DNA from: Alphaproteobacteria bacterium | GTDB taxonomy: Bacteria; Pseudomonadota; Alphaproteobacteria; Micropepsales; Micropepsaceae | NCBI GenBank assembly: GCA_016124635.1 | Contig: WGNJ01000018.1 | Span: forward strand, 124,001-188,000 | Length of the DNA stretch: 64,000 bases | Reading direction: 5' to 3' | Shown: piece after piece, positions 1 through 64,000 of the stretch | Layout of the letters: every line of letters begins with the position of its first letter | How positions within the stretch are numbered: the stretch's first letter is position 1 | Translations under genes and position numbers: made by a program | The notes under the pieces: generated by a model | What the model saw: only the letters and a program-made list of their open reading frames with translations | Databases searched by the model: none | What the model was told of the DNA's origin: nothing

Positions 1-324
1 AAAGAAGCGGTTGGTCCGGATGAAGTCCCACGCCTCCTTCGGAATGTCGTGCTGTTCCCAGTTGGTCCGCCAGTCATCCAGCATCGCGCAAAGCTCGTGG
101 GTCGGGCCGTCGAGGAATGCGCGCTCGTCCTCGGTCAACGTCGGACGGGGATAGGCGTGCAGCTTCGACCAGTCGGGATCACCGGTAAAAAGCTCGGCAT
201 CCCACCATACATCGCCTGCTTCGAGCGCCTCGCGCTCCGTGTCCGACAGGCGCGGCAAGGCGCCCCTTGCCCATTTGAATATCGCCCGTGAAATTGTGTC
301 GCGGCGCCATGACCGAATGTTCAT
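1..324 (-). CDS. fadE: FadE-type acyl-CoA dehydrogenase, N-terminal part (runs off the window)
   Basis: The reverse strand from an ATG at 324 reads the N-terminal region of long FadE-type acyl-CoA dehydrogenases, the first oxidation step of fatty-acid beta-oxidation. Visible family landmarks are LPRLSDTEREALEAG, then VWWDAELF, FLDGPTHELCAMLDDW and PKEAWDFIRTNRFF. About 108 residues are present and the catalytic FAD domains lie outside the window. E. coli FadE has a hydrophobic N-terminal stretch before this region; here only a short basic leader precedes it. A GAGAGG ribosome-binding site lies just upstream of the ATG. The gene is divergent from the patatin gene, with about 70 bp between them. 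Confidence 0.85.
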   Translation of the reverse strand, partial: MNIRSWRRDTISRAIFKWARGALPRLSDTEREALEAGDVWWDAELFTGDPDWSKLHAYPRPTLTEDERAFLDGPTHELCAMLDDWRTNWEQHDIPKEAWDFIRTNRFF

Positions 325-394
325 GCGGCCTCTCAGGAGTGCTTCGTCGATGCGCTATAGTAGTCCGAAATATGCCATGCTTTGAGGTTCTGGA

Positions 395-1621
395 TTGAGC
401 ATTTCGGTCGACGACCCACTTGGCGCCAACGACAATGATGTGGCGCGCGCGCGGCATGCGAACGGTGATGTGCCATTGTTCGGTCTGGTGCTCGCGGGTG
501 GCGGTGCGCGGGGCGCCTATCAGGTTGGAGTCGTAAAAGCCCTTGCTGAAATCTCCCCCGTCGCAATCCCATTTCCCGTGATAACCGGCGTTTCCGTCGG
601 GGCCATCAATGCCGCGATGCTGGCATGTCATGGCGGGCAAATCGCGGCGGCTAGCGACTCGCTCGAGCGCCTTTGGTCGACTCTGCGATGCGAAAAGATC
701 TATCGAACCGACTTTCCCAAAATCGCAGGAACGGCTCTGCAGTGGTTGGCGAGTCTGGTGTTCGGAGGGCTTGGCAGGGCAAATCCAACTTCGCTGTTGG
801 ATGTAACGCCCCTCGAAGAGCTGCTTGCGAAGGCGTTGAATTTCGAATCTCTAGATCACGCGATCGTTCAAGACGCACTACGGGCGGTCGGTATCACCTC
901 ATCCAGCTATGCCACCGGCCGCGCTGTAACATTTTTCCAAGGTCGCGACGATGTCGAAGAATGGCACCGCGCGCGGCGCGAGGGCGTCCGCAGGCAGATT
1001 GGCGTCGGGGACCTGATGGCCTCAGCGGCTCTTCCGTTCTTATTTCCGCCGCGACGGGTGGCTGATCAATTTTTTGGCGATGGATCGTTGCGCCTAAATG
1101 CGCCGCTGAGTCCAGCGATCCATCTGGGTGCAAACCGCATTTTTGTGATCGGCGTGCGCGGCGAGGAGCCCGCGCTGCAAACCTACCAGGGGAAGGTCGT
1201 CAGTCCGACTTTGGGCGCGATCGGTGGCTCGCTGTTGGACATCCTATTCAACGACAACCTAGAAGCCGACATCGAGCGGCTTCAGCGCATCAACTCCACA
1301 ATCTCACTGATCGCACCCGACGCGGCAAACGATACCGCTCTGCGCCCAATTTCGATATTCGTGCTGCGGCCGTCGCAAGAGATCGAAGATATCGCCTATC
1401 GTCACGTCCATCGTTTTCCCTGGACAATTCGTGCGCTGCTCAAAGGTATGCGCGCCGACGGGCCGCAGTCGCCCTTGTCGAGCTATCTACTCTTCGAAGC
1501 GGAATACTGCTCGGAGCTCATCGAGCTCGGTTACACAGACACGATGAAGCGCAAGGGCGAAATAATGAAATTTTGCGGGGCCATGGATAGAGCGCAGCAT
1601 CCGCACGCCGCTGGAAGTTAG
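395..1621 (+). CDS. Patatin-like phospholipase
   Basis: The 408-aa protein has the three patatin signatures: the glycine-rich oxyanion loop GGGARG (residues 35-40), the nucleophile elbow GVSVG (Ser67) and the catalytic Asp in DGS (about residue 229). The family hydrolyses acyl esters of phospholipids and neutral lipids with a Ser-Asp dyad. No signal peptide is evident, so a cytosolic or membrane-associated enzyme is likely. The start is uncertain: no in-frame ATG precedes the GGGARG loop. I chose TTG at 395 because GAGG lies 7 nt upstream, but in-frame GTG codons further in are possible. The C-terminal 150 residues are not assigned. Confidence 0.88.
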   Translation: MSISVDDPLGANDNDVARARHANGDVPLFGLVLAGGGARGAYQVGVVKALAEISPVAIPFPVITGVSVGAINAAMLACHGGQIAAASDSLERLWSTLRCEKIYRTDFPKIAGTALQWLASLVFGGLGRANPTSLLDVTPLEELLAKALNFESLDHAIVQDALRAVGITSSSYATGRAVTFFQGRDDVEEWHRARREGVRRQIGVGDLMASAALPFLFPPRRVADQFFGDGSLRLNAPLSPAIHLGANRIFVIGVRGEEPALQTYQGKVVSPTLGAIGGSLLDILFNDNLEADIERLQRINSTISLIAPDAANDTALRPISIFVLRPSQEIEDIAYRHVHRFPWTIRALLKGMRADGPQSPLSSYLLFEAEYCSELIELGYTDTMKRKGEIMKFCGAMDRAQHPHAAGS

Positions 1622-1690
1622 GTGCGTTCGATCCTTCCGTTCGCCTTCTCAGGCCGCCGCGCGCCGCGCTGCGGTTGAAGTAAGCACCCT

Positions 1691-2686
1691 CTAAAATAAG
1701 AAGATGGCGGCCAGATAAGCGAGATAAAGCAAAACCAGTAGGATTCCGCTGTCGCGCGAAAGGCCTCTCCGCGTGGCAGCGGCCGAAACCATGGCGAAGG
1801 CCGTCATACCTATGAGCCACAGGGAGCTGATGGTCACGGTTTGGGGAACTTCGAACTGACCATACACGAGGCTCGTAAGACAGATCCCTCCGAGAATATT
1901 GATCGTGTTGCTGTTCAACGTCTCACTGACCACGGCGACCCCACGACCATCGGTCGCCAGTTTGACGGCTGCAATAGCGTTTGGAATCGAGGTGACGACG
2001 GCGAGGCCGACGTATCCAACCGCAATATGCGACAACGACCATGCATCGCCAAGCAGGACCGCCATTCGCACCATCGTCTCGCAGGACGCGACGAGCACCA
2101 CGATGCTGCCAACGGCGAAAGCGATATCAAGCCACCGCAACGACGGCACTCGCCTGCGTCTTCTGGTGTCGCGATGTGCTTGGTCGACGGCAGTCTGAAG
2201 AAACGACCGCACACTCTTTGAGAGCGGCAGACGTTTGATTCGACTTGAACGCAGCGATGACAACACGGCATAGGGTACGAAGACGAAGATGATCGCGGTC
2301 GACGCAGCCCACGGCGGAGACCATCCAACGACCAAGGCCAAGGCCAAAACGGTTACAAGCAGACCCACACCACCGTTCAGCAACAATCCCGCGCGGCCGA
2401 TATCGATGCGCCCAACCGCTATCGCGCTCAATCCAAGCAGGCCGGCGAGATTGAAGATATTGGATCCCAGCACAACGCCGATGGACACGTCGTGATGCCC
2501 GAGGCTGAGGGACGCCACAGCGGAGGAAAGTTCCGGTGCGTCGGCCCCCAAAGCGACGGTCAGTCCGAGCAGAGCTTCGGGAAAGCGAAGTGCCACTCCG
2601 ATGCGTTCGAGGCTCGTCGTAAAGACGATGCTGGCGGCACACATGATCACCGCAGCAATCAGAAACAGCGCGATGTGTCCGATCAC
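1691..2686 (-). CDS. Calcium/sodium-antiporter-like membrane protein (CaCA superfamily)
   Basis: This 331-aa protein is almost entirely hydrophobic, with about ten membrane segments. It carries the two internal alpha-repeats of cation/Ca exchangers: GADAPELSSA followed by LGSNIFNL in the first half, and TSIPNAIAA followed by LNSNTINI in the second. These acidic and polar motifs bind the exchanged cations. Family members exchange Ca2+ for Na+, K+ or H+ across the inner membrane; the actual ions cannot be told from sequence. Its ATG overlaps the stop of the upstream permease by 4 bp (ATGA), so the two are translationally coupled. Confidence 0.85.
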   Translation of the reverse strand: MIGHIALFLIAAVIMCAASIVFTTSLERIGVALRFPEALLGLTVALGADAPELSSAVASLSLGHHDVSIGVVLGSNIFNLAGLLGLSAIAVGRIDIGRAGLLLNGGVGLLVTVLALALVVGWSPPWAASTAIIFVFVPYAVLSSLRSSRIKRLPLSKSVRSFLQTAVDQAHRDTRRRRRVPSLRWLDIAFAVGSIVVLVASCETMVRMAVLLGDAWSLSHIAVGYVGLAVVTSIPNAIAAVKLATDGRGVAVVSETLNSNTINILGGICLTSLVYGQFEVPQTVTISSLWLIGMTAFAMVSAAATRRGLSRDSGILLVLLYLAYLAAIFLF

Positions 2687-4995
2687 TGGGCGCCGTCTTG
2701 ATCGGCATCGGTGGGCTCACCGTTGCCGTCGGCCGTCCCGGCCGTCGTTTCCCCGGCCTCTTCTTTGTCTTCTTTGTCGAGGTCCGCCGCCAGGTCGACG
2801 TCCTGGGCCGCCATGGTCAAGCCTGCAACCGGAAACGATTTGCCGATCTCCAAGAATTCATTGCCGAACATGTCATAGAAGCGTCCGCCGTGAATGCTGA
2901 AGGGGAGAAATACGAATGAGGAGTCCTTCGAGATACGCGTCAACTCCTCGATCTCGCCCTTGTGCGCAAGAACATCGGCCTCGATGCGAAACTCCTCGAG
3001 TTTCTTCTTGAGTTCTTGCTCCGCCTGGGACGCGTCTTGACCGGCCTCCGGGTGCACGAGTACACGCATCTTGGATCCACGCCAATCCGACGAATGCGTG
3101 AGTATGTGAGCAAGCAGCAACATCAACTCGCCGGTTCGATTTGCGCGCCAGTAGACGTCGACGACGCGGAGCTTCGGCTCGCGCTGGTTCAACGCCTCCC
3201 ACTCTTCCGGGCTCGCGTCCAACACCAAGAGATTGCAGCCAAGTCGAAAGGCGACACGCAGATTTCGGCTGAACTGTCGCACGCCCGGCGCGGCCAGCGC
3301 CGATGCCTGCCCGTCGATCCAATTCGCCACGACCGTATTTGCCTTCAGCGGTCCGATTCCGGTCGCTTGGATGACCGACGAGATCGTCTGATCCAAGTTC
3401 TCACCGGTCACGACGAGCGGGAACGCGGCAAAGCCTCCGCTTCGAATTTCGTCGGTGAGTTCCTTGAGGGCCTCTTCTCGGCCTTCCAGAAGGGTCTCGC
3501 TGTTGCCTTCCAAAATGCGCACGACGGTCGCCAGACTGCTTTCGCCTTCGATCCATGAGGTGAGGCGCAGAAGACGCAAGCGACGCTCGGGCGAATCCGA
3601 AAAGACCAAGAGTTGCGGCCGCCAGTCTCGCGGATGCTCCTCTTGCGATGCGGCAGCCAATAGGTGGCTTCGCGCTTCTTGCAGGTTGTGAGACCGGCGG
3701 CTGTCGGCCCAGCGCGCGGGTACGGCGCGAAATTCCAGATACTGATAGATGCCAAACACGATTGCAGCGGCGGCAATTGCCGCGCTCACATCGATCGCCA
3801 GCATGGCGGCAAAGCACACAACCGCACCGATCAGACCAACCGTTGGATGGTAAAGTCGAAATCGCGGACGAAATGCCGGGCTGCCGGAAGTCGCCTCATA
3901 GTAAGTCGCGTAGTTCAGCAACCCGTAGGAAATCAGAAAAAACATCGAGACGATCGCAGCGATCGCATTCAAATCACCGGCCAAAATCACCGCGAGCGCG
4001 ACCGCACCGGTGAGAGCGACTGCGCGCCTCGGGTTCTCCGTGGGACCGGTGCCGACCGCAAACGGTTGGAGCAACGGGAAGATGCGGTCGCTCGCCAGGG
4101 ACTGAAGAATACGCGGCGCGCCGAGAAACGAGGCCAAGGCGGACGACAGGGTGGCTGCGGCGAGACCGGCGTCCACGAGAACGGGCGCAGCGGCGATCCG
4201 TTTCATGGAGAGTTGATCCGATATCAAAACCGCCGACGGGAGCGCGCCGGCGAACAAGACGGCGCAGCCGAAATATATGACCATCGACAGGAGGACGGAC
4301 GCGAGCACGCCTCGAGGAATGCTCTTGGCAGGATACGCAAGGTCCCCCGACATGCTGACGCCCTGAGTGAAACCGGTGACAGCGGGAAAGAAGATTGCGA
4401 ACGCAGCAGATATTGCGATCCCTCCAGGTGGAACGGACCAATTCTGCAGGAGCAAGTTTGCGTCCCAGTTATTCAGAGATCCTGTCGCGAACGCCGCAAG
4501 AGCCGCGGCTATCGCCGCCATGACGACAAATTGGAATCGTGTCGCCCAATCAGCACCGAGCCAAGCAAGCACAGCAAGTACGGACGCCGCGGATACGCCG
4601 AAGATGCGCACTATGAACGCGTCGCTTTGCCCGCTCATGGCGGCTGCAGCCTCAGCAAACCCGATGCAATAGAAGCCGACTGAAACCGCTTGGGCGAGAA
4701 ATAGAACAAGCCCGATGGCGCCGCCGAAGCCAAGACCGAGCGAGCGCGAAATCAAATAGTAGTCGCCGCCAGCCTTTACCGGAAAATTGGTCGAGATCGC
4801 CGCAACCGAAAGCGACGTGACAAGCGAAATCAGATTCGCCAGTGCAATTACGATTAGGGCTTGCTCCAGCCCTCCGCTGCCGACGATATAGCCAAGACGA
4901 AGGAAGAGAATAATGCCGAGGATGGTGAGAATGCTCGGCGTGAAGACGCCGGCAAAAGTACCCAGGCGCCCTCGGTTGTCGGCATTGGTATCCAT
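2683..4995 (-). CDS. APC-superfamily permease resembling cation-chloride cotransporters (SLC12-like)
   Basis: The predicted 770-aa protein opens with LGTFAGVFTPSILTILGII, typical of the SLC12/cation-chloride cotransporter branch of the APC superfamily, followed by about 12 membrane helices to roughly residue 450. The remaining ~300 residues are hydrophilic and probably a cytoplasmic regulatory domain, as in SLC12 proteins. I placed the start at the ATG at 4995, because the 37 extra residues of the longer frame run through the AT-rich divergent promoter region and do not resemble the family. No strong Shine-Dalgarno is visible at either start. It is first in an operon with the CaCA exchanger and divergent from nhaA. 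The substrate is not known. Confidence 0.8.
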   Translation of the reverse strand: MDTNADNRGRLGTFAGVFTPSILTILGIILFLRLGYIVGSGGLEQALIVIALANLISLVTSLSVAAISTNFPVKAGGDYYLISRSLGLGFGGAIGLVLFLAQAVSVGFYCIGFAEAAAAMSGQSDAFIVRIFGVSAASVLAVLAWLGADWATRFQFVVMAAIAAALAAFATGSLNNWDANLLLQNWSVPPGGIAISAAFAIFFPAVTGFTQGVSMSGDLAYPAKSIPRGVLASVLLSMVIYFGCAVLFAGALPSAVLISDQLSMKRIAAAPVLVDAGLAAATLSSALASFLGAPRILQSLASDRIFPLLQPFAVGTGPTENPRRAVALTGAVALAVILAGDLNAIAAIVSMFFLISYGLLNYATYYEATSGSPAFRPRFRLYHPTVGLIGAVVCFAAMLAIDVSAAIAAAAIVFGIYQYLEFRAVPARWADSRRSHNLQEARSHLLAAASQEEHPRDWRPQLLVFSDSPERRLRLLRLTSWIEGESSLATVVRILEGNSETLLEGREEALKELTDEIRSGGFAAFPLVVTGENLDQTISSVIQATGIGPLKANTVVANWIDGQASALAAPGVRQFSRNLRVAFRLGCNLLVLDASPEEWEALNQREPKLRVVDVYWRANRTGELMLLLAHILTHSSDWRGSKMRVLVHPEAGQDASQAEQELKKKLEEFRIEADVLAHKGEIEELTRISKDSSFVFLPFSIHGGRFYDMFGNEFLEIGKSFPVAGLTMAAQDVDLAADLDKEDKEEAGETTAGTADGNGEPTDADQDGAQ

Positions 4996-5122
4996 CGGCC
5001 GTTGCTGATTCGGTTTATCGCTGCCTAATTTGAATATTATACCATCGTGGCTCGGGCGGAACCGAACCCCGCCATGTCGCCTCTCAGACAGTCCAATCGC
5101 AAACACGTCGTGGCACGCTGGA
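4996..5122. promoter_or_regulatory. Divergent promoter region between SLC12-like permease and nhaA
   Basis: This is a 127-bp intergenic stretch between two divergent start codons. It contains the only AT-rich patch nearby, around 5027-5045, including TTTGAATATTATACC, which could supply -10 elements for either strand. No palindrome clear enough to call an operator was seen. Confidence 0.35.
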
Positions 5123-6457
5123 ATGAACGAGCAAGATCACCCATCCGATCCGTCTTTCCCGAGGGAGCCGATCGACGCTCTCGCCGCGCCGCTCCGCAAG
5201 TTTCTTCGAACAGAGAGTTCCGGCGGTATCGTCCTCATGCTCGCGGCCGTTGCCGCGATTCTCGCCGCCAACAGTTCTTTGAGCGGAGCTCTCGAAGCGA
5301 TCTGGGGTACTCCCGTCGGGATTCGGATCGGCGATGCGGTCTGGGAGTATCCGCTGCGCCATTGGATCAACGACGGGCTCGTCACCCTATTCTTCTTCGT
5401 CGTCGGCCTCGAGATTAAGCGCGAGTTCGTCGTCGGCGAGCTGAGTGTTCCCGGCGCCGCGGCCCTGCCCGTCGCCGCCGCAATCGGCGGGATGATCGTA
5501 CCTGCGGGCATTTTTCTCGCGTTGACGCATGGCCAGAACGGATCCTCCGGCTGGGGCGTCGTCATGGCGACGGACATCGCTTTCGTTGCCGGATGCCTCG
5601 CCCTGCTCGGCAATCGAATACCGCAAAGCCTGCGAGCATTCATTTTGGCTTTGGCGATTATCGACGACATCGGCGCCATCCTTGTGATCGCCGTCGGCTA
5701 CGGTCACGGTTTGCATCTGTTGCCGTTTGCGGCGGCGCTGGTCGGCTTGGCCATCGTGGCTCTGCTGCAGTGGCTCGGCGTCAGAGCGATGTTGGCCTAT
5801 TGGTCGGTCGGACTGCTGACATGGGCGGCGATGCATGAATCCGGCATCCACCCCACGATCACTGGTGTCGCGCTCGGCGTTCTCACACCAACGTCGGCAT
5901 GGGTGAACCGAGGCAGACTGGGCCGCTTCCTGGATTGGGCCCGGCACGCCAGGTCGCAGACGCCGGACGGCTTGGCAGCAGAGCCGGCATCGGTGCGGCA
6001 AACCCTGGCTCGGGCAACCAAGGAGAGCATTGCGCCCCAGCAGAGATTGGAGGACGCGCTGCACCCGTGGTCGGCATTCGTCATCCTGCCGCTTTTCGCG
6101 CTGGCGAATGCGGGCGTCGCTATTTCCATTGAGAATTCGTTAGACTTGCTTTCCGTCGCGATCGTTTTGGGTCTGGCGATCGGTAAACCGCTTGGAATTT
6201 GCACGTTCGCATGGGCTGCCGTTGCCGTTCGAGCGGCGCGCAAACCTCCGGACGTTACTTGGACAATGCTGCTGGGCTCTGGGATGCTCGCCGGCATCGG
6301 ATTCACGATGGCGCTGTTCATCGGCAATCTTGCGTTTGAGAGCGAGGCGCTCCAATCGGCAAAGCTCGGCATACTCGCGGCGTCGATCATTGCCGGAGCG
6401 GCCGGCGTCTTGGTGCTGTTCCTGGTCTGCCCGAGCAGCGATCGTAAGGGAGCGTAG
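5123..6457 (+). CDS. nhaA: Na+/H+ antiporter NhaA
   Basis: The 444-aa integral membrane protein matches NhaA throughout. It shows FFFVVGLEIKREFVVGELS in the second/third helix region and the ion-site helix LALAIIDDIGAILVI, whose paired aspartates (about residues 180-181) correspond to Asp163/164 of the E. coli protein. C-terminal helices contain GIGFTMALFIGNLAF. NhaA exchanges internal Na+ or Li+ for external protons electrogenically and supports pH and sodium homeostasis. A hydrophilic loop of about 45 residues after GVLTPTSAW is longer than in E. coli. The start was set at MNEQDHPSD because the 31 residues before it have no family resemblance. Confidence 0.95.
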   Translation: MNEQDHPSDPSFPREPIDALAAPLRKFLRTESSGGIVLMLAAVAAILAANSSLSGALEAIWGTPVGIRIGDAVWEYPLRHWINDGLVTLFFFVVGLEIKREFVVGELSVPGAAALPVAAAIGGMIVPAGIFLALTHGQNGSSGWGVVMATDIAFVAGCLALLGNRIPQSLRAFILALAIIDDIGAILVIAVGYGHGLHLLPFAAALVGLAIVALLQWLGVRAMLAYWSVGLLTWAAMHESGIHPTITGVALGVLTPTSAWVNRGRLGRFLDWARHARSQTPDGLAAEPASVRQTLARATKESIAPQQRLEDALHPWSAFVILPLFALANAGVAISIENSLDLLSVAIVLGLAIGKPLGICTFAWAAVAVRAARKPPDVTWTMLLGSGMLAGIGFTMALFIGNLAFESEALQSAKLGILAASIIAGAAGVLVLFLVCPSSDRKGA

Positions 6458-6468
6458 AGGCACAAGCC

Positions 6469-6490
6469 GGCCGCCACTCATTGGGCGGCC
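6469..6490. terminator. Possible shared hairpin between convergent nhaA and tetR genes
   Basis: GGCCGCC (6469-6475) pairs with GGCGGCC (6484-6490) across an 8-nt loop, between the nhaA stop and the end of the TetR gene. There is no following U-tract on either strand, so factor-independent termination is not certain. Confidence 0.3.
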
Positions 6491-7194
6491 GCGGCCTCAA
6501 AAATTCGCGCGAGGCCTTCGACGAGCTGGTCGTCCGTGTAGAGCAACGGATCGTCCAAATTCTCGACCATGCCCTTCATCGTCAACAGGCCGAGCGCCGC
6601 CCCGTATGCGAGGAACGCCATCAGGCGGGGCTCGACGCGCGCGCGGCCCGGCCGTCTCTTGCGCTCCTCGGCAATCAGCTTCGCCGCGCCGCCGAACCAA
6701 AGATCGTTGAGCGGCCGGATGCGCGCGAATTGTTTTGCATCGAAGTGGATCGCATCCTTGCCGGCGACTTGGCCGTGGAGGAAGGCAAGCCGAAAATCGT
6801 CGAGGCGCGGCGCAAAACCCTTCACGGATTCACGAACGACGGCGCGTAACGCGGCGCCCCCGCTCTTGGCCTCCGCGACAGCGCTGGCGACGGCCTTCGC
6901 ATGGCTCTCGAGCACGCCGAAGACCATCTCGAAGAACAGCGCGTCCTTCGACGGGTAGTAATAGTAGAGCGAGGCCTTCGACATCCCCACTTCCTTAGCG
7001 ACCGCCGCGAGCGTCGTTGCTGCGATGCCATCGCGGAAGAGGACGCGGCGCGCGCCCGCCAATATTTCCTCGCGCGACGCGTCGCGGCGGCGCTCCCGGC
7101 GCGCGATGCGGCCGGCACTCTCGGCGCCGCGCTTTTTCGGACGCTTCAGCGCGGACCTTGCGGCCCTCGGATTGCGGGTGCTGGCTTCGGCCAT
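6478..7194 (-). CDS. TetR/AcrR-family transcriptional regulator
   Basis: The 238-aa protein has a TetR helix-turn-helix: EEILAGARRVLFRDGIAATT, then VAKEVGMSKASLYYYYPSK. The ligand-binding C-terminal half is alanine-rich. The start MAEASTRNP (ATG at 7194) follows GGTGAC; the longer frame extends into the operator region and is unlikely. A basic, low-complexity leader (KRPKKRG, RRERRR) precedes the HTH and may add DNA contacts. It is divergent from a MAPEG/FAD-dehydrogenase operon, with tandem palindromes between them, so it probably represses that operon and itself. The inducing ligand is unknown; the neighbours suggest a lipid or steroid-like compound. Confidence 0.88.
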   Translation of the reverse strand: MAEASTRNPRAARSALKRPKKRGAESAGRIARRERRRDASREEILAGARRVLFRDGIAATTLAAVAKEVGMSKASLYYYYPSKDALFFEMVFGVLESHAKAVASAVAEAKSGGAALRAVVRESVKGFAPRLDDFRLAFLHGQVAGKDAIHFDAKQFARIRPLNDLWFGGAAKLIAEERKRRPGRARVEPRLMAFLAYGAALGLLTMKGMVENLDDPLLYTDDQLVEGLARIFEAAAAQ

Positions 7195-7220
7195 AACTTC
7201 GTCACCACCGGTTGCTTTTT

Positions 7221-7245
7221 CGACCGTCGGTCGATATTCTCGACC
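7221..7245. promoter_or_regulatory. Overlapping palindromes, probable TetR operator
   Basis: Two overlapping palindromes lie between the divergent TetR and MAPEG starts: CGACCGTCGGTCG (7221-7233) and GGTCGATATTCTCGACC (7229-7245). An outer TTCGAC/GTCGAA pair (7219-7255) brackets them. TetR dimers usually bind palindromes of this size beside their own gene. The assignment to this regulator is inference from position. Confidence 0.6.
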
Positions 7246-7282
7246 AATAGTCGAAACACTCGAGCAAAGCGAGAGAAAAATC

Positions 7283-7750
7283 ATGAGCGATCTCAGCCTG
7301 CAAAACCCGGTGTTCGCCACCTACGCCATCGCCGCCACGATCATGATCCTCAAGGCCGTGGCCATGTCCTGGCTGACTGTCGTGCGCATGATGCAGGTGA
7401 AGGGCGGCTTCCGCTCGCCCGAGGATTTGAGGAAGACGCCGCTCAATCCGAACCCAAATCCTGACCAGATCAAGCCGAACGAGAGCGTGGAGCGCATCCG
7501 GCGCATCCAGATGAACGATCTCGAGAACCTGCCGTTTTTTCTGGTGGCCGGTCTCCTCTACGTGCTGACTGGGCCCTCGCTTCTGCTCGCCCAGTCGCTT
7601 TTCTATGGGTATGTGGTGTCGCGGCTCCTGCATTTCGGCGCCTATCTCACGGCGCAAACTCACGACGTACGCGCCACGTTTTGGACCGTGGGTTCGTTGA
7701 TCCTCATTTTCATGGCCGGTCGAACGCTGCTCGCCGCACTTGGCGTTTGA
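7283..7750 (+). CDS. MAPEG-family membrane protein (microsomal GST / PGE-synthase-like)
   Basis: The 155-aa protein has four hydrophobic segments and the MAPEG signature VERIRRIQMNDLENLPFF, the glutathione-contacting segment of microsomal glutathione transferase 1-type proteins. MAPEG enzymes conjugate or isomerise lipophilic substrates with glutathione in the membrane. The ATG at 7283 follows GAGAG about 8 nt upstream. It is first gene after the TetR operator and precedes an FAD-binding dehydrogenase, suggesting a detoxification or lipid-modifying operon. The substrate is unknown. Confidence 0.85.
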   Translation: MSDLSLQNPVFATYAIAATIMILKAVAMSWLTVVRMMQVKGGFRSPEDLRKTPLNPNPNPDQIKPNESVERIRRIQMNDLENLPFFLVAGLLYVLTGPSLLLAQSLFYGYVVSRLLHFGAYLTAQTHDVRATFWTVGSLILIFMAGRTLLAALGV

Positions 7751-7795
7751 ACGGCGCACGTCAATCGATTCGGACCGTTGCTGCACCCGCGCTCG

Positions 7796-7828
7796 TTACC
7801 TCTCCCCCATCAACCGAGGGAGAGGTAA
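7796..7828. repeat. Perfect 11-bp inverted repeat in the MAPEG-dehydrogenase gap
   Basis: TTACCTCTCCC (7796-7806) and GGGAGAGGTAA (7818-7828) form a perfect stem with an 11-nt loop, ending 9 bp before the dehydrogenase ATG. It resembles the short intergenic palindromes common in alphaproteobacteria. It could attenuate read-through or mask the downstream ribosome-binding site, because the right arm contains the GGGAGAGG Shine-Dalgarno. Confidence 0.6.
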
Positions 7829-7837
7829 AAAGAGCTC

Positions 7838-9436
7838 ATGACTCAACGCTATCAATGCGACGTGGCGATCATCGGCGGGGGAATCGCGGGCGTCACGGCG
7901 GCGCTCGAGCTGATCGCCGCCGGCAAGTCAGTCGCCATTTTCGAAACTGAGGGGCAAGAGCGGTTCGGCGGCTCGGCGCTCGAATCCTTCGGTGGCCTCT
8001 TCTTTGTCGACAGTCCCGAGCAACGTCGCGCGCGCATTGCCGACAGCTGCGAGAAGGCGCTCAAAGACTGGGAGAGCTTCGCGCAGTTCGGCGCCGACGA
8101 ATTGTGGCCGCGCAAATGGGCGGCGCATCTTGTCGAACGCGCGACGCCCGACGGGCGCGATTATCTGCGCGCCAAGGGCTTGAGCTGGTTGCCGGTCGTG
8201 TTGTGGGTGGAGCGTGGGCTCGACGTGCCGGGCAACTCCGTGCCGCGGTTTCACTTGAGCTGGGGCACCGGCAAACGCGTCGTGACGCAAATCATCGCAG
8301 CCCTGCGGGCGCACGCGAATGCTGGGCGACTTCAAACGCATTTTCATCATCGCGTCGAACGGCTCGAGACGAATGGCGGGCGCGTTGTCGGCTGCTCGGG
8401 AAAGAGCGATGCCGGCGACTTTACGGTCGACGCCGGCGTCACTGTCGTCGCCGCGGGTGGCATCGGTGGCAGCTTGGCGCAGGTGCGCAAGCATTGGGAT
8501 CCGGGCCGCGGCGCGAAGCCGCCGGAGACCGTCCTGCTCGGCACGCATCCGTCGGCCGACGGCGGCGCGCTCGAAGCGGCGCAAGCGATCGGCGCGCAAC
8601 TGACGCATGTCGGACGCATGTGGAACTACGCGGGCGGTGTTCGCCATCCGCAGCCGGATTGGCCCGATCACGGCGTGAGCCTGGTGCCGCCGAAGTCGGC
8701 GCTGTGGGTCGACGCGACGGGCAAGCGATTGATGCCGCCGATCGTCTCCGGCTTCGATACGCATGAGATGGTGCGGCGCGTCGCGCTCGCGCCGCACGGC
8801 TATACCTGGCAGATCCTGAATCGGCGCATCGCGCTCAAGGAACTCGCCGCGTCCGGCGCCGCATGGAATCCGGCGGTGCGCGACAGGCGCCTTCTGAAAT
8901 TCGTGCTCGACACGATCACCGGCAACAGGTGGATCGTCGACGCGCTATCGAAGTCGCCGGACTTTGCCGCCGCCGCGACTTTGGGAGAGCTCGTCGACAA
9001 GATGAATGCGATGAACAACCCCGTGCGGGTTGACGCCAACGTGCTCGAAGGCGAGCTAAAGACCTTCGACGCCACGCTCGACGATTCTTCGTGGGCCGAC
9101 GATCAACGCAAGCAGATCGAGACGTTGCGTGCCTATCGCGGCGACCGCATGCGCCTCGCCAAGAACATCGCGATCCTCGACGAAAAGGCGGCGCCTCTCA
9201 TCGCGATCCGCGAGCATGTGGTGACGCGAAAATCGCTGGGCGGCATCGTCACAGATTTGCAGAGCCGCGCGCTCGACGCCAAGGGCGAGGCCATTCCTGG
9301 CCTCTATGCCGCCGGCGAGTCGGCCGGGTTCGGCGGAGGCGGCAGTCACGGCTGGCGCGGGCTCGAAGGCACATTCCTGCTCTCGAGCATCATCACGGCG
9401 CGCCGCGCGGCGGAATCGATTACAGGCGGAGGCTGA
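7838..9436 (+). CDS. FAD-binding dehydrogenase (fumarate-reductase/3-ketosteroid-dehydrogenase-like flavoprotein)
   Basis: The 532-aa protein begins with the dinucleotide-binding motif DVAIIGGGIAGVTAALEL followed by the family's GGSALESFGGLFFV loop. Near the end AAGESAGFGGGGSHGWRGLEG closes the FAD site. This places it in the fumarate-reductase/KstD-like flavoprotein group. Proteins of this exact type are usually annotated only as FAD-binding dehydrogenase and I cannot name a substrate. No signal peptide is seen. It lies downstream of the MAPEG gene and 3 bp before a small membrane-protein gene, so the three are probably one operon under the TetR gene. Confidence 0.85.
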   Translation: MTQRYQCDVAIIGGGIAGVTAALELIAAGKSVAIFETEGQERFGGSALESFGGLFFVDSPEQRRARIADSCEKALKDWESFAQFGADELWPRKWAAHLVERATPDGRDYLRAKGLSWLPVVLWVERGLDVPGNSVPRFHLSWGTGKRVVTQIIAALRAHANAGRLQTHFHHRVERLETNGGRVVGCSGKSDAGDFTVDAGVTVVAAGGIGGSLAQVRKHWDPGRGAKPPETVLLGTHPSADGGALEAAQAIGAQLTHVGRMWNYAGGVRHPQPDWPDHGVSLVPPKSALWVDATGKRLMPPIVSGFDTHEMVRRVALAPHGYTWQILNRRIALKELAASGAAWNPAVRDRRLLKFVLDTITGNRWIVDALSKSPDFAAAATLGELVDKMNAMNNPVRVDANVLEGELKTFDATLDDSSWADDQRKQIETLRAYRGDRMRLAKNIAILDEKAAPLIAIREHVVTRKSLGGIVTDLQSRALDAKGEAIPGLYAAGESAGFGGGGSHGWRGLEGTFLLSSIITARRAAESITGGG

Positions 9437-9439
9437 ACG

Positions 9440-9901
9440 ATGGAAACCTTTGCCGCATGCGGCGCAGCCTTTCTCATTTCCGTGCTCTGGTTCGACTTGA
9501 TGTTCGATGTGCAGGTTCGCGGTACGCCACGCGGCCAGCCCATACCGGCACCCGCGCTGCAGTCGATCGCCTCATACTATCGGCGCGTGACGACCGATGC
9601 GCGTCCGATGAACTTGCTGGTTGCGGCCGTGATGCTGGCAACGCTGATGTTGCTCGTTGCCGAACTCGCGACCGGAAGCGTTCCGGTATGGATCGCAGGG
9701 CTGTCACTCGCGGCAGCGCTGTCCGCGATTGGTTTTGCGCGCGTGCGCATCGTGCCGGATGCGGTTCGGCTCGGTCGCGGGGCGGATACCATCCAAGAAC
9801 AATCACGCTTGGCGCGTTCGATTTTCCTCGGCCACCTTTACTGTCTCGGGGCGATGGTGATCGTCCTCGCGTTGCAGCTCGGCGTGCCGTGGTTGGCGTA
9901 G
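9440..9901 (+). CDS. Small four-helix membrane protein, function unknown
   Basis: The 153-aa protein has about four hydrophobic helices (residues roughly 5-22, 57-78, 82-98 and 128-150) and a conserved-looking cytoplasmic or periplasmic segment YYRRVTTDARPMN. It starts 3 nt after the FAD-dehydrogenase stop, so co-translation is likely. I do not recognise the family. Its position suggests it partners the flavoprotein, for example as a membrane anchor or electron-transfer partner, but no heme ligand pattern is obvious. Confidence 0.7.
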   Translation: METFAACGAAFLISVLWFDLMFDVQVRGTPRGQPIPAPALQSIASYYRRVTTDARPMNLLVAAVMLATLMLLVAELATGSVPVWIAGLSLAAALSAIGFARVRIVPDAVRLGRGADTIQEQSRLARSIFLGHLYCLGAMVIVLALQLGVPWLA

Positions 9902-10066
9902 CTTAGGCGCCGCCCGAAGCGTCACGATCGACCGCCCTCCGGATAGGCGGGATGCAGGTTGGCCACGCGCTTGGGGAAACGCGCAAAACCGAGCATTTGT
10001 GCGCGTTTGCGCACTCCCTGGCGCCTTTGCAGGGGCGGGTTCCCCGCGTAGCATTGCGAATCCGCC

Positions 10067-12331
10067 ATGGCAGATGCGACACGCAAACTGGCCACGATCG
10101 TGGCTCTCGACGTTGCCGGTTACTCCGCGCGCACGGAGGCCGACGAGGCAGGCACGACCGCCGAAGTCGCTGCCCTGCATAAGGAAGTCGCCGCAATCGC
10201 GCAGCGGCACGGCGGGCGCGTGTTCAATACGGCGGGCGACGGCTTCATGCTCGAGTTCCCATCGAGCCTGCTCGCCGTCGAAGCGGCATTCGAACTTGCC
10301 GAAACCTGCAATCCCAAAGTGCGCGTCGGCGTGCATCTGGGCGACGTGATGGTGCAGCCGAACGGCGACTTGCTCGGTCATGGCGTCAATGTCGCCGCGC
10401 GATTGATGGCACAAGCAGCGCCCGGAACGGTTCTCGTCTCCGCCGACGTCCGGCGCATGATGCGCGGACCGCTCGCGCATTCGTTGCGCTCTCGCGGCAC
10501 GATCAAATTGCCGAAGATGTCGGAGACGATCGAAGTCTTCACCTTCCTGCCGGAAGCGCCGCCGCGGCGCACGATCAAAGCGCGGCTCAACTATCTCTCG
10601 GCTCTGTTTCATGCGCGCGTGCCGCCGCGCGTCGCACTCGCCGGCGGCGCGCTCATCGTCGCGGCGCTCGCCGTCGGAGCCACACTGTTTCTGCTGCGCG
10701 CCGTGCCGTCCGAATCCGACGTGCCTTTCGCGTCCGTCGCGGTGATGCCGTTCGAGAGCCTGAGCTCGCAGAAAGAGGCGAAGTATTTTGCGGTCGGAAT
10801 CCAAGACGAGATACTGACGCGGCTTGCCAAGATCGGCTCGCTGAAAGTCATCTCGCGCACGTCGACCGCGCAGCTGGCGAGCCGGCCCGACAACCTGCAA
10901 GACATCGCGCGCCAGCTCGGCGTCGCGAACATCCTCGAAGGCAGCGTGCAGCGCGAAGGCGATACGGTGCGCGTGAACGTGCAGCTGATCCGCGCCTCTT
11001 CCGGCGATCACCTCTGGGCCGATACCTTCGACCGCAAGCTCGACGATATCTTCAGCGTGCAGAGCGATATCGCCGTTTCCATCGCGGCGGCGCTGAATGC
11101 GACGGTCACCGAGGAAGAGAAGAAGGAGATCGCGCTCCAATCGACGACAGTACCCGGCGCATACGATGCCTATCTGCGCGGGCTGTCGGCCTTGCACGAC
11201 CGTACCGGCATGGACAAAGCAACGGCGGCCTTCCACGACGCGATCGCGCTCGACGACAATTTCGCGCTCGCCTGGGCCTATGTCGCGCGGCTGGAGTCGC
11301 AGATCTATGCCTGGCGGGAGGCGACGCCGGAGCAGCATGATCGCGCACAAGTGGCGCTCGAAAAGGCTTCCCGCCAGCCGGACCTGCCGGAGGTGCAGCT
11401 CGCTCAAGGCTTCTACGCTCTCTACGTCGAGAAGGACTACGGCAAGGCTCGCGAGCAGTTCGAGAAGGTGCATGCGACTTGGCCGAACGACATCGAGAGC
11501 TTCCTCGCGCTCGGTTCGATCGCGCGCCGCCAGGAGCGGTGGGTGGAAAGCCGCTCGTATTACGAACAGGCCGTCGCGCTCGACCCACTGCGCGTCGACC
11601 TACGATCGAACCTGCTCAGTGTGCTCGTCGCGACGCGCGATCTCAAAGCGGCGCTGGCGGCGGCAGACGACGCGCTCGTTCGTTGGCCGACCAATGTCGG
11701 CCTGGTCGCGGCGAAAGTGCGGATATTGCAGAACCTCGGCAGGCTCGACGAAGCCGACGCGCTGTTGAAGCCGCTGCGCTCGCGCCCGGAACGTTATGTG
11801 ACCAGACGGATCGTCTCGCAGGCGCTCTACAGCCGCAAATACGATGATGCCATTGGGACGCTGCAGACCTTGGTAGCGCAAGAGACCGACGCGCTCGACG
11901 CAGCACGCCTCAAGGTGGATCTCGGCTACTTGCTAGCGCTGAAGGGAGACGCGGCGGCCGCAACGCAAGACCTCACAAGTGCGCGCGACGCGCTCGCCGC
12001 CGAATATCAGCGGCAGCCGAAGAACGCCGGCGTGCTTCACTCGTTGGCCTGGGCCTATTGCTATCTGGGCGATCGCGCGAAGGCGGAGGACTATGTTCAG
12101 CGCGCGATGGAAGTCTCACCCATCGCTCACTCGCGCTACGAAGACTCGCAGATGCGCATCTGGGCCTATTTCGGCGACGCCGATCGTGCGATCGGCGCCC
12201 TCGAACGTCTGCAACAGATGCCGAGCGGCTACTACACGCCGGCCATACTTCGCCTCGACCCCATCTTCGACAAGGTGCGCGGCGACCCGCGCTTCAAGGC
12301 CCTCGCCGCCGAAGACGCGAAAGTGAACTGA
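10067..12331 (+). CDS. Class III adenylate/guanylate cyclase fused to TolB-like and TPR domains
   Basis: The 754-aa protein has a class III cyclase homology domain at about residues 1-165. Both metal Asp residues are present (D15 in ALDVAGYS, D58 in TAGDGF), and the Asn/Arg transition-state pair sits in GVNVAARL. A hydrophobic segment at about 195-215 looks like one membrane helix. Next comes a TolB-like domain (SVAVMPFESLSS, EILTRLAKIGSLKVISRTS), then TPR repeats to the end. The usual substrate-specifying Lys position before the second Asp is Asn54, so ATP versus GTP preference is open. The architecture is common in Rhizobiales-type genomes. The cyclase end is probably cytosolic and the TPR part across the membrane. 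Confidence 0.9.
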   Translation: MADATRKLATIVALDVAGYSARTEADEAGTTAEVAALHKEVAAIAQRHGGRVFNTAGDGFMLEFPSSLLAVEAAFELAETCNPKVRVGVHLGDVMVQPNGDLLGHGVNVAARLMAQAAPGTVLVSADVRRMMRGPLAHSLRSRGTIKLPKMSETIEVFTFLPEAPPRRTIKARLNYLSALFHARVPPRVALAGGALIVAALAVGATLFLLRAVPSESDVPFASVAVMPFESLSSQKEAKYFAVGIQDEILTRLAKIGSLKVISRTSTAQLASRPDNLQDIARQLGVANILEGSVQREGDTVRVNVQLIRASSGDHLWADTFDRKLDDIFSVQSDIAVSIAAALNATVTEEEKKEIALQSTTVPGAYDAYLRGLSALHDRTGMDKATAAFHDAIALDDNFALAWAYVARLESQIYAWREATPEQHDRAQVALEKASRQPDLPEVQLAQGFYALYVEKDYGKAREQFEKVHATWPNDIESFLALGSIARRQERWVESRSYYEQAVALDPLRVDLRSNLLSVLVATRDLKAALAAADDALVRWPTNVGLVAAKVRILQNLGRLDEADALLKPLRSRPERYVTRRIVSQALYSRKYDDAIGTLQTLVAQETDALDAARLKVDLGYLLALKGDAAAATQDLTSARDALAAEYQRQPKNAGVLHSLAWAYCYLGDRAKAEDYVQRAMEVSPIAHSRYEDSQMRIWAYFGDADRAIGALERLQQMPSGYYTPAILRLDPIFDKVRGDPRFKALAAEDAKVN

Positions 12332-12438
12332 CGTCTCTCCTTGCGGGCAGAGAGACAAGACTCCCGTAGCGGCGGCGCGAGGCAGAGCGACGCTGATGAC
12401 AAATCTGCCAACGTCGGGCGCGCAGCGTCCGTGCCCGC

Positions 12439-12888
12439 CTAAATCCAGGGATCAATGATGCCCATCGCGGCGGCGATCAAACAGATCGGGACTGTCAATG
12501 CCGCCACATATGAGAGCTGGCGCATGCCATCCGCGAACGTAGCGTTCGGCACTTTGGCGAAGGCCTTGTTCTCGATGTCGCGCAGCGGCGGGACTACCCA
12601 AACCAGCACGTTGCTCAGCATTAGTGCCAACGGAATTCCTGCGAAGATCGCCGCGATTACAATAAGCGCGGGCGCCGGGCCAGGCATGTGGCGACCGAGT
12701 GTGCCCGGATGAAGCAGTTCGTGAAGCGCAAATCCGGCATACAAGAGTGTGCCGCAAACGCTGAGTATGCTGGCGGCGACGATCAAGAGCTTTGCGGTTG
12801 CGGCCCACGCCGGAATGGAAGCCCTTGCTGCCTGCCGCTGCTCGAACTCCTCGCCATATTTCCGGAGACGGTCGCGAAGCCTTCTCAT
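12439..12888 (-). CDS. Small membrane protein, function unknown
   Basis: The 149-aa protein has a basic N-terminus (RRLRDRLRKYGEEFEQRQ) and three to four hydrophobic helices, with AAMGIIDPWI at the C-terminus. ATG at 12888 lies 2 nt after the stop of the crotonase gene; a TTG two codons upstream would overlap it. It therefore appears to be the last gene of the alpha/beta-hydrolase and crotonase operon. I do not recognise a family. Confidence 0.65.
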   Translation of the reverse strand: MRRLRDRLRKYGEEFEQRQAARASIPAWAATAKLLIVAASILSVCGTLLYAGFALHELLHPGTLGRHMPGPAPALIVIAAIFAGIPLALMLSNVLVWVVPPLRDIENKAFAKVPNATFADGMRQLSYVAALTVPICLIAAAMGIIDPWI

Positions 12889-12890
12889 CC

Positions 12891-13694
12891 TCAATCAGTA
12901 AACTTTGGTGGCCGCTTTTCCAGGTTCGACATCACCGCTTCGACTTGATTGGGTTTGCCGCCTAGGGCTTCCTGCTCCGCCGACTCCATCATCAGTCCTT
13001 CGGCGATGGGCGCGAAGGGCGTCGTATTGAGCAAACGCTTGGCGGCGCGGATGGCGTCCGGGCTCTTGTTGGCGATCTCGCGCGCGGTCGCCAGCGCTTC
13101 GGCGCGCGGGTCTGAGGCGATCCGGGTTATGATGCCGAGGCGCGCGCCCTCCTCCGCCGTGAAGACACGACCGGTGTAGGTGAGTTCGCGCACGATGTCG
13201 TCGCGCACCAGAGTGCGCAGCAGCTGCGTACCCGCCATATCCGGCACCAGGCCCCATTTGATCTCCATGATCGAGAGCTTCGTGTCGGGCGCGGCGTAGC
13301 GCATGTCGGCGCCGAGCATCACCTGGAAGCCGCCGCCGAAGGCGACGCCATGCACCGCCGCGATCACAGGCACCGGCACCTCGCGCCAAACCCAAGCCGC
13401 GTATTGCGGGCGATTGGCGATGCCGTTGGTGCGCGTGGTCAAGCGGCCGATGGCGCTACGCGACGGATCGCGCGCACCCATGCGCTGGAAGTTGCCCATG
13501 TCGAGCCCGGCGCAGAAGGCGCGGCCCTCACCGGAGATGACGACGCAGCGCACGCCGCGTTCCGTCTTCACCCGATCGCCGGTGGCGATCAGCGCCTCGA
13601 ACATCGCGTCGTCGAGCGCGTTCATCTTGTCGGCGCGCACGAGCCGCACGTCGGCGACGCCGTTGTCGATCGAGACGGTGACGCGATCGTTCAT
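12891..13694 (-). CDS. Enoyl-CoA hydratase/isomerase family protein (crotonase)
   Basis: The 267-aa protein has the crotonase fold markers: N-terminal LVRADKMNALDDAMFEAL, the first oxyanion loop GEGRAFCAGLDM and the second AVHGVAFGGGFQVMLGADMR. The family hydrates, isomerises or cleaves acyl-CoA substrates. One usual catalytic acidic position falls in IKWGLVPDMAG, where Asp is present, but the exact reaction cannot be assigned. Its start overlaps the stop of the upstream hydrolase by 4 bp (ATGA), so the two are coupled and probably act on related acyl or ester compounds. Confidence 0.9.
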   Translation of the reverse strand: MNDRVTVSIDNGVADVRLVRADKMNALDDAMFEALIATGDRVKTERGVRCVVISGEGRAFCAGLDMGNFQRMGARDPSRSAIGRLTTRTNGIANRPQYAAWVWREVPVPVIAAVHGVAFGGGFQVMLGADMRYAAPDTKLSIMEIKWGLVPDMAGTQLLRTLVRDDIVRELTYTGRVFTAEEGARLGIITRIASDPRAEALATAREIANKSPDAIRAAKRLLNTTPFAPIAEGLMMESAEQEALGGKPNQVEAVMSNLEKRPPKFTD

Positions 13695-14590
13695 TTCGAT
13701 TGCCCCACGCGCGCGTTGAGCCAGGCCGTCGCATTGCCGATGGCGTCGTGACCCTCTGTCAGAAAGCCGGAGAAGATGTGCCAGACATGCGGCATATGCG
13801 GCCAGACTTCGAGCTTCACCTCGACGTCGGCGGCGGCCGCCTTCTGTGCGAGCGTGATCGAGTCGTCCAGCAACACCTCGGCCGAGCCGACTTGGATCAG
13901 GAGCGGCGGCAAGCCGGCGAGGCTCGCGTTGACGGGCGATGCGAGGCCTTCACCGCGGCGCGCGCCTGCGTACGCCTTCGCATAGTTGTGCAAACCGTCG
14001 GCGGTCACGATCAAGTCGCTCTCAGCCTTGCTCTTGAGCGAAGCCCCTCGCCCTTCGAGATCGACCCAGGGCGAGATCGGCCAGGCGGCGGCCGGAAGCG
14101 CAATCTTCTTGTCGCGCAATGCGAGCAACGTCGCGACGGTTAGTCCGCCGCCGGCGGAGTCGCCCGCGATCGCGATGTGCGACGGCTTGATGCCTTCCTT
14201 CAGCAAGAACTGATACGCGGCGACCGCATCGTCGATCGCCGCCGGATATTTGTTCTCGGGCCCCAGCCGATAGTCGATCGCGAGCACGCGCCCTTTGAAC
14301 GATTTGGCGATCTGCGCCACGAGCGTGCGATGCGTTTTCAAGGACCCCGCGCAGTAGCCGCCGCCGTGTAGATAAAGGAGAACACGGTCTTGTGATGCGT
14401 CAGCAGTCTGCGACCACTCGGCGGCCATGTCGCCGATTTTCAATGCCGTCGTGGAGACGCCTTCGACGGGCGGCAATGCTTCCAGCGCCGCTTCCATATT
14501 TGCACGAGCCTTGGGCCAGTCGTCCGTCGGGCCCTCTTTCGGGATGGCACGCAGCATCGAATTCACCATCTCAAGCTCGGCAGCGCTCAT
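13691..14590 (-). CDS. Alpha/beta hydrolase, hormone-sensitive-lipase family esterase
   Basis: The 299-aa protein shows the HSL-family oxyanion motif HGGGY (residues 75-79) and the nucleophile elbow GDSAGG (Ser145). Plausible Asp and His partners lie in the C-terminal part (VLLDDS and PHMPHVWH). Family members hydrolyse short- to medium-chain carboxyl esters. No signal peptide is present, so the enzyme is cytosolic. It is the first gene of an operon with a crotonase and a small membrane protein and is divergent from a secreted-protein gene. Confidence 0.9.
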   Translation of the reverse strand: MSAAELEMVNSMLRAIPKEGPTDDWPKARANMEAALEALPPVEGVSTTALKIGDMAAEWSQTADASQDRVLLYLHGGGYCAGSLKTHRTLVAQIAKSFKGRVLAIDYRLGPENKYPAAIDDAVAAYQFLLKEGIKPSHIAIAGDSAGGGLTVATLLALRDKKIALPAAAWPISPWVDLEGRGASLKSKAESDLIVTADGLHNYAKAYAGARRGEGLASPVNASLAGLPPLLIQVGSAEVLLDDSITLAQKAAAADVEVKLEVWPHMPHVWHIFSGFLTEGHDAIGNATAWLNARVGQSK

Positions 14591-14764
14591 GGCGGCGTCT
14601 CCTCTGGTTTCCGTTCAGGCCACCTTCGCACCCTTTGGCCGGTTGTGTCATTCCCCGGCCGCACGAATTCGCCCTCATGCCGTCGCCTGCCTCCCCTGGC
14701 GACAGGCGCCCCGAACTCGGCTAGGCTCCGCGCCCTTCGAAGCTAGATAGCGATGGGGTACAGA

Positions 14765-15061
14765 ATGAAGTTGAGGCTTTTGGTTGGCGGCTTGGCGTTG
14801 TTGGCCGCCGCCGCAGGTACGTCGTTCGCCGACACGCCTGCAACGACTGAGACACCCGCAGCGACACCGGCGACGTCAAGCGGCGACTCGCAAACGCCGG
14901 CAACGGAGACACCCGCGACGACCGACGGGCAGACTGCTGGCCAGCCGGATCCGAACGAGAAGATCTGCAAGAAGGACGAGACGACGGGCTCGCGCATTTC
15001 CAAGGTCTGCAAGACACGCAAAGAGTGGGAAGACGACGCGAAGAACGACAACGGTTTCTGA
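14765..15061 (+). CDS. Small secreted protein with a two-Cys C-terminal motif
   Basis: The 98-aa protein has a signal peptide (MKLRLLVGGLALLAAAAGTS, cleavage near SFA-DT), then a Thr/Ala/Pro-rich linker of about 45 residues. The short conserved C-terminal motif is EKICKKDETTGSRISKVCKT followed by EWED. The spacing of the two cysteines suggests a disulfide in the periplasm. Proteins with this C-TGSR-C-EWE pattern are widespread small exported proteins in alphaproteobacteria with no known role. The ATG at 14765 was preferred over an ATG four codons upstream because it directly starts the signal peptide and follows a G-rich stretch. A strong terminator follows. Confidence 0.75.
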   Translation: MKLRLLVGGLALLAAAAGTSFADTPATTETPAATPATSSGDSQTPATETPATTDGQTAGQPDPNEKICKKDETTGSRISKVCKTRKEWEDDAKNDNGF

Positions 15062-15091
15062 AGTCGTCCGTCGGACAAGCCAGTGATCGAA

Positions 15092-15120
15092 GGGCCTCGT
15101 TCAAGCGAGGCCCTTTTTTT
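15092..15120 (+). terminator. Rho-independent terminator
   Basis: GGGCCTCG (15092-15099) pairs with CGAGGCCC (15106-15113) across a 6-nt loop and is followed by seven T residues. It lies 30 bp after the small secreted-protein gene and abuts the 3' end of the convergent monooxygenase gene. Confidence 0.92.
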
Positions 15121-15121
15121 G

Positions 15122-15433
15122 TCACGAGCTCGCTCGCGCCGACACGAAGGGAGCCTCGTAGTGCTCGACCGTCGGGAACGGATCGTAGAAATGATGCAAG
15201 AGAGTGCGCCACTCCTTGTAGCGATCGGAGCCGCGAAAACCGACGGTATGATCTTCGAGCGTGCGCCACTCGACGAGGAGCAAATAGCGGTTCGGCGTTT
15301 CGACACATTTGCGTACCGCAAGGCTCATGAAGCCCGGGCTCGCGGCGATCAGCGCCTTGGCCTCGAGCATGGCCGCCTCGAACGCTCGTTCTTGGCCGGC
15401 ACGGACATTTAGAATTGCTGTTTCCAGGATCAT
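15122..15433 (-). CDS. Antibiotic biosynthesis monooxygenase (ABM) domain protein
   Basis: The 103-aa single-domain protein has the ferredoxin-like ABM pattern: MILETAILNVRAGQERAFE, then SPGFMSLAVRKCVE, YLLLVEWRTLEDHT and a C-terminal FYDPFPTVEHYE. The family includes cofactor-free monooxygenases and heme-degrading enzymes, but many members have no known substrate. The start was set at 15433, where the family N-terminus begins; the eight extra codons upstream are not conserved. It lies between a terminator and the tRNA-Gln gene. Confidence 0.85.
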   Translation of the reverse strand: MILETAILNVRAGQERAFEAAMLEAKALIAASPGFMSLAVRKCVETPNRYLLLVEWRTLEDHTVGFRGSDRYKEWRTLLHHFYDPFPTVEHYEAPFVSARASS

Positions 15434-15571
15434 GATGCGAACTGTCAGCCAGCGCACACGCGCCTGGCAAGAGCGTCAAAATTGGGCCATTGCCTTGGCC
15501 CACGTGCGCCCGTATGGTCCCGCGCCTTCAGACGGGCGGCTTCGCGCCTGCCCCATGATTCCAGCGCCAGT

Positions 15572-15646
15572 TGGGGTATAGCCAAGCGGTAAGGCAGCGG
15601 ATTTTGATTCCGCCATTCCCAGGTTCGAATCCTGGTACCCCAGCCA
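15572..15646 (+). tRNA. tRNA-Gln (anticodon TTG)
   Basis: A 75-nt cloverleaf: acceptor stem TGGGGTA/TACCCCA (15572-15578 with 15636-15642), anticodon stem GCGGA/TCCGC with loop TTTTGAT giving anticodon TTG, T-arm CCCAGG TTCGAAT CCTGG, and an encoded CCA end (15644-15646). The 3' part is the integration site of the genomic island that follows. Confidence 0.96.
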
Positions 15647-15650
15647 CTTC
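15629..15650 (+). repeat. attL: 22-bp direct repeat in the tRNA-Gln 3' end
   Basis: The 22 bp from 15629 to 15650 (T-arm 3' strand, acceptor 3' strand, CCA and four following bases) recur exactly at 42101-42122. This is the standard footprint of a tyrosine integrase using a tRNA 3' end. The integrase gene lies 70 bp inside it. Confidence 0.92.
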
Positions 15651-15719
15651 ACACCTAAACCCCTGAACTCAATCGCAGATCGAGCGCGCCCTTCGTTAAC
15701 TCTAGAGGGTTCTCTCGGA

Positions 15720-17414
15720 ATGCTCCCACATTGCTCCCACATCGCCCTGAAGAGAGGGGTCTATTTCTTCCGCCGGCGCGTCCCTGGGGACCGCGGCGCC
15801 GAGGTCACTATCTCCCTCCGCACGCGATCGTTTAGAGAGGCTCAATGGCTTGCAGCCTCTCTCAGCTCTTCATTTGATCGAATGGTGCGTGAATTGGGGG
15901 ATGATCCCAACATATCCGAGATCGTTCGGGCGTTCCTCAAGCGGCAGCTGGACTTCGACCTGGCTCATCGTGCGAGTTCCAACGGCAAGGGCATTTACCC
16001 GCCATACGAGCTGCGCGAAGACGACTTGAAGTTTTTGGATGCAGAGATTGCTTCAGCGCGCATCGAGCTTCGGGATCGGCTGTACGATCACCAGGGCCCC
16101 CTCATTGATGAGATTATGGAGAAATACACTGTACCCACCCATCTCCGGCAGGTACTCGCGCATGGCATTTTGAGGGCTAGGCTCGAGGCACTTGAGATAA
16201 TCAGGGAACGCACGCTCAGCGATTCATCGTCGCTACTTCGAGACGATGAACGTGCCGAAGTGATTGCACCATTGTCACGAAAAGCTGAACCCGCACTGAA
16301 GGCGCCCGACAACCTGGGGCCAATGCTATCCGCCGTTCTCCCTGATTTCCTTACTGCAATGACGGAGGACGTTGGCTGGAGCGGTCAGACACGAGCGCAA
16401 AACGAGGCGACCTATGAGCTGTTCCTTCGCGTCTGCGGCGACGAGGCCATCATATCCTATGAACGACGCCACCTTGGAGATTTCTATAATCTGCTGAGGA
16501 GGCTGCCCGCGTTATACGCAAAGTCGCCCGCCTACCGAGGCAAGTCCGTTACGGAAATCGTGCAGCTTGGGGAGAGCCAGGGAGCCGAGCGACTTGCGAT
16601 GCGCACCATCAAACGGCACTTCGCAGCACTACACCGGCTCTTCGGCTACCTGAAGCGGCAAGGTCTTTACTCCGCTGAGAATCCGGCTGCAGATTTCGAG
16701 TTCCCGACGCAAGGACGCGCAAATCAGAAGCGCAAAATGTGGGAAGGCGAAGCGCTCACAAAGCTCTTCTCGTCGCCCGTTTGGGCGGGCTGTAAGTCGA
16801 AGGACCGGCGCTCGATTGCCGGATCCGAAGTGATTTTCGACGAGCGGTATTGGCTCCCCATCCTCGGCCTCTTCCATGGCAATCGGCTAGAAGAGTTCGC
16901 TCAGCTTCGTCGCGGCGACGTCCGCCAAGAAGCCGGTGTGTGGTTCTTCGACATCCACGATGAGGGGGAGCGTCAGCTCAAGAATGAGCAATCGCAACGC
17001 CGCGTGCCCGTTCACCCGAAGGTTCTCGAATTGAATTTCGTCGACTATGTGAAGTCGATCTCTCATGCGCCCGAAGCGCTACTCTTCCCCGATCTGACAC
17101 CGGGCGGGCCGGACAAGAAGCTCGGTTATCATTTCACGAAGTGGTGGACGACTTACCGGCGTAAGGTCGGCGTATACGAGAAGGGACTCGACTATCACTC
17201 GTTCAGACATGGAGTGACGACGAAGCTATATGGGGCGGATGTTTCGGAGCCGCTCGTAGACGAACTAACAGGACATGAGGGTCAGTCGACAAGCCGGAGG
17301 GTTTACAAAAAAGATCTTCCGCTGCGCATGCTCTACGAGGCTATTTCAAAAGTGTCATGGCCCGAGGTCGAAGGATTGTTGTCAAAGTTCGGGAGCCCGT
17401 TGGAACGAGATTGA
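15720..17414 (+). CDS. Tyrosine-recombinase integrase of the genomic island
   Basis: The 564-aa integrase has an N-terminal arm-binding region (GVYFFRRRVPGD), a central SAM-like core-binding domain and a C-terminal catalytic domain. Catalytic residues can be read as Arg in LFHGNRLEEFAQLRRGDV, HSFRHG (His and Arg), GHEG and the nucleophile Tyr in RRVYKKDL. It starts 70 bp downstream of attL and reads away from the tRNA, so it is the integrase expected to insert and excise the 26.5-kb element. The ATG at 15720 is immediately followed by an 18-bp sequence that also occurs near attR. No excisionase was recognised beside it. Confidence 0.93.
   Translation: MLPHCSHIALKRGVYFFRRRVPGDRGAEVTISLRTRSFREAQWLAASLSSSFDRMVRELGDDPNISEIVRAFLKRQLDFDLAHRASSNGKGIYPPYELREDDLKFLDAEIASARIELRDRLYDHQGPLIDEIMEKYTVPTHLRQVLAHGILRARLEALEIIRERTLSDSSSLLRDDERAEVIAPLSRKAEPALKAPDNLGPMLSAVLPDFLTAMTEDVGWSGQTRAQNEATYELFLRVCGDEAIISYERRHLGDFYNLLRRLPALYAKSPAYRGKSVTEIVQLGESQGAERLAMRTIKRHFAALHRLFGYLKRQGLYSAENPAADFEFPTQGRANQKRKMWEGEALTKLFSSPVWAGCKSKDRRSIAGSEVIFDERYWLPILGLFHGNRLEEFAQLRRGDVRQEAGVWFFDIHDEGERQLKNEQSQRRVPVHPKVLELNFVDYVKSISHAPEALLFPDLTPGGPDKKLGYHFTKWWTTYRRKVGVYEKGLDYHSFRHGVTTKLYGADVSEPLVDELTGHEGQSTSRRVYKKDLPLRMLYEAISKVSWPEVEGLLSKFGSPLERD
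15724..15741 (+). repeat. 18-bp direct repeat, copy 1 (at integrase start)
   Basis: TCCCACATTGCTCCCACA at 15724-15741 recurs exactly at 42022-42039 in the same orientation, 79 bp left of attR. It itself contains a TCCCACA / TCCCACA tandem. It may be an integrase or accessory-factor arm site, or a scar of an earlier integration. Confidence 0.6.
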
Positions 17415-17511
17415 ACGCCGAGCATTTTAGTTATGCGGGCGCGGCTGCGCGTCGTTGCAACGCCGGAGCTTAAGCGACGTTTGAGCCCTATGCCGGCCAG
17501 TGAATGGGCGC

Positions 17512-17757
17512 TCATTTGCCTTTTGGCTGCGTGTCTTTTCCAGACTCGAGTTTTCCAGACTCAAGCAATTTGGCACGATATCGTTCGATCGCTATTGGGC
17601 TAGCGCGCATAGCGGGAAATCGCTCTCGAAGCGTGACAAGGTCGTCGACCGTGCAGCCAAATTCTCCGGCCAATTCTTTCCAATTGGCGCCGGCTCTCAG
17701 CCGCTCGTTCACATAGGCAGCCGCTTTCTTTTGGTCCAGCTCATTATCCAACGGCAC
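17512..17757 (-). CDS. Small hypothetical protein with HTH-like segment
   Basis: The 81-aa protein reads from GTG at 17757, which overlaps the end of the upstream membrane-protein gene by 14 bp and follows GAACAAGG. It contains KKAAAYVNERLRAGANWKEL and then AGEFGCTVDDLVTLRERFP, a helix pattern resembling an HTH, and a charged C-terminus. The longer frame upstream only shadows the neighbouring gene. Function unknown; coupling suggests it works with the membrane protein. Confidence 0.5.
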   Translation of the reverse strand: MPLDNELDQKKAAAYVNERLRAGANWKELAGEFGCTVDDLVTLRERFPAMRASPIAIERYRAKLLESGKLESGKDTQPKGK

Positions 17758-18931
17758 CTTGTTCGATGATCTCAGCGGGCGTGAAAAAACTCCACCCAAG
17801 ATCCTCGTTCTTGAACTTCCCGTCCTTTTCCCGGTCATACGGCCTCCACTCCAACTCCCCGTCTGAGTTTCGTTCAAGTATCAATATGCATTCCGTCGGC
17901 AAGTTCCAAACAGACTCAATGGCGTCATTGATCGAGCTATTGACCACAATGCGAGCATCGGCGGCCGTTAGCTCGGCGTACCGAACGGCCGTCGGATTGT
18001 CGTGCAATATGCTCGCTAGAATTCCGCTGACATCACTCCCCTTCGGCAGCAGCTTGTTCAAAATCGCCAACTGCGCGAGGCCGGAGTTCACGAGCACCGC
18101 CTCGGTGCCTGCTCGAGGTTTTTTCTCTTTCTTGTCGCGCCCAACTGTATACAGGTCATAACCCAGCACCATTCCGAATAGGAAGATCGGATGCACGAAA
18201 ACTGAGTGATGGTAGTAGAAGCGCAGGCTGTCCAAAAACACCTCTGGTCCAACGCTGCTTTCCCCAAGTTGTCGGGCTATCGCTAATGGATCTGTATCGA
18301 TCCAGCCTCTCGGCACAATTCTACGTAGTTCTTGGCTGATTTTTCGTCCGTCGATCGATTGCAAGGATTTTCGCAATACGGCCAAGGAGAAGGGTGACTG
18401 TGAAATGCTGCGGAGGGCGCTCCTGATTGCCGAACTCTGCGTCGCCAGCGCTTCCAACTGCGTCAGCAACAACGGATCCGAAACAACCTCCTCAAAGCAT
18501 TCCTCGATGATTTCCTCATGAGGCCGGTTCTTACCTTCGCCGTCCGTTTTCGCTTTGACCTTTTCATTCAGTTGCCCATCTGCGACTTCGAACGTGCGAT
18601 CGAGTGAATCGTAGAAGGCCTCAAACTCCGCGCCAAGAACATTCGCGGAAGAGTTCAACTCCGCCAGGCGACTGTGGACGAAGTTTAGAGCGTCGAGGTC
18701 TCCTTGCTTCTGCTTGATTTGATTGGCTATCCAAGCCAGCCCAGCCGTGACCAAAACACCCAAAAGGGTGAGCGGGACGCCAATGGCGACTTGCAGCCAC
18801 TGACCACGGTCGGCCCATAGAGCCAGATCAGCCGCCGCGCCGCTGAAAGCAAAACCGGCTGAGTAGGCTGCCAACCCAACTAAGGCCACGCCCAAAATTC
18901 CCAGCGCCCAGAACACACCGAAACCGCGCAT
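17744..18931 (-). CDS. Membrane protein with large cytoplasmic domain, unknown function
   Basis: The 395-aa protein begins with two close hydrophobic helices (GVFWALGILGVALVGLAAYS and an ADRGQWLQVAIGVPLTLLGV segment). A coiled-coil-like stretch (IKQKQGDLDALNFVHSRL) and a long soluble region follow. The ATG at 18931 follows GAGGGGG 5 nt upstream and is preferred over an ATG 11 codons earlier. A third hydrophobic stretch (HPIFLFGMVLGYDLYTVG) lies near residue 250. I do not recognise the family. It is the first recognisable gene pair after the integrase and may be island cargo such as a membrane-acting defence protein, which is only inference. Confidence 0.65.
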   Translation of the reverse strand: MRGFGVFWALGILGVALVGLAAYSAGFAFSGAAADLALWADRGQWLQVAIGVPLTLLGVLVTAGLAWIANQIKQKQGDLDALNFVHSRLAELNSSANVLGAEFEAFYDSLDRTFEVADGQLNEKVKAKTDGEGKNRPHEEIIEECFEEVVSDPLLLTQLEALATQSSAIRSALRSISQSPFSLAVLRKSLQSIDGRKISQELRRIVPRGWIDTDPLAIARQLGESSVGPEVFLDSLRFYYHHSVFVHPIFLFGMVLGYDLYTVGRDKKEKKPRAGTEAVLVNSGLAQLAILNKLLPKGSDVSGILASILHDNPTAVRYAELTAADARIVVNSSINDAIESVWNLPTECILILERNSDGELEWRPYDREKDGKFKNEDLGWSFFTPAEIIEQGAVG

Positions 18932-19481
18932 TCTATCCCCCTCAGAACGCGCTTCAGTTTGCACGCGATAGCAACGAGGTCGAGAACTTGACGCTGTTTT
19001 AGTGAGAACGTTCCTCTCTTGAGTTGCATTTCAGCGCCAATGTCGGCCCTGTTATGCGCCTTGGAAGGCGAAAGTTTCAGGCAGGCAACAACGAAATGGG
19101 GAATGCATAGATCGTTGGCTTCCATGTTGATCCATGTGGCAGCCATCGTTGTTTGTTAAACGCCGCAAGCCAGCGTCCGATCAACAACAACGCACGGAGG
19201 GCTTTACCGGAGTTGGCGTTTTCGCAGGCGCCTGAGTTGACCTGGGGCCCCTTTTCGCAACCGCATTTAGCTCTTCGGCGATAAGCCGTTGGTCGAAAGG
19301 CGCAAGTCGCGCGACGCCGGCGCGTGACTGTCGACACGGGTCCACCCGCGCCCACCGGCGTTGTCGCCTCTGATAATGGCATTCCAACTCAAGTGCAGGC
19401 ATCGCTCCATCGGGGCCATCACCGTCGCTGGCGTGACCCACCAATGCCGACCACGAGTTATTTCGTGCCGGAAGGTCGGTT
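18932..19481. other. 550-bp non-coding stretch with repeat D1
   Basis: No convincing gene is present. A short reverse frame (18880-19146) overlaps the membrane-protein start and lacks a ribosome-binding site. The right part (about 19180-19369) is repeat copy D1, related to 20999-21183. Confidence 0.6.
19180..19369 (+). repeat. Island repeat D, copy 1
   Basis: This shares with 20999-21183, in the same order, AACAACAACGCACGGAGGGC-like sequence then TTTACC, the block TGGGGCCCCTTTT, and GGTCCACCCGCG followed by CCACCGGCGTTGTCGCC. The copies have diverged between these blocks, so the duplication is old. Confidence 0.6.
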
Positions 19482-19907
19482 CTAGGTCCAGCTTTGGCGC
19501 TTGAACCAGTAGTCAAAAGGATCGCTCTCTTCATTTCCGGGCATCCCTGTGGATTGTGTAGCGATCGGCTGTGCGAATGATGCACCGTGGACGTACGTTC
19601 GACGTCTCTCGTCGCTTGGCGAGAGACGATTCAAGCCATGCCCGATTCCTGAAGGACGATTCAAGCCATACACGGTCGCTCTCTCTTTGGAAGGTTTGGT
19701 AAGAAATTTACGGTGCTCTTCTTCCTTTTTTTTTGCTTCATCCAATTGCCTAAGGCGCTCGTTGTGGCGCTGCTCCGCCACCAGCCGCCGCTTCGCAGTT
19801 AGTTGTTCTTGGATGGTGAGCTGCGCACGGACCTCTGACACGCATCCCTTGCAAGCCTTTAACAACATCTTTTCGTAAACGTGACCGTCGCTACGCACGT
19901 AGTTCAA
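19482..19907 (-). CDS. Hypothetical protein, coiled-coil segment
   Basis: The 141-aa frame overlaps the 3' end of the upstream basic-protein gene by 17 bp. The start is uncertain: TTG at 19907 begins the frame, and an ATG at residue 14 is an alternative. It contains KACKGC near the N-terminus, a strongly helical charged stretch (RLRQLDEAKKKEEEHRKFL), and a short internal repeat, GLNRPSGIGH and GLNRLSPSD, matching a direct repeat in the DNA (ACGATTCAAGCCAT at 19626 and 19656). Function is unknown. The small Cys pair may bind metal. Confidence 0.45.
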   Translation of the reverse strand: MNYVRSDGHVYEKMLLKACKGCVSEVRAQLTIQEQLTAKRRLVAEQRHNERLRQLDEAKKKEEEHRKFLTKPSKERATVYGLNRPSGIGHGLNRLSPSDERRRTYVHGASFAQPIATQSTGMPGNEESDPFDYWFKRQSWT

Positions 19908-20397
19908 AATAAAGAGGTCGCTTTGAGACGTAGTTTGGTTTCAGAAGCCGAGAAATGAACTCTGCAACTAGTGAGCGCTCCGCACTTTCAAAATGCGGCA
20001 TCAACAATCTCTCGAGCGTGGGGCGGCGATCATCTTTTCGCGACTTCGTCTTTGAGCGCCTACTGGTGATACGCGCATTGTTTGCCGGAGCTTCGCCCCT
20101 GGGTGTAGATGCTCTGCTCGTCGCCTTTTTCTGCTTCGTCTTCTTCCGCTTCGCCTGCAGAGACGGCTTTGCGACTGGTGCGGCGCCGGTCCCATCCGCG
20201 TGTTCAGGTGATCGAGGAGGACTTACCGGCCGGGCCCCCTTCAAGACTGAGGTATCCTGGAAGCGGTTAGCTTTTCCTACAACGATCACATCCTTTTTGC
20301 GTCCGTGAGAAAACGCCTGCCCCACGATCCGGGCTTCACTCTTTGGCGTTGGGAGAGCAGATAGAGTCTTGCGCCGCCCTTGCCGCTCCTTTTCCAC
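19891..20397 (-). CDS. Basic hypothetical protein
   Basis: The 168-aa protein is rich in Lys, Arg and Ser (for example AKRKKTKQKKATSRAS and RRSKTKSRKDDRR), with a hydrophobic-helical C-terminal part (LERLLMPHFESAERSLVAEF). GTG at 20397 is well supported: AAGGAG lies exactly 8 nt upstream. The composition suggests a nucleic-acid-binding protein with a disordered middle. It overlaps the next reading frame, so the two form a likely pair. No family recognised. Confidence 0.55.
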   Translation of the reverse strand: MEKERQGRRKTLSALPTPKSEARIVGQAFSHGRKKDVIVVGKANRFQDTSVLKGARPVSPPRSPEHADGTGAAPVAKPSLQAKRKKTKQKKATSRASTPRGEAPANNARITSRRSKTKSRKDDRRPTLERLLMPHFESAERSLVAEFISRLLKPNYVSKRPLYFELRA

Positions 20398-20535
20398 TCG
20401 ATACGCTCCTTGATCGTAGTAGCATTCTCATTTCCATCATAAATTTCGTGGGACTTAGTCGCAATTGCAGACGCAGCCCAAGGCTACGCGAACGCGTCTC
20501 GACCGTTCCGCAAACACGCCAACGCTCCGACCCCG

Positions 20536-20659
20536 GGTCCACCCGCGCCCACCGGCGTTCTCCCCCGCCCGACCGTGGCCGCTTCCAAACTCAACCGCGG
20601 TTGTCACGGGATTGCAGTGGAGCAGCTGAGATGGCGCCGGTGGACGCGGGTGCGTGCGG
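20536..20659. repeat. Inverted-repeat element, copy 1
   Basis: The left arm GGTCCACCCGCGCCCACCGG (from 20537) and the right arm GGCGCCGGTGGACGCGGGTG (from 20633) are near-perfect inverted repeats around about 75 bp. The internal part resembles copy 2 at 21157-21262. Confidence 0.7.
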
Positions 20660-20770
20660 CGCTCAAGGAGTGCTGGCCGCGTCGGTAACCCGGGATCACG
20701 CAGACGAGCACGGAGGTTGCCAGCGCGTGAACACCAGAGGGACGCACTTGGTGAACGAAGCCACGACCAA

Positions 20771-20870
20771 ATACTGACTCGTACAGACTCGCTGGACGGC
20801 CGCCCTGCCCCGACCTAGCGACCGGCAGTCAGCGAGTCTCCCGAGCCATCTGGAGTCATCCTAGAGCTCA
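20771..20870 (+). repeat. GANTC-rich repeat A, left copy
   Basis: Starts ATACTGACTCGTACAGA and ends with GCGAGTCTCCCGAGC then GGAGTCATCCT. It holds four GANTC sites in about 80 bp and pairs with 41605-41705. Confidence 0.75.
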
Positions 20871-20998
20871 TTCGCCAACGGCGGTCGCCCGGCGGTCACG
20901 CAAGCTCAACGACGGGGCACAGATGATACGCGTCGCGTGGTTAATGCGGGTGGCGCCGCGGCCCGCGCCAGTGCCACGGGACTCTTCGGGCCAACCTC

Positions 20999-21183
20999 CG
21001 AGCAACAACAACATGCGAGGGGCTTTACCCGATTTTTGAAAGTAGGGCCCGGGGGTCTGTTTTTGTAAGCACTGGAGTTCGTTCTGGGGCCCCTTTTTGC
21101 GCCCGCGTCTCAAAAGGCGCAGAGCGATGCAACGACACACACACGTCGACGCCGGTCCACCCGCGTCCACCGGCGTTGTCGCC
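20999..21183 (+). repeat. Island repeat D, copy 2
   Basis: Diverged copy of 19180-19369: AACAACAACATGCGAGGGGC then TTTACC, TGGGGCCCCTTTTTGC, and the GGTCCACCCGCG block followed by CCACCGGCGTTGTCGCC. Its last block is also the left arm of the inverted-repeat element that follows. Confidence 0.6.
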
Positions 21184-21262
21184 ATGCGACCACGGCCCTC
21201 CAGCTCAATTGCGCCCCGCGAGATCGCGGTGGAGCCGCTGCGGGCGCCGGTGGACGCGGGTG
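21157..21262. repeat. Inverted-repeat element, copy 2 (perfect 18-bp arms)
   Basis: CACCCGCGTCCACCGGCG at 21158-21175 and its exact reverse complement at 21245-21262 enclose 69 bp. Copy 1 at 20536-20659 has the same arms with few changes. There is no coding potential inside, so these look like miniature non-coding elements. Confidence 0.8.
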
Positions 21263-21362
21263 CGTGCGGCAACGAACGTCGCGCGGATGGATGCATCGCG
21301 ATCGCGAGCCAGTGCTTGATCTAATTGACCGCGACGACACCGCCGCGCGACTGCTGCCTCAC

Positions 21363-21471
21363 AATCAACTCCAGAGAGTCATGGGATGGCGTTGGCCGGG
21401 AGGGATACCGACCTAGCCAAGAGACGCTCACGAGTCTCCTGAGTCATCTGGGAGTCACCTGGAGGCATCTC
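21363..21471 (+). repeat. GANTC-rich repeat B, left copy
   Basis: Contains CCAGAGAGTCA, GGCGTTGG, GATACCGACCTAGCCAAGAG, then CGAGTCTCCTGAGTCATCTG and GGAGTCACCT. It closely matches 41821-41930 and has four GANTC sites. Confidence 0.8.
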
Positions 21472-21750
21472 AATTCGCGGGGCTCGCAGCAGGCTCGCTT
21501 TTACCGTGCAGCCCACACGGATTCGATGGATCGCGCGGACGGAAAAGGGGGCGGGGCACGCCGCGGCGATGTCGATCAAGGACACGCCAGCGGACGCCGG
21601 TTTGCGGATGCGCACGGACGACACGAGCGAGCAGCGCATAGCAGCGCTCTCGCGAAGGGGAACGAGGCTCAGGACGTTGACGTTGCCAGTGCTGGCCAGA
21701 CCCTAGCTGCGAGCGCATAAATGTCTTCGGCGCGTAGGCGCGGGCGCGCT

Positions 21751-22077
21751 TCACTCGTCATGCGGTGCGGCCCACACTTCCACTGTCGCATCTGTTACCG
21801 TGAACAGACCCACGGCTTCAGCCGCATCGACAAAGGTGTCATACGGCCCAAGGCTCTCCACATCGTCATCGGCGAAAAATTTATCGGCGTACCGATACAC
21901 CACTAGCTCCCCTGCTCCCGCACCTGGACCTCCACTGTCCCACCGCTGGCGGCCGACCACTACGCCATTCTCGCGTACCTCTTCCATAAGGTCTCCGGGC
22001 TGCTCGTCCTCATCGAGTTTTCCTAGGTGCGGCATCAGCTTACACGTCGCTTCGCTATCGAAAAAACGCTCGGCCAT
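21751..22077 (-). CDS. Small acidic hypothetical protein
   Basis: The 108-aa protein starts at ATG 22077, preceded by GAGGACGAAAC (Shine-Dalgarno with 4-nt spacing). It is acidic and contains CKLMPHLGKLDEDEQPGDLM, a Gly-rich turn and YDTFVDAAEAVGLFTVTDAT. No family recognised. It lies 90 bp downstream of a winged-helix-like small gene and the hsd operon on the same strand, so it may be co-transcribed with the restriction genes. Confidence 0.6.
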   Translation of the reverse strand: MAERFFDSEATCKLMPHLGKLDEDEQPGDLMEEVRENGVVVGRQRWDSGGPGAGAGELVVYRYADKFFADDDVESLGPYDTFVDAAEAVGLFTVTDATVEVWAAPHDE

Positions 22078-22167
22078 GTTTCGTCCTCGAGGCTGACAAG
22101 TGTGCATTCTCAACCCAAAGCTCGCCGCGGGCACAGCAACAAGGGTCAGTCCGTTTTAGCGAGAGCG

Positions 22168-22425
22168 TCACTTCGCCCTCAAGAACTTCGCGCCCTCGTC
22201 TGTCAACACGACAAGATCAACCATAACATTGTATGCAACGAGATTAGCTTGCCGGAGCTTGTCGAGAACATCAAAAACCTCCACATCGCTCGCGCCAAAC
22301 TGCTCTGCAAAGTACCTCGCTACATCGCCACCAGAAACTCCTTCGATACAGTAGGCTGAGCGGTCAGGTGCATCGCGAATGAACTGCAATACGTCCTTCT
22401 CGCTGAACGGCTTCGTCTCGGTCAT
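22168..22425 (-). CDS. Small winged-helix-like protein downstream of hsdR
   Basis: The 85-aa protein reads FSEKDVLQFIRDAP, then GVSGGDVARYFAEQFGAS and VFDVLDKLRQANLVAYNVMV, and ends LVVLTDEGAKFLRAK. The helix-turn-helix-wing order and the final LTDEGAKFL are typical of small winged-helix DNA-binding proteins. It begins 30 bp after hsdR on the same strand and could be a regulator of the restriction operon, but that is inference. Confidence 0.65.
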   Translation of the reverse strand: MTETKPFSEKDVLQFIRDAPDRSAYCIEGVSGGDVARYFAEQFGASDVEVFDVLDKLRQANLVAYNVMVDLVVLTDEGAKFLRAK

Positions 22426-22455
22426 TTGTAATGCCTATTTTCCTACCGGAGCCCG

Positions 22456-25400
22456 TCACGAAGGAGAGTTCGCGTCTCTCGTCAATTCAAAAACCATGTC
22501 GCCGACGAACCGCTTGAACGACTCGTTCTCGACGAACTGCTTGTAGACCTGCGTATCGTCCTTCAGGAGGTGCTGCATCACCTTGGCCAGCGCCTCATCG
22601 TGGGCCATACGCGCTGTGTGCGGGGTGTTCTCCTTGGCGTTCTGATAGGCCGCGTCTGCGGCGACTTTCGGCGCGATGTCATCGCGAATCCGCTTCGCAA
22701 CCCGGTCAGTGTCAGAAAACAACGTCCCGAACTGATCGTTAAACGCCTTCAAAATGTTGCTCAGCCGATCCAGCTCGGCTTCCAACTTGCGACCGCCTGC
22801 GTTCGTGGGGACTGGGTCGATCTCTGCGTCCGTGTCCGCTAGGGCGATCTTCATCGCCGCTTTCTTTTCGACGCGATAGCTGTCCATGTCGATCGCTTCG
22901 AGGATGCCTTTGGCCAGGTCTTCCTCCTTTGGGGCTGGCAGCTTGGGCGTGAGCAGATCGAGGAAAATGGATAGCTTCTCCCACTCCGGGTTGCTGTAGG
23001 GGATCACCGACGACAGGAAGGCGTAGGTGCGGCAGAAGACCTTCGCCTTGCCCTTGAAGTCCACCTGGCCGTTCTCGTCGAGCTTGTCCACGTAGACGGC
23101 GACGCAGAGATCGAGGATCGGGTCCAGCTTGTCGCGATCGGCACCGTTGAGAAACAGCGCCACCACTTGCTGCACCTGCTCCGGTGCGTAGACCTGCGCT
23201 GCATCCAGCGCTCCCTTCAAATCGTGCAGCTTGTTCGGGTCGGTCTCCTCGGCGAGCAAGGTGGTCCGGTAGTAGTCCTGGAAGGCGAAGGTGATCGCTG
23301 CGCTGTTGTTTTGGAAGTCGAGCACGAAGCAGTCGTGCTTTTGCGGGTGGGCGCGGTTAAGGCGCGATAATGTCTGCACCGCTTTGATGCCGGACAGCGG
23401 TTTGTCCACGTACATCGTGTGCAACAGCGGTTCGTCGTAGCCGGTCTGGAATTTGTCGGCGCAAATCAAGAAGCGGTAGGGGTCGGTCTGGATCTTCCCG
23501 GCGATGTCGTTGCTGGAAAACCCGTTGAGCGATGCCTCGCTCACCTTCGTGCCTTTGTATTCATGCTCACCAGAGAAGGCGACGATCGCCTGATACGGGC
23601 TCTTGCGCTCCGCCAGATACGCTTTGAAGGCATGGAAGTATTGGATGGCCCGCTCGATGCCGCTGGTGATCACCATCGCTCGTGCCTCGCCACCGATCTT
23701 TCCAGTGGCCATCACTTGCTCGTGGAAGTGGTCCACCATGATCTCAGCCTTGAGCCGGATCGCGTGGTCATGGCTCTCGACGTAGCGGCGCAGTTTCTTC
23801 CGCGCCTTGTTGGTATCGAACTCCGGGTCGTCCTCAGTCTTCTTGACCAGTTTGTAGTAGCTGTCCACCGGCGTGTAGGCCTTGAGCACGTCAAGGATGA
23901 AGCCCTCTTCGATCGCCTGCTTCATGGTGTAGCTGTGGAAAGGCCGATGCTTGATCCTTCCCTCGGCGTCGGGCGGCAGCGGTTCCCCGAACATCTCCAG
24001 CGTCTTGTTCTTGGGTGTAGCGGTAAAGGCGAAGTAGCTGGCGTTGGTCAGCATCTTTCGCTCCGCCATGCGCTTCTCGAGTGCGGCGTTCACCGTGTCC
24101 TCTGGGTCGACATCTTCGTCATCCGCCGGGGCGCTGAGCGCCTGACTCATTGCTGCCGAGGTCTTGCCACCTTGGCTGGAATGCGCCTCGTCTATGACGA
24201 TGGCGAACGTTTTGCCGCCCTCGGTCGCGATCTCGTTGAGGATGAAGGGAAACTTCTGAACCGTCGAGACGATAATCTTTTTCCCCTCGACGATGAAGCG
24301 GCGAAGGTCGCCGGAGTGCTCTGCGTGTCCCACCGTGGCGCCCACCTGCATGAATTGCTTGATGGTGGTCTGAATCTGATTGTCGAGAATGCGCCGGTCG
24401 GTCACGACGATGACGGAGTCGAACACCTCCTTGTCACGGCGCTTCAATCCGATGAGCTGGTGCGATAGCCACGCGATGGAATTCGACTTCCCGCTACCCG
24501 CCGAGTGCTGGACCAAATAGCGCTCGCCCGCGCCCACTGCTCGCACATCGTCGAGGGCCTGGCGTACAAGCCTGAGCTGATGGTAGCGCGGCCAGACCTG
24601 CTTACGCCGCTTCTTGCGGGTGCGCGGGTCCTTCTCTTCGACGATCTGCGCGTAGTTCTCGAGGATGTTGGTCAAGCTCGATGGCGTCAACACCTCCTTC
24701 CAGAGGTAGTCCGTCTTGAGACCGTTGGGGTTGGGCGGATTGCCCGCTCCATCATTGTATCCTTTGTTGAACGGCAGGAACCACGAGCCCTTGCCGCGCA
24801 GTTCGGGGCACATGCGCACCTCGCTGTCGTCAACCGCGAAATGCACCACGCAGCGGCCGAACTCGAACAGCCGTTCACGCGGATCGCGGTCGCGCTTGTA
24901 CTGCTCAACGGCGTCAGCGACGGTTTGCTTGGTGAGGCTGTTCTTCAGTTCGAACGTAGCGATGGGCAGGCCGTTGATGAACAAGCACAGGTCGAGTGCA
25001 CGCCGCGTCTCGTCGGTGCTGTAGGCGAGCTGGCGTGTGATCGAGAAGCGGTTCTCGGCATGCAGCTTCTCCGCCTTGGCGTTGCCCGGTGACGGCGTGC
25101 CGTAGAAGAGGTCGAAGTGCAGCGGCCCGTGATCCACGCCCTTCCGGAGCACATCGATGGCGCCGCGCTTGCCGATCTCAGCCGACAGGCGGGCGAGGAA
25201 TTTGAGCCGATTGATGTCCTTGGCGTCGGTTGCATTGATCAGCGCGAGCTTCTTGAACGCCTCGGGCTGCGTTACGCGTAGGAAGGTGAAGAGCTGCGGC
25301 ACGTCGAGCGCGTGGGCGCGGTCGTAGTCCTTTGCGCTGCCGGCGGTGTAGCCGGTACCGCCATAAGCCGCCGGCGACTCTTCGAGCGTGTTCGATGCAG

Positions 25401-25476
25401 CGGCAAGGCCGTCCACGCCGGTCATGTGCCGCATGATCAGCGTTTCGAGACCCTTCTCGCTGACATCGGTGGTCAT
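22456..25476 (-). CDS. hsdR: Type I restriction endonuclease subunit HsdR
   Basis: The 1006-aa motor/nuclease subunit has the PD-(D/E)xK nuclease site (D162, then E176 and K178 in IATFELKN), the Walker A motif HSAGSGKS (324-331), the DEAH box VIDEAHSSQGG and the helicase motif FAFTATPKN. A C-terminal helical region probably contacts HsdM/HsdS. It translocates DNA with ATP and cleaves unmodified DNA at a distance from the recognition site. The ATG overlaps the preceding gene by 4 bp. All key residues are intact, so the enzyme looks functional. Confidence 0.95.
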   Translation of the reverse strand: MTTDVSEKGLETLIMRHMTGVDGLAAASNTLEESPAAYGGTGYTAGSAKDYDRAHALDVPQLFTFLRVTQPEAFKKLALINATDAKDINRLKFLARLSAEIGKRGAIDVLRKGVDHGPLHFDLFYGTPSPGNAKAEKLHAENRFSITRQLAYSTDETRRALDLCLFINGLPIATFELKNSLTKQTVADAVEQYKRDRDPRERLFEFGRCVVHFAVDDSEVRMCPELRGKGSWFLPFNKGYNDGAGNPPNPNGLKTDYLWKEVLTPSSLTNILENYAQIVEEKDPRTRKKRRKQVWPRYHQLRLVRQALDDVRAVGAGERYLVQHSAGSGKSNSIAWLSHQLIGLKRRDKEVFDSVIVVTDRRILDNQIQTTIKQFMQVGATVGHAEHSGDLRRFIVEGKKIIVSTVQKFPFILNEIATEGGKTFAIVIDEAHSSQGGKTSAAMSQALSAPADDEDVDPEDTVNAALEKRMAERKMLTNASYFAFTATPKNKTLEMFGEPLPPDAEGRIKHRPFHSYTMKQAIEEGFILDVLKAYTPVDSYYKLVKKTEDDPEFDTNKARKKLRRYVESHDHAIRLKAEIMVDHFHEQVMATGKIGGEARAMVITSGIERAIQYFHAFKAYLAERKSPYQAIVAFSGEHEYKGTKVSEASLNGFSSNDIAGKIQTDPYRFLICADKFQTGYDEPLLHTMYVDKPLSGIKAVQTLSRLNRAHPQKHDCFVLDFQNNSAAITFAFQDYYRTTLLAEETDPNKLHDLKGALDAAQVYAPEQVQQVVALFLNGADRDKLDPILDLCVAVYVDKLDENGQVDFKGKAKVFCRTYAFLSSVIPYSNPEWEKLSIFLDLLTPKLPAPKEEDLAKGILEAIDMDSYRVEKKAAMKIALADTDAEIDPVPTNAGGRKLEAELDRLSNILKAFNDQFGTLFSDTDRVAKRIRDDIAPKVAADAAYQNAKENTPHTARMAHDEALAKVMQHLLKDDTQVYKQFVENESFKRFVGDMVFELTRDANSPS

Positions 25477-26255
25477 CCAGTAACCCTGCTGCTTGCCGAC
25501 TGAGTGTGAACGTCGACCACGGCGGATCTGATCGCTATGGTTAGAGGCGTCCCGCCGACGTCGAACGTTCTGTCCCAGGCGTGTTCAGGGATTGTATCCT
25601 TCGACTGAGCCACTACACAGCGATGCCATTGCATATGGTTTCGCAGGAGGGTCCGGCGACCGTCGTCCATTTCGTGGGCGTCAAGAAAGCCCAGATAAAC
25701 GACTACGATCGGTATGCCCATTGATGCCAGCTTCCAGGAAAAGGCGAGCCGATTGCTGAGCTGGTAGTGGGAGTCGGCCGACAACGAAAAGCCCGGCATC
25801 AGTTCATTCCATGCCGCCGATGCCTCAGCCAACGCTGCTTCGATCTGCTGCCTGTTCGGGCTTGAAGCGCCGCATCTGTCGTCCGAGAACTCCCCCTCGT
25901 GGGCCTTTGCCTCGACCAAAACGAGGCCGGGGCGTGTCTCGACGCTGCATGTGCTCACCAAGTCCCAGTTCGGGGTATTGGCGCCGCCCGGCTGCTTCAG
26001 CCACCAGCCGGTGAGCGTTGCCCGATCCTGATCGGAGAGAAAGCCAGGCGTTTCTCCCAGCTTGGCCTCGTCCGGCTCCAGGAAGCCGCGAGGCATCCAA
26101 TGCTCCGCGGCGGTCACCCGAGCGTGAGGCGCGACCAACGAGTTGAGAAAGGCAGCAACCTCGCTGCGGGCGGCGCTTGTCAGCAGCAGGCAGCGCAAGC
26201 GACTGCCTTTGAACTCGCGCTCGCGAAACTTGATCGTGCGTTCTGCCGGGGTCAC
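25473..26255 (-). CDS. PD-(D/E)xK-like protein inside the type I restriction operon
   Basis: The 260-aa protein contains WDLVSTCSVETRPGLVLVEA followed by KAHEGEF, giving a D98...E115-x-K117 arrangement matching PD-(D/E)xK nuclease-fold enzymes. Around it are VVVYLGFLDAHEM and other beta-helix alternations fitting that fold. Its ATG overlaps hsdS by 4 bp and its stop overlaps hsdR by 4 bp, so it is made in step with the subunits. It is not a standard type I component. It could be an accessory nuclease or a structural helper; cleavage activity is inference. Confidence 0.7.
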   Translation of the reverse strand: MTPAERTIKFREREFKGSRLRCLLLTSAARSEVAAFLNSLVAPHARVTAAEHWMPRGFLEPDEAKLGETPGFLSDQDRATLTGWWLKQPGGANTPNWDLVSTCSVETRPGLVLVEAKAHEGEFSDDRCGASSPNRQQIEAALAEASAAWNELMPGFSLSADSHYQLSNRLAFSWKLASMGIPIVVVYLGFLDAHEMDDGRRTLLRNHMQWHRCVVAQSKDTIPEHAWDRTFDVGGTPLTIAIRSAVVDVHTQSASSRVTG

Positions 26256-27655
26256 GTGGTCCCCTCTTCCTCCACCTGTTCGGTCTCGTCGTCCAGGCCG
26301 GCGTCGTCCTCGACAAGATCGAGGGACGTCCCATCAGGCAATCGCGCTGCGACTTCGCGCACATCGAGCTTGCCGGTCACAACATCCGCGACCAACCGGA
26401 TGCGGCACTCGTGGAGAAGTTGGATCTCGCGCTCGAGGCGGTCGACAGCGCGTTCGATGTCACCGGTTTGCGACCGAATGCGTTCGACAATACTGTCCTG
26501 CTCGGCACGACTTGATGGAATCGGAATTACCATCTGCCCATAGCGTTTGGAGTTAAGGTTCGCTTGGTGCAGACTGACCAACGCATGACTTCTGGCGTAG
26601 CTCCAAAACGCCGTGCTGTTCAACAGATAGCTTAGCCAGATCGCATTGTACTCCGAGCGCGTGCGGAGACGAACCAGATACGACGCAAACGTGATTTCAT
26701 CTTCGGCGTCACCAGAGAAGATACCCACTTTGCCGACCAACTCCGGGCTGTTGGTTCGATTGAAAAGCAGGTCGTTCTTCTCCAGCAGTAGCCCCGGCGG
26801 CACAGCGGCGAGCCCTCCTTTTTCGGGAACAACTACCTTGCCATCGCGAATGTGGCCCATGGTCAATACCCGGATCCTTCCATCTCCACGCACATTCTCC
26901 GAGGTCCCATAATCCATTCGAACGAGGAGCTGTTTCAGTGGCCGCACCTCCCAATGCTGCGGAATGTCGCCGAGCCAGGGGATGCCGGAAGGTTTGAGGG
27001 GGATGGACGGGTCGAGGCCGCGGGTGACGGCACCGTGGATGATGGCCTGCTTCTGCTCGTTGAGCAGCGCGATTACCTTTCGCTTTGCCCGGATCGCCCG
27101 TTCCAGCCGCCCGTTCGCCCAGTTCAGAAACCGCACAATCGCCGCCTGCTCTTCGGGCGGGGGCACTGCGACAGGCATCCGCTTGAAGTGGGAGAAGTCC
27201 AGATTTTGACGGAGGCCTGATCCGTAGCCGTAGATCGCTTTGCTGGAGTCCCAGACGTTGAGAAACTGAAAGCCGAACTCCGGCATCACTCCGGCGATCG
27301 TTCGCAGCGCCAAGTAAGCCGACGTGATGATACCGCGATCCCGCACCATCCCGACACGCAGGCTGGTGTGATCGTTCTGAAGATCAGTCGTTCGAAGGAC
27401 GATGTCGCCCGGGTTGACGATCTGGTAGGTCTCGAATGATTCTGGAACCAGTCCGTGGAGCTTCTCTCTAGGCTTGATGATGATGCGCCCGTAGCTGAGG
27501 GAGAGCACGGTTTTCTCCTTCATGCCGTGGTTGCGATCGTGGTTGGGCGCGAAAGCACCGAACACAGGTCGAGTCTCCCAATGGCCGGGCACCCGCCCGA
27601 GCCATGGCGTCCCCGAGTCCTTGTACTCCGAATACGGCCTGAGGTCGGCAATCAT
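26252..27655 (-). CDS. hsdS: Type I restriction specificity subunit HsdS
   Basis: The 467-aa protein has two target-recognition domains. Each begins with a W(L)G(x)(I/V)P(x)HWE(x)RP signature (PWLGRVPGHWETRP near residue 20 and PWLGDIPQHWEVRP near 230) and ends in a conserved long helix (EEQAAIVRFLNWANGRLERA in the first half, EQDSIVERIRSQTGDIERAV in the second). TRDs define the bipartite DNA target, which cannot be predicted here. An acidic tail (EDDAGLDDETEQVEEEG) is unusual. Coupled by 4-bp overlaps on both sides. Confidence 0.93.
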   Translation of the reverse strand: MIADLRPYSEYKDSGTPWLGRVPGHWETRPVFGAFAPNHDRNHGMKEKTVLSLSYGRIIIKPREKLHGLVPESFETYQIVNPGDIVLRTTDLQNDHTSLRVGMVRDRGIITSAYLALRTIAGVMPEFGFQFLNVWDSSKAIYGYGSGLRQNLDFSHFKRMPVAVPPPEEQAAIVRFLNWANGRLERAIRAKRKVIALLNEQKQAIIHGAVTRGLDPSIPLKPSGIPWLGDIPQHWEVRPLKQLLVRMDYGTSENVRGDGRIRVLTMGHIRDGKVVVPEKGGLAAVPPGLLLEKNDLLFNRTNSPELVGKVGIFSGDAEDEITFASYLVRLRTRSEYNAIWLSYLLNSTAFWSYARSHALVSLHQANLNSKRYGQMVIPIPSSRAEQDSIVERIRSQTGDIERAVDRLEREIQLLHECRIRLVADVVTGKLDVREVAARLPDGTSLDLVEDDAGLDDETEQVEEEGTT

Positions 27656-29880
27656 CGTCGGAGCACCTGCTTGAACCAGAGCAGCGCCGCCTCGCCCTCT
27701 TTGCGGGTAACCTCGTCCACCGTTCTGCTGTGCCGGATGCCATTGCGCAGCTCGGCCAGCTGGTCAAATCGCTTGGCTAGCGTCTCCTTGTTCGCGAAGC
27801 GAGCCTGAAACAGCGGCCAGTTCGTCTTACTCAGGATCGCATCTTGGACCTCTCGCAAGTCGGCGTATTCAAGCCGACGCAACAGTGTCTGGTAATGGCT
27901 TTGATCGAGTGCAGCGTTCTTCTTTGCAGCTGCTTGAAGGCGCTCATCGATCTTCTGTAGAACGTGCGGAGGTAGGCCAGCGGCATCGTCGCCCAAGGCT
28001 TCAGCGATAGCTGCACGAAGAGTCAGTTCCACGACCTCCAATTGAGCATCGAGCTCGCGCAGTTGGGGGGCTAGGTCGAGGCGCTCCTTGACCAGTAGGT
28101 CCTCGATCGCATCCTGGAGCGTCCGTTGACGCTCGGCCAGAAATGCATCGAAGTCGTCCGGGCCGAAGGGATCGCGGCGTAGGATGTCAAAGGCTGCGGG
28201 AGAGACGAAGTGAGATTCCAAAATCGCCCGCACCGCGGCTTCGCCATTGGCGGCAATCAGCTCCGGCAGGTACTCGTTAGGCAGGCGATCGTTGATTACC
28301 TTGCGGTTTGTAGCAGCGGTTAGCGGTGTCCGATTCAGAATCGTATCGATGGCGCTGCCGAGTCCGTGCTCTTTGCCCCAGCTTTTGGGAACGATGTGAT
28401 GGTCATCCAGGTCGCCATATTGCGGGACTTTGCCGGCCATCCAGTCGCGCGCACCGCGAAGCACCAATAGATTAAAGATGCCGTTGTAGACGGAGCTCCC
28501 CCGTTTTGTCTCGCGCCGCAGGTCGAGTGTTTTGAAGCGCCCCCGAAACTCGCCGATGAGCGCCGGCTCGGCCAAGTCGTCGTCGAACCACGCCTTGACG
28601 TCCAAATAGTCGCGGGCGCTCATGGATTCGACTGATCCGGAATAACGGTTGGTGAACACGCTTGCCCAGTACCAATGGCGGCTCTTGCGCTGCGCGTCGA
28701 GTTGGCGGACCGCGGGCAAAGTGTCCGCCGCGACCTGAAGGGCCGCGAAGACCGGCAGGATCGACACATAGGGCAGGTATTGCGACGCAATGGCGCCGAA
28801 CTCCTGCGGGTGACGCAGGAGTTCAATTGTGTTCTGCAGCGCCTCGACCGCTTCGCGCCAACGCACCTCGAACTCGGTGATGTCGCGAACCAGCACCTCT
28901 TTGCGCAGTGAGCCGTCGGCCTCGCGCACTTTCTTTTCCTGACCTGGCAACATGAAGTAAAGGTACTTGGGCGAACAGTAGGCTTGCCGAAGGATGGACA
29001 TCACCTGGAGAATGTAGACGTTCATCCGCTCAGTTTGCACGAAGTCCAGTCGCGGCGCCGCATCGCGCCACAGGTGCTTGAGCTGCAGACCTCGCGGCTT
29101 GAGAAGCGCGTTTATCAAGTCAAAAACGTCGAGCCGTATGCCCCGGCTGTTGATCTGGGTGAAGATGTCACACACCTTGTCGAGCTCCAGCTCCTGGTCC
29201 AGTTCAATGTACGAGATCTGGAACTGCTGCGTGATGCCTTCCAGGTGCTTGTCGAACAGCCGCCCGTTCTCTGCATGCCTTTGGGCGATCGCGGCACCCT
29301 TCTCGTCGCCGGCAGCGAGTGCCGCCGCCTCTCTAGACTTCCAATGCTCCTCGTAACCGGTTGACCACTTCACGACGGCGCGGTCCCCTCGGCCTACGAT
29401 GGCAAGCGGAAACTTGTGTTTCTCGTACTGCTCATGGTCAGTGCCTAGCGTCCTCTCACCGGTTCGCGTCCAGTCGTACTCGAACGCCTCGTCGTAGGCT
29501 TCTTCCATGAAGCGATCGACGCGAATGAAGTATAGAAAACGATTGGCACGACTTGGCGCCGGCACATCAGGCGCCATGAATGCGTAGTACATGGCAGTGA
29601 GCCTCTGCTGACCGTCCAGAACGATGTGCTCAGGAACGCCTTGCCCTTGAAACCCGTAGATGGGCTCGCAGGCGAGCGACTCGAAGTTCTCTTTCTTCCC
29701 CTTCCAGAGCAGCAAGCTGCCAATGAAGTAATCGAGAAAGATGGAGCGCATGAGCTCACTGATGTCCCAGGGCTTCCACTCGAACTCTCGCTGGAAGTCC
29801 GGGATGACAAAGCGGCCCTCGCGTAGTCGGTTTACTAGCGTCATTAGGCTGACGTGATCGGGCCTCTGTGCGTCTTTCAT
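27652..29880 (-). CDS. DUF262-DUF1524 protein (GmrSD-like) inside the type I operon
   Basis: The 742-aa protein has an N-terminal DUF262 domain (IPDFQREFEWKPWDISELMR at 26-45, DGQQRLT at 89-95), a helical middle, and a His-Me-finger/DUF1524-like nuclease motif DDHHIVPKSW (492-501) with downstream Asn residues (LNRTPL, TNRKVIND). GmrSD-family type IV enzymes combine these two domains, use nucleotides through the DUF262 domain and cut modified DNA. A further ~200 residues after the HNH region are helical. The gene sits between hsdM and hsdS with 4-bp overlaps, so expression is tied to the type I complex. Confidence 0.85.
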   Translation of the reverse strand: MKDAQRPDHVSLMTLVNRLREGRFVIPDFQREFEWKPWDISELMRSIFLDYFIGSLLLWKGKKENFESLACEPIYGFQGQGVPEHIVLDGQQRLTAMYYAFMAPDVPAPSRANRFLYFIRVDRFMEEAYDEAFEYDWTRTGERTLGTDHEQYEKHKFPLAIVGRGDRAVVKWSTGYEEHWKSREAAALAAGDEKGAAIAQRHAENGRLFDKHLEGITQQFQISYIELDQELELDKVCDIFTQINSRGIRLDVFDLINALLKPRGLQLKHLWRDAAPRLDFVQTERMNVYILQVMSILRQAYCSPKYLYFMLPGQEKKVREADGSLRKEVLVRDITEFEVRWREAVEALQNTIELLRHPQEFGAIASQYLPYVSILPVFAALQVAADTLPAVRQLDAQRKSRHWYWASVFTNRYSGSVESMSARDYLDVKAWFDDDLAEPALIGEFRGRFKTLDLRRETKRGSSVYNGIFNLLVLRGARDWMAGKVPQYGDLDDHHIVPKSWGKEHGLGSAIDTILNRTPLTAATNRKVINDRLPNEYLPELIAANGEAAVRAILESHFVSPAAFDILRRDPFGPDDFDAFLAERQRTLQDAIEDLLVKERLDLAPQLRELDAQLEVVELTLRAAIAEALGDDAAGLPPHVLQKIDERLQAAAKKNAALDQSHYQTLLRRLEYADLREVQDAILSKTNWPLFQARFANKETLAKRFDQLAELRNGIRHSRTVDEVTRKEGEAALLWFKQVLRR

Positions 29881-32195
29881 TTCTCTCTTCCGCTTATAAT
29901 TTCGCTCAGCACCCCCTCGGCCTCCTTTTCGATGGCGAGGATGTCGGCGCTTATCGCCTCCAGCGTGCGCAGCGGCTGCGGCTTATAGAAGTGGCGGGTG
30001 AAGCTGACTTCGTAGCCGATCTTGGCGGCGTCTTCCTTGATCCAGGCATCGGGCGTGTAAGGCAGCACCTCGCGGCGGATGAATGCTTCGATGCCGCCGT
30101 CTTCCAGCAGCGGTACCTGCTCGCTATCGCGCAAATCGGAATCGGGCTCGTACTCGACGATCGCGGACTTGCCAGCCACGGTCGCCTCGAATAGGCCGCG
30201 CAGTGGGTCGGCCTTGGTCTTGCCTGGTTTATGCACCTTAGCGATGACGGGCGGGGCCGTCTCGACGCGCCAGCTCACGGCCTTGAGGATCTGCTTCAAG
30301 TCAGGGGCGGTGAGCTTGATGTCAGCGTTCTTGAGCGCACTGTCTACTCGGTCACGGAAGAGGTTATGGTCCTCGAACAGGGATCCACCCAGCGCTACGC
30401 GCAGCTTCGTGGCGACCTCGACCAGGCGCCCGTCGCGCTCCCAAGTTTTCGGGTTGAGTAGCTTCTTGCGCTTTTTTTCGGGCAAACCCTTCCTGGCGCT
30501 GCTGCCCTCTTCGTCCTCGTCTTCGTTCTCGTCTTCATCTTCGTCGTCGTTGCCCCAGTTGGCCAGGCGCTTTTCCAACGCAGTGGAGACCTTCTCGAAC
30601 TTGTTGAAGAGGTCGTCGCCGAATTCCTCGTATAGAACTGCGCGAATGTCTTCGTTGCCCGAGGTGAACCGCAGCGTGTCAATCGCCTTGAGCGTGAGTT
30701 GGCTGTGCAGACGCAATGGGCGTTCGACTGTGACCTTCCAATAGCCAAAGCCCGCATTGGGGAAGATCTTGGATTCCGGTGTTTCCTTGAACTCCAGAAA
30801 GGTGCGGCTAATGCGATCAATATCCTCTGGTGAGAGTTCACAGTTTTTCTTGCCGAGATTTTTGCGCAGCGGCTTAAACCACTGACTGGCATCAATGAGC
30901 TGCACCTGGCCCTTGCGGTGCGTGGGCTTTTTGTTCGATAGGACCCAGACATAGGTGGCGATGCCGGTGTTGTAGAAGAGGTTGAGCGGCAGAGCGACGA
31001 TGGCTTCGAGCCAGTCGTTCTCGATCAGCCAGCGGCGGATGTTACTTTCGCCCTGCCCGGCGTCGCCGGTGAACAGCGACGAACCGTTGTGGACCTCGGC
31101 GATGCGGCTACCCAGAGCCGACTTGTTGTTCATCTTCGACGCCATGTTGGCGAGGAAGAGCATCTGACCGTCGCTCGATCTGGTGACGAGCGAAAGTTCT
31201 TCGCTGTTGTGCATCACCTTGAATCGCGGGTCGCGCATCCCCTTCTTGCCGCCCATCGCCTCGAGGTCTTTCTTCCAGCTCTTGCCGTAGGGCGGGTTGG
31301 CGAGCATGAAATCGAACTCTTGCGCGGGAAAGGCATCATTCGAGAGCGTGGACCGGTCGGCGCCGCCGACAATGTGGTCGGCGCTTTCGCCTTCGCCCTT
31401 CAACAGCATGTCTGCCTTGCAAACCGCGTAGGTCTCTGGGTTGATCTCCTGGCCGTAGAGCAGAGTCTTCACTTGTTGATTCCGCTTTACGCCGATTGCG
31501 GTGAGCGTCTCTTCGGCTACCGTGAGCATACCGCCGGTCCCGCACGCGCAGTCGTAGAGCAAGTAGGTGCCGGAGCGAATCTCGGCCTCGATCGGTAGAA
31601 AGACGAGGTTCGCCATCAGGCGCACGGCGTCTCGCGGCGTCCAGTGTTCGCCAGCCTCCTCGTTGTTCTCCTCGTTGAACTTACGGACCAGCTCTTCAAA
31701 GACCGTGCCCATCGAGTGGTTGTCGATGCCGGCCGGCGAGAGGTCGATATCAGGATCGAGGAATTTACTGATCAGCGTGCCGATGGCGTCGGCCTTTGAC
31801 AGCGTCTGCAGTTGGTTGCGGAATTTGAAGTTGTCGAGGATGTCCTGGACATTGGGCGAGAAGCCGTTGAGGTAGTCTTCGAAATCAGCAAGAAGTTGTT
31901 GCTGACTGCCGCGGGATTTGAGGTCACGCAGCGTGAACTTCGACGTGTTGTAAAAGGCCTGCCCGGCAGCGTCGCACAGGGCTGCGCGTTGCTCTGTGAT
32001 CCGCGCCTCGTCCAGCATCTGCTTGGTGTCTAACACCTTCCGCTTCGTCGCCTCGAGCACCGCATCCAAGCGCCGAATGACGCACATGGGTAAAATGACG
32101 TCGGGATATTTGCCGCGCTTAAAGAGGTCGCGCAGGACGTCATCGGCGATTCCCCAGATGAAGGATACAATCTTGTTGTGGGTAGCTTGATCCAC
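29877..32195 (-). CDS. hsdM: Type I DNA methyltransferase subunit HsdM
   Basis: The 772-aa N6-adenine methyltransferase has the N-terminal HsdM helical domain, SAM-binding motif I YDCACGTGGML (Asp215 region) and catalytic motif IV ANPPYGKSW (NPPY at 300-303). It methylates the HsdS-defined target and is also required for restriction. A very acidic insertion (DDEDEDENEDEDEEG, near residue 550) is unusual for HsdM, and the protein is longer than the common ~500 residues. It is the first gene of the operon, and its start at 32195 faces a 360-bp intergenic region shared with a divergent hydrolase gene. Confidence 0.95.
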   Translation of the reverse strand: MDQATHNKIVSFIWGIADDVLRDLFKRGKYPDVILPMCVIRRLDAVLEATKRKVLDTKQMLDEARITEQRAALCDAAGQAFYNTSKFTLRDLKSRGSQQQLLADFEDYLNGFSPNVQDILDNFKFRNQLQTLSKADAIGTLISKFLDPDIDLSPAGIDNHSMGTVFEELVRKFNEENNEEAGEHWTPRDAVRLMANLVFLPIEAEIRSGTYLLYDCACGTGGMLTVAEETLTAIGVKRNQQVKTLLYGQEINPETYAVCKADMLLKGEGESADHIVGGADRSTLSNDAFPAQEFDFMLANPPYGKSWKKDLEAMGGKKGMRDPRFKVMHNSEELSLVTRSSDGQMLFLANMASKMNNKSALGSRIAEVHNGSSLFTGDAGQGESNIRRWLIENDWLEAIVALPLNLFYNTGIATYVWVLSNKKPTHRKGQVQLIDASQWFKPLRKNLGKKNCELSPEDIDRISRTFLEFKETPESKIFPNAGFGYWKVTVERPLRLHSQLTLKAIDTLRFTSGNEDIRAVLYEEFGDDLFNKFEKVSTALEKRLANWGNDDEDEDENEDEDEEGSSARKGLPEKKRKKLLNPKTWERDGRLVEVATKLRVALGGSLFEDHNLFRDRVDSALKNADIKLTAPDLKQILKAVSWRVETAPPVIAKVHKPGKTKADPLRGLFEATVAGKSAIVEYEPDSDLRDSEQVPLLEDGGIEAFIRREVLPYTPDAWIKEDAAKIGYEVSFTRHFYKPQPLRTLEAISADILAIEKEAEGVLSEIISGREK

Positions 32196-32557
32196 TACTT
32201 CGCTTTCCTAGTTGTGCTTGGGGAGTTATGCGTTCCAGCGCTCGACGGTTCAATCAGATTCCGATGTTTTGTTGGAACAGAAAGAAGATTGTTGTAGGTG
32301 AGCGTCACCATCAGCAGGCGGCAACTCGGACGTAGCCGTTGTTACTGTGAGCGCCCTATTCGCTACACCGCGCTGAGATTTTCTCTCAGAACGCTGAGGG
32401 TCCCTTGAAGTATTTGTCGTCCAGCCGACCTTCTCGTCGCGCCGGTGCTCACGTGGATATATTCAGCTCACTCTTCGTCCTGTTGGACTTCTGAGCAGCG
32501 CTCGGCCGCGTGCTTTAGGTTATACACAATGGCTTCCTTGTGATGCGGTGGATGACA
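32196..32557. promoter_or_regulatory. Divergent intergenic region between hsdM and alarmone-hydrolase genes
   Basis: About 360 bp without a gene. It should hold the promoter of the five-gene restriction operon and that of the hydrolase. A small hairpin (CTGAGA ... TCTCAG around 32379) is visible. No classical C-protein operator was recognised. Confidence 0.45.
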
Positions 32558-33103
32558 ATGAAAGATGGACTCGATGGGGCGGCATTTTCAGATTTTGTCC
32601 GGGCGCTGGCCTTCGCCTCACGAAAGCACAGCCTTCAGCGGCGAAAAGACGCCGAGGCTTCGCCGTACATCAATCACCCGATAGCCCTCGTGTCTATCCT
32701 TGCCGTCGAAACAGGCGTCAATGACCGGGACACGCTTTGCGCTGCACTCCTTCACGATACTATCGAGGATACGGACACGTCCGCTAAGGAGTTGGCTGAT
32801 GCCTTCGGCGCGTCCGTCGCTGCGCTGGTAGAGGAAGTAACCGACGACAAGGGCTTGCCGAAGGCCGAGCGCAAGATACGGCAAGTGGAACATGCCGCAC
32901 ACTTAAGCCCCAAAGCGAGGCTGGTGAAGCTTGCCGACAAGATCGCAAACTTGAGGGACGTTGCCGACAGCCCTCCCGCCGAATGGCCCCTCGCTCGTCG
33001 CCAAGAATATTTTGATTGGGCGAAGCAGGTTGTTGATCGGATCAAGGACGCGCCTCCTGAGCTCCTAGCCTTATTCGACTCCGCGTATGGCCGCAGGCCG
33101 TGA
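32558..33103 (+). CDS. HD-domain (p)ppGpp hydrolase-like protein (MESH1/SpoT-hydrolase type)
   Basis: The 181-aa single-domain protein matches the hydrolase half of RelA/SpoT: YINHPIALVSILA, then LLHDTIEDTDTSAKEL (HD and ED metal/catalytic residues) and VKLADKIANLRDV. Stand-alone enzymes of this type (MESH1, small alarmone hydrolases) remove the 3'-pyrophosphate of (p)ppGpp or related nucleotides. No synthetase or TGS domain is attached. The start is uncertain among GTG 32540 and ATGs at 32543, 32552 and 32558; I favour 32558, which follows GGTGG. It is divergent from hsdM inside the island, so it is likely cargo, perhaps neutralising alarmone-like toxin products. Confidence 0.85.
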   Translation: MKDGLDGAAFSDFVRALAFASRKHSLQRRKDAEASPYINHPIALVSILAVETGVNDRDTLCAALLHDTIEDTDTSAKELADAFGASVAALVEEVTDDKGLPKAERKIRQVEHAAHLSPKARLVKLADKIANLRDVADSPPAEWPLARRQEYFDWAKQVVDRIKDAPPELLALFDSAYGRRP

Positions 33104-33138
33104 GGCATTCTCGGTAAGCATCGAGCTAATAGTGTTGG

Positions 33139-33240
33139 GTGTACGGATAACCCCCCGGCACAGCGGCGAAAAAACCTGAGCAATGCCGCGGCGGTCCGCC
33201 ATGCCGTTTCGATGTACCGAAATCAGTTGTATTCCGTACA
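33139..33240. promoter_or_regulatory. TGTAC-type half-sites upstream of the serine recombinase
   Basis: Three related half-sites occur before the recombinase: TGTACGGAT (33140-33148), TGTACCGAA (33213-33221) and inverted TTCCGTACA (33232-33240). The last two form an 8/9-match inverted repeat with a 10-bp spacer. Resolvase/invertase-type recombinases bind such paired sites; whether this is a recombination site or an operator is open. Confidence 0.45.
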
Positions 33241-33281
33241 GAACCCGGTAGACTCATCCGGGTCAACCGGAGGGCACTGGC

Positions 33282-33896
33282 GTGAGCGGGGGTAAACGTG
33301 TGGCACTGTACGTTCGGGTGAGCACCGACGGGCAGTCGACAGAGAACCAGCGCCAAGAGTTGCAGCAGGTAGCGGAGCGACATGGGTGGAAGGTCGTGGC
33401 CACCTATGTCGACCGAGGTGTCTCCGGTGCAAAGGGGCGCGAGCAGCGGCCCCAGTTCAATGCGCTGTGGCAAGCAGTGGCACGCCGCGAAGTCGACCTC
33501 GTCGCATCGTGGTCCGTGGATCGCCTCGGACGCTCGCTGCAGGACCTCGTCAGCTTCTTGGGCGAACTGCGGGCGAAAGGCGTCGACCTTTACTTGCACC
33601 AGCAAGGCCTCGATACGTCGACCCCGGCGGGCAAGGCGATGTTTCAGATGATGGGTGTGTTTGCCGAGTTTGAGCGCGCCATGATTGTCGAGCGCGTGAA
33701 GGCCGGACTGCAGCGGGCGCGAAAGGAAGGGCGCGTCGGCGGTCGTCCGCGTGTACCCTCGAGGATCGAGGAGCGCGCTCGGCAGCTGCTGGCAGAGGGT
33801 ACGGGCATCAGGAAGACGGCCGAATTGCTGGGGATAGGAGTCAGCGTCGTTCAGCGCCTGAGAGCTGAGGCTGCATATGTGAAGCATGCGCGATGA
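33282..33896 (+). CDS. Serine recombinase (resolvase/invertase family)
   Basis: The 204-aa protein has the catalytic N-terminal domain YVRVSTDGQS (nucleophile Ser in VRVST), the conserved SVDRLGRSLQDLVSFLGEL (Arg pair) and the E-helix region FAEFERAMIVERVKAGLQRA. A short C-terminal HTH follows (AEGTGIRKTAELLGIGVSVV). The GTG start at 33282 follows GGAGGG with 7-nt spacing. It resembles small resolvases/invertases rather than large integrases. Possible target half-sites lie directly upstream. Confidence 0.92.
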   Translation: MSGGKRVALYVRVSTDGQSTENQRQELQQVAERHGWKVVATYVDRGVSGAKGREQRPQFNALWQAVARREVDLVASWSVDRLGRSLQDLVSFLGELRAKGVDLYLHQQGLDTSTPAGKAMFQMMGVFAEFERAMIVERVKAGLQRARKEGRVGGRPRVPSRIEERARQLLAEGTGIRKTAELLGIGVSVVQRLRAEAAYVKHAR

Positions 33897-34266
33897 TCTC
33901 TTCCGCGGTCTAGCGCGCCTAGCGATTGCTCGTCGGGATCTGATGACGCGGGAAGCCGAATTATGGGATGAACTGGCCCAGCTTCTGGTTACGGCGGCCG
34001 AGGAAGAGGAACGAGCGCCCGCGTCCGAACCTGGTTCAAAGACTCCGGAAAATGACAAATTGCTTCGCGTGCATCACGCCGCTGAATTGCTAGGTCTATC
34101 GGCTTCGACGCTCAGCAAGTGGCGCGTAACTGGCGGGGGACCTGAGTTCATCAAGGTTGGCCGAAGGGTTCTGTATCAACGAGAAGCGATCGACAGGTTT
34201 ATCGCGGATAAGGTGATGCCACACACCTCACGTTATTTTCAGCATCCAACCGGAAAGAAGAAGTAA
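33886..34266 (+). CDS. HTH (MerR/excisionase-like) DNA-binding protein
   Basis: The 126-aa protein has a helical N-terminal region (LARRDLMTREAELWDELAQL-like helices) and a C-terminal excisionase/helix-turn-helix-17-type domain: LLRVHHAAELLGLSASTLSK, then WRVTGGGPEFIKVGRRVLY and REAIDRFI. It overlaps the recombinase gene by 11 bp, so it is translationally coupled. It could direct the recombinase or serve as the missing excisionase for the island integrase; both are inference. Confidence 0.85.
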   Translation: MRDDLFRGLARLAIARRDLMTREAELWDELAQLLVTAAEEEERAPASEPGSKTPENDKLLRVHHAAELLGLSASTLSKWRVTGGGPEFIKVGRRVLYQREAIDRFIADKVMPHTSRYFQHPTGKKK

Positions 34267-34531
34267 GACGCAGCCCACAAAATCCAGTCTCTGGCGGCCC
34301 GCCCTCAAGAGGTTTCATTCCTTGCCAGTGCAAACAGGGCGTTCAGTGCCGAAGGATCAGCCGGAGCGAAGTGAACGCGATCTTGATTGCGTTAGGCTGC
34401 TCAAGAATGATCTGCAGGACACGAGGTACGAGAGCTGCGAAGGGGAAAATCGCCACCGAACGGAGAAGAACCGTAATGTTGATGTGATTTTTGGCGAGAG
34501 ACGTGTCCAGCGCCCGGGTGAAGCGTTCAAA

Positions 34532-35002
34532 CTATACTCCCTCTTCTTCGTAGGCACGCCGCCCAACGGCGACGATTGAGCGCCATCTCGAATAAACGAC
34601 CAGGACAAGCGACAGTTGCACCACAAATTCAGCTGCCGCGCCTGTTAGGTCGGGATCGCCCACCGCACCGGTGAATTGAGATATCAGCTGATAGAACACA
34701 AACATGGCGTACCAAAAAAAGAGGTTCCGCAAAGGCGCTATGTATGGCTCCGACGGGCCAATTCTGAGGCCTGTGAAATTGAGCGGTCTCGTGCAAGAAA
34801 CAATTGAAGCCCGCACCTCGGCCAACACGCGCCAGTTGGAGACAAACGACGACAAGGCTGTGAGACCCGCAAACCCCTTGATTGCCAGGACAGGATGCGC
34901 GAAGGCCAGATCAAAAATGCCATTCGTGGTTCTGGTGACCTCGCCTGCGACCGCAGTCAATGACGTAGACAGCTCCACTCCAGCAAGCCCAACCATGGTC
35001 AC
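34532..35002 (-). CDS. Membrane protein, function unknown
   Basis: The 156-aa protein has a conserved-looking first half without strong helices and two clear membrane helices (PLRNLFFWYAMFVFYQLISQ and EFVVQLSLVLVVYSRW). The start is ATG at 35002 or two codons later. It stands alone between a recombinase module and a small Cys protein on the opposite strand. No family recognised. Confidence 0.5.
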   Translation of the reverse strand: MTMVGLAGVELSTSLTAVAGEVTRTTNGIFDLAFAHPVLAIKGFAGLTALSSFVSNWRVLAEVRASIVSCTRPLNFTGLRIGPSEPYIAPLRNLFFWYAMFVFYQLISQFTGAVGDPDLTGAAAEFVVQLSLVLVVYSRWRSIVAVGRRAYEEEGV

Positions 35003-35373
35003 CCCCGAAGTTGATCATGCTAGTTTCAGTGTAGAGCCATCAATGTCGGAGAGGCGCTTCTTCAGCGCCCGTCTCGTTCACGCAACACGTCTCTCAATCT
35101 AGAGGAGAAGTTCAAGATCGCTTTCCCTCCGAAGCATATCGCCCATGCGGTGTAACTGAGCGATCCGCACGCGTTGGCGCCATTGATGCAATGTGCCAAC
35201 ACGAGAGTGGCCGGCGGCGGCAAACGAGTCCGGTGCCGCCATCGCAGGGAGACCGACACCATGCAAGCGGTGGTTCAGTCTGATAGGCGCATATCGATCT
35301 TCGGCGAACAGACGTCGTTGACCGAGCTAGGATCTACTCAACATAGTGCGCAGCGAACCGAGAGAGGTCATGA
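35003..35373. other. Intergenic stretch without a recognisable gene
   Basis: About 370 bp. One GC-rich hairpin (GGCGGC ... GCCGCC near 35213-35240) is visible. It presumably contains the promoter for the Cys-protein/TIR pair. Nothing else was recognised. Confidence 0.4.
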
Positions 35374-35685
35374 ATGATCGAGTTTAATGGCGAAAATGCT
35401 CGCGATGATGCTGCTTACTTTAGGTGGCTGAAAGAAGCGCCGAATGGATACGTGCTAAATCTCCGCCGCGGACCATCGTCCAGCTACATCATCCTGCATA
35501 GGGCGAGGTGTCCGACGATTGCCAACCGTAGTCAGGTCCCGGGCGCGTACACCGAGCGAAAGTATCGAAAAATTTGTGCAGAGAACCTCGACGATCTGAG
35601 AAACGCAGCAAGGCGAGAGGGCCGTCCTGACGGTTCGTTTTCGCATGAATGCTACACTTGCTCGCCGGAGGGTGGGGCTGAATAA
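35374..35685 (+). CDS. Small Cys-containing conserved-type protein upstream of TIR gene
   Basis: The 103-aa protein reads WLKEAPNGYVLNLRRGPSSS, then YIILHRARCPTI, KYRKICAENLDDLR and, at the C-terminus, HECYTCSPEGG. The pattern of GYVLN, LHRAxC and a C-terminal CxxC recurs in small proteins of unknown function in many bacteria as I recall them. Cys and His spacing suggests metal binding. GAGAGG lies just upstream of the ATG. The TIR-domain gene starts 83 bp downstream on the same strand, so the two are likely co-expressed. Confidence 0.65.
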   Translation: MIEFNGENARDDAAYFRWLKEAPNGYVLNLRRGPSSSYIILHRARCPTIANRSQVPGAYTERKYRKICAENLDDLRNAARREGRPDGSFSHECYTCSPEGGAE

Positions 35686-35768
35686 GGATCCGGTCGCCTT
35701 TGGCTGATGCGCGGACAACGGGCGCTCCGGCCCGCGGAGGGTCCCCGGGTGAACTGAGGATTGCTCCG

Positions 35769-36902
35769 ATGGGTATGCGCGCCACGGCGTTACCGCAGCA
35801 TTTCTTCATCTCGTACTCAAGGGACGACGAGACTTATGTCGCTCGACTGAAGAGGCGCTTCGAAGCGAACGGGATTCCGGTTTGGATTGATACGAGGGAC
35901 GTCGTTCCCGGTTCGCAGAATTGGGAGCGATCCGTACGCCAGGCTCTCGATGTTTCTTTTGCATTGATCCTTGTCGCCTCACCCCGCGCCGCCAAGTCGG
36001 AATACGTGCAGACAGAGCTTGCACTGGCTAAGGACAAAGGCCTGTCGACAATCCCCATTTGGGTCACCGGAAACCGTTGGCTCGAATGTGTTCCACTGTC
36101 TGCAGGGCACATTCAGCACATCGATCTTCGAAGCGCGAAGTTCCCATTGGGTGTCAAGGTGCTCGTCCGTCACCTTCTGCAGGTGATAGCGCAAAAGAAA
36201 CCTCGTCACGCGTTGGTCCGCAACCCATTCGCCAAAACGCGCCGATCGCCCGGCCTAAGGCAATACGTTTCGATCTTCCCGAACGAATCCGATGATCGGA
36301 AGCTCGCCGCCTTCGATCCAGGCGCTTTCGATAGTCTGCAGAATCTACTGGGCGAACTGCACGCTAACTATCTAGCTCACAAGTTTCCGCCCCTGAGTTA
36401 CGGCCACCGATGGGTGCTGCAGGATCGGACGCAACGCGGTCAGTTCGTGGCGCCACAACGTATTCTTGCCCCGTGGGCCTGGCTGCAGCGACCGTTGAAG
36501 CCGATCTCACGCACGGCACCCGGATGGGGGCGCGAGCCTCTAGCCGCTTACGGCCTTACTTCGGAATCGGTATTCGTTGTAGTCGAACCCGATTTGCCCA
36601 ATAGATTCGGGCGCTCTCTGCGGCAGAACGCCTTCGGCCTGGCATTGAATAACTCCGAGCTATTGGCGGAGGTTCTCTACGGTCCCGGGAAGCAGCCGTG
36701 GCCGGCCTACCGTGCGGGCTATCTAAAGCTTGCGCCGGTCGCCGCGATCGAGCCGACGCGATTTGCACACACCGTCGTCGTTGAGGATCCGTGGGCCGGT
36801 CACGAACTTGCCGGGAACGTGTTGACTGAGACAAGAAAGCGGTTTGATTTGAAATCCTTCGAGAAGGCACACGCCGGTCCGCGCCGAAGGTTGCACCGCT
36901 AG
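35769..36902 (+). CDS. TIR-domain protein with unknown C-terminal domain
   Basis: The 377-aa protein opens with a TIR domain: FFISYSRDDETYVARLKRRF, WIDTRDVVPGSQNWERSV, and FALILVASPRAAKSEYVQTE with Glu83 at the NADase glutamate position. The C-terminal ~200 residues (PPLSYGHRWVLQDRTQRGQF onward) match nothing I know. Bacterial TIR proteins of defence systems cleave NAD+ or make cyclic-ADP-ribose signals. ATG at 35769 follows GAGGA with 8-nt spacing and begins at the TIR fold; a TTG 23 codons earlier is less likely. No SIR2, STING or NLR neighbour was seen. Confidence 0.85.
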   Translation: MGMRATALPQHFFISYSRDDETYVARLKRRFEANGIPVWIDTRDVVPGSQNWERSVRQALDVSFALILVASPRAAKSEYVQTELALAKDKGLSTIPIWVTGNRWLECVPLSAGHIQHIDLRSAKFPLGVKVLVRHLLQVIAQKKPRHALVRNPFAKTRRSPGLRQYVSIFPNESDDRKLAAFDPGAFDSLQNLLGELHANYLAHKFPPLSYGHRWVLQDRTQRGQFVAPQRILAPWAWLQRPLKPISRTAPGWGREPLAAYGLTSESVFVVVEPDLPNRFGRSLRQNAFGLALNNSELLAEVLYGPGKQPWPAYRAGYLKLAPVAAIEPTRFAHTVVVEDPWAGHELAGNVLTETRKRFDLKSFEKAHAGPRRRLHR

Positions 36903-36978
36903 CAGGTTTGAGAAAAGCAAGCCCGCTTCTGTACTGGGTGAAGATGTTAACGCGGACCGCGGGCGTCCCGCCGCCCGA

Positions 36979-37638
36979 CTACCAGGGAAGCCACGAACTG
37001 CCCTTCGATGAGGCGCCGTTGAGAGGCTCCAAGAAGCCCGACTTTTGCGCTTCACTGAGAAGTTCGTCTGCCGCACGTTCAGCGAGGGCGTCGCGGCTAT
37101 TGAAGACGGAGCCCCGCGTGTCGATGCTTGCTACGAATGCTGGCCTGAAGGTCGCCGCATCGATGATGTTCGCGGAAAAATTAGCCCAGGGTTTATAGAA
37201 TGTCTCTCCCGGAACGTAAGTCCCTGGGGTCGTCGTGCTTGTGATCGAAACCGTATTGCCAGTGACAACGCCTGAAGAGGTTGTCTGACCAGGATAGTAC
37301 GTGTCTGGCAGCTTTACTGCAGTCTTGCCTTCGGCAACGCCACCAAGGATTACGACCGTATCAAATCCGTCTGCCCTTACCTGAGACTTCCAGTCCTCCG
37401 CAGACGTAACTGAGTGGCGAGACATCCACACAACACCAGTCTGCACACTGTAGCCTTCGGCGCCCAAGGTTTGCGCAAACCTCCTCTCGGCGATCTGATC
37501 GAGTCTTGGATCGATCGCAGCAATCACCAGAACTGACTTCGATGCAATGCTCGGGCCCGTGACTGTCGAAATAGTGCTCGCGTGTGTGCAAGCGACAAGC
37601 AAAATGGAGAAGCAAGCAACCGCAATCTTCTTGATCAT
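36979..37638 (-). CDS. Putative lipoprotein
   Basis: The 219-aa protein has a lipoprotein signal, MIKKIAVACFSILLVACTHA, with lipobox LVAC. Cleavage would place Cys at the mature N-terminus. The mature part contains VLVIAAIDPRLDQIAERRFA and DGFDTVVILGGVAEGK, and a Ser/Thr/Val-rich middle. It would be anchored in the inner or outer membrane facing the periplasm. The gene is convergent with the TIR gene. No family recognised. Confidence 0.7.
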   Translation of the reverse strand: MIKKIAVACFSILLVACTHASTISTVTGPSIASKSVLVIAAIDPRLDQIAERRFAQTLGAEGYSVQTGVVWMSRHSVTSAEDWKSQVRADGFDTVVILGGVAEGKTAVKLPDTYYPGQTTSSGVVTGNTVSITSTTTPGTYVPGETFYKPWANFSANIIDAATFRPAFVASIDTRGSVFNSRDALAERAADELLSEAQKSGFLEPLNGASSKGSSWLPW

Positions 37639-38207
37639 GCCACCCATCCGCGACCATCAAACGTGTGCGCTGACGTAGTACTCGACTGCGGGCCAGTGCG
37701 TCCATTGCGTCGATGACACGTGCTGAAATAATTAGCACTCCGCCTTGTGCGGGCTTGCGGCCGGCGGGTGCAGCCCGCGACAAATGGTCGACACACTAGT
37801 TCTCGGCACTAGTGAGGCTCGCAGTCGTCACCACCACTTAGCTGTCGCATTGCCCCGCTCCTTTGCCCCCGACGTGCGGCTACAGGAATAAACACAATTG
37901 TCTTCCAAGAAGATCAAGCGTACATGCTTGCGCGTGCTTCACCGAGAAGAACGGGCCAAAGAGCCACAAAGCGTGAAGCACCGGCCCTTCGGGACCGCTC
38001 AAGGTCGTAACACAAACCGCCCTGCGTGGGCGTTACTCGGCGCACTCCACGACCAGTGCGACTCTCAAGACCACCACTGAAGAGCTGACGCATCTCCGTG
38101 TCCTGGAGTCCCATTGGGATCGACGGGCTGGATCGCAAGTCGACTTGCGCGACCAAAGCGCAGCGACTGCTGGCGCCCGCTCTCTTCTTACATCGCAGGA
38201 ATATCAA
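37639..38207. promoter_or_regulatory. Leader region upstream of the polymerase-like gene, with palindromes
   Basis: About 570 bp without a convincing gene. Two clear palindromes are CACTAGT/ACTAGTG (37794-37814, 7-nt loop) and the perfect 16-bp CGCAAGTCGACTTGCG (38134-38149), which ends 58 bp before the start codon. These look like operator sites for the gene downstream or for the lipoprotein gene upstream. Confidence 0.5.
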
Positions 38208-39572
38208 ATGACTGATGACAACATCGAAGTTCAAATCTCTGCCGACACATCAACCGAGGCCGACCCGATTGGGGCCAAAATCGCATTGGGCGAAGACCTG
38301 CGCAGGGCTCGCTACATGCCGCTCACCGGTTCATGCATCTCAAACGAAGCACTCAACCTCGTGAAACATGTGACAGCACGAGTTCTCCAAGATGACACTG
38401 CATCGAAGACCTGGAAGGAGGCAGGTCCAGCTCGAGTCGAACGCGCCGTCACCGCATTCCTGGCCGATCTCTTGTTCGCAGAGGAGCGCCAAGCCGGACT
38501 GTGGCTATTCCGCTCTGGCGTAAGCAACTCATTCTCTGGCGAGGAGGTTGGATATAGAGCCTATCTCCGCGTCAGACGAACACTTGCGCAAATGGGCCTG
38601 ATCGAAGAGCGCGTCGGCTTCAACCCTCGCGGCGAACTGGCCGGGAGGAGCTGGACGTCGCGTCTCCGGGGCACGCCCGCGCTGTTCGACCTTGCTCAGT
38701 CGCACGGCGTCGATATCAAAGATTGCGCCGCGCACTTCCGAAAGGGAACGCCCTCGACCGTCCTGGAGCTTCGCCGGCCCGTCGACGCGGGCCAGAAGCA
38801 TGTCGGCAAGCCTCGAAGCAAGCGCATGCGGTTCCAAGAGAGCTACCTCACACGCAGGCTCAAAACAGAAGTGCAGGAAATCAATACCTTCCTTGCTTCA
38901 CGCAAGATCGAGGGCTGCACACATGACGGCTTCAAGCGCATCTTCACCCATGCACCCAGGTTCAACTGGGACAAGCACGGGCGCCTCTACAGCGTCGGTC
39001 CCGAGAGCTACCAGCAGCTGCCTAAGGAGGAACGGCGACTGATCCAGATCGACAGGGAAAGCGTGGTCGAGCTGGACATACGCGCCTGCAGCCTCACGAT
39101 CGCCTACGCTCTTCTAGGCGAGCATCTTGATGTCTCCGCCGATCCTTATGCGATCGATGCCCTGCCCCGCGGCGTGGCGAAGTCGTGGGTCACCATGACG
39201 CTCGGGCATTCCGCGTTCCACAAGCGGTGGTCACGTGACGCCGTCGACAGCTACTTGGAAGGCAACCCCGGGGCCGATCGCTCTACGCTTGCGAAGCTTC
39301 ATCCCATTCAAGAGGTGCAGCGGCTCGTTCTTGAGCGCCATCCGGTGCTGTGTCGCTATCATGAGAGCGGGATCACGATGCTCGATCTCATGTTCAAGGA
39401 TAGCGAGATCATGGTGAACACCGTTCTCAGGCTGATCCGGCAACACCAAGCGCCGAGCTTGCCCGTCCACGACAGCCTGATCGTTCGCCTCAGCGACAGC
39501 GAGAGGGCGCACTGCACACTTCGCGAGGAGTTCAAACGCGTAGTCGGTACAGAACCTTACATCAAGATGTAG
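38208..39572 (+). CDS. Polymerase-A/T7-RNAP-like palm-domain protein, function unknown
   Basis: The 454-aa protein carries, in order, three motifs of single-subunit polymerases. The motif A-like stretch is VVELDIRACSLTIAYALLG (Asp290). The motif B/O-helix-like stretch is RGVAKSWVTMTLGHSAF (Arg321, Lys325, Gly333). The motif C-like stretch is LPVHDSLIV (His421-Asp422). The position that is the steric-gate Glu in DNA polymerase I (motif A Asp +5) is Ser295. The N-terminal half has a winged-helix-like stretch (GYRAYLRVRRTLAQMGLIEE). No exonuclease domain is present. ATG at 38208 follows AGGA with 7-nt spacing. I have seen relatives only as hypothetical proteins; primase, RNA polymerase or terminal transferase activity is inference. 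Confidence 0.6.
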   Translation: MTDDNIEVQISADTSTEADPIGAKIALGEDLRRARYMPLTGSCISNEALNLVKHVTARVLQDDTASKTWKEAGPARVERAVTAFLADLLFAEERQAGLWLFRSGVSNSFSGEEVGYRAYLRVRRTLAQMGLIEERVGFNPRGELAGRSWTSRLRGTPALFDLAQSHGVDIKDCAAHFRKGTPSTVLELRRPVDAGQKHVGKPRSKRMRFQESYLTRRLKTEVQEINTFLASRKIEGCTHDGFKRIFTHAPRFNWDKHGRLYSVGPESYQQLPKEERRLIQIDRESVVELDIRACSLTIAYALLGEHLDVSADPYAIDALPRGVAKSWVTMTLGHSAFHKRWSRDAVDSYLEGNPGADRSTLAKLHPIQEVQRLVLERHPVLCRYHESGITMLDLMFKDSEIMVNTVLRLIRQHQAPSLPVHDSLIVRLSDSERAHCTLREEFKRVVGTEPYIKM

Positions 39573-40127
39573 GGTCACACTGTCTTAGCTGGACATGATC
39601 TTGAGGCGGGGGCTGCGAGCGAATAAATTCGAACCCAGTCCCCGCCCTTGGCTCGATGGTGCTCCGTCGTTTCTTCCCAAGCGTCTGCTGCGTCGACCCA
39701 GGTGATGCCCTGGTGGCCCCTGCTCGATGGTACCGGTGCCCTCCGAAGGATAGATGCTTGAGCCGCCCCGATTGATCCCTGTTGATCTGGGTAACATCGG
39801 TGCTTGGTGTTCACCGGAGGACGCAGGCGGCTCAGGGGCTCACCATGGTCACTCCTTGGTCTAGTACTAATGGTTGTTCGTCGGATCTCTGACGAAGGTG
39901 GTCTGACGTCGACCCCAGTGGCACCCTGCTTACACACCGAGGAGACGCTAGCCATCACCTATAACGTTTCTAGGTCTAGCGGCCCGCACGCATAAGGCCA
40001 CAAGGCTTTAGCCCAGGTGCAACCGGTGGCATACGGAAGCGACAACAGCGACCGCTCTGCACGCCCGCATAGGTGTCCCCCGGTTCGCCGGGCTGCGGCA
40101 ACTCACCCACGCCGCAACGATCCTTGT
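39573..40127. other. Non-coding stretch after the polymerase-like gene, with repeat C copy
   Basis: About 555 bp. It holds a long-loop inverted repeat GGCGGGG/CCCCGCC (about 39605-39648), which could terminate the upstream transcript or fold as an RNA, and repeat C copy 1 (39761-39832). No gene was recognised. Confidence 0.5.
39761..39832 (+). repeat. Repeat C, left copy (imperfect palindrome)
   Basis: Left arm AGCCGCC (39761-39767) and right arm GGCGGCT (39826-39832), with internal GTGTTCACCGGAGGACGCAG. A diverged copy occurs at 41365-41435. The two copies bracket the 40128-41300 gene. Confidence 0.65.
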
Positions 40128-41300
40128 CTATTGCCTCCGGTAATTACTCTGACGCTCACGAAGCCTCGCCGTAGACGTGAATGCATGTGTCTCCACGAAA
40201 TGCCTGATCAAGTGACGAAGGGGATGAGGCACTCTGACCATTGGACCCAGCGGTGAATTTGGAGGTCCGCTCATCGCTTGAAGCATTACGCGCTTCAATT
40301 CCGAAGCGAGCTGGAGCACGTCCATTGGCTTCTCATCAAGACAGTCCCAGAGCGAGGCCAATTCGAACGGCAGCGCGTCCGAATTCTGATTGACCCGCGT
40401 GCGGCCCTGTAGAGAAACTACATATTCGGCCAGCGAAAGAGGCGACAGAAACACGAACTCCTCTGCCAATTTGATAGCACCAAGCTTGGCTTTGTGAAGC
40501 TCGGGTTCAGCGACGGATGTCACTTGAACGCGGCTGCCGAGCTTTCGCTGTAGCCCTGCGTATCGCACTCGAAGGTCCGTCTTCTCTAGAAAATCCTCTA
40601 CTATCGGTGCGACACGAGCATGCCGACCCTCTTCGTTTAGGACGTCGAGCATCAAATGTTCGAAACGTCTATCCACGGGGTAAGGGACGATTTTCAATTC
40701 TTGCTTCTGCGTCTTCGGGTTGAAGCGGTCGATAATTTTCTGGAGACCAAGAAGATCGTTTGCAAGTCTGCCGACTGCAATTCGAACGACCCGCCGCGCA
40801 AATTCATTGCACAAATCAGGCGCCTCGAAAGAGAAGCCGATGCCCCAGAAGCGCGCATCCAGCATCTGATCGATGTGAATACTTATGTAGGATTCATCGT
40901 CGAACCTGGCGTCGAAGAATTCGTAGGGCGAGGCTGACAAGGGGTAGTACGATCGCGATTCAGCCCTTGACGCATCGCCCGCGGACGGCATGCGCACTTT
41001 CGCATGTGCACTCCGGCTCGGTACGAGATCGTTCCGCAGCTGCGCGAGCAGTGCCGAGACCGCATCGACGCGCAACATTTGTAGGGGACCGGGGGTATTG
41101 TCGCCGAGCTTGCTGTAGGTTCTATAGAGCGACGAACCAAGCGCTTCTTCAAAGGTTCCCGATGCCAGCAAACTCGAGAGTTGTCCCGCTTCGTATGCAC
41201 GCTCTAATTCGACAACGGCTTCGCAAATCTGTCGGCAGAAGTTGGGGACATCGGTGTATTCGATAAGCGGCCACTCTGCGTATTGTTCCTCTGACTCCAT
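40128..41300 (-). CDS. Orphan hypothetical protein flanked by repeats
   Basis: The 390-aa soluble protein has no hydrophobic segment. Recognisable stretches are ICEAVVELERAYEAGQLSSL, a possible catalytic or binding segment PYPVDRRFEHLMLDVLNEEG, and a C-terminal LRHLIRHFVETHAF. The reading frame is long and clean, so it is probably a real gene. I do not recognise any family. It lies between two copies of repeat C next to the right island end, on the strand opposite to the polymerase-like gene. Confidence 0.7.
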   Translation of the reverse strand: MESEEQYAEWPLIEYTDVPNFCRQICEAVVELERAYEAGQLSSLLASGTFEEALGSSLYRTYSKLGDNTPGPLQMLRVDAVSALLAQLRNDLVPSRSAHAKVRMPSAGDASRAESRSYYPLSASPYEFFDARFDDESYISIHIDQMLDARFWGIGFSFEAPDLCNEFARRVVRIAVGRLANDLLGLQKIIDRFNPKTQKQELKIVPYPVDRRFEHLMLDVLNEEGRHARVAPIVEDFLEKTDLRVRYAGLQRKLGSRVQVTSVAEPELHKAKLGAIKLAEEFVFLSPLSLAEYVVSLQGRTRVNQNSDALPFELASLWDCLDEKPMDVLQLASELKRVMLQAMSGPPNSPLGPMVRVPHPLRHLIRHFVETHAFTSTARLRERQSNYRRQ

Positions 41301-41364
41301 TCGAAGTTTTCCTGCCGTTTTCTCCGACGATAGGTGGGTGTTCTATTGGTCGTCTTACAAAGGC

Positions 41365-41435
41365 AGCCGTCAATCCGACCCCCTGCAGACCTGGCAACAC
41401 CGGTGCAAAGTGTTCACCGGAGCGCGCAGGCGGCT
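41365..41435 (+). repeat. Repeat C, right copy
   Basis: AGCCGTC (41365-41371) ... GTGTTCACCGGAGCGCGCAG then GGCGGCT (41429-41435). Matches 39761-39832 with the left arm slightly mutated. Confidence 0.65.
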
Positions 41436-41604
41436 AAGGGGGCTTACTCTGGTACCACCTGAGTGTGAATCTACTGGGTGTTTACTTCATCGGCAGGCAC
41501 CGCACGCACCGCCGGCACCGCTTGACCTTGCCGCGGCCAACTCGCCCTGCGTGCGAAAACGAACGGCGCTTTTCTCCTCGCACGCACTTGTCTCCCCGAG
41601 CCGC

Positions 41605-41705
41605 ATACTGACTCGTACAGAGACTCGCTGACGCGAGACCATAACGGCCTACCCGGCAGCGCCCAGCGAGTCTCCAGAGTCGTCTAGAGTCATCCTGGAG
41701 GGCAA
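41605..41705 (+). repeat. GANTC-rich repeat A, right copy
   Basis: ATACTGACTCGTACAGAG opens the copy and GCGAGTCTCCAGAGTCGTC then AGAGTCATCCT closes it; it matches 20771-20870. It holds five GANTC sites. Confidence 0.75.
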
Positions 41706-41820
41706 TGGAGTTCGATCCCTCGAACACGCGCACGCCGGCCTAGATTGATTCCGCGCGACAAGCAGGAAGCGATTGGGTTGGCGGATCGTGCGGAAACGTC
41801 CCGCGGGAGCGATGCCACGC

Positions 41821-41930
41821 AATTGACTCTAGAGAGTCACTGGCCGGGCGTTGGCGGTAGGGGATACCCCGGCCTAGCCAAGAGGCGTCAGCGAGTCTCC
41901 TGAGTCATCTGGGAGTCACCTAGGGGCACT
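41821..41930 (+). repeat. GANTC-rich repeat B, right copy
   Basis: Contains TTGACTCTAGAGAGTCA, GGCGTTGG, GATACCCCGGCCTAGCCAAG and GCGAGTCTCCTGAGTCATC then GGGAGTCACCT. Matches 21363-21471 closely. Confidence 0.8.
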
Positions 41931-42021
41931 CGTTTGTTGTGAGCTCGCCGTCGAGGCGCCGGCATCGTGCGGATGCATGCACCGGGGAAAAGCGCACATG
42001 TTTGACGTGTCGGCCACAAGG

Positions 42022-42039
42022 TCCCACATTGCTCCCACA
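42022..42039 (+). repeat. 18-bp direct repeat, copy 2 (near attR)
   Basis: TCCCACATTGCTCCCACA, identical to 15724-15741. It sits 79 bp left of attR, whereas the first copy sits 95 bp right of attL. Confidence 0.6.
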
Positions 42040-42100
42040 AGAAGGCAAATGCCGGTCTGCGATTGGCGAATTCACGGGTGTTTTTAAGGCGTAGCTGAGG

Positions 42101-42122
42101 ATCCTGGTACCCCAGCCACTTC
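42101..42122 (+). repeat. attR: 22-bp direct repeat of the tRNA-Gln 3' end
   Basis: Exact copy of 15629-15650, without the rest of the tRNA. Together with attL it bounds the element. Sequence to the right returns to core metabolic genes. Confidence 0.92.
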
Positions 42123-42303
42123 GCGCGCCGGAAGACGAGCACCGCTCGACGAGAACCAAGTCGAACTATTTGACACTAATGCCGAAAATCCAGCGCTTCT
42201 CACCGATTGGCAATCGCCCTTCGAAAGCGTGTAGAATTGCGCTGAGGGTAGCTCGGTCGGCCGGGACCGGGCGCTCGCGAGCCGTCCTATTGAGGAGAAC
42301 GCC

Positions 42304-43605
42304 ATGAGCATCGCCGTATCGCGTGACCGTGCTGCCGAGGCCAGCGAGGCGTCGACCCTCCCGCTCGCCGAATTGAACCCGGCGCAGACGGATCGATTCC
42401 AGAACGACACGATTTGGCCGGTCTTCGATCGCCTGCGCCGCGAGGATCCGATCCATTTCACGCCGGCGAGCGAATACGGTCCTTATTGGAGCGTCGTGCG
42501 CTGGGACGACATCATGGCGGTCGATACGAACCATATCGACTTCTCGTCCGAAGAAGGCATCGTCCTCCAAAACGTCGAGCTTCTCGAGAAACAGAACGCG
42601 GCCCTGATAGCGATCGGCCAGGAGCCGCGGCGGCGGCGGAGCGCCGGCTTCATCACCATGGACGAGCCCGAACACAGCGTGCATCGCAGGGCCGTCACCC
42701 CGACCGTGGCGCCGGCCAACATCGCCAACATGGCGCCGATCGTGCGCGAACGCGCCGGCGCCATTCTCGACTCGCTGCCGATCGGCCAGCCGTTCGATTG
42801 GGTCGATCTCGTATCGAAGGAGCTGACGGCCATGACGCTCGCCACGCTCTTCGACTTCCCGTTCGAAGACCGGCGCAAGCTGACCTATTGGTCGGATATG
42901 ATCACCAATCAGCCGGGCCACGGCCCGGTGAAGAGCTTCGAGCACAAGGCCGAGGCCGTCATGGAGTGCTTCTCCAGCTTCGAGGGGCTTTGGAACGAAC
43001 GGCTCAACGCTGAACCGAACATCGATCTGATCTCGATGTTGATCAATCATCCCGAAACGCGGGCGATGTCGCGCGAACAGTATCACGGCACGGTGATACT
43101 TTTGATCGTCGGCGGCAACGACACGACGCGCAACACGATCTCGGGCAGCATCTACGCGCTCAACAAGTTTCCCGGCGAGTACGACAAGTTGCGGGCGAAT
43201 CCGTCGCTTGTCTCGTCGATGGTTTCGGAGACGATCCGCTATCAGACACCTCTCGCGCACATGATGCGCACCGCCCTGCGCGATGTTCAGCTTGGCGGGA
43301 AGACCATCAAGAAGGACGACAAGGTCGTGATGTGGTACATCTCGGGCAACCGGGACGAAGCGCAGATCGAAAATCCCAATGCCTTCATCATCGACCGGCC
43401 GCGTTCAAGGCACCATCTGTCGTTCGGTTTCGGCGTGCATCGCTGCGTCGGCAACCGCGTCGCCGAGATGCAGCTGACGATCATTTGGGAAGAAATCCTG
43501 AAGCGCTTTCCGAGGATCGAAGTCGTCGGCGAGCCGGTGCGCAACTACTCGTCGTTTGTGCACGGGTTTGAAACGATGCAGGTCGTGATCCCGGCGCGCG
43601 CCTGA
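42304..43605 (+). CDS. Cytochrome P450, CYP153-like
   Basis: The 433-aa P450 has the I-helix motif GGNDTTRN (270-277), the ExxR pair (Glu309, Arg312), and the heme loop FGFGVHRCVGN with the heme ligand Cys381. The stretches LLIVGGNDTTRNTISGSIYA, TPLAHMMRTA and DKVVMWYISGNRDE are characteristic of the CYP153 family of terminal alkane and fatty-acid hydroxylases. Redox partners (ferredoxin, reductase) are not adjacent. GAGGAGAACGCC precedes the ATG. It is the first intact gene after attR. The substrate may be medium-chain alkanes or related lipids. Confidence 0.9.
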   Translation: MSIAVSRDRAAEASEASTLPLAELNPAQTDRFQNDTIWPVFDRLRREDPIHFTPASEYGPYWSVVRWDDIMAVDTNHIDFSSEEGIVLQNVELLEKQNAALIAIGQEPRRRRSAGFITMDEPEHSVHRRAVTPTVAPANIANMAPIVRERAGAILDSLPIGQPFDWVDLVSKELTAMTLATLFDFPFEDRRKLTYWSDMITNQPGHGPVKSFEHKAEAVMECFSSFEGLWNERLNAEPNIDLISMLINHPETRAMSREQYHGTVILLIVGGNDTTRNTISGSIYALNKFPGEYDKLRANPSLVSSMVSETIRYQTPLAHMMRTALRDVQLGGKTIKKDDKVVMWYISGNRDEAQIENPNAFIIDRPRSRHHLSFGFGVHRCVGNRVAEMQLTIIWEEILKRFPRIEVVGEPVRNYSSFVHGFETMQVVIPARA

Positions 43606-43672
43606 TATTCGCGACGGGTAGCTCAACGGCGTGCCGGGCTTGCATGTGAGATGCTGCCAACGCTGATGAGAT

Positions 43673-44812
43673 CTACACTGGTTGCGCTAGCAACTTCACG
43701 ATGTCGCGGGCGAGGCTTTTCGTCGTCATGAATCGGATGGCGAGATTTCTCGCGCCGGAGAGAGCGCCGCTCCTCACGAACATCAGCTTGGAGAGGTTGC
43801 GGCTGTCCTTTTGCGCAGCTTCCGCCTTGGCGCGCCGCCGCTCTTCGTAGAACTTGAGCGCCAGCGGTATGTGTTCGGCATCGGTGCGGCAAAGCTCCTC
43901 GGCCAGGGCCGCCGCGCCTTGCATCGCGATGGACGCGCCGACACCCGCCGTCGGAAGGAAGGCCACCGCCGCGTCGCCGACGAGTGCGATACGGCCCTTA
44001 CTCCAATCCTGCGCGCGGCGATCCTCCAGCTTCCAATAGAAGATCTCCTCGTCGTCCGCCGGAAAGCTCGCCATCACGTCGCCTGCGACGCCGCCAAGCT
44101 TGCCGAAAAGCGCTTGCACGCGCGCGCGGCGCCCCTCGACGCGACCGTTCGCCAAACGACGCGCCGGCGCGCACGCGACAACGCCGATGCGATCGCCGAC
44201 CGGGTAGAGACCAAGCAGAGTTCCGGCGCCCCAGCATTCGATGATCGTTTGCGGCGGCATGTCGCCGCGTTCGGTCCACCACGTCCAGCATGCCCAGCGC
44301 GTGTCGAACGTCTCCGTCCGGCGGGAAACCAATTTGCGCGTCGACGAATGGATGCCGTCGGCGCCCACCAACAGATCGTACTCGGACTCCGCGCCGTCGC
44401 TGGTTTTCACCGCGACGCGCTCACCCATGGGCCGCGCGCGGGTGATCGTCGTCGCCATGCGCGGCCGGATGCCGCCGACGGAGCCGCGCACCAGATCCAT
44501 GACGAGGCCGCGGCTGCAAGTTTGAATCGTACCGTAAGCCTCGGTGATGGGTCTGAAGTCGAATTTGCGAAAGACGCGCCCGCGCGCGTTCGCGATGCAA
44601 TAAGTCTCCATCGCTTCAGACCGCGCGAGGAAGTCGTCGTAGACACCGAGCCCGTGCAGGATACGACTGCCGAGCGGATACAGCCCCAAAACGTATCCGT
44701 GGCTGTCTAGAGCCTCGGCCCGCTCCATGATGTCCGCCTCGATGCCGCGTTGCCTCAGCAGCGCCGCCAGCGTCAAACCGGCGATGCCGGCGCCGGAAAT
44801 CAAAATGCGCAT
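43673..44812 (-). CDS. FAD-dependent monooxygenase (PHBH/salicylate-hydroxylase-type)
   Basis: The 379-aa flavoprotein starts MRILISGAGIAGLTLAALLR (Rossmann GxGxxG), contains YDLLVGADGIHSSTRK (the DG motif) and GRIALVGDAAVAFLPTAGVG (GD motif) typical of class A flavin monooxygenases. These add one oxygen atom to aromatic or polyketide substrates using NAD(P)H. ATG at 44812 is preferred over a TTG two codons upstream. Convergent with the P450 gene with a 67-bp gap. Confidence 0.9.
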   Translation of the reverse strand: MRILISGAGIAGLTLAALLRQRGIEADIMERAEALDSHGYVLGLYPLGSRILHGLGVYDDFLARSEAMETYCIANARGRVFRKFDFRPITEAYGTIQTCSRGLVMDLVRGSVGGIRPRMATTITRARPMGERVAVKTSDGAESEYDLLVGADGIHSSTRKLVSRRTETFDTRWACWTWWTERGDMPPQTIIECWGAGTLLGLYPVGDRIGVVACAPARRLANGRVEGRRARVQALFGKLGGVAGDVMASFPADDEEIFYWKLEDRRAQDWSKGRIALVGDAAVAFLPTAGVGASIAMQGAAALAEELCRTDAEHIPLALKFYEERRRAKAEAAQKDSRNLSKLMFVRSGALSGARNLAIRFMTTKSLARDIVKLLAQPV

Positions 44813-45063
44813 TGCCAACCCACCCCGAGCGACAGCGTCTTCTTAGCCAAACGGGCGCGCACACGAACACCAAAATCAAGTCAGTTGCGCCAGCGAACGA
44901 TCTTGTTCGCACCGCAATGTCGCGGCGGCAACGACCTGCTGCAATTCCATTGTATTGAACGGAAAGCTTGAGTGTAGCGGGACGCAGATGCGGTGACGAA
45001 TTGACAGGAGGCGATCGGTGGCGCTGAAGTCCGCCACGCCGCATACGCACCCAAGGGCTCAAC

Positions 45064-45678
45064 ATGTATTTCGACTACCGCCGCTGTATCACCCGCTACA
45101 AGCGCGGCGAGGAGTCAAAGGACGACCTTGCCCGCAAGCTGATGCCCGCGGTGCACAGCCAGGGCGGCAAACTCTACGGCGCGTTCGGTGCGCAGCTCGG
45201 TCTGCAGAGCAATGAGATCGTCGTGGTCACGAGATGGCCGGACGGGGTCCCTGCCGCGCGCCTCGATACCATTTTCTCGGATTCGCTGGCGATCACCACG
45301 ATGACCGCCCGCTCACTCGCCCCGACCGTCCGACCCACGACGCCGTCGCTGCAGAAGCGAACAGGAATCTTTGTGCACCGCTGGTTCACGTTTGCCGAAC
45401 GCGATTGGCCGGAGTTCTTGCGCCTGTCCGGCGAAGCGTGGCCCGACTTTGAGGCAACCTACGACGCGCAGATACAAGCCTTTCTGAAGGCGTCACCGGA
45501 GACGGACAGTACAGGCGCCGTCCTCCTTCTGACCCAATACCGCGATCACGGTGAATGGGAACGGTCGCGCACCCCGACCGGCCGGGCCGAGGCCTCATGG
45601 ACCAACTTCCGCCGTCGCCATGAATTGACTCTGTCGACTATTGCCGTGTCGACGACATTGCTTGCGGCCGCCGGCTGA
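45064..45678 (+). CDS. NIPSNAP-like conserved hypothetical protein
   Basis: The 204-aa protein appears to contain two related ferredoxin-like halves. The first is MYFDYRRCITRYKRG ... LYGAFGAQLGLQSNEIVVVT; the second is GIFVHRWFTFAERDWPEFL ... TGAVLLLTQYRDHGEWERS. This is like NIPSNAP/ABM-type proteins that bind small hydrophobic ligands. It has no signal peptide. Function is unknown; its position after an FAD monooxygenase would fit a role with hydroxylated or lipid intermediates, which is inference. Confidence 0.65.
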   Translation: MYFDYRRCITRYKRGEESKDDLARKLMPAVHSQGGKLYGAFGAQLGLQSNEIVVVTRWPDGVPAARLDTIFSDSLAITTMTARSLAPTVRPTTPSLQKRTGIFVHRWFTFAERDWPEFLRLSGEAWPDFEATYDAQIQAFLKASPETDSTGAVLLLTQYRDHGEWERSRTPTGRAEASWTNFRRRHELTLSTIAVSTTLLAAAG

Positions 45679-45840
45679 TCGCATCCGCAGCCCCGGACTG
45701 CCACTGGCCGATTCCGACAACCTCAAAGCTCCAAGACCAACGCTGCCCCTGGCCAATTGACGGCGTTCGAGAACCAATGCGTATTAGGCGCGCGGCGACA
45801 AATCAAAGAATCACCGTCCGCCGCGCGGGAGGGAAAAACA

Positions 45841-46218
45841 ATGAAGGTTCACGTCGTCTTCATCGGACTAGGCTTGGTCTTCCTGGTCATTGGCATGCTG
45901 TTCGGAATTTGGATGGGGGTCCAGCAGGACTTTAGATTCGCTGCAGCGCATGCGCATTGGAATCTCGTCGGGTTCGTGACCTCGTCGATCTACGGGCTGA
46001 CTCACCGTGCCTACCCCAAACTCGCGGACTCTCGGCTGACCTGGATTCAATGCATCACGCACGTCATCGGCGTGCTGATCTTTGCGCCCGGCATCGTGCT
46101 CGCGGTCGCCACTGAACAGCACATGCCAGCGATCATTGGCGCGAACGTGCTCGTCTTGGCGGCTCTCATGTTCATGTTCATCTACTTCACGCACGACCAC
46201 CGGACGTCGCCGGACTGA
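45841..46218 (+). CDS. Small four-helix membrane protein with heme-copper-oxidase-like AHAHWN motif
   Basis: The 125-aa protein has four membrane helices. The motif AAHAHWNLVGFVTSSIYGL at the start of the second resembles histidine-containing helices of cbb3-like oxidase subunit I relatives. It contains FIYFTHDHRTSPD at the end. Start ATG at 45841 follows GAGGGAAAAACA. Small stand-alone proteins of this type are annotated variably; whether it binds heme is unknown. Confidence 0.65.
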   Translation: MKVHVVFIGLGLVFLVIGMLFGIWMGVQQDFRFAAAHAHWNLVGFVTSSIYGLTHRAYPKLADSRLTWIQCITHVIGVLIFAPGIVLAVATEQHMPAIIGANVLVLAALMFMFIYFTHDHRTSPD

Positions 46219-46260
46219 CCTGCTAGTCCGGCCTAGCCGACGTGTTGTCACGGCATGCCT

Positions 46261-47250
46261 TTATTCGCCTTCGTGCCGTGACACCGTCGCGTGCGGCGCA
46301 AACCGGCGCATAGCTGCGGCCATCAAGGCCGCCGCGAGCGACGCGTTGGCGCCGGTCAGCTGTGAGGCCTGGGCCAAGCGTCCGATGAAGCCGGCGACAT
46401 CGCTCAGCCCGATTTCGTTGCTCGGCAACAGTTCCGCCAGATCACCCGTCTGCAGCACGTCGATGATGGTTCGGCACGTTTCCGCGGCATCAAGCGCACC
46501 GCCGGCCCCATCACCCTCGACACCTTCGGCCTGCCCCGTTGCCTTGCCCGTGACTGAAAGCGACAGCGACCTGATCGTGTCGGATGAAATGTCGGCCGGG
46601 ATGGCAAAGACGTATTGCTCGATCTTTTCGACTTCGGTCTCAACGAACAGGACGAGAAGTGCGCCGATAGCTTTCGTGCGCATTTTCACGCGCCCAATTG
46701 CGTTCGTTACCCCGTCCAGCGCGACCCCGCCTGCCGCAGTGTTTTGGATGCTGTCGTCGCTGTGCACCTTCACGGCGATATGGCGCAGATTTTCGAACGG
46801 GATGCGCTCCTCCACAGGAATCACGCCGACTTGCCGGCCACCCGTGCCGTGGCTGCGAAAGCCCAAAACGAAGGCGCCGTTCTCAATACCGAAGGCGTGC
46901 TCGACCGCCGAAAAATCCGGCGATGCGGTGCCCTTCGGATTCGCGATCATGATGCCGAGCGGAAAGATGAGACCCGCGAACGTCTCGATGGGCTTGTCCG
47001 GCGCGTATTTGTTCTTGGCGTTTTCCATGGCGGTCATGATGGAGCCAAGGACGAAGAGAGCCATCGCGCCAATGATGAATATTGCCCAGTCGCTCGTCGC
47101 CGGCCACCATTGGCCGATCAGCTCCTGCACGACAAGAATGATGGGTATGCTGACGATGCCGGCCAACACGAGAAGAACGCGCACGAGCCACAACATTCCA
47201 ATGCGCCTGCGCGTCGGCGCAGGCGCGACTGTCGACGCGGCGTCGCTCAT
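46261..47250 (-). CDS. Membrane-anchored protein, function unknown
   Basis: The 329-aa protein has two hydrophobic helices near the N-terminus (RVLLVLAGIVSIPIILVV and WAIFIIGAMALFVLGSIMTA), then a mixed soluble domain with KVHSDDSIQNTAAGGVALDG and a repetitive C-terminal part. A strong Shine-Dalgarno (GGGGGAGAAG) precedes ATG 47250. No family recognised. Convergent with the small four-helix membrane gene. Confidence 0.6.
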   Translation of the reverse strand: MSDAASTVAPAPTRRRIGMLWLVRVLLVLAGIVSIPIILVVQELIGQWWPATSDWAIFIIGAMALFVLGSIMTAMENAKNKYAPDKPIETFAGLIFPLGIMIANPKGTASPDFSAVEHAFGIENGAFVLGFRSHGTGGRQVGVIPVEERIPFENLRHIAVKVHSDDSIQNTAAGGVALDGVTNAIGRVKMRTKAIGALLVLFVETEVEKIEQYVFAIPADISSDTIRSLSLSVTGKATGQAEGVEGDGAGGALDAAETCRTIIDVLQTGDLAELLPSNEIGLSDVAGFIGRLAQASQLTGANASLAAALMAAAMRRFAPHATVSRHEGE

Positions 47251-47366
47251 GACTTCTCCCCCGTTGCGCAAGCTCGTGGACGATCCGCGTACGGAAGGAA
47301 GGCCGAGAGGTCAACTGATTTGCGAGCGCGGCCAGAAACGGCAATGGCGGTGCCGTCGACCGCTCG

Positions 47367-48167
47367 TCATCTAAAGCGAGCAGGTCTCTTCTCGAGAAAC
47401 GCCTGCACTGCCTCTTTGTGCTCAGGCGTCACCCAGCAAGCGCGCAAGTAATCGGTCTCTCTCTTTTGCGCCAACGTCATATCCTGCTCGCATGCGTTCT
47501 TGCTCAAGAGGTCCTTGGTCATGCGCAGCATCGGATCCGGGTTGGCCGCAATCGCCTTGCCCAGCTCGAAGGCCTTGGGCAGCAGCCCTTCGGGCGGCGT
47601 CACGTAATCTGCAAGGCCGATGGCTGCAGCCTCGCGTCCGTCGACCAGGCGTGCGGTCAGCATCAATTCGCTCGCCTTGCCCCATCCGATGCGGCTGACC
47701 AGGAAGTGGCTCGACGCCAATTCCGGAACGATCCCCATGCGTACGAAGGCGAGACCGAACTTCGCAAGCTCGGAGGCGACGATGAGATCGAACGGCAGGA
47801 TCATCGTGACGCCGATCCCGACCGCGGGTCCGTTCACCGCCGCGATCAAAGGCTTCGACGACCGCACCAGTCCGATCCAATCGAGCCCACGCGGCAAGCC
47901 GCCCTGACCGCGCGCGGTATCGCTGCCCGGATCTTTGCCGTCGATGCGGGATTTGAACGTATGCTCGATATCGGCGCCGGCGCAGAAGCCGCGTCCTTCA
48001 CCGGTGACGACAATAGCGCCGATAGCGCGGTCCTTGTTCGCGCGCTCGATGGCGTCCGCCATCTCCTCGCTCATCGCCGGCATCCAAGCGTTCAGGCGCT
48101 CCGGACGGTTGAGCGTGATCAGGGCGACCGGCGCCTGCGCGTCGTATTTGATCGTGGTGTAGGTCAT
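47367..48167 (-). CDS. Enoyl-CoA hydratase/isomerase family protein (second crotonase)
   Basis: The 266-aa protein reads LITLNRPERLNAWMPAMSEE, then GEGRGFCAGADIEHTF (first oxyanion loop) and AVNGPAVGIGVTMILPFDLI (second), followed by FVRMGIVPELASSHFLVSRI with a catalytic-position Glu. These are canonical crotonase-fold motifs with an intact Glu, so a hydratase or isomerase of acyl-CoA substrates is likely. The ATG at 48167 is where the family starts. It is the only enzyme-type gene between two unknown or exported-protein genes. Confidence 0.9.
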   Translation of the reverse strand: MTYTTIKYDAQAPVALITLNRPERLNAWMPAMSEEMADAIERANKDRAIGAIVVTGEGRGFCAGADIEHTFKSRIDGKDPGSDTARGQGGLPRGLDWIGLVRSSKPLIAAVNGPAVGIGVTMILPFDLIVASELAKFGLAFVRMGIVPELASSHFLVSRIGWGKASELMLTARLVDGREAAAIGLADYVTPPEGLLPKAFELGKAIAANPDPMLRMTKDLLSKNACEQDMTLAQKRETDYLRACWVTPEHKEAVQAFLEKRPARFR

Positions 48168-48263
48168 GGGCGGAAGTCCTCGTGATCGATAACGCGATCC
48201 GAAAACTCTGCGACGCTTCAACCACCGAAGGCAAGCGGCCCGGCTAACGTCGTTCCGGCGCCT

Positions 48264-49925
48264 CTATTCGTCGTCCTTGGATTCAGAAGGAGGTGTCGAC
48301 GGCGCCGCCGGCTCTTCTTCCGGCGAAGACGGCGTGTCCCTCCCCGGCTCGGCGGATCCCGGCGGGATCGGCTGGCCGTTGTGATCCAAGCGAACCTCGG
48401 ACGGTACCGACTGTTCCTCGCCGCGTCTGACGATGTGCGGCGTCACCACGATGTAGAGATCGGTTTTCGTGCTGGAATCCTTGTCGACGCCAAAGATGCT
48501 GCTGAGTAGCGGGATATCGCCCAATATGGGCAAGTGCGTGTTGGACTCGAGCAGGTTCTCTTGCGTGAGACCACCGATGACGAATGTCTCGCCGTCACGC
48601 ACGGTCGCCGACGTCTCGGCCTCACGCTGACTGATGGTCGGATATCCCTGGCTGAAGCCCGTCACGTTCGAGACGACGCAGAAGACATGGCTCGTGACGT
48701 AGCCGTCATTGCTCACACGCGGCGCGATCTGGAGCGTCACGCCCACGTTGACGTATTGCACCTGCTGCGACACGCCGTTGACGCCGGAGAGTTGGATGGC
48801 GGTGAGGATCGGAAGGGCGTCGCCGGTGATGATCTTCGCTGAGCCCCCGCTTTGCGCCGAGATGCGCGGTTTCGAGACCACGCGCCCATGCCCCTTTTGC
48901 ACTTGAGCATAGATCGCCGCCTGCATCGAAACGCTCGAGATGTCGTTCGCAGTGAAGCCGAACGGAACGAATGCGCCGGATTGATAGGTCGTCAGCGCGA
49001 GCTGCGAGTTCGCGTTGGCGAAGTCGAGACCAACGTTGCGCGCGCCCGTTTCGCTCAATTCGACGAAAATCGTTTCAAGGCTGACGCTGTCTACCGGCAC
49101 GTCGATCTGCGCGATCTTGGCCTTCAGGCGATCGATGGCGTCTTGCGGGCCGTGCAGCACGATGGCGTTCAATCGCCTATCGATCGAAATCATTGAATCG
49201 ACCGATTGCGCGAGCGGCTCGCTGGACGGCTGGTCGTTTGGTTGCGGCGCCGGGCTATAGGACGGACCGCCGGCGCCTTGCGAACCGAAGGCCGGTTCGT
49301 GAGGCACGAAATTGTCGTTCGGTTTGACGGTCAACCCATCCGTCAGCAGGCCGACAACTTCGCTGACGTCGGCGTATTTCAGGTAGACGATTTCAAAACC
49401 TGCGTTCTTATCGTCGGGCGTCGCGGGCAGGACTTTCGGTGCGGCAGCCGGCCCGGCGGCGGTCTCCGCCGTGCGCGCGGTTCTCGACGCGGATTCCATC
49501 GCGAGGCTGATCGCCTTGTCGTCAACACGCGAAACGGAAAGATGCACCTTTGTCGCCGTCGTGAACTCGACGATCAAGACCGTGTCTTGCTGGTTGAAAT
49601 TCAGAGAATGGACGAGCCCATGCAAGTTGCTCGGCATCCGCGCGGTCGAACCTCGCGACGACAACGCAAAGGCAATTGCGGGGTGATCCGTGCCGTCGCG
49701 CAAGATCGAGTAGTTCGGAGCGGACGGCGAGAACGAGATGATCAGCGTCGTCTTGTCCGCACCGACGCTGGCCGCCGTAATGTCGGTAAGCGAAGCGGGA
49801 CCGGTGGGTTGGGCCAAGGCCGAGTGCGCCGCAAAAAGCGCAAAAAACGCTGCGGCCATGACGCTAACGACTAGGCTAAGGGAATCGAACCTCTGCGGTT
49901 CGCTCACCCCCGCGTTACCAACCAC
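48264..49925 (-). CDS. Secretin-family outer-membrane protein (GspD/PilQ/RcpA-like)
   Basis: The 553-aa protein has a signal peptide (hydrophobic core SLVVSVMAAAFFALFAAHS), an AMIN-like N-terminal region, N-domain repeats (DAIDRLKAKIAQIDVPVDSV) and the secretin core ending TFVIGGLTQENLLESNTHLP and FGVDKDSSTKTDLYIVVTPHIV. Secretins form gated outer-membrane rings for type II/III/IV secretion or pili. No other secretion-system gene is nearby. The start is uncertain: GTG 49925 begins the frame and a GTG at 49907 is possible. A sedolisin gene lies immediately upstream on the same strand. Confidence 0.85.
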   Translation of the reverse strand: MVGNAGVSEPQRFDSLSLVVSVMAAAFFALFAAHSALAQPTGPASLTDITAASVGADKTTLIISFSPSAPNYSILRDGTDHPAIAFALSSRGSTARMPSNLHGLVHSLNFNQQDTVLIVEFTTATKVHLSVSRVDDKAISLAMESASRTARTAETAAGPAAAPKVLPATPDDKNAGFEIVYLKYADVSEVVGLLTDGLTVKPNDNFVPHEPAFGSQGAGGPSYSPAPQPNDQPSSEPLAQSVDSMISIDRRLNAIVLHGPQDAIDRLKAKIAQIDVPVDSVSLETIFVELSETGARNVGLDFANANSQLALTTYQSGAFVPFGFTANDISSVSMQAAIYAQVQKGHGRVVSKPRISAQSGGSAKIITGDALPILTAIQLSGVNGVSQQVQYVNVGVTLQIAPRVSNDGYVTSHVFCVVSNVTGFSQGYPTISQREAETSATVRDGETFVIGGLTQENLLESNTHLPILGDIPLLSSIFGVDKDSSTKTDLYIVVTPHIVRRGEEQSVPSEVRLDHNGQPIPPGSAEPGRDTPSSPEEEPAAPSTPPSESKDDE

Positions 49926-49987
49926 GAATCAATTTCCCCGCCCCGAAGCGTGCGAAAGAGTACCACAACGGGCGAAGACAAAATGAA

Positions 49988-50015
49988 AGCGAAGCCCAAT
50001 TGCTTGGGCTTCGCT
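49988..50015 (-). terminator. Hairpin terminator downstream of the sedolisin gene
   Basis: AGCGAAGCCCAA (49988-49999) and TTGGGCTTCGCT (50004-50015) form a perfect 12-bp stem with a 4-nt loop, on the 3' side of the minus-strand protease gene. The following minus-strand sequence has only a weak T-run (TCATTTTGT). It separates the protease from the secretin gene. Confidence 0.75.
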
Positions 50016-50041
50016 CCGCTGCGTCTCGAAAGTTGAAGTGA

Positions 50042-51250
50042 CTAGAAGGCGCTTGCGCCGTTCGGCGTGCCGAGACCGGTCGGGCCGTCATATCCTGGAC
50101 CCGACGTGCAGAAATACGTACCGCCGCAGCTGCCGTTGCTGCCTTGGGTTACGTCGTTGAGCGCGCCAGTGTGAGCATACGGTTCGGCACCATAGTTCAC
50201 CGCACCACCGTTCACGCCATAGATACCGGCGATAACCGGAGCGGCTACGCTGGTGCCGCCGAAGACGAGCCAAGCCGACTTCCTGCGCGACGCGGGACCG
50301 TACACGGCCACGCCCGTTGCTGGATCCGCTACCGCGGAGACGTCGGCCACCATGCGCTTCGTACACAGCGGGTCGGATTGCCACGCCGGCTTGCCATAGA
50401 CCGCGCTACAGCCGCTGCCCGCACCCGACCAAGCGGTCTCCGTGCGCCCGCCCGACAAGTACAAGCTTGTTCCGCCGACGGCGGTTACATGCGGGGACGA
50501 CGCCGGGAATTGGACGCCGTAGCCGCTGTCGCCGGAACTGACCGTGATTGCAACGCCCGGATGATTGTAGGCGCTCTCATAGCTTTGCGAACCGGACTCG
50601 CCACCGCCATAGCTATTCGAGATCACGTGAGCGCCCATCGCAGCCGCCCTGTTCTCTGCTGTTGCGAGGTTGCCAAACGTTGCGCTCGTGGCCTCAACAA
50701 GCAAGATCTTGCAGTTGGGGCACATCGCACTGACCATGTCGAGGTCGAGCGCAGTTTCTTGAGCCCAACCGGTATTGTCGCGGGGATAGCTTCCCTGCAC
50801 GCCGTTTTGATTGACCTTCTTGAAGCAACCATTGGCGGTCGTGCATGCCGGCAGACCAAATTGCGAACGATATACGGCAAGGTCAGCTTCCGCCGCTGAG
50901 TACCCGTAGGCATCGACGACGGCGACGGTGATGGAGGAACTCCCCGAACCGGTAATGCCATAGGCCGAACGCAACTGCGCCGGGCTATATCCAGACGGTG
51001 TCACGTGCCGGCTCACAGCTCTCTCGAGCCAATTGCCGGCCGCGTCGGTAATGATGTGCGCGTCGCAGTGCGCGACGAAGGCCTGCACCGGCGCGTCGCA
51101 GACGAACCGATTGAACACGTTGCCGGAGCGGTGAACGCCGCTGCGGGGATTATGTTGCTGAAACGGTGAGAACGGCGCCGCCAAAGCGCTCGCCGCCAAA
51201 CCAAACGCCAGAACCGTACCGAACACTGCTACCGGTGTGAGCCGAAGCAT
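50042..51250 (-). CDS. Secreted sedolisin-type serine-carboxyl protease (family S53)
   Basis: The 402-aa exported protein has a signal peptide (cleavage near ALAAPF). The sedolisin triad is present: Glu165 and Asp169 in WAQETALDLDM, and Ser334 in GGTSVAAP. An oxyanion Asp lies in SSGDSGYG (about 241). The activation/pro segment before the catalytic domain is short (about 85 residues) compared with the ~170 usual for the family. Sedolisins are endopeptidases active at acidic pH. GGAGG lies 4 nt before the ATG. The hairpin at 49988 ends its transcript. Confidence 0.9.
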   Translation of the reverse strand: MLRLTPVAVFGTVLAFGLAASALAAPFSPFQQHNPRSGVHRSGNVFNRFVCDAPVQAFVAHCDAHIITDAAGNWLERAVSRHVTPSGYSPAQLRSAYGITGSGSSSITVAVVDAYGYSAAEADLAVYRSQFGLPACTTANGCFKKVNQNGVQGSYPRDNTGWAQETALDLDMVSAMCPNCKILLVEATSATFGNLATAENRAAAMGAHVISNSYGGGESGSQSYESAYNHPGVAITVSSGDSGYGVQFPASSPHVTAVGGTSLYLSGGRTETAWSGAGSGCSAVYGKPAWQSDPLCTKRMVADVSAVADPATGVAVYGPASRRKSAWLVFGGTSVAAPVIAGIYGVNGGAVNYGAEPYAHTGALNDVTQGSNGSCGGTYFCTSGPGYDGPTGLGTPNGASAF

Positions 51251-51547
51251 GTAACCTCCATTCGTCGGTGAAAGAGAGCCGCTAGTCGCTGAAAGAGACC
51301 TGTCTGACCAGTGTGCCCCGCATGTTCTTTCTCATGCCTTGCCGATTTTGGCTAGATTGAAAGCATCAGCGGCCTCGAATTCGGCGCCAAAAGTCAGTCT
51401 TTTCAACTGTGACAACCGCACAATTTTAATGAAATGCGAATGTTCAGCAGCATTGGAAGCCGCGCGAGCCGGAGCCTCGTCTGACTTGCACGTCGCCTCT
51501 GTTCGCTGGCCCTTGGCAGCATCAACCGGTTCGACGACTATGGTTCC

Positions 51548-53101
51548 ATGGCCAGCAAATTGATCAGCGGCGCACGCGAGATTTCACTCGCTCAACTCGG
51601 TGAGCGGGTCGAGCGGGGCGCAGCGGCGTTTGCTTCGTTGGGCATCGCTCGCGGCGACGCGATTGCTCTCATGCTGCGCAACGATTTCGCGTTCTTCGAG
51701 GCATCGGGCGCGGTCGGCGCGCTCGGCGGCTATCCCGTTCCGGTGAACTGGCACTTCACGGTCGACGAGGCCGGCTACATCATTCGCGACTCCGGCGCCA
51801 AGGCCGTCGTCACGCATGCGGACCTTTATCCGATCGTGTCGAAGGCGACGCCAGAGGGTGTGCCGGTGCTTGTCGTCGATACCCCGCCGGAAATCGCGCA
51901 GGCTTATCAGATCGACGCCGACGCGTGCCGCCGGCCCGCGAACGCAACGTCCTGGGATGAATGGATTGCAGGCTTCGAACGTCTTAAGCCGGAGGTTACC
52001 GACCCGCCCGGCGCAATCATCTACACATCCGGCACAACCGGACGACCGAAGGGCGTGCAGCGGCGGCCGCCGACGGCCGCACAGGCTCTTGCGTTAACGA
52101 AATTGATTTCGCGCGCGTTCGGCATGTACGGCGTGATGATCGAGCAGAAGCCCGAGCGCATCGTCACTGTCGTGACGGGGCCGATGTATCACTCGGCCCC
52201 CAACGCCTATGGCAACATGAGCGTGCGCGCCGGCGCCGACATCATCCTGCAACCGCGCTTCGATCCTGAAGAACTGCTGCAGATGATCGAACGGCATAGC
52301 GTGACCCACATTCACATGGTGCCGACGATGTTCGTGCGCCTGCTCAAGCTGCCGGAGGCGGTGCGTTCGAAATACGATCTGTCGTCCTTGAAATTCGTGG
52401 TCCACGCGGCGGCACCCTGCCCGCCCGACGTTAAGCGCGCGATGATCGAGTGGTGGGGGCCGGTCATCAATGAGTATTACGGCGCGACCGAAACCGGCGC
52501 CGTCGTGTTCTGCACGGCCGAGGAATGGCTCAAGCATCCGGGCACGGTCGGCAAGCCGCAGCCGGATGTAAAACTCGTCGTGTTGAACGACGCAGGCCAA
52601 GAAGCGAAGGCCGGCGAGGCCGGGGACGTCTACGCGCGACTGACGACGGCCAGCGATTTCACCTATCATGGCGACGACGAAAAGCGGCGCAAGGCTGAGC
52701 GCAACGGGCTGATCGGTGTCGGCGACATCGGCTACGTCGACGCCGACGGCTTCCTCTATCTCTGCGACCGGCGAAATCACATGGTGATCTCGGGCGGCGT
52801 CAACATCTATCCGGCCGAGATCGAGGCCGAGCTTTTGAAGCTGCATGGCGTTGCCGACTGCGCGGTGTTCGGCATTCCCGATGCGGAATTCGGCGAGGCG
52901 CTTTGCGCTGTCGTGCAGCCGCAAGCCGGTGCAAATCTGTCAATCGACGACGTCCGCGGTTTCCTGCGCGATCATCTGGCGAAGTACAAAGTGCCGAAAG
53001 TGATCGAGTTCATGAGCGAATTGCCGCGCGAGGACTCGGGCAAGATTTTCAAGCGCAAGCTGCGCGATCCGTACTGGGAAGGCGCCGGACGGAAAATCTA
53101 G
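51548..53101 (+). CDS. AMP-dependent acyl-CoA synthetase (fatty-acid/aryl-CoA ligase family)
   Basis: The 517-aa enzyme has the P-loop IIYTSGTTGRPKGV, the adenylate motif EYYGATETG, GDIGYVDADGFLYLCDRRNH, NIYPAEIEAELLKLHGVADC and the catalytic Lys near DSGKIFKRKL. It activates a carboxylic acid to acyl-AMP and then acyl-CoA. The start is the first in-frame ATG, and the family N-terminus (LISGAREISLAQL) follows it directly. A phage-tail-like exported protein gene follows 15 bp later, so the two may be co-transcribed. The acyl substrate is unknown. Confidence 0.92.
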   Translation: MASKLISGAREISLAQLGERVERGAAAFASLGIARGDAIALMLRNDFAFFEASGAVGALGGYPVPVNWHFTVDEAGYIIRDSGAKAVVTHADLYPIVSKATPEGVPVLVVDTPPEIAQAYQIDADACRRPANATSWDEWIAGFERLKPEVTDPPGAIIYTSGTTGRPKGVQRRPPTAAQALALTKLISRAFGMYGVMIEQKPERIVTVVTGPMYHSAPNAYGNMSVRAGADIILQPRFDPEELLQMIERHSVTHIHMVPTMFVRLLKLPEAVRSKYDLSSLKFVVHAAAPCPPDVKRAMIEWWGPVINEYYGATETGAVVFCTAEEWLKHPGTVGKPQPDVKLVVLNDAGQEAKAGEAGDVYARLTTASDFTYHGDDEKRRKAERNGLIGVGDIGYVDADGFLYLCDRRNHMVISGGVNIYPAEIEAELLKLHGVADCAVFGIPDAEFGEALCAVVQPQAGANLSIDDVRGFLRDHLAKYKVPKVIEFMSELPREDSGKIFKRKLRDPYWEGAGRKI

Positions 53102-53116
53102 CGATGGAGGAGCGAC

Positions 53117-53587
53117 ATGCGGTCTCCAGCAATTCTCTGCGTTGTACTGGCGTTGTCCGTTCTGCCGAGCGTGGCCGCAGACACGCTGATGCCACCACCC
53201 ATCGCGCGAACGGCGCGCGTTGATCCCTACAAGAATTTCAAATTTCGCGTGGTGTTCGATGGGCGCGCCGTGGCCGGTTTCGATAAGGCCGTCGGGTTAC
53301 CGGCGACAGCGCAATCAGGCAACGCGCCGCCGGTGATGCTGTATCATGGCGTCACCCGAGATACCGCTTTCGAGAAATGGATCGGCGCGCTTCATGCGGC
53401 GCGCCGCTACCAAAGGAAAGACATCGCGATCGTGCTGCAGGACGAAGCCGGCCGCGGTGTAAAGCGCTACAAGCTCCATCATGCCTGGGTGTCGAAGTAT
53501 CAGGGCATGCCCAATCTCGACGCCAACGCAAATGAGGTCGCCATTGAAAGCTTGTCCCTCATGAACGAAGGCATCGAGATCGATTAG
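53117..53587 (+). CDS. Phage tail-tube (T4 gp19)-like protein with signal peptide
   Basis: The 156-aa protein matches the T4-gp19-like tail tube family: DPYKNFKFRVVFDGRAVAGF, then YHGVTRDTAFEKWI, RKDIAIVLQDEAGRGVKRYK and NEVAIESLSLMNEGIEID. Unlike phage tail tubes it begins with a hydrophobic leader, MRSPAILCVVLALSVLPSVA, that looks like a signal peptide. No other phage or contractile-injection gene is near. It follows an acyl-CoA synthetase gene by 15 bp. An exported tail-tube-fold protein recruited by the host is one explanation. Confidence 0.75.
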   Translation: MRSPAILCVVLALSVLPSVAADTLMPPPIARTARVDPYKNFKFRVVFDGRAVAGFDKAVGLPATAQSGNAPPVMLYHGVTRDTAFEKWIGALHAARRYQRKDIAIVLQDEAGRGVKRYKLHHAWVSKYQGMPNLDANANEVAIESLSLMNEGIEID

Positions 53588-53595
53588 CGGCCGCT

Positions 53596-54207
53596 TCAGG
53601 CCTTGGCGCTGGGGCGATCCTTGATGCGCGCGAACCAGGAATTGAGGTTCGTGGCTTCCGGATTGATCTGCTGGCCGACCTGCTTGCCGAAATCGAGGAA
53701 GCAGAACAACAAGATGTCCGCCAACGAGAAGCGATTGCCCGCGAGGTATTGGCGGCCGGCGATCATCTTGTCGAACCAAAGCATGCGGTCTTGCGCGACC
53801 GCCTTCAGGCCGGCTGCGGCCTCAGGCGCGGTCGGGATGCGGCTCTTGAACAGCGGCAAGCCCTCGGAATAGCGAAACCCGTTCGCCAATGGCTCGACGA
53901 TGTTGAGGTCCGCACGGCGCGTCCACTGCCGCGTCTCCGCGCGCTCCTTGGCGTTCGTACCGATCAGCGCCGGGGTCGGGTTCGTCTCTTCGAGATATTC
54001 GCAGATCGCCGTGATCTCGGAGATGGTCGAGCCGTCGTCGAGCTCGAGGCACGGCATCTGGCCGGCGGCATTTTTCGCCATGTAGGGTTCCTGCCGGTTC
54101 TCGCCTTTCATCAGGTCGACTTCGACGAGCGGCAGTTTGATGCCCTTCTCCGCCGCAAACATGCGGACGACACGCGGATTTGGTCCGATCGAGTTGTAGA
54201 ACTTCAT
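53596..54207 (-). CDS. Glutathione S-transferase family protein
   Basis: The 203-aa protein has an N-terminal thioredoxin-fold domain (MKFYNSIGPNPRVVRMFAAE, cis-Pro in GQMPCLELDDG, then STISEITAICEYLEE) and an all-helical C-terminal domain with GNRFSLADILLF, the conserved N-capping motif. Glutathione-binding residues are typical, but the N-terminal catalytic residue is not certain (Ser6 is a candidate). Convergent with the tail-tube-like gene, 8 bp apart. Confidence 0.9.
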   Translation of the reverse strand: MKFYNSIGPNPRVVRMFAAEKGIKLPLVEVDLMKGENRQEPYMAKNAAGQMPCLELDDGSTISEITAICEYLEETNPTPALIGTNAKERAETRQWTRRADLNIVEPLANGFRYSEGLPLFKSRIPTAPEAAAGLKAVAQDRMLWFDKMIAGRQYLAGNRFSLADILLFCFLDFGKQVGQQINPEATNLNSWFARIKDRPSAKA

Positions 54208-54304
54208 GGAGCGCTCCCTTCAGACGTTGATTTCGGTGCCACGAACTAGGCCCGCCGCCACGCCGCCGTCAACGGGAAGATTTGGCGATCGGCAGACGGC
54301 GCGA

Positions 54305-55237
54305 TCAGGCCAAACGATAGGTGCTGCGTGAGGACGGCGGACCGTCGGTTGCGACGCGGCGGGTTGCAACCATGTGCTGCAGATGCGCCAGAACCGAAAG
54401 CGCCGCTGGGGCGTGCAGCCTCTTGTCGTGCTCGGAATATATGACCTCGACCATCGCCGGGATCCGGTCGATCCCCCGCTTGAGGCACGCCACGATTTGA
54501 TCCTCGCGCGCGTGGCGATGAGCGATCAGCGCGGTGACGAACGCCTTCGGGTCTACAATCGGACCGCCGTGCGTCGGGTAGTAGATCTCGTCGTCGCGGC
54601 GGAGCAGCTTCTCAAGGCTCGCGAAGTATTGCGCCATGTCGCCGTCGGGCGGGCCGATGACCGTCGTCGACCAACCCATCACGTGATCGCCGCTGAAGAA
54701 CGTCTTCTGCTCACGCCAGGCGTAGCACATGTGGTTCGACGTGTGCCCCGGCGTGAACACGCATTCGAAGCTCCAACCGTCGCCCTCGATGACGTCGCCG
54801 TCACGCACGCTGCGATCCGGCTTGAAGCCTGTGTCGTTGGCCTCTTCGATGCTCGGTCCCTCATGGACGCGGCTGGCGCCGTGGGGGCCGAACGCAAACG
54901 CCGGAGCGCCGGTCGCCGCCTTCAGCGGCGCTGCGGCCGGCGAATGGTCGCTGTGGGTGTGCGTGATCAGTATGTGCGTAACGGTTTCGCCCTTCAGCGC
55001 GCTCTTGAGTGCCTCGATATGCTCGTCGATCAGCGGACCCGGATCGATGACCGCGACGCGGCCGCGCCCGACGATATAGGTGCCGGTGCCATGAAAGGTG
55101 AACGGGTTGGCGTTGCGCGCGAGGACGCGGCGCAGGTTCGGCGCCACCTCGACTGCCTTGGCGTAGACAGGGTCGTATTTGCGATTTAGCGGAAGCGCCG
55201 GCAGGGTGACGCCAAGGTCGGCGGCTCTCAGCGTCAC
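54305..55237 (-). CDS. Metallo-beta-lactamase-fold hydrolase
   Basis: The 310-aa protein has the MBL signature HTHSDH (93-98), a histidine in TPGHTSNHMCY, the metal-bridging Asp in FFSGDHVMGW, and a C-terminal His in YYPTHGGP. GTGTYIVGRGRVAVIDPG begins the fold. A likely lactonase, thioesterase or glyoxalase-II-like hydrolase; the substrate cannot be inferred. The GTG start at 55237 follows GGAGGC with a short spacing. Downstream of the DUF1499 gene on the same strand. Confidence 0.88.
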   Translation of the reverse strand: MTLRAADLGVTLPALPLNRKYDPVYAKAVEVAPNLRRVLARNANPFTFHGTGTYIVGRGRVAVIDPGPLIDEHIEALKSALKGETVTHILITHTHSDHSPAAAPLKAATGAPAFAFGPHGASRVHEGPSIEEANDTGFKPDRSVRDGDVIEGDGWSFECVFTPGHTSNHMCYAWREQKTFFSGDHVMGWSTTVIGPPDGDMAQYFASLEKLLRRDDEIYYPTHGGPIVDPKAFVTALIAHRHAREDQIVACLKRGIDRIPAMVEVIYSEHDKRLHAPAALSVLAHLQHMVATRRVATDGPPSSRSTYRLA

Positions 55238-55251
55238 GACGCCTCCAAATG

Positions 55252-55979
55252 TCAGGCCGCCTTCAAGCGGCCCAGGAAATCGCGAATGCGCATCGCGTTC
55301 TTGCCGAGATCCGACTTGCCGACGCGCGACATCGAGCGGATGTCGAGCTTCGAGCCTGAGCCGTCGGCAACGATGCGGATGACGACGTCGTCTTTGAAGC
55401 CAAACCACATCGTCGTGTCCGTCGCCTCGATGCGGCCTTCGGTAGGTTCGGCGGCGACGATCTGCCAGCCCATGTCGGTCGCGACTTTCTTCGCCTTGTC
55501 GAACAATTCGGCGGGCGGCGACGCGCTATTGAAGGTCTGAATCTCGGGATAGGCCTTTTGCTGCTCCTCGGCGGTTGCCGGATCGTAATCGGCGCCGTTC
55601 GTCGAGGCTTTGCGCGCTTCAAGGAGTGCCACCCATTGCGGCGGATTGCCGGTGTCGGTGGTGATGTCGTGAATCATCGGCACGCTCGCCGCCATCGCAC
55701 GCATCTGCAGCGGCACATAGATCGCGCCCGCAAGCACAAGCCCGACAATCAGCGGCACGAGCCCCTGCGCCGACCGCGAGAGGAGTGCGACGATCACCCA
55801 CAAGACGGCGATCGCGCCCGCACCGAAGGCGACGTAGCTACCCACTTCAAGAAGTTGAAGGCCATGCCCAAGTCGACGCCGGCAAAGCGATAAAGCGGGC
55901 CCGCGCCCAAGATCATCGCGGCCGCGATGAAACCGACCAATAGTTCGAAGCGTCCGAGCAGCCGTGCTGCGCTGGCCAT
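55252..55979 (-). pseudogene. DUF1499 membrane protein, apparently split by a one-base frameshift
   Basis: Two overlapping minus-strand frames together make a normal DUF1499 protein. The upstream frame (55979-55794) gives MASAARLLGRFELLVGFIAA and the first helices to FNFLKW. The downstream frame (starting GTG 55845, ending 55252) gives GSYVAFGAGAIAVLWVIVAL, then the soluble DUF1499 domain. The join is at 55841-55843, where one extra G in a G-run would restore a single frame. DUF1499 proteins are usually one chain with two to three N-terminal helices. Either a real disruption, a programmed shift, or a base-call error. Confidence 0.65.
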
Positions 55980-56001
55980 GTCTAAGCTCCTCCCCCCAAA
56001 G

Positions 56002-57648
<1,647 letters not shown>

Positions 57649-57791
57649 GTCGTTCCTCCGTCAAGGCGGCGGGCTTTGCAGCCTCGCATTTGAGGCCAAT
57701 CTTAAGAGCCACGGCACTGCTCGACAATACGAGCGCCAGCGCGGCTTCGCTTGCTCCCCAGGCCACGGTGACTGGCATCAAGCGCTTGACG

Positions 57792-58352
57792 ATGACGGCA
57801 AACATGGCGCCTTATCCGCAAACAGCGAGCTTTGCCAAAGCCGCCATCACCTTGCTTCAGCGAGTAGTCGAGCGCGTCGGGCGTTACACACGCGCCTTCT
57901 TGCGCGTTTTTGCATTGGCCAAAGTTGTCGGCGTCGGAGACCCAACCAAAGACCTGAAAATTGACCGTGAGGCTCTTCAATGGATGTGCATTTCGATCCC
58001 GTGGTTGCTGGAGCGGCACGTCGTTCGAGAACCGCCCGAAGCCTGGCCCGACGATGGCTGGATCGATGGATTTGGGGTCGAGCGCGTGGATGTCGTGAGT
58101 CCGGACGAGATCTATCTGGAAGGGCTGTTCGTTTGGGTGCAAGGCCAAGAGCGTTGGTGGCTGGATCCAGGGGCGATTAACATCAAGCTGCTCTTCGGCA
58201 CCGATATCGTCGCGCCTTACAAGCTGACCTTTGGCGACGCGACGATTGGTCTTGCGAAACGGCCGTACAGCCATCGCGCCGTCGCGGATCGCAAGGTGGA
58301 GGAATGGCTGTTCGAATTCGAGGGGCCGCGCCATAGTGGCCTGAACGCATAA
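57792..58352 (+). CDS. Hypothetical protein with acidic/aromatic C-terminal half
   Basis: The 186-aa reading starts at ATG 57792, with an alternative four codons later. The N-terminus ([20 protein letters not shown]) is helical and the C-terminal half contains [20 protein letters not shown] and ending [11 protein letters not shown]. No family recognised. It lies 14 bp upstream of the aminotransferase gene on the same strand, so it is probably in its operon. Confidence 0.6.
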
Positions 58353-58365
58353 CAGTGGTGACCCG

Positions 58366-59748
58366 ATGACCCTGACCAATGCGCAGACGCGCGATGTCGA
58401 AGCGCTGATCCATCCTTACACCAACCTCGCGCGGCATCGCGAAATCGGGCCGCTGATCCTCGAGCGGGCAAAGGGCATCTACGTCTACGACAACCGCGGC
58501 AAGGACTATATCGACGGGCTCGCGGGGCTTTGGTGCGTCAGTCTCGGCTACAGCGAAGAGCGGCTGATCGAGGCCGCGACCAAGCAGATGCGCGACATGC
58601 CCTATGCGCATATCTTCGCCGGCCGCAGTCACGAAGCCGGGATCGCGCTCGCCGAGAAGCTGAAAGAGGTCGCGCCGATCAGGGCGTCGAAAGTGTTCTT
58701 CGCGAATTCAGGCTCCGAAGCGAACGACACGCAGGTGAAGCTCGCTTGGTACTATTGGAATGCGAAGGGCAAACCGCAGAAGAAGAAGATAATCAGCCGG
58801 ACGAAGGCGTACCACGGCGTGACGATCGTCTCGGCGAGCCTCACGGGTCTGCCAGCCAATCACAAGCAATTCGACCTGCCGCTGCCGATGACGTTGCACG
58901 CGGACTGCCCGCACGCATACCGCTTTGCAGAACCGGGCGAGAGCGAAGATGCGTTCGTCGAGCGGCTCGCTCGCAACCTCGACGCGTTGATCGAGCGCGA
59001 GGGCGCGGACACGATCGCGGCCTTCATCGCCGAGCCGATCATGGGCGCGGGCGGCGTGATCATTCCGCCCGCCACCTATTTCGACCGCATTCAGCCGGTG
59101 CTCGCCAAGCACGACATACTGTTCATCGACGACGAGGTGATTTGCGGCTTCGGGCGGACGGGCAACTATTGGGGCGCGCAGACCTACAATATGCGGCCGC
59201 ACACGCTTTCGTGCGCGAAAGCGCTGTCGTCCGCTTACATGCCGATCTCGGCGGTGTTGATCCCGGAGGAGATGTATCAAGCCATGCTCGATCAGAGCCG
59301 AGCGATCGGCGTCTTCGGGCACGGCTTCACCTATTCCGCGCATCCCGTTGCCGCGGCCGTCGCGAACGAGACGCTGAAGATTTACGAGGAGCGCAACATC
59401 GTCGCTTATGTGCGGCAGATTTCACCGACGTTCCTCAGGCGGTTACATGCGCTGCGGACTCACCCGTTGATCGGCGAAGCCGAAGGCGTGGGTCTGATCG
59501 GCGCGGTCGAGATCGTCAGCGACAAGGCCACCAAGAAGAATTTTCCAGCTGAGAAGATGGTCGCTGCGGCCTGCAGCCGTTTCGCCGAGGAAGAAGGCCT
59601 CTTCGTCCGCGCGCTGCTTGGCGACCGCGTGGCGTTCTGCCCGCCCCTCATCATCACGGAGGCCGAGATCGGCGAGATGTTCGACCGCTTCACGCGCGCG
59701 CTCGACAAGACCGAGGCTTGGCTGCGCCAACAGAGCCTGCGTGCCTAA
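58366..59748 (+). CDS. Class III (omega-amino-acid-pyruvate type) aminotransferase
   Basis: The 460-aa PLP enzyme has [17 protein letters not shown] (phosphate-binding region), [29 protein letters not shown] (PLP-pairing Asp at 255-256) and the Schiff-base Lys285 in [13 protein letters not shown]. Class III transaminases move amino groups from omega-amino acids, diamines or beta-alanine to pyruvate or keto acids. The sequence [20 protein letters not shown] is typical of the broad family. Start ATG 58366 follows the hypothetical gene. The specific amine donor is not assignable. Confidence 0.92.
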
Positions 59749-59914
59749 CGTATACCGCAGCCGCCAACGGCTCATTTGCGCGCACGTCTGCCAAAATTGC
59801 GCCATAGGACAATTCCAGATTTGACCCGGCGACCGCATGAGGCTCAACAAGTCGTGGGTGGTCCGGCGTTGCGGGCCATGACACATTGTGCCGGGTGGCG
59901 TTTGGGGACGGACG

Positions 59915-61339
59915 ATGAAGTGGGTCGGGCGTATTCTGTTGGTGCTGGTTGTGCTCGTCGCCGGGGGCGGTGCGGCGGCCTATTATCTCTTGCAAGAGCC
60001 GGCGCCGGACGAACGGCTCGTCTGCGACTACGGCGTTTATGATTTTCCGGGCGGCGCAATCGCGAGCGTGAACGCGTCGAGCGGCAGGCAAAACCTGCGC
60101 ATGACATCGATGACGGGCGAGACTTGGTTTTTGCAACCAGCTCCCGGCAGCGGCGACATCCCGACAACGTTTACCGTGGCGCCGGGCTGGACCGAGAAGG
60201 TGATGGAGAATGTGTCCGTCACGTTCGCGCCATGTGGCGAAGGCAAGCTGACGATCGCCGGCAATCTTGTTCCGGGCGATGTTGGCACGCGCCGCGCGCT
60301 CGAAATGACAGACGTCACGTTCGAGAGCCACGGACAAAAGCTGTTCGGGCGTCTGGTCATGCCTCAAGGCGATGGCCCGGTGCCGATCGCGGTTCTCGTG
60401 CACGGGTCGGAGCGCGACTCCGCTGTGGTGTTCAACCGCCTCGCCTACCTCTTTCCGGGGAACGGCATCGGCGTCTTCGTTTACGACAAGCGCGGTACCG
60501 GAAAATCCGAGGGGACCTACACGCAAGATTTCGATTTACTTGCAGATGACGCCGCGGCCGCGCTGAACAAGGCACGCGAGATGGCCGGCGCGCGGGCACG
60601 CGAAGTCGGTTTCCAAGGCGGCAGTCAGGCCGGTTGGATCGAGCCGCTCGCAGCGACGAAGACCAAGGCCGACTTCGTGCTCGTCGGATTTGGCCTCGCC
60701 GCATCGCCGGTCGATGAGGACCGTGATTGCGTGGAGGTCGATCTCCGCGACGCGGGCTACGGCGACGACGTGATCGCGAAAGCCCACGAGATCACGGATG
60801 CGACGGCTGTCGTCATTACCTCTCACTTCACCAAGGGCTACGAGCAGCTCGAGGCGGTGAAGGCGAAGTACGGCAGCGAGCCCTGGTACAAGGTGATCAA
60901 GGGGCAGTACACAGGTCTCATGTTGTCGTATCCGAGCTTGATGTTGCGGTACATCGCGCCGCTGTTCGAGGTCGGCACGCCGTACGAGTACGACAGCCTG
61001 CCGCCGCTCAAGGCCTACGACGGTCCGGAGCTTTGGGTCTTGGCGGGACAGGATCATCTCGCGCCCGACAAGCAGACGCTGAAGGTGCTGCGCGAGCTGC
61101 AAGTCGACAAGCCCCAGCTGAGCGTCGTCGTCTTCCCAAGCGCCGACCATGGCATCCTCGAATTCGAGCGCCAGGACGGCAAACGCGTCGAGACGAGGTT
61201 TTCGGCCGGGTATTTCGATCTGATCGTCGATTGGATCAAGACGAGGCATATCAACGTGCCGGCCGACAGCGCGGTGGTCTATTCCGCCGCGTCCACCGAC
61301 ACGCCACCGAGCGGCGACGCGGTGATGGATACGCCTTAG
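59915..61339 (+). CDS. Membrane-anchored alpha/beta hydrolase
   Basis: The 474-aa protein begins with a hydrophobic segment, MKWVGRILLVLVVLVAGGGA, likely a membrane anchor or signal. A hydrolase domain follows: VLVHGSERDSAVVF, YDKRGTGKSEG, and FQGGSQAGW as nucleophile elbow. The C-terminal part has DHGILEF (His) and ends with a hydrophilic Thr/Ser/Asp tail. A likely periplasmic or membrane-facing esterase or peptidase. Its last codons overlap the stop of the convergent kinase-fusion gene by 4 bp. Confidence 0.85.
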   Translation: MKWVGRILLVLVVLVAGGGAAAYYLLQEPAPDERLVCDYGVYDFPGGAIASVNASSGRQNLRMTSMTGETWFLQPAPGSGDIPTTFTVAPGWTEKVMENVSVTFAPCGEGKLTIAGNLVPGDVGTRRALEMTDVTFESHGQKLFGRLVMPQGDGPVPIAVLVHGSERDSAVVFNRLAYLFPGNGIGVFVYDKRGTGKSEGTYTQDFDLLADDAAAALNKAREMAGARAREVGFQGGSQAGWIEPLAATKTKADFVLVGFGLAASPVDEDRDCVEVDLRDAGYGDDVIAKAHEITDATAVVITSHFTKGYEQLEAVKAKYGSEPWYKVIKGQYTGLMLSYPSLMLRYIAPLFEVGTPYEYDSLPPLKAYDGPELWVLAGQDHLAPDKQTLKVLRELQVDKPQLSVVVFPSADHGILEFERQDGKRVETRFSAGYFDLIVDWIKTRHINVPADSAVVYSAASTDTPPSGDAVMDTP

Positions 61340-62838
61340 GCCAAGTGCCGCATTACAGTGCCGGCGATCGCTGCGACATCGCCGCTCGCATCGACATGAT
61401 GCCACGTCATGTGCCCGATGTCGTACTTGAGCTGCTTATGCAACACGGAGATGTCGGCGTCCGACACGTCGCCGCGGCGCGACGACAACCGTTGCTCCAA
61501 AATTTCGCGCGGCGCTTCGAGCCAAATGCCGACGAAGGGCGCTGCCGACGCCTCTGCGATCGATCGGATGGCACGGCGCTCATCCTCGCGCGCAAACACC
61601 GCATCGACGATGACGGATCGCCCCGCGGCGAGCGCGCCTCGCGCCAGCTCTTCCAGCATTGTGTAGGTCGTAGCCGATTTCGCCGGCGTGTATTCGGACT
61701 GAGGCAAGCGTTGGTCTAGAGGTGCACCGGCAAGGCGCTTGCGGATTTCGTCGCTACGCAAGTGCACGGCGCCAGGCGGCGCGCCGATGCGCCAGGCCAC
61801 CTCTTTTGCGACGGACGATTTTCCCGTGCCCGAAAACCCGCCGATGGCGAGGAGGCGCGGCGGCTGTTGTTCGGCGAACCGCTTGACCAATTCGAGATAG
61901 TGACGCGCGCTTTCGAGACCGTTGGGCTTGCGCCCCTCCGTCTTGGCACGGATTTCGGCTCGCAGAGCAAGGTAGAGCGGCAGCGCCTTGAGGCTCTCGA
62001 CGGTCTCGTGCCATTTGCCGGTGTCGCGATGAATGAGCCAGGCGTTCAGCGCGCGATTGGCGAGACGCCCCTGCCCGCGTGCGAGCAAATCCATCAGCAA
62101 GAACGCGACGTCGTAGAGCGGCGGGATGGTGGCATAGAAGTCGTTGAACTCGATGCAGTCGAAGAGTGTCGGCTCGCCGTGATCCAAGAAGACGTTGCCG
62201 AGATGCATATCGCCGTGGCAGCGGCGCACGTCGTGCGACTGAGCATTGACCTGCTCCACGCAGCGGCCGGCCGCCGCACTTCGCGCGGCGACAGCGCTCT
62301 CGACCAGCTCGGGCGACAGGGCCGCGCTCTGGCTGCGAAGGTCGCTCGTGTTCTCGTCGGCGATGCGCGCGGCGGCCTTCGCCCAATCGACCTGAACGAT
62401 CTCGGCAGCGTCATGAAACTGAGCGACGTGCTCTGCCAAGTCCTCTATCACGGCATCCGTAAGTTCGCCGCGATCAGCACGCGTGCTCAATAGCGCGTCG
62501 TCTGGGAAGCGCCGCATCTCAAGGAGCCAATCGACGGCCTCGCCCTCGCCCTTCAGATTGAGCTCACCGCTCGCCGCTCGAGAGACGGGCAAGGTGCGCA
62601 AGTAAAGATTCGGCGCGGTGCGGCGATTGAGGGTCAGTTCCCGCGCCAAGGTTTCGCGACGGCTTTCGAGCGTGGTGAAGTTCAGATAGCCGAGGTCGAC
62701 GGCCTTCTTGAGCTTGAAGGCCTGATCGCCGACCAAGAATACGAGCGCGGCGTGCGTTTCGGCGACGTCAGGCTTCTTGCCCCACGGGCTCCCACTCTTC
62801 AGCCAATCGATGGCCGCGCGCTGTGCCGGGACCGTCAC
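61336..62838 (-). CDS. Kinase-fold (aminoglycoside-phosphotransferase-like) fused to P-loop ATPase
   Basis: The 500-aa protein has an N-terminal APH/choline-kinase-like domain (HGDMHLGNVFLDHGEPTLFD, with catalytic loop HGD at 208-210) and a C-terminal P-loop kinase domain (LAIGGFSGTGKSSVAKEVAW, Walker A at 333-341). Such two-kinase proteins are found in alphaproteobacteria and are usually annotated from the fusion alone. It starts with GTG at 62838, one base after the CDF gene's stop, so it is the last gene of the pdxH-CDF operon. Confidence 0.85.
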   Translation of the reverse strand: MTVPAQRAAIDWLKSGSPWGKKPDVAETHAALVFLVGDQAFKLKKAVDLGYLNFTTLESRRETLARELTLNRRTAPNLYLRTLPVSRAASGELNLKGEGEAVDWLLEMRRFPDDALLSTRADRGELTDAVIEDLAEHVAQFHDAAEIVQVDWAKAAARIADENTSDLRSQSAALSPELVESAVAARSAAAGRCVEQVNAQSHDVRRCHGDMHLGNVFLDHGEPTLFDCIEFNDFYATIPPLYDVAFLLMDLLARGQGRLANRALNAWLIHRDTGKWHETVESLKALPLYLALRAEIRAKTEGRKPNGLESARHYLELVKRFAEQQPPRLLAIGGFSGTGKSSVAKEVAWRIGAPPGAVHLRSDEIRKRLAGAPLDQRLPQSEYTPAKSATTYTMLEELARGALAAGRSVIVDAVFAREDERRAIRSIAEASAAPFVGIWLEAPREILEQRLSSRRGDVSDADISVLHKQLKYDIGHMTWHHVDASGDVAAIAGTVMRHLA

Positions 62839-62839
62839 G

Positions 62840-63772
62840 TCAAATCCGCGGGAAGGTCGGATTCATTTCGAAGCCGGCGGGATCTTGATGGATCAGCACC
62901 TCGGCGTCGGGAAATGCGAAGCGGATCGCGTCCTCGACTTCATCGCTGATGCGATGCGCATCAACGAGCGACATTTCGGGCGCTAGTTCCAAGTGAAGCT
63001 GAATGAAGGCACGATGGCCGGAATGTCGCGTGCGCAAGTCGTGCAGGCTGACAACATCCATATGCTGTTTGACGATATGCTTGATGCGTTCGCGATCGGC
63101 GTCGGCGAATTCACGATCCATCAGCTCGTCGTAAGACGCGCGCAGAATCTTCACTGCGCCCCAGCCGATGACGCAGGCGATGGCCAAGCCGATCAGGGGA
63201 TCGGCGATCACCAAGCCGAACGAACCGCTGAGGACGAGCGCCGCGATGACGCCGGCGTTGGTGGCGATATCGCCGACGTAGTGAAGGCGATCGGCGCCGA
63301 TCGCCAGCGAACGCGTGCGGGCCACGACGTAGCGTTGAAAGAGAACGAGCCCCAACGTCAGGGCGATCGAGAAGAGCATCACGACGATGCCGAGCGTCGA
63401 GGCGGGCAGCTCGTGCGAGTTCACCATGCGCTCGATCGACTGAAAGATCAGAAAGGCCGACGACCCCGCGATGAAGGCGGCCTGTCCCAAGCCTGCAATC
63501 GCCTCCGCCTTGCCATGGCCAAAACGATGCTCTTCGTCGGCAGGCGTCAGCGCGTGATGAACGGCGAGGAGATTGAGCCCTGAAGCCAAGAGATCGAGCG
63601 CGGAGTCCACGAGCGACGCGAACATCGCGACCGACCCCGTCTCGATCCAGGCCCAAACTTTCGCGACGATCAGGGTGAACGCCACCGCGACCGCGGCGTA
63701 GGTCGCAAGGCGCTTCAACCGTTCGGCGCCGTTCGCGCGTCGCGCATTGTCGAGCGTGCGGGCGTCCATCAT
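62840..63772 (-). CDS. Cation diffusion facilitator (FieF-like metal exporter)
   Basis: The 310-aa transporter has six membrane helices with metal-site Asp residues in [15 protein letters not shown] and [12 protein letters not shown], and a cytoplasmic C-terminal domain with histidines ([20 protein letters not shown]) as in FieF/YiiP zinc-iron exporters. [19 protein letters not shown] is the family's connecting signature. Its ATG at 63772 overlaps the pdxH stop (ATGA), with another ATG one codon later. Exports Zn2+, Fe2+ or Cd2+ in exchange for protons; the metal is not decided. Confidence 0.9.
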
Positions 63773-64000
63773 GGAAACAGCCGCTCTGTGGTCCATTGCT
63801 CGCTCGGCGAAGCGCGGCGATAGACGAGCCGGTCGTGAAGCCTGAACGGGCGATCGCGCCAAAACTCGATCTGCAGCGGCGCAATGCGGAAACCCGACCA
63901 ATGCGGCGGCCGCGGCACCTTTCCAAGCGCATACTTCGCGGCAAAGCGCGCGACCTCTTTCTCCAACTCGAAACGCCCCCTGAGCGCGCGCGATTGCCGC
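63769..64000 (-). CDS. pdxH: Pyridoxamine 5'-phosphate oxidase, C-terminal part (runs off the window)
   Basis: The minus-strand frame gives the C-terminal ~76 residues of Pdx[21 protein letters not shown], then [20 protein letters not shown] and [13 protein letters not shown]. RPPHWxGFR and FWxxRxxRLHDR are the FMN/PLP-contacting end of PdxH, the last enzyme of PLP salvage. The start lies outside the window. Its stop overlaps the CDF start by 4 bp, indicating an operon. Confidence 0.9.

Follow-up and report, generated by a model that had tools for sequence, protein, structure and literature searches.

An alphaproteobacterial island that carries restriction-modification and TIR genes also encodes a 454-aa protein with the motifs of a nucleic acid polymerase, which raises the question whether this protein copies the island, makes RNA, acts in recombination or defends the cell. 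We analysed the protein within a window of 64,000 nucleotides (the whole stretch of DNA under study, to which all coordinates refer unless a locus or contig is named), together with its homologues, their neighbouring genes and the ends of the elements that carry them.

The gene, its product and its motifs

The gene, P0001, occupies positions 38208-39572 on the + strand, and its 454-aa product is assigned below to the TV-Pol type of family A polymerases. An alternative start codon, TTG at 38145, lies in the same open frame; ATG 38208 was kept because AGGA stands just 5' of it. Motifs A, B and C, which the initial annotation had read in this protein, are borne out by the translation of 38208-39572 (+): VELDIRACSL contains the motif A catalytic Asp290 (codon 39075-39077, +), RGVAKSWVTMTLGHSAF contains Arg321, Lys325 and Gly333, the first two forming the RxxxK of motif B (codons 39168-39182, +), and LPVHDSLIV contains the His421-Asp422 pair of motif C, whose catalytic Asp422 is encoded at 39471-39473 (+). 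The protein is laid out as a winged-helix-like N-terminal domain (residues ~35-205) followed by a palm/fingers core (~210-454). Pfam gave no match to P0001 at E≤10 and no exonuclease or nuclease domain was recognised, the NCBIfam scan gave no match, and phmmer found none among PDB sequences. Among PHROGs, P0001 meets phrog_4756 at E 2.9e-30, a family whose function is given as unknown. The region upstream of the gene (37600-38260), searched for a structured RNA or an origin, gave a folding z of -1.33 and no direct repeats of length ≥10.

Predicted fold and superfamily placement

The AlphaFold2 model of P0001, built from 14 sequences, reached a mean pLDDT of 84.4 and a pTM of 0.77; pLDDT values in the palm are mostly 90-98. 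In the model a long helix (213-230) precedes the hairpin. Strand 284-292 contains Asp290, and the turn that joins strands 417-420 and 423-427 contains Asp422, a palm-like arrangement. Foldseek against the PDB returned family A DNA polymerases or their variants as the best 42 of the 50 matches listed, led by apPol and Taq (E ~1e-4) and followed by polymerases nu and theta and a phage PolI, while mitochondrial and T7 RNA polymerases came lower (E 0.014-0.03). With TM-scores of only 0.12-0.38, the similarity concerns the polymerase core and does not extend over the whole protein. In a viral structure library eleven proteins led at E <1e-15, several of them from named phages, and the replication protein of Zamilon virophage appeared at E 0.025.

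Profile comparison agrees with this placement. With hhalign, the match of the family profile to alphaproteobacterial PolA has a score of 44.7 (E 7e-5, probability 63%), while eight column-shuffled control alignments scored 13.5-18.0 and an unrelated integrase alignment 26.4; D290 (on the Asp of PolA DYSQ), GRLY (with TGRLS), R321/K325 and HD (with PolA HDE) all fall on PolA motifs. The same comparison with a single T7 RNA polymerase sequence gave no match (E 0.19). Moreover, the phrog_4756 profile finds G094:C2:6826-7395 at E 3.7e-4, which lies inside a PolA gene identified by PF00476 (G094:C2:6370-7506). P0001 is thus almost certainly a family A polymerase, and the initial description of the protein as a compact PolA/T7-superfamily polymerase with palm and fingers, in which Pfam recognises no exonuclease domain, is supported by both predicted fold and profiles.

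P0001 shares with bacterial DNA polymerase I the TGRLS...QNIP-like hairpin, motif A, RxxxK and HD, and differs from it in having no recognised exonuclease, another N-terminal domain and other steric-gate and O-helix residues. T7-like single-subunit RNA polymerases belong to the same superfamily and share HDS in motif C, but P0001 is about half their length and its fold match to them is weaker than that to PolA; it also has Gly at the Tyr639 position. The host assembly itself contains two PolA-type genes (G000:C23:1602-2747 and G000:C12:20116-21240, in open frames of 977 and 903 aa), which points to either a true second polA or contamination.

Modelled alone, residues 32-208 gave a pLDDT of 82 and a helix-helix-strand-strand order. 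Foldseek matches for this domain are weak (best E 0.04) and are mostly winged helices, among them MarR- and PadR-type regulators and the replication terminator protein, with a few to KH, Alba and ribosomal proteins. We infer that the N-terminal domain binds DNA.

Relatives and conservation of the active site

Residue counts were taken from a 42-row alignment that includes P0001. Six rows were dropped beforehand: L010 and L026, whose frames are broken or truncated, and L033-L036, which form a lineage whose active site is altered. Asp290, Lys325, Asp422 and Arg276 are kept in all 42 rows; Arg321, Arg259 (Lys in the remaining row) and Tyr314 in 41; and the fingers Asp, D312, as well as His421 in 38. 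Identity to P0001 is only 20-36% in the 20 relatives for which it was computed. The proposed catalytic residues therefore persist at a divergence where the initial caution, that likeness in short motifs may mislead, gives way to conservation beyond chance.

The gate site is far more variable. It holds His in 25 rows, Phe and Tyr in 4 each, Gln in 3, Asn in 2, and Ser, Glu, Met and Leu in one each, the single Ser being Ser295 of P0001. Thr329 of P0001 presumably corresponds to Phe762 of Pol I, a site with Phe in none of the 42 rows, and Gly333, eight residues after the motif B Lys, presumably to Pol I Tyr766 and T7 Tyr639, where aromatics are few (Phe in 4 and Tyr in 1 of 42).

Searches with tblastn found relatives in 90 phage records (75 from Vibrio, 12 from Aeromonas, 2 from Klebsiella and 1 from Pseudomonas) and in 3 plasmid records. 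With an eight-row profile, 30 of 385 genomes in the host's class proved to contain a family member, as did 16 of 299 in its phylum; 15 of these 16 belong to the host's class, its own genome included. Among named genomes, P0001 alone as query found no relatives; the four closest sequences found 12 loci, whose titles are all alphaproteobacterial. Four queries against viral contigs yielded no match for P0001 or A3, four for A2 and one for the Aeromonas phage protein, which was the same phage again.

The PHROG family phrog_4756 takes in proteins of phages such as Vibrio phage ICP1 and Aeromonas phage 4L372D. Its members belong to the same family as P0001 (E 7.2e-125 for the ICP1 protein), but they are annotated as of unknown function and stand in a phage setting instead of an integrase/resolvase element. 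Loci L004-L007 are phage stretches with a family member. In ICP1 (L005:7332-8636) and further large phages of Vibrio and Aeromonas it is annotated as hypothetical, and the homologue in Pseudomonas phage vB_PsaM_M1 is annotated as a DNA polymerase. Among the matches listed in a literature search, none joined ICP1 with "family a polymerase".

A divergent relative was observed in small genomes of one bacterial family (short loci L033, L034, L036 and L130-L139, and regions of up to 18 kb, L140-L148). Of the 32 genomes of this family 27 have it, including all five nearly complete ones, and in 9 of 9 regions examined it occupies one fixed site among core genes: folD, argG, YggT and a chorismate-binding enzyme by Pfam, and ccm-like genes by eye. 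The N-terminal domain of this relative is well kept. The motif A Asp is retained in 12 of 13 sequences, and the motif B Lys is replaced by Cys in 4 of 4. In motif C, all 13 sequences have Arg, Lys or Gln instead of the His, and two have Glu instead of the Asp. By its sequence, this relative looks like a mobile-element polymerase co-opted for another role, perhaps a DNA-binding one.

The element that carries the polymerase

The polymerase gene lies within an integrative element. A tRNA-Gln(TTG) gene at 15572-15646 (+) is the integration target; a 22-bp direct repeat, ATCCTGGTACCCCAGCCACTTC, covers its 3' end as attL (15629-15650, +) and recurs as an exact copy, attR, at 42101-42122 (+). The repeat pair thus delimits an island of 26.5 kb (~15651-42122). 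A tyrosine integrase with DUF6538 and Phage_integrase domains (15720-17414, +; Pfam 4.4e-09) begins 73 bp from the tRNA gene and clusters with the integrases of related elements. An 18-bp repeat, TCCCACATTGCTCCCACA, is found just inside the left end (15724-15741, +) and again inside the right end (42022-42039, +), and is a candidate integrase arm site. Short AGACTC/GAGTCT repeats also occur near both ends (17532-17565, 41620-41700 and 41885-41899) and are possible recombinase arm sites. A search with the joined flanks (416 bases) in 41 genomes of the host's family, its own included, found elsewhere essentially tRNA matches only, apart from a 52-bp segment of the right flank that matched in a single genome (G035).

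Between its ends the island encodes a 204-aa serine resolvase (33282-33896, +; Pfam Resolvase 3.8e-48), which matches the resolvases of related elements, an HD-domain protein and two probable cargo segments. One comprises the R, S and M genes of a type I restriction-modification system with a GmrSD-N protein and a 260-aa protein of unknown type (22456-32195, -), the other a TIR-domain protein (35700-36902, +; Pfam TIR_2 4.6e-21) that PADLOC also matches. This region was initially called a defence island. It does contain genuine restriction-modification, GmrSD-like and TIR genes, but they sit on an integrative element, and the recurrent neighbours of the polymerase are an integrase and a resolvase.

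Recurrent neighbours and related elements

The survey of homologue neighbourhoods that the initial annotation had called for was carried out at 14 loci of closer relatives: the window, a plasmid locus (L003) and L048-L059, the last of these a more distant relative. By tblastn, an integrase is present at 14 of the 14 and a resolvase at 13. No match depends on a protein finding itself; among the integrases the partial match at L052 (E 7e-10) is the weakest, and at L057, the locus without a resolvase, the stretch ends 0.6 kb past the polymerase. In contrast, 20 control regions of 20 kb, taken from ten genomes at fixed, round-numbered positions (three of the genomes have a family member elsewhere), gave an integrase in 1, a resolvase in 0 and both together in 0. 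Twenty further loci from the class-wide profile scan had an integrase in 16 and a resolvase in 5; two close relatives counted among these, L021 (locus L101) and L024 (L104), both have an integrase, and L104 alone of the two a resolvase. Only the integrase and resolvase clusters recur at more than 4 of the 14 loci, one more cluster being found in 4 and three in 2, although gene calling misses some frames. At no fewer than 8 of the 14 loci the polymerase directly follows an integrase or resolvase in the same direction, one small frame allowed. The part of the P0001 neighbourhood that was scanned showed no helicase, SSB or origin, neither a recurrent OB-fold SSB gene nor a helicase cluster was found in the 14 loci, and Pfam of chosen neighbours recognised no helicase apart from restriction subunit R.

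Several related elements have ends of the same kind. Exact tRNA-end repeats of 51 bp and 56 bp bound elements of 8.3 kb (L055) and 9.5 kb (L058, whose polymerase is split into two frames), repeats of 17 bp and 16 bp bound elements of 12.8 kb (L051) and 5.7 kb (L053), and L048 has a weak repeat of 14 bp. No tRNA-end repeat was found at L003 and L052, and a search for exact repeats of length ≥20 found none at L049, L050, L054, L056, L057 and L059. The 5.7-kb element, from Lichenibacterium ramalinae, consists of an integrase, the polymerase, an NYN-domain gene and a resolvase. Between two Qipengyuania loci, DNA alignment is limited to the integrase, the polymerase, the resolvase and one 86-bp stretch. 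In Microvirga zambiensis (L048:3854-13988), two TV-Pol genes, two resolvases and one integrase lie within ~10 kb, perhaps as tandem elements. From these arrangements P0001 appears to be a core gene of an integrative element that targets a tRNA gene, with the restriction and TIR genes as probable cargo.

Assignment to the TV-Pol family

Iyer, Abhiman and Aravind (2008; PMC2579912) described TV-Pols as a transposon/virus polymerase family of 400-600 residues with two metal-binding Asp, RxxxK, a fingers Asp, a hairpin Arg, a two-helix coiled-coil thumb and no nuclease, proposed that they prime synthesis, and reported a resolvase or lambda-type integrase as neighbours and restriction-rich integration hot spots as their setting. 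The P0001 family shares the minimal core, the two Asp, RxxxK, the fingers D312, the hairpin R259/R276 and the lack of a nuclease, and at P0001 integrase and resolvase neighbours and restriction genes are found as well. Their list includes Paracoccus and Roseovarius species, two genera that are, among others, also represented in the relatives of P0001. On these features and this context we file P0001 as a TV-Pol with good confidence. Some traits differ: the ends of P0001-type elements are tRNA-gene repeats, 13 of the 14 loci have both an integrase and a resolvase, and no D5-type helicase was seen in the neighbours of P0001 scanned. Furthermore, the paper predicts an all-helical extra N-terminal domain for one TV-Pol subgroup, whereas that of P0001 models as a winged helix, and the two are maybe not the same domain.

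The same paper names cyanophage Ma-LMM01 as a carrier. In this phage, gp030 adjoins two transposase genes and matches our family profile by hhalign at E 4.7e-5 (77 columns, 30% identity), a match that covers the hairpin, motif A and the Lys of RxxxK, with the Arg not aligned and motif C outside it; HMMER reaches E 0.03 only. Protein gp030 may well be the one meant, but gp134, annotated as a putative DNA primase, adjoins a second transposase pair and is another candidate.

Activity work on TV-Pols was found, in the portions of the literature available, only for CcPol and a close SCC relative, and the available text of PMC7581432 (2020) states that to its authors' knowledge no other TV-Pol had been characterised. 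According to the accessible portions of PMC10061031 and PMC7581432, the PolA-SSB primase CcPol-MP of SCC elements resembles P0001 in being a family A polymerase on a mobile element with site-specific recombinases, with a proposed role in copying that element. As described there, however, its operon includes a small OB-fold partner and a helicase, of which no recurrent counterpart was seen for P0001, and CcPol keeps the equivalents of Pol I Glu710 and Phe762 where P0001 has Ser295 and Thr329.

Proposed role and alternatives

We favour, with moderate confidence, the reading that P0001 is a TV-Pol in the core of its element that primes or copies the excised element, an activity predicted from sequence and model. 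The tyrosine integrase would recombine the two 22-bp repeats at tRNA-Gln and so release the element as a circle. On this circle the TV-Pol would start or extend DNA synthesis through two-metal chemistry at Asp290 and Asp422, with the winged-helix domain perhaps recognising element DNA. The serine resolvase would then turn the multimers that arise during copying into monomers, the integrase would re-insert the copies, and the restriction and TIR genes would travel as cargo. A replicative stage is expected because a resolvase often stands beside the polymerase, and multimers do not arise from excision and integration alone. Against this stand locus L101 without a resolvase, the distance of 21 kb between integrase and P0001 in the window, and the resolvase count of 5 in the 20 further loci. 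Copying of its element by P0001 is, on balance, reasonably probable; priming by it is possible. In a bolder and still tentative form of the proposal, integrase, TV-Pol and resolvase would make up a self-sufficient, helicase-free module for replication and mobility, in which a single chain combines origin recognition (by the winged helix), priming and synthesis, so that an element of less than 6 kb could leave its tRNA gene, copy itself and carry any cargo, such as the restriction and TIR genes of this island.

P0001 could instead be a small RNA polymerase or an RNA-making primase whose product is a primer or a transcript of the element. Its Ser at the gate site fits such an activity, as do the absence of Phe at the Phe762 site and the scarcity of aromatics at the Tyr766 site, the presence of T7 and mitochondrial RNA polymerases lower in the fold search, and weak PHROG matches to RNA polymerase around motif C, very weak for P0001 (E 0.043) and at E 0.017 for the relative L013, which also meets a PHROG DNA polymerase at E 0.12. 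The gate Ser had been compared to the small residue of some RNA polymerases; it is correctly read for P0001 but private to it, the other 41 rows having a larger residue and His being commonest. PolA DNA polymerases top the fold search, no promoter-recognition domain was recognised in P0001, and CcPol strongly prefers dNTPs according to the available text of PMC7581432, a partial guide only because CcPol keeps the Pol I Glu and Phe that P0001 does not have. None of the residues at the gate, Phe762 and Tyr766/Tyr639 sites settles the substrate. Because the Ser gate occurs in one of 42 rows and DNA polymerases (E 1e-4) rank before RNA polymerases, we consider RNA synthesis, suggested initially, as not supported and unlikely.

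A role in recombination, namely gap filling or end copying at excision and integration, would suit the position of the polymerase directly behind an integrase or resolvase, but the known reactions of tyrosine and serine recombinases need no DNA synthesis, and the ICP1 and Aeromonas phage stretches have no annotated integrase or resolvase (a third phage stretch, L004, has an annotated DNA invertase ~4 kb away); we regard this role as rather improbable. It is less probable still, to the point of being very doubtful, that P0001 is a defence enzyme of the island whose polymerising activity is triggered by phage, as in defence reverse transcriptases. The TIR gene lies 1.3 kb away, type I restriction genes share the island, and restriction-type genes are found near L003 (annotated methyltransferase and Vsr) and L058 (a weak Eco57I-like match), but PADLOC gives no match for P0001, recurrence beyond 4 of 14 loci is confined to integrase and resolvase, in the frames scanned at L053 and L055 neither a restriction gene nor a TIR gene was recognised, and homologues are also found in phage genomes. 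With no recurrent defence neighbour and no PADLOC match, a defence component was set aside. The probable function of P0001 is to copy the island, not to defend the cell.

Implications

Pfam and NCBIfam leave P0001 unlabelled and PHROGs gives its family no function. With the elements described here, which have defined ends and in one case comprise about four genes, it can be tested directly whether TV-Pols prime and copy their element as proposed. These elements also illustrate a route by which restriction and TIR genes may move between bacteria.
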